36,519 bases of DNA from a virus, in IMG/VR virus record IMGVR_UViG_3300033571_002976, positions 1-36,519 of that record; one strand, written 5' to 3'. Positions 1 to 36,519 of this stretch are shown here, piece by piece. The notes under the pieces were generated by a model. It saw only the letters and a program-made list of their open reading frames with translations, was not told the DNA's origin and ran no database searches. Both the position numbers and the translations under genes were made by a program. The stretch's first letter is position 1, and each line of letters begins with the position of its first letter.

Positions 1-431
1 GCTTGTGGAGATTCCTCTAACCAACTAGCTTGAGTATACCAATTTGATTTAGATCGTATATGTTGCACGGTATCATAAAAAGGAAACCACGATTTAAAAT
101 CGGTTGGTTCAAATATCTTTACATATGTGTTATTTGCAGTACGAGATCTATGTTCCCATACAAAGTCTTCATCCTTTTTACTAACATAGATAATCATATT
201 AATTGGTGCTTTTAATAATTCACTAAATTTCGTCTTATAGTGATCATACGGTCTTTGAAAGCTTTGTGATAGGTTTTCTCTACCAAAATCCCAAAGACCT
301 GTTACTATAGTAACATTTGACGAAGCGTGTTTTACTGAAGTATTTCGTTGTACTTCATTAATTCTTGCGTATAATTCTGGATGAGTTGTTAAATAATCTA
401 ATATCTCTTGTTCATAACTATTCGTAAGCAT
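1..431 (-). CDS. HtrL/YibB-like putative glycosyltransferase, 3' end cut by window edge
   Basis: The ATG at 431 is preceded by AAAGGA with about 7 bases spacing, and an in-frame stop lies just upstream, so the start is well fixed. The reading frame stays open to base 1, giving 143 visible residues; the C-terminal part is outside the window. Residues 41-53 (TIVTGLWDFGREN) and the following Pro-Tyr-Asp-His and INMIIYVSKKDE segments look like the N-terminal half of the HtrL/YibB (WlaTC-type) family, whose members are putative glycosyltransferases found in surface-glycan loci and in some phages. The downstream Trp-Leu-Glu-Glu-Ser-Pro-Gln stretch fits the family as I remember it. It is the last visible gene of the left cluster, 12 bases after the methyltransferase-like gene. 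No profile search was possible, so the family call is from pattern recognition and the donor and acceptor are unknown. Confidence 0.72.
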   Translation of the reverse strand, partial: MLTNSYEQEILDYLTTHPELYARINEVQRNTSVKHASSNVTIVTGLWDFGRENLSQSFQRPYDHYKTKFSELLKAPINMIIYVSKKDEDFVWEHRSRTANNTYVKIFEPTDFKSWFPFYDTVQHIRSKSNWYTQASWLEESPQ

Positions 432-443
432 GCATCATTCCTT

Positions 444-1058
444 TTATGCTATTTTTGTTTTACAAACCCAAACCACAGAATCAAATTTTTCTTTATTATA
501 GTGGATTAAATTATTTTGCTCTGATACTTTTTCTATGTATTTTTCTTCTATTTCACACCAATTCCAAATTTTATCTACATAATTTTGTTTAAAATTTTCC
601 CATGTATCTACATAATCGTGCGCCATAATAAAATCGCCAACTTTCAAATACCGCGCAAGTTCGTTGAATTCGCCTATCTTGTGTCCACCATCGCATAATA
701 CTAGCGTTACTCCCTCCCCTTGGATAAACGGCACAACTTCTTCTGGCTTTTCTAAGTTTAAATAACTCTGATCGAATATATTGTTTATAATAATTTCTAT
801 ATTTTTCTCTCTCAGAGAATCATACCATGTCATCTCATGCACCTCAAATGACTTAATAGGAACCGCTGCCATTCCTAACTCATCCAAAGTATCTCGTAAA
901 AATAAAGTAAATCCACCACCAGCAGTACCTATTTCTAATACTCTAGCCGGATTAATTTTTTCTAAAAACTCTCTAAAAATACAAAATACATTTTCGTGCT
1001 GTTGTGCAGTAAATCCTTTATATGTAGTACACCCAGTTATTTGTTTAATATCTGTCAT
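444..1058 (-). CDS. class I SAM-dependent methyltransferase-like protein
   Basis: A 204-residue protein with a Rossmann-type motif I at residues 40-51 (VLEIGTAGGGFT). A strand ending in an acidic cluster (LCDGGHK, 121-127) follows, then AHDYVDTW (146-153). This layout is typical of small class I methyltransferases of the Methyltransf_24/cephalosporin hydroxylase-like group often found in sugar-modification loci. The ATG overlaps the TGA of the upstream gene (ATGA, 1058-1055), so the two are translationally coupled. Position inside a glycosyltransferase cluster suggests a sugar or glycan substrate, for example O-methylation of a terminal sugar, but nothing in the sequence fixes the acceptor. 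A non-methyltransferase role within the same fold cannot be excluded. Confidence 0.75.
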   Translation of the reverse strand: MTDIKQITGCTTYKGFTAQQHENVFCIFREFLEKINPARVLEIGTAGGGFTLFLRDTLDELGMAAVPIKSFEVHEMTWYDSLREKNIEIIINNIFDQSYLNLEKPEEVVPFIQGEGVTLVLCDGGHKIGEFNELARYLKVGDFIMAHDYVDTWENFKQNYVDKIWNWCEIEEKYIEKVSEQNNLIHYNKEKFDSVVWVCKTKIA

Positions 1059-1954
1059 ATGTTATTAAATTCCTCGAATATATTATGAAAACATTTTTTT
1101 CCTTGTATAAAGGGCTGTGCCCATTCTCCGGAGTCTTCGTGTCCCCATACATCAAATGTTTCGTAGAAATAATTATCTTTATTAAATGACATGTGAATTG
1201 TCATTACTTGCTCATCTAATAACAACATTTTATTTTCTTTTATATATCGCAGAAAATCATCAATCATTGTTTTAGAAAATATTCTTAACTTGTCTTTCTG
1301 TCCACCAAAGTAACCTCCAATGATATACCACATATTTAATTCATTGCGAGTATTTAAATTAATAATGTCAGGCGGCATCCAATGTCCAATAGAATTTGAT
1401 TGAATAAATAACAAATTGTTGTTACATTTTTTTATAGAAGCTGCTACTACTGCGGGAGTAAACAATGTACATTCCGTGTATCGCTTTTCTCCAGTTTCAC
1501 ATGATAAATGCTTATTCGGAAACAATGCGGAATGCGACAAGCCCGCATCCATCCAAAATATGTAATCTGAATTAAAATAATTATTATCGATCACGTGTTG
1601 CACAAACAAAAATTTAGCGAGCATTAAATCATAACTTCTATCATTTATATATCCCTGTTCATATGTTTTTATTGATTTAATAGGTGCGTACAACGGAGAT
1701 TCTCGCAAATCAAATGGAATAACTTTTATTTGTGAATTGTATCGATTTTCCCCCAAAAAACTTTTAAAATGCGTTTCTACTTTATCAACCTCATGCGGCC
1801 ACGCAAAAATTACTATAGGAGCGTTTAACTTGGTAGCAGATTCTAATCCGTAATAATACCGCCTCCACGCAATATGTTGGCGCCCACCAAACTCTGTACC
1901 AAATAAATCATCATATATACATGTGACATACGTTAAATTGGTATTTATATCCAC
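1055..1954 (-). CDS. HtrL/YibB-like putative glycosyltransferase (GTG start)
   Basis: A 299-residue protein starting with GTG at 1954-1952. The start lies inside the end of the upstream gene (10-base overlap), with GGA about 8 bases upstream. Residues 134-141 (WMDAGLSH) look like the metal/nucleotide-sugar acidic motif of GT-A-like enzymes. They are preceded by a helix rich in Lys/Phe (MLAKFLFVQHV) and followed by GGYFGG (213-218) and DEQ (247-249), an order I associate with the HtrL_YibB family. The left-edge gene seems to be of the same family, making a diverged pair split by the methyltransferase-like gene. The coding sequence is very AT-rich, with many ATA, TTA and AAT codons, more so than the GT60-like pair upstream. 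Predicted role: sugar transfer in the same glycan pathway; the linkage is unknown. Confidence 0.7.
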   Translation of the reverse strand: MDINTNLTYVTCIYDDLFGTEFGGRQHIAWRRYYYGLESATKLNAPIVIFAWPHEVDKVETHFKSFLGENRYNSQIKVIPFDLRESPLYAPIKSIKTYEQGYINDRSYDLMLAKFLFVQHVIDNNYFNSDYIFWMDAGLSHSALFPNKHLSCETGEKRYTECTLFTPAVVAASIKKCNNNLLFIQSNSIGHWMPPDIINLNTRNELNMWYIIGGYFGGQKDKLRIFSKTMIDDFLRYIKENKMLLLDEQVMTIHMSFNKDNYFYETFDVWGHEDSGEWAQPFIQGKKCFHNIFEEFNNI

Positions 1955-2934
1955 TTATCTATTCCGGTCAGTGTTATAGTAAACTTAGCGCTATTGGGCC
2001 ACTTAGCATATGTATCAAACCACTTTACTTGATTATTAGAAATGAAATTTAACAGGTGATCATCGTCTATTATATCGTTATACTTTTCTTCTATTAAATC
2101 CGCTACCCCTTTGTTGCCAAATTTATTGTATGCATCGTATGCATACTCTCTGGGAATAGTTATATAGTGATAATTTGGAAGCAGTCCATTATAAACCGCG
2201 TCTTTGTATTCTATTCGTATATATGGAACCCCTATTGCCATGTATTCCATATCTCTATAACAAAATTCCCCGGGATGATGAAATGCGGTATAATACCTAT
2301 CTAAATCCATATAGTATGATAGTCCACATTTGGCGTGAGCTAATTCCGTAAGATACTGTTCAAATGGAACAGATCTATTATCAATGATATGCTTTTCATC
2401 TAAAAACCGAAGTGCTTCTCTATATCCCTGCCCAGATCCTTTATAGAAGAGCGATTTGTTTAATTCACCAGCATTCTTCCTAATACTTCTGTATTTATCC
2501 ACATCAAAATCATCAAACCTTCCAAAAAACCACGGGGTTACCGTGTCCATTTTATTGACTAAATAATCTCTTTTTAGCCAATGATATATATTATGATAAC
2601 TAAAATGCGCAAGACATACTTTTTGACACAAGTTTGATTTTAGATAATGAACTACATACGAATTGAAATATTCAGTAAATGATAACACTACAAATTCATT
2701 AGTTTCCAAATTTTCTATTACACAATCAACATCACTTAACGGCGGGTTGTATCCAAATGAACCAACCGTAGTTTGTAATTGTATTTCTGCGGCTCCTTGA
2801 TCAGATGCTTGTGCATAATTTACCCATTCTACGTTGAAATATTGTTGACAATACTCCGCAAATTTCTTAAACCAAGGTAAATGATATCGACCATAATCAG
2901 TGTTATCTACTCTATGAAATCGTATTGTTTTCAT
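1945..2934 (-). CDS. GT-B-like glycosyltransferase (family uncertain)
   Basis: A 329-residue protein. The C-terminal half carries FEQYLTELAHAKCGLS (191-206) and PGEFCYRDMEYMAIGVP (221-237). This matches the usual nucleotide-sugar binding half of GT-B enzymes: an acidic/Arg-Glu segment followed by a Gly-Val-Pro turn. The N-terminal half is aromatic-rich, without a recognisable motif. The start ATG at 2934 overlaps the preceding TGA (ATGA) and has GGGAGAT just upstream, so coupling with the GT60-like gene is clear. The gene ends 10 bases inside the next one. I cannot assign a CAZy family by eye; an exostosin-like or GT4-like enzyme are the alternatives. Context supports glycan assembly. Confidence 0.55.
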   Translation of the reverse strand: MKTIRFHRVDNTDYGRYHLPWFKKFAEYCQQYFNVEWVNYAQASDQGAAEIQLQTTVGSFGYNPPLSDVDCVIENLETNEFVVLSFTEYFNSYVVHYLKSNLCQKVCLAHFSYHNIYHWLKRDYLVNKMDTVTPWFFGRFDDFDVDKYRSIRKNAGELNKSLFYKGSGQGYREALRFLDEKHIIDNRSVPFEQYLTELAHAKCGLSYYMDLDRYYTAFHHPGEFCYRDMEYMAIGVPYIRIEYKDAVYNGLLPNYHYITIPREYAYDAYNKFGNKGVADLIEEKYNDIIDDDHLLNFISNNQVKWFDTYAKWPNSAKFTITLTGIDKWI

Positions 2935-4166
2935 ATATCTCCCGTCAATCTAAGACCCCACCCACTTTTCTCTGATAGCGGCCATACAATCCATTTTTTT
3001 GGCTGTACTGCGGTGTAGAACGTTCTCCATAACGCATAATATCCACACGGATTCGCTTTCATTTGTTTAATTTCTTCCGCGCTAGCATCTTGCCTATAAA
3101 TTTCATTACCATCCCTATCTTCAAATGCAACTGCCCAGAAAATGTAATCATCGTGTGGTACTAACTCATATGAAATATCTAAGCAATGCTTAAATACTCG
3201 CAAATACGCTTCATCAGAAGGATTGGGGGGCTCTTTGTGATCCAACGTATACTGCTGAACGCTTCGCGTTTCAAACTTGATTCCAGCATATGCTTCGTAC
3301 TCTTCCAAGGTTCTTTCTGTGCCGAAACCAAACTCCCCAAAATCTTCTAATGGGTTGCGTTCACCGTCAATATTTAACAATCTGCGGTTTCTCGCAAGAG
3401 AATCAGTGTCCCATTTCCCCCATTCGGCAAGATCATCCCATGATTTACGTGGTCTGTGGCTTCTAGAATATTCGTGGTACACTACCATCTTATGAGGAGC
3501 AAACAAATCATAGCCCCATGTGTATGCTCTGGCTGCTATAGAGATTTCTTCCCCGTGAAATAGGTAATTTGGGTCGTGAGGAACCTCTTTGCAGAATTGA
3601 CCTACCGTAAATGCAAAATGAGCCGAATAAAATCTACTGGGATATGGTAATTCTCTAGATTCCCAGTCTGGAATACCTCCGGGAATGAAGAATACCGCCC
3701 CTTGGGGAGTAAATCTATCAAAAGTAAGCCACCACGGTTCGGTTGCCCTAGCCGTGGGGTCATTTTTAGGGTCATAGCTAGGCATATAGGCCGTTAATAA
3801 CGGCTTTTTATGCCCGGCCTTCTGTAAATCCTTGATCATATTGATCAAAATGGCATCCCAGTGCTTTTCAAACCGATGATGTGAGTCTAATTGAAGCGTA
3901 TACGCCTCATCGGTCCAGTATTGTTGGATTAAATGCCGCGCCCAACACGTTCCTTTACTGCTTAAGTGTGGAATATCAAGAATAATAAACCTCGGGTCGT
4001 CTTTATATTCATCCAATGTATCCCACGTGTCCTCCTGAGAGTGTTGCCACGCTATACAAAACTTCAAACGCTTCGGGTACTTGGCGTTTTTTAAACAATC
4101 TCGTATAGTAGGCAACAATTCCGGATCACGATATGCAGCAATTTGAATAAATATTTTACTATTCAT
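2931..4166 (-). CDS. GT60/GlcNAc-family (Skp1 GnT1-like) glycosyltransferase, copy 2
   Basis: A 411-residue protein when started at the ATG at 4166. The frame is open to 4286, but the extra 40 residues would overlap the previous gene by more than 120 bases. The 4166 ATG has AGGTGA at good spacing and overlaps that gene's stop by only 8 bases. Residues 7-17 (IQIAAYRDPEL), QLDSHHRF (92-99) and HGEE (204-207) with a later His-Glu-Tyr (231-233) are the hallmarks of the GlcNAc family PF11397/GT60. Its eukaryotic members add alpha-GlcNAc to hydroxyproline of Skp1 from UDP-GlcNAc. A C-terminal extension of about 80 residues (WAVAFED, IYRQDA, Trp/Pro-rich end) is shared with the upstream copy. Expected to act in the infected cell's cytoplasm; the acceptor is unknown. 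Confidence 0.85.
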   Translation of the reverse strand: MNSKIFIQIAAYRDPELLPTIRDCLKNAKYPKRLKFCIAWQHSQEDTWDTLDEYKDDPRFIILDIPHLSSKGTCWARHLIQQYWTDEAYTLQLDSHHRFEKHWDAILINMIKDLQKAGHKKPLLTAYMPSYDPKNDPTARATEPWWLTFDRFTPQGAVFFIPGGIPDWESRELPYPSRFYSAHFAFTVGQFCKEVPHDPNYLFHGEEISIAARAYTWGYDLFAPHKMVVYHEYSRSHRPRKSWDDLAEWGKWDTDSLARNRRLLNIDGERNPLEDFGEFGFGTERTLEEYEAYAGIKFETRSVQQYTLDHKEPPNPSDEAYLRVFKHCLDISYELVPHDDYIFWAVAFEDRDGNEIYRQDASAEEIKQMKANPCGYYALWRTFYTAVQPKKWIVWPLSEKSGWGLRLTGDI

Positions 4167-5418
4167 TTCTAAAGTCACCTGATAATCTTTCTTGCCAGCC
4201 TTTACTTTCACTGTGTGGCCACACAACCCACTTAGTTGGAAGTTCTGACGAGTAAAAGTTTCTCCAGATATGGACGAAATTATCACGTGTTTCTAATAAA
4301 CGCTTAATTTCTTCCGCGCCAGCGTCTTGGCGGTATATTTCTTTACCCGTTGAGTCTTCAAATGCAACCGCCCAGACATTATAATCATTTTCCTTAAACA
4401 ATGGACGATATACGTTTACAATCATTCGTCTATAGTTAGTTAGATTGCTATCATGTGCGGTAGCTTCTATGGAAATAGGTGGTAGTTTTTTTGCTAATGT
4501 ATCGGCGTGTACCTTTCTAGTGGCAAATTCTAACCCGGAATACATTTCGTACTCTCGCAACGTACGAACTGACGGCGTGTTGTTTAGTTCAGCAACGCCA
4601 GTATCAATTCCTAGCACAGCCTTATTTCTAGCGTATGATCGTTTATCCAACGCATTCCACGCGGAAACGTCATCCCAATGCTTTTTCTTATTATTTCTGG
4701 TATATTCGTGCCACAATACTACTCTGTGGGGAGCGTATAGATCATATCCTGCCATGTAGGCTCGTACCGATAGGTTTATTTCTTCCCCGTGAAAATAATA
4801 TTCAGGGTCATAGGTAACTTCTGAACAAAATTTACCATCAGCAAATATAAAATGCCCGGAAATAAACTTAGACGGGACTGGTTTGTCCAGTTCTTTCCAA
4901 TTATCGATAGTGTGTGGCAAGAAATGCACTGGTCCTTCCGGAGCAAATCTATCAAATTCCATAATCCAAGGAGCTTCTAAACGCGAGGCGGGGTCGTTTG
5001 AAGGGTCAAAGCTTGGTAGATATGACGATAGCACGGGCTTGGGGCTTTGTTGAGTGCGAGCGCTTTCTAGCATCGCAATTAAAGTAGTATCCCAATCTTG
5101 GGTAAACCGATGATGTGAATCTAGTTGTAATGTATACCGTTCGTTTTTATACAACAGATTAAGCTTGTGTCTAGCTTGACACACGCCTTTTGCATCGCGA
5201 TAATCGATGTCGATAACCTTTAAGCGACTGTCATTTTTAAATTCAGCCAAGGTATCCCATTTATCATACGGAGAATGTTGCCAAACAAGTCCAACCCGTA
5301 AAGAGTTTGGATATTTCGCCTTGGCAAACATATCTCTCAACGTAGGTAATAATTCAGGGTCACGATACGCCGCGATTTGTACGTATATACTTTTTGTGTT
5401 ATAGAATTTATTTTTCAT
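4159..5418 (-). CDS. GT60/GlcNAc-family (Skp1 GnT1-like) glycosyltransferase, copy 1
   Basis: A 419-residue paralogue of the next gene, first in the sugar cluster. VQIAAYRDPELLP begins near residue 13. The QLDSHHRF motif is at 98-105 (Asp100 and the following Ser-His being the likely metal/nucleotide-sugar site), and HGEE with the Arg-Ala-Tyr-Met-Ala-Gly-Tyr-Asp helix is at 210-225. The C-terminal region (NVWAVAFED, IYRQDAGAEEIKR, a Trp-Val-Val-Trp-Pro end) is homologous to that of the neighbour, so the whole gene was duplicated. The start ATG at 5418 has only a weak AGG about 9 bases upstream and lies 20 bases after the stop of the DUF1617-like gene, so translation may depend on coupling. 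Family assignment is firm; substrates are inferred only from the eukaryotic relatives. Confidence 0.85.
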   Translation of the reverse strand: MKNKFYNTKSIYVQIAAYRDPELLPTLRDMFAKAKYPNSLRVGLVWQHSPYDKWDTLAEFKNDSRLKVIDIDYRDAKGVCQARHKLNLLYKNERYTLQLDSHHRFTQDWDTTLIAMLESARTQQSPKPVLSSYLPSFDPSNDPASRLEAPWIMEFDRFAPEGPVHFLPHTIDNWKELDKPVPSKFISGHFIFADGKFCSEVTYDPEYYFHGEEINLSVRAYMAGYDLYAPHRVVLWHEYTRNNKKKHWDDVSAWNALDKRSYARNKAVLGIDTGVAELNNTPSVRTLREYEMYSGLEFATRKVHADTLAKKLPPISIEATAHDSNLTNYRRMIVNVYRPLFKENDYNVWAVAFEDSTGKEIYRQDAGAEEIKRLLETRDNFVHIWRNFYSSELPTKWVVWPHSESKGWQERLSGDFRNE

Positions 5419-5438
5419 TTAACATAACCTATGTAACG

Positions 5439-5846
5439 TTATTCGCTTGTTATTAAAGGAAACAATCCAGCTAAGACGGTTGGTTCCAGTTCAATATGGT
5501 CTGGAAAGTCTGTTATTTTAAACTGGACGTTTTCTACCGTTACAGTTTGCTGCAAAAGGTTTTCGATTTCGGAGTTTACTTCCGCAATAAACTGCGCGGG
5601 TATTTGTAACGTGTTTGGTAATGGATTATCGTTTTCGTCTACCGCAGGTAGATAATTTCCTTCCTCGTCCTTTACCGCATGCTTAGTTTTAATTTCCTGC
5701 ACTGGGCCATCAAGATCCCTTGCAAATGGTTCCAGTGACTTTATGGCAAGATTGATTTTCCAAGCCAACTGAATTGGCAGTTTTGTTTGTGTTAGTGTAG
5801 TAAGTGACCCAAGCGCATTGAGAACTTGTGCATTAGTAAGTAACAT
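5439..5846 (-). CDS. DUF1617-like small phage protein
   Basis: A 135-residue protein beginning LTNAQVLNALGSL, followed by a KLPIQLAWKINLAIKSLEP helix and ending with an acidic Glu-Leu-Glu-Pro-Thr-Val-Leu segment. This layout (N-terminal helix, a Lys-Leu-Pro, a long helix, a charged linker, a beta segment containing VENVQFKI) resembles DUF1617 proteins encoded near tail genes in many phages; their function is unknown. The ATG at 5846 has an excellent ribosome site (TTGGAGGAAT). A TATAAATA-like octamer with one mismatch lies 26 bases upstream on the opposite strand. It sits between the fibre array and the sugar cluster, so it may head the transcript for that cluster. Confidence 0.6.
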   Translation of the reverse strand: MLLTNAQVLNALGSLTTLTQTKLPIQLAWKINLAIKSLEPFARDLDGPVQEIKTKHAVKDEEGNYLPAVDENDNPLPNTLQIPAQFIAEVNSEIENLLQQTVTVENVQFKITDFPDHIELEPTVLAGLFPLITSE

Positions 5847-5871
5847 TTATTCCTCCAAGAATTGTGGTACA

Positions 5872-5879
5872 GATAAATA
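5872..5879 (+). promoter_or_regulatory. TATAAATA-like octamer, one mismatch (GATAAATA)
   Basis: In the gene direction this reads TATTTATC, about 26 bases before the ATG at 5846. It is the weakest match of the recurring spacer motif and is listed because its spacing is the same as in the exact copies. Confidence 0.25.
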
Positions 5880-5913
5880 TATCAAACGGATTTGAAAATG
5901 TCAAGAGCTAACC

Positions 5914-6153
5914 TTATTCAATCCCTAACATGACATATTCGTCAGTATTAAACGTTAACCCGGTTGACGTTGTAATAACATTTGTATCATATGTAGCAAA
6001 TAGTCGTGTTACTATACTACTACTAGGAACGTTTTCTACATAGACGCCGTATAATTTATCGTTTTCTATCACTGCATTAATCAATCTATTATCGGGTAGA
6101 ACTTCCACGGCGGTTAACGGTGTATGTGTGGTTAAAAAAGTAGTAAGAGTCAT
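5914..6153 (-). CDS. hypothetical 79-residue protein
   Basis: Unrecognised. It starts 4 bases after the stop of the propeller fibre (TAA CGTT ATG), so it is probably translated by coupling. It has a Thr-rich N-terminus (MTLTTFLTTHTPL), then short beta-like segments (LYGVYVENV, VTRLFATYDTNVITT) and an acidic end (DEYVMLGIE). No membrane helix or signal peptide is visible. Its place directly after a fibre gene would fit a small fibre-associated or assembly protein, as in many tail-fibre loci, but this is only context. A 67-base spacer with no other visible element separates it from the next gene. Confidence 0.55.
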   Translation of the reverse strand: MTLTTFLTTHTPLTAVEVLPDNRLINAVIENDKLYGVYVENVPSSSIVTRLFATYDTNVITTSTGLTFNTDEYVMLGIE

Positions 6154-6157
6154 AACG

Positions 6158-8590
6158 TTATGAAGAGGTTAAATACCATTCAGTTTGAAATTTTTGAAGC
6201 GTAATAGACTTAGACTTGGCTAAAAACGAAGGCGAATTTATAGGGGAAAATCTAGAAGATCCAAGAACGGTTAATCGAGTACCTGCCCCAACTAACACTA
6301 AATTATTACTCACGTAATATATCGAACCTACTGCTACTCCGACGTTAGTCGCCGCAAAGTTTGTAAGCCCATTATTTGACAAGCGGGCAATATAACTCGC
6401 ATTTGTGGAACCTATCAGAGTAAAATTTCCTCCAACCAAAATGTTGCCATCCGGTTGTATTACGATTGAATTTACTGTATCCCCTGCGTTCGGATTAAAA
6501 GTAGAATCCAAAATTCCCTCTGAGGATATTCTAGCAATATAATTACGAGCAGTGGCCCCAACCGTGGTAAAATCACCGCCGATTACAATATTTCCTTGGT
6601 TGTCTATGTCAAGTGTTCTTACATTTGAATTAACAGTAACGTCAATATATTCGGCGCCGGTGAAGGCGGTATTGGGTGAAATATCAGGACCGGCAATTCT
6701 AACCCCCGTAGAATGACCAATTATTATATCTCCGTTCCAATGTTTTTTAAACACATACGGTATTGTAAAAGACGGCGATATCGTTCGAACGGGGGCAAGA
6801 CTTCCGTTACTATTAAGTTCTGCGGCGAACGATCTGGCAGAGCCACTTACTGTGGAAAACAATCCACCAATAATGATTTTTTCGTTGTTAATTGACAGTA
6901 TAGACCATACGGAATTATCTGCGCTAGATGTAAATGAAGTGTCTAACGTACCGTCTACATTAAGACGAGCTATACGATTTCTAGCAGAGCCGCTTACGTT
7001 TATAAAATCTCCTCCAATTAAAATCTTCCCGTTTGGTTGCAGTTCAATTGCACGAACATTTCCGCTAGCACTTGGGTTAAACGAAACGTCTAGCGTATAG
7101 TCTGGATTTAATCTTACAACTCCACCCCTATCTGATCCGGACACGTGTGTAAAATTTCCACCTACGAGAAGTTTACCGTCTGGTTGCTTTACAACCGCAT
7201 TTACCGAATACGTTCCATCAAAACCAAATCTGGTTATTGGAATTGGAGATGAAATGGAATTTCCTATGCGAGTGATTGCATCCATATAAAGTGCGCGGCG
7301 ACGATTGACGCCGGTAAAGTCTCCACCTATTAAAATATTAAGTCCATGTGAAATAACTTTTTGTACGTTAGAATTTGGAATTGTAGTAAATGAGGTATCT
7401 ACTGTTCCATCAGAGTTAAGTTTAGCCAGTCTTTCTAATACATTTGACGCACCAGATCCGCTTACCTCAGTAAAATCTCCACCTATAACAATCTTATTAT
7501 CCGGTAGTATCAGTAGTGTATTTACGGTATTGTTAGTGCTAGAATTAAACCCTGTATCTAGGGTTCCATTCGTATTTATTCTGGCAATTCTAACTGCAAC
7601 CGTACTGTTTATGGTAGTAAAATTACCTCCAACCACAAATTTACCGTCAGACTGGATTGATATTGCTCTCACCGTAGTATTAAACGAAGAGCTGATAGCA
7701 CTATCTAACGTACCATCTGTGTTGATTCTAGCAAAATAATTTCGTGACGTAGATGAGACAGTTGTAAACTGTCCTCCTATCACGGCTTTACCATCGGTTT
7801 GAAGCTGTATATCCCAAACAGTTGAATTTGCTGAAGGGTTGTATCCGGTGTCTAATGTACCATCGCTGTTTAATCTAGCTATATAATTTCTGGTGGATCC
7901 ACTTACATTAGTAAAATCTCCCCCGATGAGAATTTTATTATCCGATTGAATCGCGATTGTTCGAACGGTATTGTCTGCACTTGAGTTAAACCCGGTGTCT
8001 AATGTTCCATTACTATTTAATCTAGCTATACGAGTTCTAGTGGAGCCAGAAACTAAAGTAAAAATTCCCCCGATTAAAATTTTTCCGTCTGATTGAACCG
8101 CAGTTGCGTATACTATGCTAGATGGATTTACAACGAATGAATCATCTATAGTATAATCAGAATTAAATCTAGCAAGGTATTGCATAGGCCGATTTCCAAT
8201 CGATGTGAATTGACCACCTACTAAAAATTTTCCATCGGATTGACTTGCAAACGCAGTAACAACAGCGTTCGCGTTAAAATCGGTAATTGAAGAAATGTCT
8301 ACATTAAGTCTAACATTATTATTTGTTAAGTTTGTAATACGTATTTCGGCGCCATCTGGTATGTTTGCCGTATTAGCGGTCAAAAATCTTAGTTGTTCTG
8401 TAGATGATGAACGTATTAATAAATGCTTACCTACATCACTTAACGTGATATCATATACGCTACTAGTGATACTCTGTGTAACAAATGAAGTAATACCGGT
8501 TAATCTACTCCCATCACCTATAAATGAACCTGTGTATCCAAGTGATGCCGTTACGCTACCTGTAACATTTGTTGTTTGTAATTGTGCCAT
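6158..8590 (-). CDS. tail fibre/adhesin with about 14 delta-60 (DUF5122) beta-propeller repeats
   Basis: An 810-residue protein. The N-terminus (VTASLGYTGSFIGDGSRLTGI, residues 13-33) is the usual fibre repeat. Residues 46-96 (SDVGKHLLIRSSS, then PDGAEIRITN) are the first half of a small fibre domain. From about residue 106 to 790 there are roughly fourteen repeats of the type DGKILIGGDFT, then a Gly/Ser turn, IARLN, DGTLDTSF. These match delta-60/DUF5122 repeats, which form beta-propellers. Repeat 7 and the last repeat are degenerate. The C-terminus (ITLQKFQTEWYLTSS) looks like the second half of the residue 46-96 domain. A receptor-binding or glycan-binding role in the virion is likely. No clear Shine-Dalgarno sequence precedes the ATG. 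The start lies 45 bases after the giant fibre's stop. Confidence 0.85.
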   Translation of the reverse strand: MAQLQTTNVTGSVTASLGYTGSFIGDGSRLTGITSFVTQSITSSVYDITLSDVGKHLLIRSSSTEQLRFLTANTANIPDGAEIRITNLTNNNVRLNVDISSITDFNANAVVTAFASQSDGKFLVGGQFTSIGNRPMQYLARFNSDYTIDDSFVVNPSSIVYATAVQSDGKILIGGIFTLVSGSTRTRIARLNSNGTLDTGFNSSADNTVRTIAIQSDNKILIGGDFTNVSGSTRNYIARLNSDGTLDTGYNPSANSTVWDIQLQTDGKAVIGGQFTTVSSTSRNYFARINTDGTLDSAISSSFNTTVRAISIQSDGKFVVGGNFTTINSTVAVRIARINTNGTLDTGFNSSTNNTVNTLLILPDNKIVIGGDFTEVSGSGASNVLERLAKLNSDGTVDTSFTTIPNSNVQKVISHGLNILIGGDFTGVNRRRALYMDAITRIGNSISSPIPITRFGFDGTYSVNAVVKQPDGKLLVGGNFTHVSGSDRGGVVRLNPDYTLDVSFNPSASGNVRAIELQPNGKILIGGDFINVSGSARNRIARLNVDGTLDTSFTSSADNSVWSILSINNEKIIIGGLFSTVSGSARSFAAELNSNGSLAPVRTISPSFTIPYVFKKHWNGDIIIGHSTGVRIAGPDISPNTAFTGAEYIDVTVNSNVRTLDIDNQGNIVIGGDFTTVGATARNYIARISSEGILDSTFNPNAGDTVNSIVIQPDGNILVGGNFTLIGSTNASYIARLSNNGLTNFAATNVGVAVGSIYYVSNNLVLVGAGTRLTVLGSSRFSPINSPSFLAKSKSITLQKFQTEWYLTSS

Positions 8591-8635
8591 AGTTTACGAT
8601 ATCAAAAGAGGTGAATGTCAAATATATATAGGGAA

Positions 8636-11600
8636 TTAACCGTGGATTTGCTTGATCTGTTGTTGCAAATCAGTCACTACACTTAATAGCAAAATTGTCA
8701 ATTTGCTATAGTGAATACCAATAGGATCTCCAGCGGCATCATATTCTACCAGTTCCGGAAAAATGGGTGCCACTTGTTCTGCAATTAACCCAATATCTTC
8801 TTTACCGGTTTCTTTCCAACTAAATCGCACCGGATTCAAATTAGAAACGGATATAGTTTCTAATGGTCGTATATTTTCTTTTAATTTAATAGTGGAGGTT
8901 TCCGTTAATGATTGAACCGTTACGTTGCCCGTAAAAGTTGCTGTAGAACCAGATGTATTTCCTTGAACGTGTAGTTTTGCCCCCGGGCTCGTGGTTCCGA
9001 TCCCAACGTTACCAGAAGAATTTATACGAGCTTGCTCAACGTCACTGATCGTAAATCTAACATCTGCCCCGCCAAGTAATAATGGTTGATACGAAGAAAC
9101 CCCTGTTCTATCAACCCCTTCTATTACACCTCCCGTAGTGTTTGCTCCAATTCTTACGGCTCTAGTAGACCCGGCAATTAATGCAATATTAGTGCCATCG
9201 CTTGCGCTGACATGCAATCGTGTAGATGGAGATGCTATGCCAATACCCACTCTGTCATTCGCCGCATCTACTACCAAGGTATTTGTATCTACAGTTAATC
9301 CCGCAAATGATGGCGAATCTCCTGTCTGCAATCCCGTATCCACATCTGTGTTTACGTTATTAATTGTGACACGTACTGTACCTTGTGACGGAGATGATGC
9401 AGTTGAACTACTAACTATACCTTCCGCTATAGTAATAGTAGGATTGCCAGAAACGCCATCTGCGTTTGTCACGCTTAAGCCGGTTCCAGACACCGCAATA
9501 CTTCTAGCTGTGATGGTGTCTGCTGCGGTTCTAGTAACCAGCCCGTTAGTTGCTAAGTTATGAAACGCTAACGCTTGGCCGGTTAATCCAACTGTCCCGG
9601 ATGTAGTAATAGTCCCCCCGGTAATACCATTGTTAGTAGCAATGGATGTTACTGTACCCGCGCCAATAGCTGTTCTGAAGTCAGCGGCGGATAGCGTAGA
9701 CACCGTATTATCTGCATTTATTCTGGGGAAGGTGACTGCGCTTGGGTTGGTTAGCGTGAATAAATTAGATCCAACCGTTGTTGCTCCAAGATTTGTTCTG
9801 GCGTTTGGTGCAGTAGTTGCGCCGGTACCACCGTTTGCAACGGCTACAGTTCCGGTGACATTGGCTGCATTTCCCGTAATATTAATACTCCAATTTCCAC
9901 TTGCGTTAGTACCATCGGTCCATGCTATATCTTTAAATGATGCATATGCAGTACCAGAACCAAAACTTTGTTGCCAAATTCGTATACCTAGTGCATCTTT
10001 ACGGAACATTAATAGGTTATCGTTACCGCCCGACGAATCGCTATAAGAACGCAAATGCAAATAATCTGCATACGGTGAAGTATTATTATTTGCCCATGAA
10101 GTAAAACCAAATGTCATGTACCCCGAAAGATCGTCTGAAGGTGCTTTGATTCGGTCGTCAAGTGTAACCAATCTATTAATGGTAATATTCGCGCTGCCGT
10201 TAAATGACACTCCGTTGATAGTACGAGTGGTTTGAAGTATGGTTGCGGTTGCTGCATTTCCCGTAGCGTTTCCCGACAAAGTGGCCGTAATAGTACCCGC
10301 TGAAAAGTTACCAGATGAATCGCGTAATGCTACCGTATTGGCGGTGTTAGTGGTGGCAGCATAGCCTACTTGACAGTTTGAAATCGTAGCAGTTACGTTT
10401 TGAAACGCAGACGCTTCAAGTCCAATAGACCAGCCGGTAGTCCATGTTGCGGACTGATTGCTATACCCCAACTGAACGTCGGTCACGAATACTTGCGGAT
10501 ACGACCAAGTACTTGATAATTCACCAATGTATATACAAAATTGTGTACCGGTATATCCAAATCGAACCGTAAAATTTCTATCTGTTGTAGGATGTCCGAC
10601 TATAAACGCAAACGGATTATTTGCCCATGTATTAGACCCGGGTGCGTATGGATATCCTCCGACTTGTAAAACAAACGATTCGTTTGTAGTATATTCATAC
10701 ACGGTAACTCGCATGGTTACCATCGTATCGGTAATACCAGCGGGTAAATTAATACGTATTGCACCGGTTTCTGTTGTTGTTTGTGTTACTCTTTCAGCCC
10801 CGCCGGGTTGTGTTATTCTGCGATAATTTGCATCGTAAATAGAAGGAACTAATATATTTGCCGATCCGTTAAACGATACTCCGTTGATTGTACGAGCAGT
10901 TTGTAACGTTGTCGCGGTTCCCGCGTTTCCGTCTACACTAACTCCAGTTAATGTTTGTGTAGCAGAAGACCGATTAAGTGCAATTGATGTGGTACCGACA
11001 AAAAATGTTTGATTGGATAGTGCTAACGCAACACCCGCAGCCGTAGGTGTGGCACGTGGAAAATTAACAACACCTGTATTGGTTGCCGTCATGAACAGTT
11101 GTGGTCCGGTACCATAACTGTCCGTTGTGGCAAAGCCCATAGCGGTTCCGGTACTATTGTTGTTAGATACATAAATACCAGCTTGGGCTTCATTAGCATT
11201 ACCGCCTTGGAAGGTAATAGCCGCTTGTCTATTATTACCAGTGGTTCCCGCGCCGTTTTGCATATGAATATTGCCGAGTATTGATAACCCAACATTAAAA
11301 CTATTGTTGGCAATGCCGGTTGCGGTATTATAGGTAGAATATAAAATATTACTAAACGTAGAAACTTGAGCCGACGAGCTAACTATACCTCCTGCGATGG
11401 TAATGGTTGGATTGCCCGAAACGCCATCGGCGTTTGTAATAGAAAGACCCGTACCAGACACCGCAATACTTCGTGCGGCAACGGTGTCTGCGGCAGTACG
11501 TGCAACTAATCCGTTGGATGCTAAATTATGAAACGCGAGAGCTTGACCGGTAAGCGCAAGCGTTCTGGTAGCAGAAATATCACCGCCGCCAGTTAATCCT

Positions 11601-14600
11601 GTTCCCGCTGAAATAGATACTGTTGTATGGTTTATATGTTCATTTGCTACATATCCGCTTGTAGAACCGTGAGTAATTTGCCCTGAACTAGAAACAATAC
11701 CAACCGGAACGTTTGTTAAGCTCGTATACGCGAGCGATCCTGTGAACGAAGACGCCGAAACATTTCCTTGAACGTGAAGTAGTGCCCCGGGAGAGGTTGT
11801 ATTGATGCCAACATTCCCAGACGCGGACACATACATTATCTGCGTACCACCACTGTTTACGAGTCGTAATAATCCTTGCGTAGTACTATCACCGCGAATA
11901 TGTAAGTTGGAATCGGGTGACGTAGTAGCAATACCAACTCGCCCCGACCCGGCGGTTGCTACTGCATTCGTGTCAATAGTTAATACGGCATTTGCGAGAG
12001 ATGTTGCAGAATTAGATCCTACATTATCTAATAATACATGAATTTTACCACTTGCGTTTCCGCCTTGCGAATGATTATCTGTTCGCTCGAATACTAATGC
12101 AGATTTTCTATAAGAAGTATTTGCGGGTTCTAAATATCCAAAATGTATACCAGAAAACGAACCAATGCCAAGTTGTGCTCCAAAACTCGCTGCTATGGAC
12201 GCTCCCGAGTTTATATCTAATTTGTATTGTGGAGTGGTGGTATTAATACCAACATTACCAGAGGAATTAATAAACACGGCATTAGTTGAACCATTTACAA
12301 CTAAATTTAACCCTGTATTTGAGCCAATTCCAAAATTTGTTCCGTCGAATGTAGTAAATCCTCGGCCAAACCCACCAACTAAAAAGTCCGTAATTAACCC
12401 ATTGGTGCTTCTATTGAAAGACGCCGCACTATGCGCATTTACATTTACAGCTAGTCTACCACCCGCTACTACGAATCTATCGTTGGCGTCTACATAAGTA
12501 GAAGTGGTACCAACGCCTACAAACCCAGCAGATTTTACAACAAAGTAATCACCATTCCCCGCCGCAGATGAAACTCTGAAAATATCCGCAGTTTGACCTG
12601 TTCCAGTAAACGCCATCAATTCCAAAGGTATTGCTGTAGTGGCCGACGCCGCGATGTATGCCATAACGTTAGTTGGTGTTGCGGCACCGTTTCCGGCTAT
12701 AGTAAACCTATCAGTTCCGGGCTGTACCGTAAGTTTACCATTTACGGATAGTCCAGCAAACGTTGGACTATCTGCCGCTTGTAATCCAGTATCTACGTCG
12801 GTGTTAACTCCATTTATTGTAACCCGAACAGTGCCTTGCGAAGGAGAAGATGCCGTAGAGGATGATACGATGGCCCCTGCTATTGTTATGGTAGGGTTAC
12901 CTGAAACCCCATCTGCATTTGAAATACTTAATCCAGTACCGGAGACAGCGATGCTACGTGCCACGATGGTGTCGGCAGCAGTTCTAGTAACGAGCCCATT
13001 CGATGCTAAATTATGAAACGCCAGTGCTTGTCCAGTAAGAGCTAATGTTCTTGTGGCGGAAATATCTCCACCGCCAGTTAGCCCTGTACCAGCAGAAATG
13101 GAAACCGAAGTGTGGTTGATATGTTCATTTGCCACATACCCGGAGGTTGCGTTATGCGATACTTGTCCAGACGCGCTAAATATACCACGGGCATTTATTA
13201 CCGCAGTAGTTCCGTTGGTGAAATGTGCAGATGAGGTATCTAGCGTTAAAGTTCGAGTGGCACTAATATCTCCACCCCCGGAAAGCCCTGAACCAGCGCT
13301 GATAGACACCGACGTATGATTAATGTGCTCGTTTGCTACATATCCAGATGTGGCGGTGTGTGAAATTTGTCCAGAGGATGATACTATACCAACCGGGATA
13401 TTACTTAACCCGGTATACGATACTTGTCCAGAGGATGATACTATGCCAACCGGAATATTTGTTAAACCAGAATACGATACTTGATTTGATGAACTAAATA
13501 TCCCTCGGGCATTTATAACAGTTGTTACGCCTCCGGTAAAGTGCGTAGAACCAGTATCCAACGTTATCGTACGAGTTGTACTAATATCACCACCGCCGCT
13601 TAATCCAGAACCGGCGGTTATGGATACGGAAGTATGGTTAATATGCTCGTTTGCTACGTATCCAGATGTTAAGTTATGAGAAATCTGTCCAGATGAAGAT
13701 ACTGTACCGAGTGGTAGCAATAACGCAATTTGTGCGGAAGATGATGGAATACCAGACAAGGTAACTGTTCCCGTGGCGGTTAATGCACCCGTAACATACA
13801 ACCCCGCTTCTATATGGGTAAGTTTTGTTGGAAAAACCACTCGAATAGAACTAGACGCTTCCGCCGTATCAATGTGATCGTCCCCAGATGCCACGGGAAC
13901 TCTTCCTGAAATTAGGCCCCGTTCGTTTCCAGTAGTACCGGTATTTTGCGGTCCAGCTATTAAAATTGCACTAGTATATGATCCCCCAAAGACATCTTCA
14001 TATAACCATCTATCGGATACACTATCCCAAAATAATGATCCCGATCTATTCGCTGAACCCGAGTCTACTACAGATATACCACCAAAGCGTAAAGAATTGT
14101 TCGTATTAACTATAATTTTATTCGTTGCTACGTTAAATTGCGAAGAAGTAACATATTGAATAGATTGTGACGCGGCGGTTAGAAGCCCAGAAACCGTTAG
14201 ATTTCCATTAATTACTCCATTTCCACTTGCTTGAATACTCGCGCCACTAACCGCACCCGTTGCAGTGATATTTGCAGGAGTAATGTTTTGGTTGGCAATA
14301 TTCGCAACCGTTTGCGTCGAACTTGACATGATTCCAACCGGAACATTGCTTAATCCAGTATACGACACTTGACCGGATGAAGACACTACACCACCCGCTA
14401 TAGTTATGGTAGGATTCCCGGACACACCATCAGCGTTTGACACGCTTAATCCTGTTCCGGAGACTGCAATACTTCGCGCAGCAACCGTGTCTGCTGCTGT
14501 TCTGGCCACCAGTCCATTAGACGCTAAATTATGGAACGCCAGTACTTGGCCGGTCAATGCTATAGTTCTAGTTGCTGAAATATCACCACCGCCAGTGAGA

Positions 14601-15394
14601 CCGGTGCTGGTAGAGATTGAAACGGCGGTGTGATCTATGTGGCGATTAGCAACGTAGTTTGTGGTAGCGTTATGATCTATTTGCGCGGACGAACTAACAA
14701 CTCCACGTGCATTTATAGTTGAAGTTATCCCACTAGTGAAATGAGTAGATCCGGTATCCAGCGCTAATGTACGATTTGCGCTAATATCTCCCCCACCGGA
14801 TAACCCAGAGCCCGCAGAAATGGAAACCGAGGTGTGATTGATATGTTCGTTTGCTACATATCCAGTAGTCAAGTTGTGATTTACCTGAGCAGAGCTTGAT
14901 ACCGTTCCAACGGGAAGCAACGAAACAACTTGTACAGAGCTACTTACTATACCTGCCGGAATATTCGATAATCCAACATATGAAACCTGCCCAGACGAAG
15001 ACACCGTACCTGTTGGTAATCCTGATGGACTAACAAAAGAAGCAGTTGAAGCAAATGATGCGCTAACTACGTTGTTTGCCCAACTACTTGTACCCAGTAA
15101 TGAGCCCGTAAGACTTCCATTAAAGGTACCAGTAAACGATCCACTGCTAACTTGTGCAGAGGACGATACGATTACCGAGGGGAGGTTTGTTACGTGGGAC
15201 GCCGTTACGGCGAATGAAGCGGTCGTGGCAAATGACGCGGACGTTGCGTTTGTTGCAATCCCGGCAGAAGTTAACGCATAAGACGCTGTTACTGCAAACG
15301 ATGAACTACCTGCCAGCGATCCGGTAAACCCGGCTGTGGAAATAGAAGATCCACTTACTATCAGACCACGCCGAGCTATAAATTCATTTGCCAT
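8636..15394 (-). CDS. giant tail fibre (2252 aa) with C-terminal S74 intramolecular chaperone
   Basis: Starts MANEFIARRGLIV, a probable docking tag shared with the preceding fibre. The body is built of repeats such as VSSSGQVSYTGLSNIPVG, HINHTSVSISAGSGLSGGGD and SGNVGINTTSPGALLHVQG. A 53-residue module occurs four times (281-333, 787-839, 1282-1334, 1938-1990). Residues about 410-535 are a domain shared with two other fibres. Residues about 1340-1930 hold largely unique sequence, including an ANVTGTVAVANGGTGATT-type segment. Residues 2166-2252 are a peptidase_S74 domain: STIKLKENI with Ser2167 and Lys2172 as the expected self-cleavage dyad, NPVRFSWK, GLIAEQV and a C-terminal coiled helix. In this family the domain trimerises the fibre and then cleaves itself off. 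A host-recognition role is likely. The start is fixed by homology to the upstream paralogue; its ribosome site is weak. Confidence 0.9.
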   Translation of the reverse strand: MANEFIARRGLIVSGSSISTAGFTGSLAGSSSFAVTASYALTSAGIATNATSASFATTASFAVTASHVTNLPSVIVSSSAQVSSGSFTGTFNGSLTGSLLGTSSWANNVVSASFASTASFVSPSGLPTGTVSSSGQVSYVGLSNIPAGIVSSSVQVVSLLPVGTVSSSAQVNHNLTTGYVANEHINHTSVSISAGSGLSGGGDISANRTLALDTGSTHFTSGITSTINARGVVSSSAQIDHNATTNYVANRHIDHTAVSISTSTGLTGGGDISATRTIALTGQVLAFHNLASNGLVARTAADTVAARSIAVSGTGLSVSNADGVSGNPTITIAGGVVSSSGQVSYTGLSNVPVGIMSSSTQTVANIANQNITPANITATGAVSGASIQASGNGVINGNLTVSGLLTAASQSIQYVTSSQFNVATNKIIVNTNNSLRFGGISVVDSGSANRSGSLFWDSVSDRWLYEDVFGGSYTSAILIAGPQNTGTTGNERGLISGRVPVASGDDHIDTAEASSSIRVVFPTKLTHIEAGLYVTGALTATGTVTLSGIPSSSAQIALLLPLGTVSSSGQISHNLTSGYVANEHINHTSVSITAGSGLSGGGDISTTRTITLDTGSTHFTGGVTTVINARGIFSSSNQVSYSGLTNIPVGIVSSSGQVSYTGLSNIPVGIVSSSGQISHTATSGYVANEHINHTSVSISAGSGLSGGGDISATRTLTLDTSSAHFTNGTTAVINARGIFSASGQVSHNATSGYVANEHINHTSVSISAGTGLTGGGDISATRTLALTGQALAFHNLASNGLVTRTAADTIVARSIAVSGTGLSISNADGVSGNPTITIAGAIVSSSTASSPSQGTVRVTINGVNTDVDTGLQAADSPTFAGLSVNGKLTVQPGTDRFTIAGNGAATPTNVMAYIAASATTAIPLELMAFTGTGQTADIFRVSSAAGNGDYFVVKSAGFVGVGTTSTYVDANDRFVVAGGRLAVNVNAHSAASFNRSTNGLITDFLVGGFGRGFTTFDGTNFGIGSNTGLNLVVNGSTNAVFINSSGNVGINTTTPQYKLDINSGASIAASFGAQLGIGSFSGIHFGYLEPANTSYRKSALVFERTDNHSQGGNASGKIHVLLDNVGSNSATSLANAVLTIDTNAVATAGSGRVGIATTSPDSNLHIRGDSTTQGLLRLVNSGGTQIMYVSASGNVGINTTSPGALLHVQGNVSASSFTGSLAYTSLTNVPVGIVSSSGQITHGSTSGYVANEHINHTTVSISAGTGLTGGGDISATRTLALTGQALAFHNLASNGLVARTAADTVAARSIAVSGTGLSITNADGVSGNPTITIAGGIVSSSAQVSTFSNILYSTYNTATGIANNSFNVGLSILGNIHMQNGAGTTGNNRQAAITFQGGNANEAQAGIYVSNNNSTGTAMGFATTDSYGTGPQLFMTATNTGVVNFPRATPTAAGVALALSNQTFFVGTTSIALNRSSATQTLTGVSVDGNAGTATTLQTARTINGVSFNGSANILVPSIYDANYRRITQPGGAERVTQTTTETGAIRINLPAGITDTMVTMRVTVYEYTTNESFVLQVGGYPYAPGSNTWANNPFAFIVGHPTTDRNFTVRFGYTGTQFCIYIGELSSTWSYPQVFVTDVQLGYSNQSATWTTGWSIGLEASAFQNVTATISNCQVGYAATTNTANTVALRDSSGNFSAGTITATLSGNATGNAATATILQTTRTINGVSFNGSANITINRLVTLDDRIKAPSDDLSGYMTFGFTSWANNNTSPYADYLHLRSYSDSSGGNDNLLMFRKDALGIRIWQQSFGSGTAYASFKDIAWTDGTNASGNWSINITGNAANVTGTVAVANGGTGATTAPNARTNLGATTVGSNLFTLTNPSAVTFPRINADNTVSTLSAADFRTAIGAGTVTSIATNNGITGGTITTSGTVGLTGQALAFHNLATNGLVTRTAADTITARSIAVSGTGLSVTNADGVSGNPTITIAEGIVSSSTASSPSQGTVRVTINNVNTDVDTGLQTGDSPSFAGLTVDTNTLVVDAANDRVGIGIASPSTRLHVSASDGTNIALIAGSTRAVRIGANTTGGVIEGVDRTGVSSYQPLLLGGADVRFTISDVEQARINSSGNVGIGTTSPGAKLHVQGNTSGSTATFTGNVTVQSLTETSTIKLKENIRPLETISVSNLNPVRFSWKETGKEDIGLIAEQVAPIFPELVEYDAAGDPIGIHYSKLTILLLSVVTDLQQQIKQIHG
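9425..9583 (-). repeat. 53-codon fibre module, copy 4 of 4
   Basis: Encodes residues 1938-1990, from TGQALAFHNLA through NGLVTRTAADT and ARSIAVSGTGLS to GNPTITIA. Exactly 159 bases, like the other three copies. Compared with the copy at 12878 by hand, 34 of 53 codons differ, but only four change the amino acid. Confidence 0.9.
11393..11551 (-). repeat. 53-codon fibre module, copy 3 of 4
   Basis: Encodes residues 1282-1334 with the same amino-acid pattern. It is immediately followed downstream by IVSSSAQV and preceded by an ISAGTGLTGGGDISATRTLAL segment that is also repeated. Synonymous codons are different again from the other copies. Confidence 0.9.
12878..13036 (-). repeat. 53-codon fibre module, copy 2 of 4
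   Basis: Encodes residues 787-839. Same 159-base length with no insertion or deletion. It is followed by an SSSTASSPSQGTVRVTIN segment that also follows copy 4, so copies 2 and 4 share a longer repeated context. Confidence 0.9.
14396..14554 (-). repeat. 53-codon fibre module, copy 1 of 4
   Basis: Encodes residues 281-333, the most N-terminal copy. It follows an HIDHTAVSISTSTGLTGGGD segment. Same length and amino-acid pattern as the other copies, but with its own set of synonymous codons. Confidence 0.9.
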
Positions 15395-15411
15395 GAGATA
15401 CCCGTATAATA

Positions 15412-15447
15412 AAAATGTCCAATGAAAATTATTTCACTGGACATTTT
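15412..15447 (-). terminator. intrinsic terminator after the 822-residue fibre gene
   Basis: Arms 15412-15427 and 15432-15447 pair over 16 positions with one A-C mismatch and an ATTA-type loop. In the gene direction the hairpin ends in a T-run (ACATTTTTATTA). It lies in the 139-base spacer before the giant fibre, about 18 bases upstream of its ATG, so any promoter for that gene must lie very close or the hairpin must be read through. Confidence 0.8.
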
Positions 15448-15470
15448 GAGATGTACGTATCTAGTAATTA

Positions 15471-15499
15471 TTATATTGTAGACATCGATACATCTCCTT
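15471..15499 (-). promoter_or_regulatory. possible leader: AAGGAG followed by a four-codon reading frame
   Basis: In the gene direction, AAGGAG (15499-15494), 8 bases of spacing, then ATG TCT ACA ATA TAA (15485-15471). It sits just upstream of the terminator at 15412-15447. The TGGACAG at 15511-15505 could also pair with part of the hairpin. A leader/attenuator is possible, but chance is a serious alternative. Confidence 0.2.
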
Positions 15500-15520
15500 C
15501 ACTGTCCAGAGAAGTATACT

Positions 15521-15528
15521 AATAAATA
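15521..15528 (+). promoter_or_regulatory. TATAAATA-like octamer, one mismatch (AATAAATA)
   Basis: Reads TATTTATT in the gene direction. It lies in the spacer between the two large fibre genes, upstream of the terminator and 127 bases before the next ATG, so its spacing differs from the other copies and its relevance is doubtful. Confidence 0.2.
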
Positions 15529-15533
15529 GTCTA

Positions 15534-18002
15534 TTAAATTGCTTTGATTGCTGTTTTTACGGTCCAAGTTCCAGATGAAACATTAGCCTTTAATCTCGCA
15601 AGTCCACCCACTGTGGTATCTACTTCAAGTACAACTGGTGCGGTGTTGCCGATATCATTCGTAGAAGTGTCTGTATATTCAACGGTGCCCGTTCTCCACA
15701 CCGCCATCACCGCGCCTGTTCGGAAGTTCGTTCCATCCTTAACTACATATTCAAAACGAGCCGCGTCATAACTACCCGTAGCGAAGGAAGCAACCACTTG
15801 GTTAGCGGGCGCAATTATATTTGAAACCGTGGCGGATGAATATAATACACTTGAGATGATCGCCCCGCCGCTCAATGTTACTTGATCGGAGGTAGTCGCG
15901 CCTTGTGGGGTAATATTTTGTAATCCAAAGGCGTATGAAGAGCCAAGGTTAAGTGGTGTGCCGTTAAACGTGATTGGGTTGGCACTTACCATACCGCCCG
16001 CTACCGAGAAGTGTGAGCTTGTAAACGCCGCTACACCTCGCGTAGTTGTTGTGGCATTGCTTCCGCTGACAGTTATTGTTTGGTCGGTCGCGGTAACAGC
16101 AATACCATTTGTACCAGACACAATCAATGCTTGGGTTCTAAGTGCAACGGTACTTGTTCCGCCGCCTGAACCTGTAATGTTTAAGTTGGTAACTAAGTTG
16201 GTAAGTCCGCTACCGTCACCTGAGAATCCTAGCGAGGACGATATAGCGCCGGTTACATATAATCCAGCTTCAATATGAGTTAAACGCGACGGGAAATCTA
16301 CGCGCATTGAGCTTGATACTAACCGAGTATCAATGTGATCACCGCCCGATGCGACGGGAATACGTCCGCTAATTAAACCTTCTTCATTACCCAACGCACC
16401 GGTATTGCGTGGACCAGCAATAAACATACCGCTAGTATACGAATCAATACCTTCATTTTGATAAATGAAATGGTGATTTTGGCTATCCCAGAAAATAGAT
16501 GCCGTAGCATTTGTGGACCCAGAATCGTAAATAGAAATGCCAGCAAATCTTACGTTATCATCGTCATTAAGAATGATTTTGCTTGCCCCAACGTTAACTT
16601 GTGACGAAGTAACATACAGAACAGACATAGACGCGGCGGTCAACAATCCAGTAACTCGCAAGCTACCAGAAATATTTACGTCTCTTCCGATACCAACCCC
16701 ACCGGCAACTACTAAAGCACCATTGCTAAACAATGTACTGTTTGTGGTATCACTGATAGTTTGAACGCCAGTAAATGTATTTGATCCGGTAGTTGCTATG
16801 GTTGCAATGCCAGTAGTGTTTCTAACATCGGTTTGTACCGAACTACTAAATGCCCCGCGAAGGTTCATTACCGTCACGGATCCGGTTACAAAGTGTGCCG
16901 AACCGGTGTCTAACGTTAACGTGCGAGTTGCACTAATATCACCACCACCACTTAAACCAGAACCTGCGGTTATGGATACGGTAGTGTGATCGATGTGTTG
17001 GTTAGCTACATAATTTGTAGTAACGTTGTGATTTACTTGTGCAGAACTACTTAGTACTCCACGAAGGTTCATTGCACCAACAGAGCCAGTAATAAAATAC
17101 GCCGACCCCGTGTCAACGGTGGCTGTTACCGCCGCGCTACCATTGAATGACGTTCCCGTTAACCCATTACCTAGGGTTAAGTTATTGGCTACTCTACTGG
17201 CCGTTACTAAAGTAAGAGCGGACCCATTTCCAGAGAAGGATGTTGCTATAACTTGTTGGCTAGCATAAATTGTCCCCTCTACTTCTAATTTATAACTTGG
17301 GTTAAATACGCCTAGTCCTAGATTTCCACCAACGAGATCAAATATACTCGTATTTGAGATTTGAGAACCAGCGGCAGCGTTGGATCCAGTAAAAAGTCTG
17401 AGAGTCGTGTAGTCAAATTCAAACCACGCGGCTGGCCCGGCATTTATTCTATGATATAATCCAGACGAACTAAGAAATACGTTATTTCCAAACCCAACAA
17501 ACTGATTTCCGTCTGCAATTCTGGAATAAAATGAACCATAGCCTCCTAGTTGTAATGCATCATAGTTACTGCTCCACTCAAGCGGGGTAATCCCAATACC
17601 AACATTACCCGCAGAATCTACACGGAAGCGGTCGCTACCGTTTGTATTTATTACAACTGGATTTGCCCCGGTCGCGGTTAAGTTAAGTGTTCCATTTGTT
17701 GCAGTTACCGTGACCCCGGCAGTACCCGTAATATTCCCAACGCTTGTGAGGTTACCTGTTACGTTTGCGGTACCGTCAAACGATTGACCCCAAAGCGTTC
17801 TAGCCGTTTGAAGAGCAGTTGCCGTAGCGGCGTTTCCAACTAACGTTCCGGCGATTGAACCTGTAAACGAACCAGAAAACGCGGAGGCGGTTACCGAATA
17901 GTTACTTGCATTTATGTTGCCTTGAGAATTTATTGATCCGGTTACTGTCGCACCATTGCTTAGTACTATCAGACCTCTACGTGCTATGAATTCATTTGCC
18001 AT
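15534..18002 (-). CDS. large repeat tail fibre (822 aa)
   Basis: Starts with MANEFIARRGLIV, as the giant fibre does. Repeats include NATATALQTARTLWGQSF, SAGNVGIGITPLEW and IDHTTVSITAGSGLSGGGD. Residues about 457-584 are the SSQVNVGASKIILNDDD / GISIYDSG / IAGPRNTG / HIEAGLYVTGA domain shared with the giant fibre and with the 734-residue fibre. There is no S74 domain. Instead the last 110 residues (VVASFATGSYDAARFEYVV, then SSGTWTVKTAIKAI) resemble the C-terminus of the next protein. The ATG has TTTTGGAGA upstream and an exact TATAAATA octamer 21 bases away on the opposite strand. A structural fibre or collar-like role is inferred. Confidence 0.85.
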   Translation of the reverse strand: MANEFIARRGLIVLSNGATVTGSINSQGNINASNYSVTASAFSGSFTGSIAGTLVGNAATATALQTARTLWGQSFDGTANVTGNLTSVGNITGTAGVTVTATNGTLNLTATGANPVVINTNGSDRFRVDSAGNVGIGITPLEWSSNYDALQLGGYGSFYSRIADGNQFVGFGNNVFLSSSGLYHRINAGPAAWFEFDYTTLRLFTGSNAAAGSQISNTSIFDLVGGNLGLGVFNPSYKLEVEGTIYASQQVIATSFSGNGSALTLVTASRVANNLTLGNGLTGTSFNGSAAVTATVDTGSAYFITGSVGAMNLRGVLSSSAQVNHNVTTNYVANQHIDHTTVSITAGSGLSGGGDISATRTLTLDTGSAHFVTGSVTVMNLRGAFSSSVQTDVRNTTGIATIATTGSNTFTGVQTISDTTNSTLFSNGALVVAGGVGIGRDVNISGSLRVTGLLTAASMSVLYVTSSQVNVGASKIILNDDDNVRFAGISIYDSGSTNATASIFWDSQNHHFIYQNEGIDSYTSGMFIAGPRNTGALGNEEGLISGRIPVASGGDHIDTRLVSSSMRVDFPSRLTHIEAGLYVTGAISSSLGFSGDGSGLTNLVTNLNITGSGGGTSTVALRTQALIVSGTNGIAVTATDQTITVSGSNATTTTRGVAAFTSSHFSVAGGMVSANPITFNGTPLNLGSSYAFGLQNITPQGATTSDQVTLSGGAIISSVLYSSATVSNIIAPANQVVASFATGSYDAARFEYVVKDGTNFRTGAVMAVWRTGTVEYTDTSTNDIGNTAPVVLEVDTTVGGLARLKANVSSGTWTVKTAIKAI

Positions 18003-18022
18003 GAACTATCTCCAAAATGGTA

Positions 18023-18030
18023 TATAAATA
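18023..18030 (+). promoter_or_regulatory. exact TATAAATA octamer, reversed relative to genes
   Basis: Lies 21 bases before the ATG at 18002. The gene strand reads AATATTTATTTATATACC. The sequence equals the T4 late-promoter consensus, but on the non-coding orientation, as in four other spacers. Confidence 0.35.
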
Positions 18031-18034
18031 AATA

Positions 18035-18607
18035 TTACAACAAGTTAGGAAAAAGTTTAAATAAGAAATGTATGGTCCACTCTCCAGATCCTTGTCCAGA
18101 GCTATACGCTCGTAATTGAATAGTGTCATCAAATTGAACTAGATTGAATGACAAATCATCGGTATCTCCTACATCGCTGTTAGAAACATCGGTGTATGTA
18201 ATAGAACTTCCACTCCATGAAGTCATAATGGTGCCCGTGCGAATTGCATTTGCTCGCTGTGCCGTGTAATCTATGGAGGCACCAGAATATAAAAGCGTTG
18301 AAAATGTAGGATTTACTAGTTCAGTTGCGTTAAACACTCCTGTTATCAAGGAACTGGTAAATTGGATATTACCCGCACCGAGGTTTAGCGAGCCTGAAAT
18401 TTTCTGATTACCGTCTAAAAACACATTTCCAGAATTCGGAACATCCAATGTTAGTGGAGATCTAATATTTTCTTCTACGCCAGTTGTTTGTTTTATATAA
18501 ATCTTTGCGTCGGCAACATTTATTGCGATTTCACCATTTTCCAATACGCTAGTGGAAGGAATACTTCCAGAAGTTGTGCTTCTTTTATGTAATATCTTAG
18601 AGTCCAT
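18035..18607 (-). CDS. fibre-type protein with Mtd-N-like N-terminus (190 aa)
   Basis: Residues 7-40 (HKRSTTSGSIPSTSVLENG, then EIAINVADAKIYIKQ) match the short N-terminal domain found in the Bordetella phage tropism determinant and many tail proteins (Mtd_N type), usually a virion attachment module. A single KISGSLNLGAGNIQF repeat follows. The last 90 residues (AIRTGTIMTSWSGSSITYTD, then SGEWTIHFLFK) are homologous to the C-terminus of the 822-residue fibre. No Shine-Dalgarno is visible before the ATG, which lies 20 bases after the previous stop. I see no reverse transcriptase or variable/template repeat pair nearby, so diversity generation is not supported. Likely a short fibre or fibre tip. 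Confidence 0.7.
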   Translation of the reverse strand: MDSKILHKRSTTSGSIPSTSVLENGEIAINVADAKIYIKQTTGVEENIRSPLTLDVPNSGNVFLDGNQKISGSLNLGAGNIQFTSSLITGVFNATELVNPTFSTLLYSGASIDYTAQRANAIRTGTIMTSWSGSSITYTDVSNSDVGDTDDLSFNLVQFDDTIQLRAYSSGQGSGEWTIHFLFKLFPNLL

Positions 18608-18627
18608 ACAATTGAAATTTAAATGTT

Positions 18628-19104
18628 TTAATAATACCCACCGTCTATATAATTAGCATAGTCCGCATAAGATGCCGTAGTTATGCTTCCGCTAAAAGAT
18701 CCGGTATTTATTTGTACCGAACTACTAACCGTTCCAAGTGGTAATACTAAATTACCACTAACAATACCTTCTACAGAAAGAGAGCCGGTAAATTGATGTA
18801 TGTCGTCTAAGCTATCTCCAAACTTAGTTGATCCCGACGAGTAAATAACAGACGACGATGCGACGATTTCACCTACGATTAAGGTTCCGGCGATTGTTAA
18901 ATTTTGAGGAAACGTATAATCACGAAGCGCGAAGAAGGAGCCACTGATTTCATTTAGTTTTATATTGCTAGAACCAGACGCAAGCAAAACATCCTTATCA
19001 ATAGTAAGCCACAATCCACGAGAACGGTCATATAACGGGAGATGCCCTTCTTTTAGATCTTTTATGTTAATTTGAATTTCTTTTCTGCCTACTAATTTTG
19101 ACAT
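18628..19104 (-). CDS. small fibre/structural protein (158 aa)
   Basis: The N-terminus (KEIQINIKDLKEGHLPLYD, then RGLWLTIDKDVLLASGSS) is a compact non-repeat domain. The centre has GSTKFGDSLDDIHQFTGSLS, a segment recurrent in phage repeat fibres. The C-terminus has VSSSVQINTGSFSGSI and ends in SYADYANYIDGGYY. It starts 5 bases after the stop of the 114-residue gene (TAA TTGAC ATG). The role is probably virion decoration; no enzyme motif is visible. Confidence 0.65.
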   Translation of the reverse strand: MSKLVGRKEIQINIKDLKEGHLPLYDRSRGLWLTIDKDVLLASGSSNIKLNEISGSFFALRDYTFPQNLTIAGTLIVGEIVASSSVIYSSGSTKFGDSLDDIHQFTGSLSVEGIVSGNLVLPLGTVSSSVQINTGSFSGSITTASYADYANYIDGGYY

Positions 19105-19109
19105 GTCAA

Positions 19110-19454
19110 TTAATCGTTAGCGTTTTCCAAAATAGACAGCACGGTATCCAACGATCCAGATGTGCTCGCAAAATAGTATAGCGCATCATTCTTTTCTAAC
19201 ACAACTTTTCCAGCAAATGGATTTAGTGCTTCATTTGGTGGAATAGTAGCATCTTTTAGCAACGTGATCATTGCGGATCCGCTTTTTTGTATTTTAACGC
19301 TTACCGTTTGGTCCACGCCGGTAAGATTAGAAACTTGAGAAGAAAGAATAATCGAAGAAATGTTTCGTGTGGTTTCTTGATATATTAAATTACTTCCGCT
19401 TGATAATCCGGTAGCTATTAGTTTAAACTGATTAAGTGGTACTGGTTCTGCCAT
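19110..19454 (-). CDS. hypothetical beta-rich structural protein (114 aa)
   Basis: Alternating hydrophobic strands (NISSIILSSQVSNL, QTVSVKIQKSG, ALYYFASTSGSLDTVLSIL) and NPFAGKVVLEKNDALYYF suggest a beta-sandwich. The 110-residue protein at 24757-25089 has a similar length and strand order (LVVCNMSSGSAATVRVAV, NDSLFLTIG), so the two may be a diverged pair. GGAAGG precedes the ATG. It follows the beta-helix gene by 3 bases. Function unknown, probably a virion decoration or adaptor protein. Confidence 0.6.
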   Translation of the reverse strand: MAEPVPLNQFKLIATGLSSGSNLIYQETTRNISSIILSSQVSNLTGVDQTVSVKIQKSGSAMITLLKDATIPPNEALNPFAGKVVLEKNDALYYFASTSGSLDTVLSILENAND

Positions 19455-19457
19455 ATA

Positions 19458-21311
19458 TTAGCCTTCCAATGCAAGGTTCAAAGGAGTAAATCTCGCTGCA
19501 ATTGCTTTATTAAAAGTTCGCCCTTCAATAACACCAGTTGCTTGTCGAATAACGAAATCTTGACCGGTGTAAAAGTCCCCCGTTTCATCGCCGGAAGTAT
19601 GAAATACTCGCCCACCGTTTTCTTGAAATACTCGTATGTTAATATTTGTTTTTCCAATTCCACCTTGATTTGCGGGTAATCCTAAAAAGTTTACCCCAGA
19701 CCCAGCATATGAAAAATCATGACTAGTTGACGTAGCTAACGAACCAAACTCTTGTAGCAGCGTGGGTTCATTGTTAAGCACTGCGCTGGTAATAGTGTTA
19801 ATTGGAATATCAAGTAAATCTTCTATCTTTTGTTTTGTATCAAAACTAAACGAACCAAACTTACCGGCGGGATCCGTTATTATATATTCTTTTATATATT
19901 GCCATGATTTCACGAAATCATTTGCCATAGCCAATCCATCATTTACTCTAAACACAGCAATTGGAGCTTTATCAAACCCAGACGCAGTTGGAAGGGTATA
20001 CATTTTTGAAATAGTTGTATCTTGACCTTTGAACAACCCTTGCGTAAATTGTACGGTGCGTCCGGGCGTTTTTCCAAGCAAATCACTTGAAATTGCGTCT
20101 ATTAAAATACCACTGTCTTTTATTGTTGATATATAAGCAGCGGATGAAGGATTTAGATATGATCCAGAATAACTTCCGCTCACTTGCAACTTTGCAATCA
20201 TGTAATTCTGAATAGCAGATTTTTCCGCTTTCAAAATCGAAGATGCCGGTGCGCTAGAAGAGGTGCTTACCGTAGATACATCAGGAACAACGAGAATACG
20301 TTTTCCAGACGCTCTGATTCCATAATCACCAAACGTAGTATTACTATTCAGTAACGAAGCATGGCCCCCGTCAATACACCACACACCAACATGTGAAAAG
20401 TTCGTGAAAAATGATACTAATTGTGCGTATCCCGCCCCTCTAACACAAATACCAATACCATTAAACGCTACCTGTGTATACGCATCAACGATCATAGACC
20501 GAAGTGGACTATATCCGTCCAATACAGAATCATCGACTATCATTCCACCGGGACCATTTCCTACTTCGGGATTTCCAGTTTCGTAATCCAGTGGAACATA
20601 AAATTTATCTGCTGGGGCGTGGTTTGCGGTACAATTTTGTACATACGGAGAAGTAACTATATACGCCCCCGGAGCAAACGCAAAGAAAAATCCTTTTCTT
20701 GGATCAGTTAAACTGTCAAGCTCACATCCTTCTAATCTAAGTCCCCACGCATAAGTAGCATTGTTCATCAAGAACAAATTTTCACCCTTAGTTGCAGTTG
20801 ATGGGCGTATCACAACGGTACGCAGATTATCACCGATTATAGAAGTATTACGAGGAACCGTTATAGGGGCTTCCTCGGTGTAATATCCAGTTTTTACAAA
20901 AATAGTAACACGCGGGAGCGGAGATTGACTAGCGCTTACTATATAATCGTTTGCTGCGGCACATGCTTGTTTAATTGTTCTAAACGCACTTGCGAGCGTT
21001 TTTCCGGTGTTATAATCTTGCCCTTGGGGGGAAACATAAAATACATTCTCCAACGGACCCGCGTCAGCATTTAATGCATATGACGAAGTAGCAGAATAGC
21101 TTGCAGAAATTGCCGCGCTCGCAATACTGGCGGATACGGCAAACAATGCACTTTCTGCAACATCTGGAATTGGTATTTGTCCATAATTAATAAGAACAGC
21201 GGGCTGCCGTAAAATTACCCGTGTTTGGCATGTTGGATCGGTTGGATCCGTACACACTCGTATGGACGCTCCAAATTCATCATTTACATTAAAGTCTGGA
21301 TTATCAATCAT
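19458..21311 (-). CDS. beta-helix virion structural protein of T4-like cyanophage type (617 aa)
   Basis: Residues 31-55 (RVILRQPAVL, then IPIPDVAESAL) are an N-terminal tag shared with the 223-residue fibre. A Ser/Ala-rich stretch (56-80) follows. Residues 91-116 (FYVSPQGQDYNTGKT, AFRTIKQA) open a parallel beta-helix with TIFVKTGYYTEEAPITVPRN, SIIGDNLRTVVIRPS, AYTQVAFNGIGICVRG, GYAQLVSFF and SNTTFGDYGI. This order is what I recall from virion structural proteins of T4-like cyanophages, where it is annotated only as structural. The fold is typical of tailspikes and fibres; no polysaccharide-lyase catalytic set could be identified. The C-terminal 150 residues are non-repeat. The start lies 5 bases after the small helical gene's stop. 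Confidence 0.82.
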   Translation of the reverse strand: MIDNPDFNVNDEFGASIRVCTDPTDPTCQTRVILRQPAVLINYGQIPIPDVAESALFAVSASIASAAISASYSATSSYALNADAGPLENVFYVSPQGQDYNTGKTLASAFRTIKQACAAANDYIVSASQSPLPRVTIFVKTGYYTEEAPITVPRNTSIIGDNLRTVVIRPSTATKGENLFLMNNATYAWGLRLEGCELDSLTDPRKGFFFAFAPGAYIVTSPYVQNCTANHAPADKFYVPLDYETGNPEVGNGPGGMIVDDSVLDGYSPLRSMIVDAYTQVAFNGIGICVRGAGYAQLVSFFTNFSHVGVWCIDGGHASLLNSNTTFGDYGIRASGKRILVVPDVSTVSTSSSAPASSILKAEKSAIQNYMIAKLQVSGSYSGSYLNPSSAAYISTIKDSGILIDAISSDLLGKTPGRTVQFTQGLFKGQDTTISKMYTLPTASGFDKAPIAVFRVNDGLAMANDFVKSWQYIKEYIITDPAGKFGSFSFDTKQKIEDLLDIPINTITSAVLNNEPTLLQEFGSLATSTSHDFSYAGSGVNFLGLPANQGGIGKTNINIRVFQENGGRVFHTSGDETGDFYTGQDFVIRQATGVIEGRTFNKAIAARFTPLNLALEG

Positions 21312-21316
21312 TCAAT

Positions 21317-21481
21317 TTATAATAGCGATTTTAGTTTTTCTATGGTTTGTTCGGTATCGGATACTTCTGCACTCAGCCGTTCAATTTGAGCAACATCTCC
21401 TAATGAAAGGACTGATGTTAATTGTGATGAAATGTTTGCTAGCCGTAGTTGTGCTAATTGTATTAATTGTTCTATTGTCAT
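21317..21481 (-). CDS. small helical protein (54 aa)
   Basis: An intact frame from ATG at 21481 to TAA at 21317 fills the gap between the kelch-like and beta-helix genes. Its ATG lies one base after the upstream TAA, and its stop lies 5 bases before the next ATG, the packing expected of a real gene. The sequence begins MTIEQLIQLAQLRLANISSQ, has a Leu-Gly-Asp turn at 27-29 and then EIDxx-like heptads (QIERLSAEVSDTEQTIEKL), so two helices that could form a hairpin or coiled coil are likely. No Shine-Dalgarno is visible, and coupling is probable. Function unknown; proteins of this size and pattern sit beside tail genes in other phages, as far as I recall. Confidence 0.75.
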   Translation of the reverse strand: MTIEQLIQLAQLRLANISSQLTSVLSLGDVAQIERLSAEVSDTEQTIEKLKSLL

Positions 21482-21482
21482 T

Positions 21483-22901
21483 TTAAATCACCATGCATCG
21501 AAGCATTACGGTTGAAGTGTTTAGCAACATGTAGACATATGTAATTTTTGTATTTCCATCTTGATACTGAACGTCAAAACAGGTATCTCCTACTATAGCA
21601 GCGCCGTTTGGATACAGAAATTGCCCCCATCCATCTTGTTCACTAGTCGCGGGATTGAATCTAAACCATCTACCAGTAGCATCTTTTTGAGAGTAGAGAT
21701 ATCCGGACGCATATACGTGTTTTGTACCAGTGGTAAATGTTTCAGTTTGTGGAGAGTACGTCACGGTATTCCATGTATTTAAGGCAATGTCATATCGGTG
21801 CAATGAAGCACCAGCATTTCCCTGAAAACTATACAGATATCTACCATTCTGTATGTTGTTTTCATTGTTCCAGTCTGGCTCTGGTTGATTCCAGATCCAT
21901 TGGCCGCTCATACCTGCGCCGGGTGCTGTTGCTCTAGCTGCCGTGGGCGTAAGCGTTGACCATGTGTTTGCAGAAATAGAATATCTATATAATGTTACTG
22001 CGTTGTTACCCATGTAATATAGAAAATCATCATTTCCTTCTATGCTATATTGAGAAGTAGTATCTGGAGTAATGGTCCAGTTTGCAGATACTGTTAATTG
22101 TGTTGCGGTATTGCTACTAATAGTTCGTATTTGTCCAGCACCAGTACCAGCCGTAATTCTGACTTGAGAATTTGTCCACTGATTTGTTGTCCACGTGCGT
22201 GTATTATTTGTTAATGTATTGACTGTTGCGGCTGTCACTGATCCAGTTGCAAATGATACAAACCCATTGTCTATCCAGCTTGGAGTTGCTGTTAATTTAC
22301 CATCCGTGGCTAGTGATGCCGCCAAACCAGTTATAGCTAGTGAAGTCCATGCATTTGTGGCGTAATCATACGCTCTAAATGAACCGGCTGCCAAGGTACC
22401 GGCACCAACTGCATAAAATCTAGGAGTTAGTAAACGGTAGGTAGATCCAACCCCAACTGATGCGCTTAGTGGTGCTGTAAATGTAATTACTGAGTTTGCA
22501 CCTACAGTATTGCTAGCAATGGTAGCGAGTGAACCGGACACCGATCCGCTTGTGAAATATACGGAATATCCTCGCAAATCTCTCGTTAATGTTAAGTTGG
22601 TTGTTAGCGTAGTTGTAGTACCTGCGGTAGATGATCCTGTAGGGCCTACTGCACCAGAGGTTCCTGACGCGCCGGGATTGACAGAATTGGCTGGCATCGC
22701 AGGAGAAGGAATTTGCACCCACCCATCCTCATTTGGATTGTATAAATACGCAACGGTGTTACTGACCATATATAATTGTTGTTGTCTATAATGTCTACTT
22801 GAAACAATAAAAGAACCGGCCACCGATGCCGCTGGTGCGGGTGTCATAAATTCCCATTGTTTTGTATCTAGTAGTTTTGTATTATTATTTGTCGTTGCCA
22901 T
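21483..22901 (-). CDS. kelch-like beta-propeller virion protein (472 aa)
   Basis: Kelch-type blade signatures are FRAYDYATNAWTSL (175-188), LYRYSISANTWSTLTP (304-319) and LHRYDIALNTWNTVTY (367-382), with less regular ones at AYLYNPNEDGWVQIP (51-65) and WFRFNPATSEQDGW (412-425). Two inserts of a related beta domain interrupt the propeller (about 97-158 and 216-287); both run from a Thr-rich start through an Ala/Thr-Ile-Ser/Ala-Ser-Asn-Thr turn to a Tyr-Arg or Tyr-Ser end. Residues 77-94 are a short collagen-like Gly/Pro/Ser linker (GASGTSGAVGPTG). AAGGAG lies 6 bases before the ATG, one of the best ribosome sites of the array. Adhesin or decoration role inferred. Confidence 0.75.
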   Translation of the reverse strand: MATTNNNTKLLDTKQWEFMTPAPAASVAGSFIVSSRHYRQQQLYMVSNTVAYLYNPNEDGWVQIPSPAMPANSVNPGASGTSGAVGPTGSSTAGTTTTLTTNLTLTRDLRGYSVYFTSGSVSGSLATIASNTVGANSVITFTAPLSASVGVGSTYRLLTPRFYAVGAGTLAAGSFRAYDYATNAWTSLAITGLAASLATDGKLTATPSWIDNGFVSFATGSVTAATVNTLTNNTRTWTTNQWTNSQVRITAGTGAGQIRTISSNTATQLTVSANWTITPDTTSQYSIEGNDDFLYYMGNNAVTLYRYSISANTWSTLTPTAARATAPGAGMSGQWIWNQPEPDWNNENNIQNGRYLYSFQGNAGASLHRYDIALNTWNTVTYSPQTETFTTGTKHVYASGYLYSQKDATGRWFRFNPATSEQDGWGQFLYPNGAAIVGDTCFDVQYQDGNTKITYVYMLLNTSTVMLRCMVI

Positions 22902-22910
22902 ATATACTCC

Positions 22911-24755
22911 TTATGTTATACTAATATTTCTTCGTAGTCCTTGTGACGCAATACGCATCAATGCCGGGACTTGATCTTGCATTGCAAACCCACCAGCTTG
23001 TGATTGGTTTGTTACGGTAGCAACCGTGGTGACTGTAGTGACTGTACCGACTGTTGTAACCGTACCGGAAGAGATGGTCACGGCGGCGGTGTTGTTTACG
23101 GTAACTGGTAATGAAGTTGCTACGTCACCACCCGGTCTATTTGCACCTTCTACACGTTGGCGTTCATAATCTAATGCTCGAAGATACGAAATTCTTAATT
23201 CAGTTCGTTTAATTACACCACCGCCGCAGTTCGTCGTAGCAAACGGTGCTACCGATGGACTAACCCCCTGTATTGGAACCAATGTCAATATGGCGGCTGC
23301 AAAATTTGCCACCTTCCATGCACCGTCAATACCAAGTGACACGCCTGTTGTAGAATCACGCACACCAACAAGCTCCACATTATCACCGATAACAAACCCA
23401 GCCCATGTACCAGACCCAACAATAGTTAATTGGTTATTTGCTGTGTACGTGGCACTTTGTACTGTTTGTGCAATTGCACCCAAGGCAGACATTAAATTAC
23501 CGCCTTGTACTTTTGCTACGTATCCACCAAACGTAGTTGCCGTTGCCGCCGTACCCCATACTACGGTAAACGTATTAGCGTCTACAATTGATGCTACTAC
23601 GGTGGCGGCTACTAAGTTAGCAAAGTTTGCTTGGTCACGAGTACCATATGCCACAATAACATCGGATGTACGTAGTCCATGAGGTCTATCACACAATACG
23701 GTAGCGGTTGTTGCTCCTGCCTTTGACGCAGATACAATCTGAGCAACTGGTACCGTGAGACTTGGTTGATTTACTGCACGAAATCTAATTTTATAATCTT
23801 TTAATGGCGATGGTGATACCTGTGTACGCAGCGCACGGTTTGATGGACCGCCTTGTGAGTCAACCGTAATGTCATACCATTGTATACGATCAGACTGAGC
23901 CAGTAATCTATATTCATTTGTTGGTTGAAATGCGTATGTGAACGGCGTATTGATTGCTTGTACCGCAGCGGTTGTGCCTACAGTTGATGAGTGGTTAGCA
24001 TTTAAGTTTGCTGCGGCAACTACAGGAAGAGCGTCTCCTGCGTCTGAACGAATATAAAATGAAGCGTTAGTTGCAGTTGCGTTTTCAAAAATCATTGACG
24101 TTCCGTCCTTTGAATAATTTAGTCCGGGACGGAAATATATTGATGCAGATTGAGCAGCAGAACTGGTAACTAATGCTGTAAGTGATGGGATAGTACCACC
24201 CGGACCAGCAGTAATAGTCAATGAATTGCTTGTTGGAATAGTAGCAACAACAAGTGACAAATAGTTTAATGATGAGGACGCTAAGTTTTGCAATCCAATA
24301 CGTTTACCCGGTACAAGACCATGTTCAAGTGATGTTGTAACGTGAAGCGTAGTTGCAGATTGAGATACGCTTGATATTAAAATATCGGGCGTAGGTGGTA
24401 ATGGATCGTCTGTACTAACAACTTCTAATGAAAATTCTTGTCCCAAGGTACGTTGGGACATATGCAACCCAGCGATAAGTTCAACTGGAAGCTTGAAAGT
24501 TTGTTGTGATTCTATAATAGAAACACTGCCCGTTGTTAGCGGACTTTTGGAAATAACTAAATATGAAGAGCCAACAGCATTTCCTTCTGGTATAATGAAA
24601 TCACCAGACCCACTTTGTACATAATTCCACTTACTACTCGTATTAAACGTTTCAAACGGATCATGAAATTTTGCCTTAACGTTTGCTGGATTTACAGTGA
24701 TTGGGTTATCCTGCGTTGCCCCGCGAGTGACGGTTCCTATGGTTCCTATACTCAT
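22911..24755 (-). CDS. large virion structural protein of unknown role (614 aa)
   Basis: The N-terminus (GTVTRGATQDNPITVN, HDPFETFNTSSKWNYVQSG) resembles a jelly-roll/lectin-like opening. Two HGLVPGKRIGLQN- and HGLRTSDVIVAYG-type segments (near 146 and 360) are small beta modules found in phage baseplate and fibre proteins, each followed by an ANTFTV or SNSLTIT strand. Near the C-terminus (about 558-582) lies a Thr/Val repeat (TVTTVGTVTTVTTVATVT), then a conserved-looking tail (QDQVPALMRIASQGLRRNI). The start follows the previous stop by one base (TAA T ATG), so coupling is likely. No catalytic motif is visible; a decoration protein or fibre is the best guess. Confidence 0.7.
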   Translation of the reverse strand: MSIGTIGTVTRGATQDNPITVNPANVKAKFHDPFETFNTSSKWNYVQSGSGDFIIPEGNAVGSSYLVISKSPLTTGSVSIIESQQTFKLPVELIAGLHMSQRTLGQEFSLEVVSTDDPLPPTPDILISSVSQSATTLHVTTSLEHGLVPGKRIGLQNLASSSLNYLSLVVATIPTSNSLTITAGPGGTIPSLTALVTSSAAQSASIYFRPGLNYSKDGTSMIFENATATNASFYIRSDAGDALPVVAAANLNANHSSTVGTTAAVQAINTPFTYAFQPTNEYRLLAQSDRIQWYDITVDSQGGPSNRALRTQVSPSPLKDYKIRFRAVNQPSLTVPVAQIVSASKAGATTATVLCDRPHGLRTSDVIVAYGTRDQANFANLVAATVVASIVDANTFTVVWGTAATATTFGGYVAKVQGGNLMSALGAIAQTVQSATYTANNQLTIVGSGTWAGFVIGDNVELVGVRDSTTGVSLGIDGAWKVANFAAAILTLVPIQGVSPSVAPFATTNCGGGVIKRTELRISYLRALDYERQRVEGANRPGGDVATSLPVTVNNTAAVTISSGTVTTVGTVTTVTTVATVTNQSQAGGFAMQDQVPALMRIASQGLRRNISIT

Positions 24756-24756
24756 A

Positions 24757-25089
24757 TTATGTTATCTCCGATCCAAATAAACTAAATGATACGTCTGCCG
24801 TACTTGCTCTTGCTGATACTATATCCGTTGCACCCAATGCTAACCCTATAGTTAAAAATAAAGAATCATTAGCATTGATAGTTGAATCATATACTATATA
24901 ATGTTGATCTAGTACAGACGCTCCCGCTGGCTGTACAGCCACTCTAACTGTTGCGGCGGATCCACTGCTCATATTACACACGACTAAAGTAGATGCGACT
25001 GCCTGTGTAGCGGCGGGCACAGTATACAATGATTGTGTTGTTGCTGCGGGTGGGTGTATTTGACCTAATACTTTGTATGTTGATGGCAT
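24757..25089 (-). CDS. small beta-rich virion protein (110 aa)
   Basis: A Pro/Thr start (GQIHPPAATTQSLYTVPA) followed by strands STLVVCNMSSGSAATVRVAV, HYIVYDSTINANDSLFLTIG and VSFSLFGSEI. This is the pattern of small beta-sandwich proteins of T4-like marine phages that are annotated as structural. It lies between the Mtd-N-like protein (3 bases) and the 614-residue protein (1 base), so the three are one transcript. Possibly related to the 114-residue protein at 19110. No enzyme signature. Confidence 0.65.
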   Translation of the reverse strand: MPSTYKVLGQIHPPAATTQSLYTVPAATQAVASTLVVCNMSSGSAATVRVAVQPAGASVLDQHYIVYDSTINANDSLFLTIGLALGATDIVSARASTADVSFSLFGSEIT

Positions 25090-25092
25090 AAA

Positions 25093-25512
25093 TTACATTC
25101 CTGCTAATAAAAATGGATTTAATATAATTGACGATGAACCTAACACAAGCAAATTATCACGAATCGTTAACGATCCAGAAATAACTTGATCGCCCATGAA
25201 GGTATTTGATCCCGTTGTTGCTATGGTAGATATTCCTATCGTGTTTCTAACGTCTATCTGTGACGAAGAAGATACGATTCCGTTTGGTAATGTTACTTGT
25301 CCAGAAGACGATACCAATCCGCTTGGAATTCCGATTAATGAACTCCAATATGTACTACTATATGGTAGTGAATTCCAATTAAGAGAGCCACTGCCAATTT
25401 TAAACAATCCAGTATCAAGCTCTACGCCAATTTCGGCGTTAGCTAATACTGGATTTGCCGTTGTCCATTCCGAAGCCGTGCCCTTTCTAAATTGAAACTG
25501 GATGTATCCCAT
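25093..25512 (-). CDS. Mtd-N-like fibre protein, shortened (139 aa)
   Basis: Residues 5-52 (QFQFRKGTASEWTTANP, then AEIGVELDTGLFKIG and WNSLPYS) are a clear match to the N-terminal attachment domain of many tail fibres (Mtd_N type). VSSSGQVTLPNGIVSSSSQI repeats and NTFMGDQVISGSLTI follow. The protein then stops at VLGSSSIILNPFLLAGM, just where the 734-residue fibre goes on into the domain shared with the two other large fibres. It therefore looks like a fibre cut short at a module boundary, either a degraded long fibre or a functional short one. The frame is intact and packed 3 bases from both neighbours. Confidence 0.7.
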   Translation of the reverse strand: MGYIQFQFRKGTASEWTTANPVLANAEIGVELDTGLFKIGSGSLNWNSLPYSSTYWSSLIGIPSGLVSSSGQVTLPNGIVSSSSQIDVRNTIGISTIATTGSNTFMGDQVISGSLTIRDNLLVLGSSSIILNPFLLAGM

Positions 25513-25515
25513 GTG

Positions 25516-25761
25516 TTATGTTACTCCACCTAAATTGAAATTTGGACCGCCGACAAAATTAGTAGATGGAGTTCCACCATCAAACGCAAATAAAGGAGCC
25601 CCTAGTAAATATGATGCAGTGACCGCAAAACTCGCAGTTTGCGCGGTAGAAATGCTACCGCTAATAGATCCAGTAAAAGAGGTAGCAGTAACTCCACCAG
25701 TTACGGTTAAACTATTAAGTTCGGCATCGGAGCCAGAAACTACGAGTTTGTTCCACGCCAT
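25516..25761 (-). CDS. mini-fibre protein (81 aa)
   Basis: Starts MAWNKLVVSGSDAELNSL, closely similar to the start of the 734-residue fibre (WQKIIVSGSNAELNTL). It then has one fibre repeat (TSFTGSISGSISTAQTASFA) and a Gly/Asn-rich end (FDGGTPSTNFVGG, NFNLGGVT). AAGGA lies 7 bases before the ATG. The small size with an intact docking tag suggests a short occupant of the same binding site as the long fibre, or an assembly factor. This is inferred from the shared tag only. Confidence 0.65.
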   Translation of the reverse strand: MAWNKLVVSGSDAELNSLTVTGGVTATSFTGSISGSISTAQTASFAVTASYLLGAPLFAFDGGTPSTNFVGGPNFNLGGVT

Positions 25762-25764
25762 TTT

Positions 25765-25959
25765 TTATTCCTTAGATTTTAACGTAAAATAATCTTCTTG
25801 TAACTTTACTGTTAAATTGTATAGAAGTTCCAATTGCTCTCCTTTAAACGTTGAATTTTTGATTAGCCCAAACAAAAATTCATATTCAGGAATTGTTAAC
25901 CTAGTTCCCGGAGACGTAACCTTTTCTTGTTTTGTTGCCGTTTTTTCTAATAAACCCAT
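25765..25959 (-). CDS. small helical protein (64 aa)
   Basis: Start chosen at 25959 (MGLLEKTATKQEK), which has AAAGGA about 7 bases upstream. An in-frame ATG at 25992 would overlap the preceding fibre gene and has no ribosome site. Residues 24-60 (LTIPEYEFLFGLIKNSTFKG, then LELLYNLTVKLQEDY) form two amphipathic helices with a charged end (TLKSKE). It is a soluble protein with no membrane segment. Similar small proteins with a Ser-Thr-Phe-Lys-Gly-Glu turn occur beside structural genes of marine phages, as far as I recall. Role unknown; assembly chaperone is one possibility. Confidence 0.7.
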   Translation of the reverse strand: MGLLEKTATKQEKVTSPGTRLTIPEYEFLFGLIKNSTFKGEQLELLYNLTVKLQEDYFTLKSKE

Positions 25960-25982
25960 AAACATATCCTTTATGTTAAATA

Positions 25983-28187
25983 TTACGCCCAAATGAAGAT
26001 GTCTCCATTATCTATTTTGATATTACCAACCTTTTGATACGATGCAACAGCGGACGCTTGATTTGGTACTTGCATATCAACTACCGCAGCAACATACGCG
26101 GTTTGTGTTGCACTAGTTGCGTTTGAGGCAACGCTATCCGCAAACCCCCAACGATTCACGGTATTTTCTGTTGTGTAGAAGAGCGCAGCGCCAGTTCCGG
26201 TACCAGAGTCTATTACGATACCACCTTGCGCGTTACCACCCAAAGCAGAACCACTATTGACTAACAAGAATCTATCTTCTATTAAAAGGTTGGTTGTATT
26301 AACAACCGTAGTGTCACCGTTAACAGTTAAATTACCACCTACGGTTAAATTACCTAAAATACTACCCGTTGAAATGGTAACTGCATTTGGTAGTCCAATT
26401 GTATATGATGGACCAGATCCTAATGCTTGGGCAGGAGTGCCTGTAATGCTAATTTGGTTTGTTGTGCCGTTGATGGTAATATTGGTGTTACCTTGTACAG
26501 CAGTACCAGCAGAAGATCCATATTGAACAGAAAGTGCCGAGCCGCCGCCGCCGCTTAAACCAGTTCCCGCAACCGACGTATTAAGTTGCGTCGGAGTAAT
26601 TGCGCTTGAAGAAATTGAAACAGCACTTCCGGCAAGCGTGAAGAAGTTTGGTGAGAACGATGCCACACCGGCTGTCGTTGTTGTTGCATTACTGCCACTA
26701 ATAGTAAGGGTTTGATTGTTAACCGTAACGTTAATGCCGTTTGTTCCGCTAACGATTAATCCTTGAGTTACTAGCGCAATATTACCGGTTTGTGTTACAC
26801 CGCCAGTTGACGATGTAACAGCTAAGTTAGTGCCTAATCCAGTTAATCCACTACCATCACCTCTAAATGATCCAGTAAATGACCCTGTGAACGGTGATGA
26901 TATGTTATTAAATTGCGTTGATGATGATACTACACCGGATGGTAAATTAGCGGTAACTTGTGCTGAACTAGAAACTATACCTACTGGAATATTGCTTAAT
27001 CCGGTATAAGAAACTTGCCCCGAACTACTTACAATTCCTACAGGAACATTGACTAAATTTGAATACGAAAGGGATCCAGTAAACGACGATGCGGATACGT
27101 TTCCTTGTACGTGTAGTTTTGCAGACGGAGATGTGATACCGATACCAACATTTGTGCCATCGTCTGTAATCTGAGAGTCAACGATGTGCTCTAGCCCACC
27201 GCCCTTGAGAACTCTATTTTGCGTTAATAACGTTTCGTTACCAATATTATTAAACGTCGGCGGTCCCATTACCAATACAGATGAAGTAACTCCACCTATT
27301 GTGTTTTCGTGTACGAAAATCCATTGGTCGTTTACTGCATCAAATAATAACGAACCACTGCGCTGTGGTGAAGAGCCTGAATCAATGACCGCCAGTCCAC
27401 CAAATCTAACGGACGGTGATTGTGCATTTACCGTAATTAAATTCGTACCGATATTTAACGTGCTTTGTGAAACGTAGCTAATTGAAGAAGAACCCAATAC
27501 ATTTAAGTTTTGGGTAATAGTTAATGAACCGGAAATTGTTTGGTTAGCTTGGAATGTATTTGATCCAGTAGTAGCAAATACGTTGTAATTATTGATTTGC
27601 GTTGAGCTACTAACGATACCCACTGGGATGTTTGACAGGCCGGTATAACTAACTTGACCGGATGATGATACTGTTCCGACAGGGAGTAATGAGGTAACTT
27701 GTGTAGAACTTGAAACAATTCCAACTGGAATGCCGGTCAAACTTGCATACGGGAACGTTCCGGTATGAGTTCCTGCAAAGGATCCGGTAAACGACCCAGT
27801 AAATGGCGCGGTTATGTTATTAAACTGCGTTGAACTGGAAATCGTTCCTGCTGGTAAAAATGCAGTTACTTGCGTCGAGCTAGATACCGTATTAGCCGGA
27901 AGGAAAGCTGTTACTTGCGCTGAGCTAGAAACGATATTGCCGGGGATATTACTTAAGCCAGTATAAGAGACTTGCCCAGACGAAGATACTATACCAACAG
28001 GGGTGCCAGTTAAACTAGCATAAGGAAACGTACCAGTAAGTGAACCGGAGAACGATCCGGCTAATTGTGTTGTTCCTTGGGTAGTTCCAATTATTTGAGT
28101 GCTACCAACTCGTATTCCCAACGAAGAGGATAGTGTATTTAGCTCTGCATTAGAACCAGATACTATAATTTTTTGCCATGTTGGCAT
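25983..28187 (-). CDS. large repeat tail fibre (734 aa)
   Basis: The N-terminal tag WQKIIVSGSNAELNTL is shared with the 81-residue mini-fibre. Many repeats of the TGTFPYASLTGIPVGIVSSS and VSYTGLSNIPVG type follow. Residues about 232-345 are the three-fibre shared domain (SQSTLNIGTNLITVNAQ, GLAVIDSG, GNETLLTQNR). After residue 345 come SAKLHVQGNVSASSFTGSL repeats and a GSGLTGLGTNLAVTSSTGG unit. The end has a second common fibre module (GNLTVNGDTTVVNTTNLLIE, DRFLLVNSGSA, GGIVIDSGTGTG) and finishes KVGNIKIDNGDIFIWA. There is no S74 domain. GGAG lies before the ATG, and an exact TATAAATA octamer is 39 bases upstream on the opposite strand. Confidence 0.85.
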   Translation of the reverse strand: MPTWQKIIVSGSNAELNTLSSSLGIRVGSTQIIGTTQGTTQLAGSFSGSLTGTFPYASLTGTPVGIVSSSGQVSYTGLSNIPGNIVSSSAQVTAFLPANTVSSSTQVTAFLPAGTISSSTQFNNITAPFTGSFTGSFAGTHTGTFPYASLTGIPVGIVSSSTQVTSLLPVGTVSSSGQVSYTGLSNIPVGIVSSSTQINNYNVFATTGSNTFQANQTISGSLTITQNLNVLGSSSISYVSQSTLNIGTNLITVNAQSPSVRFGGLAVIDSGSSPQRSGSLLFDAVNDQWIFVHENTIGGVTSSVLVMGPPTFNNIGNETLLTQNRVLKGGGLEHIVDSQITDDGTNVGIGITSPSAKLHVQGNVSASSFTGSLSYSNLVNVPVGIVSSSGQVSYTGLSNIPVGIVSSSAQVTANLPSGVVSSSTQFNNISSPFTGSFTGSFRGDGSGLTGLGTNLAVTSSTGGVTQTGNIALVTQGLIVSGTNGINVTVNNQTLTISGSNATTTTAGVASFSPNFFTLAGSAVSISSSAITPTQLNTSVAGTGLSGGGGSALSVQYGSSAGTAVQGNTNITINGTTNQISITGTPAQALGSGPSYTIGLPNAVTISTGSILGNLTVGGNLTVNGDTTVVNTTNLLIEDRFLLVNSGSALGGNAQGGIVIDSGTGTGAALFYTTENTVNRWGFADSVASNATSATQTAYVAAVVDMQVPNQASAVASYQKVGNIKIDNGDIFIWA

Positions 28188-28225
28188 AGCGATGCTCCAA
28201 AAAAATGTTTATATACAATATCAAA

Positions 28226-28233
28226 TATAAATA
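28226..28233 (+). promoter_or_regulatory. exact TATAAATA octamer, reversed relative to genes
   Basis: Lies in the 56-base spacer, 39 bases before the ATG at 28187. The gene strand reads TTATATTTATATTTG. Same orientation as the other copies. Confidence 0.35.
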
Positions 28234-28243
28234 TAACATTTAC

Positions 28244-28915
28244 CTACATTCCTACATAAAATTCCCCAGACGAAGAGTAAAATAACCCCCCCGGAAACAC
28301 CGTAAGTGGGGTTGAACGCGGCGAAAGAATCAATAATCCATCAGGAGATATCGTAGCCGATCCAGAAACTACAATATTACCGTTTCTAAATGTCGTTGTT
28401 TGTGCATATTGATAATTGTTATATGCATTTCCTACAATTAAGGTAGAGTTTGACGCGGTAAACGTGTTTATCGTATTAAATACTAGCGCTGACCCGTTTC
28501 CATAATACGAACCAGAGAATGAACCAGAGAAAGTGTCTTGTAATACAGCTAATGCAACTTGCGCAAAGCTTGCACTAGTAATAAGACCGGTAAAGGATCC
28601 ACTAAACGAAGTCGCGGTGATTGTATTTGCAGTAATCGAATCCGTTACGGTAAGAGAACCAGTTATACCCGCGCTTCCGGATACCAATAATAGGCTGGCC
28701 GCAGATAATTCCGATGCAGTTACGGCCCCAGATGCACTAAGATTACCAACAACACCAATGTTAAAGCTGTCAATCGTCTTCGCATACGTTGCATATGATG
28801 AAGTCAATGCAAATTCAGCCACCGATTGTATCGGAAGCTTACTTCTATCTACTATTACTGATGGTTGTCGGACTACTACCCTAGTGTCCGGGATATCTAG
28901 TTCAATGTTTGCCAT
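28244..28915 (-). CDS. short repeat fibre with shared N-terminal tag (223 aa)
   Basis: Residues 12-40 (RVVVRQPSVIVDRS, then LPIQSVAEFALTSS) match the tag of the 617-residue beta-helix protein, so the two may bind the same virion component. The middle has GSAGITGSLTVTDSITA and TSFSGSFTGLITSASFA repeats. The end (ISPDGLLILSPRSTPLTVF, SSSGEFYVGM) is non-repeat. It lies 4 bases after the preceding stop, with no clear ribosome site, so coupling is expected. It is the first fibre after the tail tube block and could be an adaptor. Confidence 0.7.
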   Translation of the reverse strand: MANIELDIPDTRVVVRQPSVIVDRSKLPIQSVAEFALTSSYATYAKTIDSFNIGVVGNLSASGAVTASELSAASLLLVSGSAGITGSLTVTDSITANTITATSFSGSFTGLITSASFAQVALAVLQDTFSGSFSGSYYGNGSALVFNTINTFTASNSTLIVGNAYNNYQYAQTTTFRNGNIVVSGSATISPDGLLILSPRSTPLTVFPGGLFYSSSGEFYVGM

Positions 28916-28919
28916 TTAC

Positions 28920-29273
28920 TTAACGAGTTACAGATGGCCTAATAGTAAACGCCCCCTCCAATAGACGCTTAACAGTTGGGGGATTCTTTCCATTGTTGGT
29001 CATAACAATGTCATACACGTACATTCTTTGATATAAATGATTAGTGTCCTCGGGATATAAATAAATAAATACGCTCCCGGACGAATAGGGCTCTAATTTA
29101 GTAATAGTAAACCGCGCAGCAACTTCATCGGTGGTATAATTTTCCCGAAGTTGACCATCAAATGAGCAACTGGTAATATCTAACGGCACACTACTGGTAG
29201 TTTCCGTGTATATGTGCGCTAAAATTTTAAATGTTTCCCCTTGACCTATATTAAAATCTGTAATATCAGGCAT
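28920..29273 (-). CDS. beta-sandwich virion protein ending in LLEGAFTIRPSVTR (117 aa)
   Basis: Layout: FNIGQGETFKILAHIY, a CSFDGQLREN strand, SGSVFIYLYPEDTNHLYQ, YVYDIVMTNNG, then VKRLLEGAFTIRPSVTR. This matches a small immunoglobulin-like protein common in T4-like and other marine phages, usually annotated as structural, in which a YVYDLE strand and a final RLLEG..TV.P.VTR motif are typical. It is the first gene after the tube terminator, with GAGATT before its ATG and an exact reversed TATAAATA 29 bases upstream. It is therefore probably the head of the decoration/fibre transcript. Confidence 0.75.
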   Translation of the reverse strand: MPDITDFNIGQGETFKILAHIYTETTSSVPLDITSCSFDGQLRENYTTDEVAARFTITKLEPYSSGSVFIYLYPEDTNHLYQRMYVYDIVMTNNGKNPPTVKRLLEGAFTIRPSVTR

Positions 29274-29301
29274 ATTAATCTCAAAAATAAAGATAGTCTT
29301 A

Positions 29302-29309
29302 TATAAATA
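29302..29309 (+). promoter_or_regulatory. exact TATAAATA octamer, reversed relative to genes
   Basis: Lies 29 bases before the ATG at 29273 and directly downstream (in gene direction) of the tube terminator, the position expected of a promoter for the fibre transcript. The gene strand reads GATATTTATATAAG. Confidence 0.4.
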
Positions 29310-29332
29310 TCATTTTTGTGTATTATCAATAT

Positions 29333-29364
29333 AAAAATCCCCTCTTTATTGAGAGGGGATTTTT
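29333..29364 (-). terminator. intrinsic terminator after the tail tube gene
   Basis: Perfect 12-base arms (29333-29344 and 29353-29364, with a CCCC/GGGG core) and an 8-base loop. Read along the gene strand, the hairpin ends in TTTTTATATT. It lies 22 bases after the tube stop. The A-run on the other side would also allow termination in the opposite direction. Confidence 0.9.
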
Positions 29365-29385
29365 AGTATTATCGTATAATACGAC

Positions 29386-29874
29386 TTAGAAGTTGAGTAC
29401 GCAGTAATCTGGTTGAATTTCGACAGTAAATTCTACTTGATCGTCGGTACCCCAATCCATTTCAGCAAAATCTACGGACGTAATTTGTGCGCCCTTGATA
29501 ATCCACTCTTCAACCTTGTCACCTACAGGACCAAGAACGTTTAACGTCAAGTCCTTTTTGTAAAACTCAAGATATCCATCGCGCCCAGTTACAGATTCAT
29601 GGTGTAAACGAACCCATTCCATTACTGCTTGTGCGCCAGAAGGGACAATTGGATCATACAACGTCATTGACATCGTTCCCCAAATTGTTTTACCCTTTAC
29701 ATAACGCTGAACGTTGATATGATCAATAGCTTTTGCGTTTTGTGTAATTCTTGGTCGATTGATTTTCTTTACTATATAAGAAGGTACGCCATCCATATAC
29801 AGGATATGGCGATTCTTCATCTTCGGTTCAAATGCCGTAAAGAACAGTTCTTGTTCAGCTACTAAATTTGCCAT
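29386..29874 (-). CDS. 19: tail tube protein (gp19-like)
   Basis: 162 residues, close to T4 gp19 (163). The sequence has the tube-protein order: PKMKNRHILYMDGVPSYIVK, INRPRI, the long beta segment VQRYVKGKTIWGTMSMTLYD, WVRLHHESVTGRDGYLEFYK, the core strand WIIKGAQITSVDFAEMDWG, and FTVEIQPDYCVLNF at the end. Hexamers of this protein stack to form the inner tube through which DNA passes, inside the sheath. It has a strong TTTTTGGAG ribosome site, its own reversed octamer 35 bases upstream and its own terminator, consistent with high, separately tuned expression. It follows the sheath gene as in T4. Confidence 0.93.
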   Translation of the reverse strand: MANLVAEQELFFTAFEPKMKNRHILYMDGVPSYIVKKINRPRITQNAKAIDHINVQRYVKGKTIWGTMSMTLYDPIVPSGAQAVMEWVRLHHESVTGRDGYLEFYKKDLTLNVLGPVGDKVEEWIIKGAQITSVDFAEMDWGTDDQVEFTVEIQPDYCVLNF

Positions 29875-29908
29875 GTGTTTTCTCCAAAAAGAAAATATAA
29901 TTTCTAAC

Positions 29909-29916
29909 TATAAATA
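29909..29916 (+). promoter_or_regulatory. exact TATAAATA octamer, reversed relative to genes
   Basis: Lies 35 bases before the tube ATG, just downstream of the sheath hairpin. The gene strand reads GATATTTATAGTTAG, very close to the copy before the 117-residue gene. Confidence 0.4.
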
Positions 29917-29932
29917 TCACTAAAGTTGAATT

Positions 29933-29958
29933 TGTGGAGGGAGTTTCCTCCCTCCACA
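29933..29958 (-). terminator. hairpin after the tail sheath gene, weak U-tract
   Basis: Perfect 11-base GC-rich arms (29933-29943, 29948-29958) around a 4-base loop, 10 bases after the sheath stop. The bases after the hairpin on the gene strand are AATTCAACTTTAG, with no T-run. It may terminate only partly or act as a 3' stabiliser, letting some transcription continue into the tube gene. Confidence 0.6.
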
Positions 29959-29967
29959 TTATTCAAT

Positions 29968-32298
29968 TTACGCGGTTGGGAACGTAGCCCCGGTTGGCAA
30001 CACGTTGAAGTCGAGAATAATGAATTCAGCCGTCTTAGTCGGTTGTAGATAGAGTTGTCCATATAGAATATTTCTATCGATTACATCCGGTGTATTGTTA
30101 CTTTCATCCATTACCACACGGAACGCATATAATCCGGCGCGTTCTTGTACGCTTGCTAAATATGGATTTACGATATTTAAGAAGCGATTTCGAGTAGCTT
30201 CAACATTTTGTTCAAACACAAGGTAGCGAGATGCACTTGCAATGTACTTCTTAACGGCGATTAACAATCTGCGAACGTTTACGCGATCAAGCGCAGACGG
30301 TCTGCGTTGCAAGGTCTTTTGACCCCATACGCAAATTCCTTGACCCGGGAATTGTGCGATTGGATTTACCTTACCTTCATACAAGGTGTCTCTGCTTGGT
30401 TGTGGAAGTCTTACCTTAACTCCAATTGCGCTAGAAATACCGCCACGATTTAAGCCCGCAGGAGCAAACCATTCAGCAGAAACGTTATCGTTGTATGCGT
30501 AGATTTCTGGAAGTACTACTGAAGGTGGTACCCAGAGCAACTTATTAGTGTTAGTATCAATTACTCTCAACCAAGGATAGTAGGTTGCCGCGTAATTACT
30601 GTCAATTTCGGCAGCCTTTGCGGTTGCGGTTGATAATAGCGCGTTTAGGCCAGTAGTATCCATGATATAGAAGGCATCACCACGATCTTCACACAAGCTT
30701 AACGCGGTAGTTGCAACAAATGAATGATATTCATAAATTACACCCGGAAGAACCAATAGATTGAAGTCCCATTGATCAGGATTACTTAATGCATTTAGCG
30801 CCTTAACATACGCCTTTGATCCCGGAGAGGTTGATGCGGCTAGGTTAAACCCTTGGGAATTCGTAGGAACAATGTCACCACCCAAATTAATGTCTCTCGC
30901 GGGGTTCATACCGTCAAATCCGCCTTGGAACGGAACAGTAAATCTACGGTATGCTAAACTATCATCGTCCGTAAGAGAGATGGCCTTTGCAGAAACACCA
31001 TTTGGCACATCTACGATATTTTCTAAGTTAAACGCAGATCCAATTTGCACAGCACCAGATGGAATAGGTGCCAAGAAAGATGGATTTGTTCCTTCGGTAT
31101 CATTGAAATCCCATCCATAGTAATACTTCTTGTCAACCGCATCAATTGCATATCCTGCGGTAGAACCGCTCATCCAACGAGTAGATACGAATGAAGGACT
31201 TACCATTAATGCAGACGAAACGTTTACCGGAGCAGATAATGGCTGGAATCCAAACGGCAATGCAGTTTTTGGAATAACAGAATCTGACATTTGAACATAT
31301 ACGTACTTAGATAGATTCGGGAAATCGCCTTGATAGTAAACTTCTTGAGTAACTGGATCCGTGGTCGGAGCACTATTACCAAGAACACGCGCAATATAGT
31401 TAGGACTATCTGGATCTAGGTTTACGTTATCATATTGTTCTAGTACATTTAAGCGTGAATCTGTATCATCAAACGCTCTGATTAATACCGTAAACGTTCC
31501 GTAATCATAATCCGGATCAGTACTTGGCTTAATGTTCAAGAAAGAAACTTTAATTTCCTTGTTTGCCGCAACGCCATCACCAAGGGTAAATAATTTAAAC
31601 AAATCAACCTTGTTACCACTAAAGGTTTGCGATTGAACCCAAGGAGTACTTGCGTTTGAGTATACACCGTTCGCAGAACCAGAGAAATTTAATGCAACGC
31701 TAGATATCTCCGCTGACATAGTTACTGAGGATCCCACTTGGGTCACCGCATCAGGGAAAATAGCATATACGTATGAATTTTTTGTAGTATTTGGAGAATT
31801 TCCAAAAAACGTTCCCAAGTATGCGTTTGCACTTTCGTCGGTACTCAAGCCACTTTGGCTAATTGGCGTTCCCCCTGACCCGGTGATCATTAAACCGAAG
31901 CTTGAAGTATTTCCAAACGCAGTAACGTTAGTAATAGAATTACCTGTGCTGCTTGGGTGCAATACCGCAAACAATTTTCTACCAGTAGAACCTGTTGCAT
32001 ACACTAATACCGGGGTAGCATTAGCATACCCGTCCAACCCAAGTACGCGCACAACAGTAGCAACACCGGATTCGCGCAAATAATTCTTTACGGTTAAACC
32101 AGTATAATGAGTTGCATCCGCATCACCAAATGCGGTTACATATTCTTGTTGACTTCGTACTATGGTTGGTATAAACGCTGGACCTTTGGGTGTTGGTCCA
32201 ATAAATGCACCCCCGATTTCACTAATTCCTTGAGTTAAGAAACTCAAGTCTCGTTCTCTAGTAAATACGCCGGGAGAAACAACTCTCTCATTTGCCAT
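29968..32298 (-). CDS. 18: tail sheath protein (gp18-like)
   Basis: 776 residues, longer than T4 gp18 (659). The N-terminus VVSPGVFTRERDLSF, IGGAFIGPTPKGPAF and YLRESGVATVVRVLG is the conserved first sheath domain. The middle (about 110-420) holds the variable, surface-exposed part with Ser/Thr-rich loops. The C-terminal domain has GICVWGQKTLQRRPSALDRV, NVRRLLIAVKKYI, FEQN, RNRFLNIVNPYLASVQERAG and YLQPTKTAEFIILDF, the Phage_sheath_1C pattern. It forms the contractile sheath around the tube. A TTTGGAGGAT ribosome site and ATG at 32298 fix the start. Confidence 0.95.
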   Translation of the reverse strand: MANERVVSPGVFTRERDLSFLTQGISEIGGAFIGPTPKGPAFIPTIVRSQQEYVTAFGDADATHYTGLTVKNYLRESGVATVVRVLGLDGYANATPVLVYATGSTGRKLFAVLHPSSTGNSITNVTAFGNTSSFGLMITGSGGTPISQSGLSTDESANAYLGTFFGNSPNTTKNSYVYAIFPDAVTQVGSSVTMSAEISSVALNFSGSANGVYSNASTPWVQSQTFSGNKVDLFKLFTLGDGVAANKEIKVSFLNIKPSTDPDYDYGTFTVLIRAFDDTDSRLNVLEQYDNVNLDPDSPNYIARVLGNSAPTTDPVTQEVYYQGDFPNLSKYVYVQMSDSVIPKTALPFGFQPLSAPVNVSSALMVSPSFVSTRWMSGSTAGYAIDAVDKKYYYGWDFNDTEGTNPSFLAPIPSGAVQIGSAFNLENIVDVPNGVSAKAISLTDDDSLAYRRFTVPFQGGFDGMNPARDINLGGDIVPTNSQGFNLAASTSPGSKAYVKALNALSNPDQWDFNLLVLPGVIYEYHSFVATTALSLCEDRGDAFYIMDTTGLNALLSTATAKAAEIDSNYAATYYPWLRVIDTNTNKLLWVPPSVVLPEIYAYNDNVSAEWFAPAGLNRGGISSAIGVKVRLPQPSRDTLYEGKVNPIAQFPGQGICVWGQKTLQRRPSALDRVNVRRLLIAVKKYIASASRYLVFEQNVEATRNRFLNIVNPYLASVQERAGLYAFRVVMDESNNTPDVIDRNILYGQLYLQPTKTAEFIILDFNVLPTGATFPTA

Positions 32299-32321
32299 AC
32301 GAATCCTCCAAATGGGTTATA

Positions 32322-32582
32322 TTATTCTGTTATTTCACCGGTTTCTAAATCAATAGTACCGGTTCCATATTTTGTCTGTAACATCTCATATAAAACCCGT
32401 TCGTTTTTTTGAAATTCTTCAAAATTACGTTCTTGTAAAAGCATTTCAGCGTCTACTTTATGTAAATCACTCTGCAACATAACTTTATTTAAGTGCAACT
32501 CCCCAACAGTAGTTATAATTTCTGTTAATGAGCGCCTAAGCTCTTGTACTTTCAATAATTCTTCAGCAGTAATCTTTTTCAC
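32322..32582 (-). CDS. small coiled-coil protein, GTG start (86 aa)
   Basis: The start codon is GTG at 32582-32580 with GGAGG four bases upstream. The protein is almost wholly helical and charged: EELLKVQELRRSLTEIIT, LHLNKVMLQSDLHKVDAEML, QERNFEEFQKNERVLYEMLQ. It ends with YGTGTIDLETGEITE, a tail I have seen in small proteins of other large myoviruses. It sits between the gp15-like and sheath genes, where T4 has terminase genes 16 and 17. It is far too short and unlike either one. A sheath or neck assembly factor is possible but unproven. A one-mismatch octamer lies 32 bases upstream. Confidence 0.7.
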   Translation of the reverse strand: MKKITAEELLKVQELRRSLTEIITTVGELHLNKVMLQSDLHKVDAEMLLQERNFEEFQKNERVLYEMLQTKYGTGTIDLETGEITE

Positions 32583-32613
32583 AAAACCTCCGTTAGTAAA
32601 TTAGTATACATAT

Positions 32614-32621
32614 CATAAATA
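32614..32621 (+). promoter_or_regulatory. TATAAATA-like octamer, one mismatch (CATAAATA)
   Basis: Lies 32 bases before the GTG at 32582, in the 64-base spacer after the gp15-like gene. The gene strand reads TATATTTATGATATG. Nothing else is visible in this spacer. Confidence 0.3.
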
Positions 32622-32646
32622 TAAAAAAATATATTCAAAGTATCAT

Positions 32647-33435
32647 TTATCTATCCGGGGAGATCAGCACTTCGGTGTCAAAAACAACTTTTTTGGGCGA
32701 ATACTGCATTTTAACATTAGATTCTCGGTTTCCATTTTTATCCAACGACGACTCGGGTAAAATATACGCCTTAACTTTTATGGAAAACTTGCTTTTTACT
32801 AATCTAGCATCATTTGCCGGTAAATCCGTAAGCTGCTGAATGTCCTGAATAGTGGTTTTAAACTGATAATTGTTACTTTCTCCCCAATATTCATTGCTTT
32901 CAAATGAAACGTTCTCTACTATTTTATTCATCTGTTCCATATATTCAGTCCACACAAGCCCTTCATATGTAACGTCATAATAATCTGGTATTTTTGTTAC
33001 ATGATATTTTTCGCTTGGTGTAACGTTGTTAACAACAGTAAATCTGTCATAAATATTTCTGGAGTTCCACGTAGTTTTAAATGTATAACTATTATATTTG
33101 TTCACCGGAGAATTTAATTGATTTTCAGTCATTCCCGTTCTACGAATCATCATAATTGGAAGCTGTATCATTCCATTTTTATCGCGCAATGCTCCATCTT
33201 GCTGCGCACTTTTCCAGCGTTCTGGATTTCCATATATTACAGGAACTTTTATTTGTTTATTGTGCTGAGTTACTATTGGTTTTATTTTTTCCTGTAAATA
33301 TTTTAGAATGGCATTGTCTATTGTATGTAAACCAATTGAAGTTGGTAACATGTCAGTAGATACACGTTTGTTATCCAATCCTCGATTGTATTTCGATTGA
33401 GGGATTATATTAGGATTAAATGTTGGAATGCTCAT
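32647..33435 (-). CDS. 15: tail completion/sheath terminator protein (gp15-like)
   Basis: 262 residues, close to T4 gp15 (272). Residues 64-78 (VPVIYGNPERWKSAQ) followed by GALRDKNGMIQLPIMMIRR resemble the gp15 segment with a Val-Pro-Ile-Thr-Tyr start, and ESNEYWGESNNYQFKTTIQD and VKSKFSIKVKAYILPES fit its second half. In T4 this hexamer caps the tail tube and sheath and joins them to the neck. The ATG overlaps the gp14-like stop (ATGA). It is the last gene of the neck operon. Assigned from order and patterns; the sequence similarity is modest. Confidence 0.72.
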   Translation of the reverse strand: MSIPTFNPNIIPQSKYNRGLDNKRVSTDMLPTSIGLHTIDNAILKYLQEKIKPIVTQHNKQIKVPVIYGNPERWKSAQQDGALRDKNGMIQLPIMMIRRTGMTENQLNSPVNKYNSYTFKTTWNSRNIYDRFTVVNNVTPSEKYHVTKIPDYYDVTYEGLVWTEYMEQMNKIVENVSFESNEYWGESNNYQFKTTIQDIQQLTDLPANDARLVKSKFSIKVKAYILPESSLDKNGNRESNVKMQYSPKKVVFDTEVLISPDR

Positions 33436-33893
33436 AAATGGGTTTCCTCTATATTAAGATTACTTCTGCGAGTCAAGTGTGTCTCACAAATGACTGCTTG
33501 GTTAAACTCAGGGCGCGTTCCAATTAATTGAACTTCATTGATATTATCTATTGAATAAAAATTATCATTAAATTTGATAACATCTCCTACGTCTGGATAT
33601 ACGTTTACATCCTCTAATAATTTACGCACAAATCTAAATTCCACCGCAGTTTGTGCCACATCATAACCAAACCCATCTTCGGTCTCCGGAGTTTTCTTTG
33701 GGTACTTGATGATAGCGTTTAAACTAATACCTTTGTAATACGATTTGGAGGTAGATTCTCCATAAATATTCACCTCTACAATATCGTTTATTATTTTATA
33801 TAAAACGACTTCTACGTCAATTACATCAACAACCAATTCTTTATTAATGTGTTGAAAAAATTGATAGTCTCGTTCTGTTACAAATCGTGGCAT
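33432..33893 (-). CDS. 14: neck protein, short gp14-like
   Basis: 153 residues against 256 in T4 gp14. The conserved end is recognisable: PDVGDVIKFNDNFYSIDNIN (100-119), VQLIGTRPEF and ICETHLTRRSNLNIE (135-149). VEFRFVRKLLEDVNVYPD precedes it. T4 gp14 ends with a comparable Ile-Asp-Asn and Ala-His-Leu-Thr-Arg pattern. The protein joins gp13 in the head-closure neck ring. TAA-T-ATG links it to the gp13-like gene, and ATGA links it to the gp15-like gene. The missing T4 insertions may make a simpler neck. Confidence 0.72.
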   Translation of the reverse strand: MPRFVTERDYQFFQHINKELVVDVIDVEVVLYKIINDIVEVNIYGESTSKSYYKGISLNAIIKYPKKTPETEDGFGYDVAQTAVEFRFVRKLLEDVNVYPDVGDVIKFNDNFYSIDNINEVQLIGTRPEFNQAVICETHLTRRSNLNIEETHL

Positions 33894-33894
33894 A

Positions 33895-35076
33895 TTATCC
33901 TATGTAAATTGGTAACGGAATACGTTGGAATATTTGTTGCATAGCTTCAACGTTTTCCATTTGCTTTTTCATTTGTGCTGTTTGACCGGTTTCTTCCAAG
34001 GTTTCTCGGATTTCTTTTATTAAGTCTTCTTTTTCTCTGGTTGCTTCCTGCCGCAAGGTATCTCCGTCGAGTTTAATCGCCGCGTCAGGAATTGGGATAC
34101 TGTCATACTTTGATCTAATCATACCCAGCAATTCTTTAGCAAGCGCCAGCGTATAACGATAGATCCACAATCTACCCATGCCATTTATATTTTTGTATTG
34201 CATGTTGTCGTATGGAATATTCGAAAAGTCTGAGACCACGCTATTCTCACTCCCAGATTGAAATGCTCCATTACTACCCGACCCGTCGCCTCCATTTAAC
34301 TTGTCGTCTACTACATAATAGTCAAACCAAACTATCGTATCGGCCTTAAATATTGGAGCAAATCGAACAACATTGTTTGCTACAGTAAAATTGTATTGAC
34401 TTTTACGTATCATGTCATTTATTTCGATGGCTTGAATACGGAGAAGATCTTCGTACGCTGGCATCATAACGAAGGTAACTGGTGGACTGTAACCGTCAAA
34501 TCCAAACTCACTCATCAAATTTGTTAATCCAAGCCCAGTGGTTGCAAACGGGTCATAGTAACGCGCTATCGCTGGTGGCATTTGATGATATATCTTACGA
34601 ATTTCTATCGCTTTTCCGTTCTCGTGTACGTCTGCCCACTCTTTCAAATCATATGATTGTGTGTATGCAGACGCACTAATAAATCCTTTTTTCATTGTAA
34701 CATTACCACCGCTTTCTGCCTCAGTACCATACTGTGCAGAAATTTTTACTAATTGTGGAATAGGACTGGCGATGATATTTCTTTGCGTTAAGCTTATGTT
34801 TGTATTCAACCCACGCACGGACATCATATATTCTCGTGCATTAAATTGATTTACTTGATTACTATATGTGGTAATAGCTTCTTCTAAACACGCATATATT
34901 TGTCTATGCGTTAATTCAACGTCCACTACCGGATAACCCAACCTTCTTGCCACAAATGATGCCACTTTCGGGCCTTCAACTTGAAATTCTGCATCGGTAT
35001 CGTAAAATCCAAATGGAGTTAATCCATATGGATTTATAGGTCGTTCTTCAAATGTAATAGGTTCTCTATTTTGCAT
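33895..35076 (-). CDS. 13: neck protein (gp13-like)
   Basis: 393 residues, longer than T4 gp13 (309). Residues 44-71 (RRLGYPVVDVELTHRQ, CLEEAITTY) and the C-terminal segment from 298 (GRLWIYRYTLALAKELLGMI, YDSIPIPDAAIKLDG, EKEDLIKEIRETLEETG) are the typical gp13/head-completion pattern of T4-like phages. The last 50 residues form a charged coiled helix. It completes the DNA-filled head with the gp14-like protein. GAGGAC lies before the ATG and an exact reversed octamer lies 24 bases upstream, after the capsid terminator, so this gene heads the neck operon. Confidence 0.82.
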   Translation of the reverse strand: MQNREPITFEERPINPYGLTPFGFYDTDAEFQVEGPKVASFVARRLGYPVVDVELTHRQIYACLEEAITTYSNQVNQFNAREYMMSVRGLNTNISLTQRNIIASPIPQLVKISAQYGTEAESGGNVTMKKGFISASAYTQSYDLKEWADVHENGKAIEIRKIYHQMPPAIARYYDPFATTGLGLTNLMSEFGFDGYSPPVTFVMMPAYEDLLRIQAIEINDMIRKSQYNFTVANNVVRFAPIFKADTIVWFDYYVVDDKLNGGDGSGSNGAFQSGSENSVVSDFSNIPYDNMQYKNINGMGRLWIYRYTLALAKELLGMIRSKYDSIPIPDAAIKLDGDTLRQEATREKEDLIKEIRETLEETGQTAQMKKQMENVEAMQQIFQRIPLPIYIG

Positions 35077-35099
35077 ACAAGTCCTCGAATAAAGACATA

Positions 35100-35107
35100 T
35101 ATAAATA
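35100..35107 (+). promoter_or_regulatory. exact TATAAATA octamer, reversed relative to genes
   Basis: Lies 24 bases before the ATG of the gp13-like gene and just downstream of the capsid terminator. The gene strand reads CTATTTATATATG. If it were a -10-like element read on the gene strand, the leader would be very short, with the GAGGAC ribosome site inside it. Confidence 0.4.
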
Positions 35108-35130
35108 GTTTATTATAAAAGCAATAAATA

Positions 35131-35158
35131 AAAAGGGGTGGCAAAAGCCACCCCTTTT
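35131..35158 (-). terminator. strong intrinsic terminator after the major capsid gene
   Basis: Perfect 12-base arms (35131-35142, 35147-35158) with a GGGGTGGC core and a four-base loop. Along the gene strand the stem ends in TTTTTATTTATT. It lies 20 bases after the capsid stop and isolates capsid expression from the neck operon. Confidence 0.92.
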
Positions 35159-35178
35159 TACTATATTACCCTAATCGA

Positions 35179-36519
35179 TTAAACTTGTGCAAGCTTATCG
35201 ATGTAGATCTTACCGAAGAATTCCGGACGAACGATCTTCTTCGCGTAACGGGTCATTACACCTCTACGCGGAGTGAAGTTGTTCGGATCATAGACAAGCG
35301 GCGTCATGATCAACGGGATATACGGAGCATATACCGCACCAGTTTCAAGGAATTGTGATCCACGGAAGCCCATGAGCACTAAGTTTTCCTTCATGTATGG
35401 GTTCTTGTAGATCGTGTAACGGTTTTGGAATGAACCAATCTTAGTTACACCAGCCGCAAATTCCATCTTGTCGCCGTCTGTGCCAGCTTGGAAGCCGGGG
35501 ATGGTTTCAAGGATAGTCGCTACTGTTGGTGAAACAACTGCGAAGTTCGCACCACCACGCATAGTCAATCTGTGGATTTGGTTAGATACCTTTTGCATCT
35601 TCTGACCAAGCGTTTGATACCAAGTCATGTTTGTCCACGCGGTGCCCACGAACGAAGAAGCTGCAAATCCGCTTCCGTTCCACACTGAACCGATTTCTGC
35701 TGACCAGTATTCGGTAGTTTGCGCAGCGTTGATTAACATGTCAAGGATTTCAAGGTCGATTTCTGAAGCAACGTAGTCTGAAAGCATGCTTGTCAATTCC
35801 GCTTCCGCGTCAACCGAGTGGTATGCATTCAAGTCTTGCGCTAATTCAGGTGACCATACGGCCTTGAGCTTACGTGTTCTCGCAACGATTGTTTCGGAAC
35901 GAAGTTCCAAATCAATTTGTGGGATGTTCAAATCAGTTGTTCCATCACGATCTTCGTAGTCACCACGAGTCGTGTCAGTTGGCTGCTTGAGGAAAGAAAC
36001 GCTGTTCAATACAATCGTTCCTGTAGCGTTTACTACGAACGTAACGTTTGTTCCGTCGTACTTAGTAAATTCTGGGAGGAAGTTTGCACCGAAATCTGTA
36101 CCAGATCCACTCGGAACGAACGCACGTACTGACAAGAAGTCAGCGTTTTGTAATACTGAAGCAGGAACAACGAACTTTCTCAAGCTACCAGTTGCAACAT
36201 ACGTGTCGTTGAAGTTTACGTCTGCAAATGAAACTGATCCAGTTGCAATTGCTAATGATCCAGTTGCGGCATCATTGATAGTGTAACCAAAACGACCCGC
36301 ACCATATAGACCGCCAGTATCGGTGTTACCGAATCCGCCCCATGCGGAGTTATTGGCGCTACCGTACAATGACTGTCCAGCGGTTTGACCGTTAAGGGTA
36401 TTTCCATACTTGAAGTCCATATAGAATACCAATCCTGCCGGAAGATTCATCGGCTGAACTGATACGAAGTTTTTGCTGGCAATTGAACCGAATACCTTAC
36501 GGACTAATGGAAGAGCAAC
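35179..36519 (-). CDS. 23: major capsid protein (gp23-like), 5' end cut by window edge
   Basis: The frame is open through base 36519, so the start lies outside; the ATG at 36450 is an internal Met. 446 residues are visible (T4 gp23 has 521). The first ones, LPLVRKVFGSIASKNFVSVQ followed by PMNLPAGLVFYMDFKYG, are the conserved gp23 entry to the HK97 fold. Later signatures: LDMLINAAQTTEYWSAEIG, KMQKVSNQIHRLTMRGGANF, VVSPTVATILETIPGF, RYTIYKNPYMKENLVLMGFRG and a C-terminal RGVMTRYAKKIVRPEFFGKI. T4 gp23 is cut by the prohead protease near residue 65; that region is outside the window. Codons end in C or G (AAG, TTC, ATC, TAC) far more than in neighbouring genes, as expected for the most abundant protein. 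Confidence 0.96.
   Translation of the reverse strand, partial: VALPLVRKVFGSIASKNFVSVQPMNLPAGLVFYMDFKYGNTLNGQTAGQSLYGSANNSAWGGFGNTDTGGLYGAGRFGYTINDAATGSLAIATGSVSFADVNFNDTYVATGSLRKFVVPASVLQNADFLSVRAFVPSGSGTDFGANFLPEFTKYDGTNVTFVVNATGTIVLNSVSFLKQPTDTTRGDYEDRDGTTDLNIPQIDLELRSETIVARTRKLKAVWSPELAQDLNAYHSVDAEAELTSMLSDYVASEIDLEILDMLINAAQTTEYWSAEIGSVWNGSGFAASSFVGTAWTNMTWYQTLGQKMQKVSNQIHRLTMRGGANFAVVSPTVATILETIPGFQAGTDGDKMEFAAGVTKIGSFQNRYTIYKNPYMKENLVLMGFRGSQFLETGAVYAPYIPLIMTPLVYDPNNFTPRRGVMTRYAKKIVRPEFFGKIYIDKLAQV

What the first reader, a model, noticed from the sequence alone, without database searches (positions are those of the whole stretch)
1..5418. Candidate fibre-glycosylation cassette next to a Ser/Thr-rich fibre array
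Six overlapping or nearly abutting genes encode two GT60/GlcNAc-type enzymes, one GT-B-like transferase, two HtrL/YibB-like proteins and a methyltransferase-like protein. They follow directly, on the same strand, about 9 kb of fibre genes full of Ser, Thr and Asn. GT60 enzymes known in eukaryotes modify protein (hydroxyproline in Skp1), not lipid-linked glycans. Hypothesis: the phage builds a capped (perhaps methylated) glycan on its own fibres during late expression. Alternative: it alters a host surface glycan.
Basis: partly seen in the sequence, partly recalled or inferred. Interest (0 to 1): 0.7.

Follow-up and report, generated by a model that had tools for sequence, protein, structure and literature searches.

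The report
Phage-encoded fibre-sugar-coating gene cassette
A tailed phage carries, just behind its tail-fibre genes, a compact set of enzymes of the kind that hang sugars on the serines and threonines of proteins, so it probably sugar-coats its own virion; hundreds of aquatic phages and some bacterial contractile secretion clusters carry the same key enzyme.

Summary
Window 3-5418 (minus strand) is a tightly coupled operon. It encodes two GT60 enzymes (PF11397, E ~1e-70, invariant D-x-H motif), a divergent GT-B-fold transferase, an HtrL_YibB protein, a methyltransferase-like protein, and the truncated start of a second HtrL protein. In relatives this last protein is full length: two tandem GT-A domains that match collagen glycosyltransferases LH3/COLGALT1 by fold.

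The cassette recurs widely. More than 590 viral contigs encode the GT60. In 66 of 82 non-redundant loci an HtrL-domain gene lies within 9 genes on the same strand. Variable 'cap' genes (carbamoyltransferase, fucosyltransferase-like, epimerase, methyltransferase) lie between or beside them. Single-chain fusions occur in Myxococcales. Characterised GT60s initiate O-glycans on polypeptides. The only three cultured phages with this GT60 also carry the full HtrL-GT-A enzyme, and one of them (XacN1) has virion glycoproteins.

Fibre adjacency is enriched (32 of 82 against 15±3 expected) but clade-restricted. In Burkholderia and Yersinia relatives the GT60 sits in type VI secretion clusters, usually directly behind a fimbrial-adhesin gene.

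Best reading: a cytoplasmic, late-expressed O-glycosylation cassette acting on virion proteins, most likely fibres. The acceptor is inferred, not shown. New variant of phage virion glycosylation.

The parts
4159..5418 (-). GT60-type glycosyltransferase 1 (PF11397), QLDSHH motif; predicted initiating polypeptide O-glycosyltransferase
   Evidence: PF11397 E 4.7e-70, phrog_24687 'glycosyltransferase' 8.5e-141; D-x-H invariant in 19 relatives
2931..4166 (-). GT60-type glycosyltransferase 2 (paralogue; likely start ATG 4166, overlaps gene 1 by 8 nt)
   Evidence: PF11397 E 2.6e-71; start; 75% identical to the second GT60 of L005
1945..2934 (-). Divergent GT-B-fold glycosyltransferase (GT4-like by fold)
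   Evidence: No Pfam/PHROG match; AF2 pLDDT 77.6, pTM 0.81; Foldseek 7qsg E 2.5e-5, MshA, BshA, POGLUT2, SdgB/GtfA
1055..1954 (-). Stand-alone HtrL_YibB-domain protein, probable GT-A glycosyltransferase
   Evidence: PF09612 E 4.7e-8; homologous to the HtrL domain of the terminal two-domain enzyme, whose model matches GT-A enzymes
444..1058 (-). Methyltransferase-like protein, candidate sugar O-methyltransferase (cap)
   Evidence: FtsJ E 1.9e-5, Methyltransf_24 4.6e-4; homologues in the cassettes of L017 and L024
3..431 (-). Start (143 aa) of the terminal HtrL + GT-A tandem glycosyltransferase, cut by the window end
   Evidence: PF09612 E 2.5e-6; full-length homologues 543-794 aa in 13 loci; fold match to LH3/COLGALT1
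5872..5879 (-). TATTTATC, late-promoter-like motif about 25-33 nt before gene 5439-5846; no further copy inside the cassette
   Evidence: Motif TATTTAT[AC]: 8 copies on the coding strand, 6 within 70 nt upstream of ORF starts, 0.46 expected; sequence
5439..5846 (-). Small gene of unknown function (phrog_1401), first gene of the putative transcription unit that reads into the cassette
   Evidence: phrog_1401 E 1.1e-4; homologue found only in L139
6158..8590 (-). Fibre/adhesin-like protein with DUF5122 beta-propeller repeats; candidate acceptor
   Evidence: PF17164 E 1.2e-120, 11 stretches; S+T 23%, S+T+N+G 42%
8636..15394 (-). 2252-aa tail-fibre-like protein with C-terminal S74 chaperone domain and 14 SSSxQ repeats; prime candidate acceptor
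   Evidence: PF13884 E 5.8e-8; S+T 26%, S+T+N+G 46%; repeats
15534..18002 (-). 822-aa fibre-like protein, preceded by the same motif
   Evidence: S+T+N+G 45%; motif at 18030

Best explanation
The cassette is a phage-encoded, cytoplasmic, mucin-type O-glycosylation pathway that is transcribed with the late structural genes and decorates virion proteins, most likely Ser/Thr-rich fibres made from the genes just upstream. Proposed steps: (1) the two GT60 enzymes put the first sugar (alpha-HexNAc, probably GlcNAc from the host UDP-GlcNAc pool) on Ser/Thr of the structural protein; (2) the GT-B-fold enzyme and the HtrL and HtrL-GT-A enzymes extend it; (3) the methyltransferase (in relatives also a carbamoyltransferase) caps the glycan. 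Shown here: gene content, predicted folds, operon structure, shared late-gene motif, cassette conservation, fusion and co-occurrence of GT60 with HtrL-GT-A. Inferred: donor sugar, order of steps, acceptor. The benefit would be shielding or tuning of the adhesin surface, with the swapped cap genes giving virion 'glycotypes'.
For: GT60 membership is strong and D-x-H is invariant, agreeing with the DxH motif published for GT27/GT60, families described as sharing polypeptide Ser/Thr O-glycosylation (PMC7185993). Characterised GT60s act on polypeptide Hyp or Thr (PMC6939170; PMC8724618; PMC3769586). The HtrL-GT-A partner matches tandem-domain collagen glycosyltransferases LH3 and COLGALT1 (E 8e-10, 6e-8). 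Single-chain GT60-HtrL-GT-A fusions occur in Myxococcales. HtrL lies within 9 genes of GT60 on the same strand in 66/82 loci and once per contig in 11/12 contigs of 40-256 kb. Among 50,697 cultured phage records GT60 and full-length HtrL-GT-A occur in the same three. One of these, XacN1, has at least two virion glycoproteins by proteomics (PMC5852040). A fibre-like gene lies within 3 genes upstream in 32/82 loci versus 15.3+/-2.9 for random genes (max 25 of 2000). A TATTTAT[AC] motif shared with structural genes lies before the unit here, directly before GT60 in L007 and L009, and before the next gene after the terminal enzyme in L005, L008, L023. By a simple hydropathy scan 0 of 317 cassette proteins have a transmembrane stretch. 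In bacteria GT60 follows a fimbrial-adhesin gene in T6SS clusters.
Against: No acceptor, donor or product is demonstrated. About 60% of loci have no fibre-like gene within three genes upstream; 23 with HtrL-GT-A before GT60 lie elsewhere, convergent in many cases to a phage protease-like gene. 'Fibre-like' in relatives is a label of size and composition; PHROG and Pfam named few of them. HtrL_YibB relatives in bacteria are associated with lipooligosaccharide loci (PMC4172580). XacN1 glycoproteins have not been tied to these enzymes, and XacN1 was reported to lack tail fibres. The XacN1 cassette lies near large structural genes on the opposite strand rather than behind fibres.
Confidence: 0.57

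Rival explanations
1. Virion glycosylation, but the main acceptor is not the tail fibres: capsid, baseplate, tail tube or another structural protein receives the O-glycan, and the fibre neighbourhood only reflects late transcription.
For: Known mycobacteriophage cases modify capsid and tail-tube subunits (Freeman et al. 2023, as cited in PMC12619734). XacN1, reported without tail fibres, has virion glycoproteins. 23 loci have the cassette away from fibres. In L166 the neighbour is a gp5-like baseplate protein.
Against: Enrichment of fibre-like genes just upstream and the adhesin neighbour in bacterial T6SS loci favour an elongated surface adhesin.
Confidence: 0.2
2. The cassette remodels a host surface glycan (LPS, capsule, O-antigen) during infection, for superinfection exclusion or to prevent virions sticking to debris.
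For: HtrL_YibB genes occur in bacterial LOS loci (PMC4172580). GT clusters of jumbo cyanophages have been read this way (PMC7824862). Fucosyltransferase-like, epimerase and GT25-like genes occur in relatives.
Against: Among 317 cassette proteins of 82 loci none has a hydrophobic membrane-spanning stretch, so no flippase, polymerase or Gtr-type membrane transferase was seen. GT60s of known function act on polypeptide. Expression appears tied to late structural genes, which is late for protecting the infected cell. Bacterial homologues sit in T6SS clusters.
Confidence: 0.15
3. The enzymes glycosylate modified bases of phage DNA.
For: Many phage glycosyltransferases do this, some building multi-sugar DNA glycans (Pyle et al. 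2024, cited in PMC12619734; the paper itself is not held).
Against: GT60 belongs with protein glycosyltransferases by published classification and its partner resembles LH3/COLGALT1; linkage is to structural genes, not to base-modification genes in the loci examined. Base-modification genes elsewhere in these genomes were not searched for.
Confidence: 0.05

Closest known systems
GT60 polypeptide alpha-GlcNAc transferases (T. cruzi pp-alpha-GlcNAcT; Dictyostelium/Toxoplasma Skp1 Gnt1)
   Same: PF11397 family, DxH-type motif; cytosolic enzyme in the Skp1 case
   Different: Acceptors known there are mucin Thr or Skp1 hydroxyproline; here the acceptor is unknown, and two paralogues sit in a phage operon with HtrL-type and GT-B partners
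Skp1 glycan pathway with the bifunctional PgtA (GT2+GT74)
   Same: GT60 initiates, a two-domain glycosyltransferase extends, all in the cytosol
   Different: The phage two-domain enzyme is HtrL + another GT-A domain, not shown to be homologous to PgtA (not compared directly); no prolyl hydroxylase was seen in the window
Xanthomonas phage XacN1 (ORF330-ORF334) and Stenotrophomonas phages RAS14/CM1
   Same: GT60 (40-42% identical) and the terminal HtrL-GT-A enzyme, with a further HtrL protein in XacN1 and RAS14, in one cluster; XacN1 virions hold glycoproteins
   Different: One GT60, a carbamoyltransferase in place of the GT-B and methyltransferase genes, not placed behind fibre genes on the same strand
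Mycobacteriophage capsid and tail-tube glycosylation (Freeman et al. 2023)
   Same: Phage-encoded modification of its own structural proteins
   Different: Known here only through citations; acceptors there are capsid and tail tube; enzyme families were not compared
Chlorovirus PBCV-1 autonomous capsid glycosylation
   Same: Virus-encoded glycosylation of a virion protein
   Different: Eukaryotic virus, major capsid protein, different enzyme set (from general knowledge)

Membership tests
GT60 (PF11397) | Score over the Pfam gathering cut-off along the catalytic domain | tested here: met
   241 and 237 bits against cut-off 21
GT60 (PF11397) | DxH in place of DxD in the GT-A core (PMC7185993) | tested here: met
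   D100-x-H102 invariant in 19 aligned relatives
GT60 (PF11397) | Transfers alpha-GlcNAc to a polypeptide hydroxyl | not testable with these tools
   Needs an enzyme assay
HtrL_YibB (PF09612) | Score over the Pfam gathering cut-off | tested here: met
   33.4 and 27.7 bits against 24.1; full-length relatives 68-77 bits
GT-A fold (for HtrL and its C-terminal partner domain) | Structural match to solved GT-A enzymes | tested here: met
   LH3 E 8.4e-10, COLGALT1 6.2e-8, K4CP 3.7e-7, alignments spanning both domains of the L009 model; whole-chain TM-score only ~0.25, so domain packing is not matched
GT-B fold / GT4-like (1945-2934) | Structural match to solved GT-B enzymes | tested here: met
   16 PDB matches at E <= 0.001, those listed being GT-B enzymes, best TMq 0.54
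GT-B fold / GT4-like (1945-2934) | Sequence match to a named GT family | tested here: not met
   No Pfam, PHROG or PDB sequence match; not filed in any CAZy family
Phage virion glycosylation system | Structural proteins of the virion carry a glycan made by phage enzymes | not testable with these tools
   XacN1 virion glycoproteins reported (PMC5852040), but not tied to the cassette
Phage virion glycosylation system | Glycan genes linked to and expressed with structural genes | tested here: inconclusive
   Linkage and late-gene motif in the window clade; not in all relatives; expression itself not measured
Host-surface seroconversion (Gtr-type) cassette | Membrane flippase / integral membrane glucosyltransferase | tested here: not met
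   No hydrophobic membrane-spanning stretch in 317 cassette proteins

The most novel reading that the evidence does not exclude
GT60 marks a glycosylation module for contractile-tail machines in general: in phages it decorates tail fibres, and in Burkholderia, Yersinia and relatives the same enzyme, inside type VI secretion clusters, decorates the fimbria-like adhesin encoded next to it. In phages an HtrL-GT-A extender and swappable cap enzymes give each virion lineage its own glycan type.
Probability: 0.3. Interest if true: 0.85.

Novelty: new variant of a known kind. Interest (0 to 1): 0.66.

Why it matters
Glycosylation of phage structural proteins has been documented in few cases, yet more than 590 viral contigs here carry a GT60 of the family that starts mucin-type O-glycans. 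If the cassette sugar-coats fibres it would affect host-range prediction, receptor binding, immune recognition of phages and structure prediction of fibres, and the variable cap genes would be a new layer of phage surface diversity. It also gives HtrL_YibB, a family still labelled 'unknown function', a predicted glycosyltransferase fold and a working context, and it offers testable cultured phages (XacN1, RAS14, CM1).

Tried and rejected
Direct sequence links from GT60 to solved structures failed: phmmer gave only beta-arrestin fragments and the profile search only a weak sialic-acid-binding hit, so the GT27 relation rests on literature. A collection search with the HtrL alignment found no stretch conserved enough. 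The classical T4 late promoter TATAAATA on the coding strand is not enriched; the relevant word on the coding strand is TATTTAT[AC]. Sigma-70 promoter and terminator scans were at chance level. The SSSxQ repeat of the window fibre was considered as an acceptor motif, but it is confined to the nearest relatives and cannot be the general acceptor. No paper was found on GT60 in phages or on a glycosyltransferase-fimbrial pair in T6SS clusters (none; titles and abstracts only). Single-linkage clustering merged GT60 and HtrL into one group and was replaced by domain profiles. The small gene 5439-5846, which might have been a conserved fibre chaperone, is not conserved beside the cassette. A search for the S74 domain in contigs of the other arrangement found it in only 1 of 12, so S74 cannot serve as a general fibre marker there.
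Full report
WHAT WAS CHECKED. The window is a 36.5 kb virus record. Its minus strand reads as the late region of a contractile-tailed phage: major head protein 35179-36450, head-tail adaptor 33895-35076, tail sheath 29968-32298, tail tube 29386-29874, then a long run of fibre-type genes down to 6158, then the cassette. The six genes of the finding are present and tightly packed: gaps of 12, -4, -10, -4 and -8 nt. GT60 (PF11397) matches are overwhelming; HtrL_YibB (PF09612) matches are above the curated cut-off; the methyltransferase match is weak but recurs in two relatives. The GTG start of the second GT60 is probably wrong: the sequence MNSKIFIQIAAYRDPELLPT starts at ATG 4166, and relatives begin there.

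THE UNASSIGNED GENE. 1945-2934 has no family. Eleven divergent homologues, most in the same place of the cassette, gave an AlphaFold model with pLDDT 77.6 and pTM 0.81. Foldseek puts it in the GT-B class: methylmannose polysaccharide mannosyltransferase 7qsg (2.5e-5), MshA, BshA, and also protein O-glucosyltransferase 2 (2.8e-4) and the bacterial protein O-GlcNAc transferases SdgB and GtfA. TM-scores are modest (0.33-0.54 for the best hits), so this is a fold class, not a function.

THE CUT GENE. 3-431 is the first 143 residues of a protein that in relatives has 543-794 aa. It consists of an HtrL_YibB domain followed by a second GT-A-like domain with an 'FFEDDM' DxD-type motif, sometimes with an N-terminal methyltransferase domain. 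The model of the L009 homologue (pLDDT 82) matches LH3 and COLGALT1, the tandem-domain glycosyltransferases that sugar collagen hydroxylysine (8e-10 and 6e-8), then chondroitin polymerase K4CP. Whole-chain TM is low (0.25) because domain packing differs. This makes HtrL_YibB a probable GT-A glycosyltransferase domain; bacterial HtrL genes were so far noted in LOS loci (PMC4172580).

RELATIVES. I analysed 82 non-redundant viral loci with domain profiles made here. An HtrL-domain gene lies on the same strand within 9 genes of the GT60 in 66. In large contigs HtrL is usually found once, so the linkage is not a small-contig effect (11 of 12 contigs of 40-256 kb). Between or beside the two core genes lie exchangeable genes: carbamoyltransferase (PF02543/PF16861), NAD-dependent epimerase, GT10 fucosyltransferase-like, PLOD-like GT, GT7C-like, FkbM-like methyltransferase (below cut-off) and many unassigned. 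In Myxococcales MAGs GT60, HtrL and GT-A domains are one polypeptide (L044, L076, L079), which is direct evidence for a shared pathway. Among 50,697 cultured phage records, GT60 and the full-length HtrL-GT-A enzyme occur in the same three: XacN1, RAS14 and CM1.

FIBRE LINKAGE. With 'fibre-like' defined as at least 250 aa and S+T+N+G at least 34%, 32 of 82 first GT60 genes have a fibre-like gene within three genes upstream on the same strand. Random non-fibre genes in the same loci give 15.3+/-2.9, maximum 25 in 2000 draws. Loci are not independent: on the GT60 tree the two arrangements (fibre-then-GT60; HtrL-GT-A-then-GT60) need only two changes, and the window's clade is nearly all fibre-linked (16 of 19 rows). 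So the linkage is real and inherited in this clade, but 23 loci with the other order lie elsewhere, convergent in many cases to a protease-like gene. The composition label is crude; family searches named few of these proteins (RCC1 propeller, DUF285, a gp5-like baseplate protein).

EXPRESSION. The word TATTTAT[AC] occurs 8 times on the coding strand of the window, 6 of them within 70 nt before an ORF (0.46 expected): before 33895-35076, the tube gene, 28920-29273, 25983-28187, 15534-18002 and 5439-5846. The last lies before the unit that reads into the cassette, and no copy lies inside the cassette. In L007 and L009 the word stands 45 and 33 nt before the GT60 itself, and in L005, L008 and L023 it stands 32-33 nt before the gene that follows the terminal HtrL-GT-A gene. 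This brackets the cassette as a late unit in this clade. That the word is a promoter is an inference, and some relatives (L006, L015) lack it.

WHAT GT60 DOES ELSEWHERE. Known GT60s are polypeptide alpha-GlcNAc transferases: Skp1 Gnt1 on hydroxyproline and the T. cruzi enzyme on mucin threonine (PMC6939170, PMC8724618, PMC3769586). [quoted passage not shown] D-x-H is invariant in the phage proteins. In Burkholderia, Paraburkholderia, Yersinia and other Enterobacterales, GT60 homologues lie in type VI secretion clusters (TssF or TssG nearby in 21 loci), with a fimbrial-adhesin-like gene immediately upstream in 24 loci. T6SS is a relative of contractile phage tails. An adhesin next to GT60 in two unrelated settings is the strongest comparative hint for the acceptor.

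EXPERIMENTAL ANCHOR. The XacN1 authors detected at least two virion glycoproteins and proposed the phage glycosyltransferases ORF328 and ORF334 as makers (PMC5852040). ORF334 is the GT60, and ORF330 is the terminal HtrL-GT-A enzyme. This supports virion glycosylation by the system, but it is not a proof, and XacN1 was described as lacking tail fibres.

HOST GLYCAN OR DNA? No cassette protein in 82 loci (0 of 317) has a hydrophobic membrane-spanning stretch, unlike Gtr-type seroconversion cassettes. A soluble transferase acting on lipid-linked intermediates is not excluded. DNA glycosylation is not suggested by family, fold or neighbours, although the whole genomes were not searched for base-modification genes.

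VERDICT. A real, recurrent, phage-encoded glycosylation cassette, probably expressed with late genes and most likely aimed at virion proteins, of which fibres are the best candidates (about 0.57). The general kind (phage virion glycosylation) is known, and the idea that GT60 makes virion glycoproteins was already raised for XacN1. The GT60 + HtrL-GT-A core with swappable caps was not found described in the papers searched.

Noticed in passing
L084 2828-11666, L057 2734-12821 and about 27 further bacterial loci among L041-L106: Bacterial GT60 genes embedded in type VI secretion clusters (TssF, TssG, TssA, RHS), directly behind a fimbrial-adhesin-like gene in 24 loci; possible T6SS-linked adhesin glycosylation.
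   Followed up: partly
L044 17-3649, L076 3652-6897, L079 2756-6019: Single-chain GT60-HtrL-GT-A fusions in Myxococcales contigs.
   Followed up: partly
window minus strand: 35107, 29916, 29309, 29063, 28233, 18030, 5879: Recurrent word TATTTAT[AC] about 28-45 nt before many late genes; candidate late promoter unlike the T4 TATAAATA.
   Followed up: partly
window 6158-8590; L160 5375-9943; L178 8584-9942: Fibre-position proteins with different repeat domains: DUF5122 propeller, RCC1 propeller, DUF285 repeats; suggests swapped adhesin tips.
   Followed up: no
window 1-5418: The cassette has lower GC (36.9%) than the fibre genes (42.6%) and the rest (41.0%), compatible with later acquisition.
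   Followed up: no
L028, L030, L032: Some 'bacterial' MAG contigs with the nearest GT60 relatives are short and may be binned phage contigs, so bacterial counts of the closest homologues may be inflated.
   Followed up: no
window 29968-32298: Tail sheath of 776 aa, much longer than the matched PHROG profile (496 positions), so it probably carries an insert.
   Followed up: no
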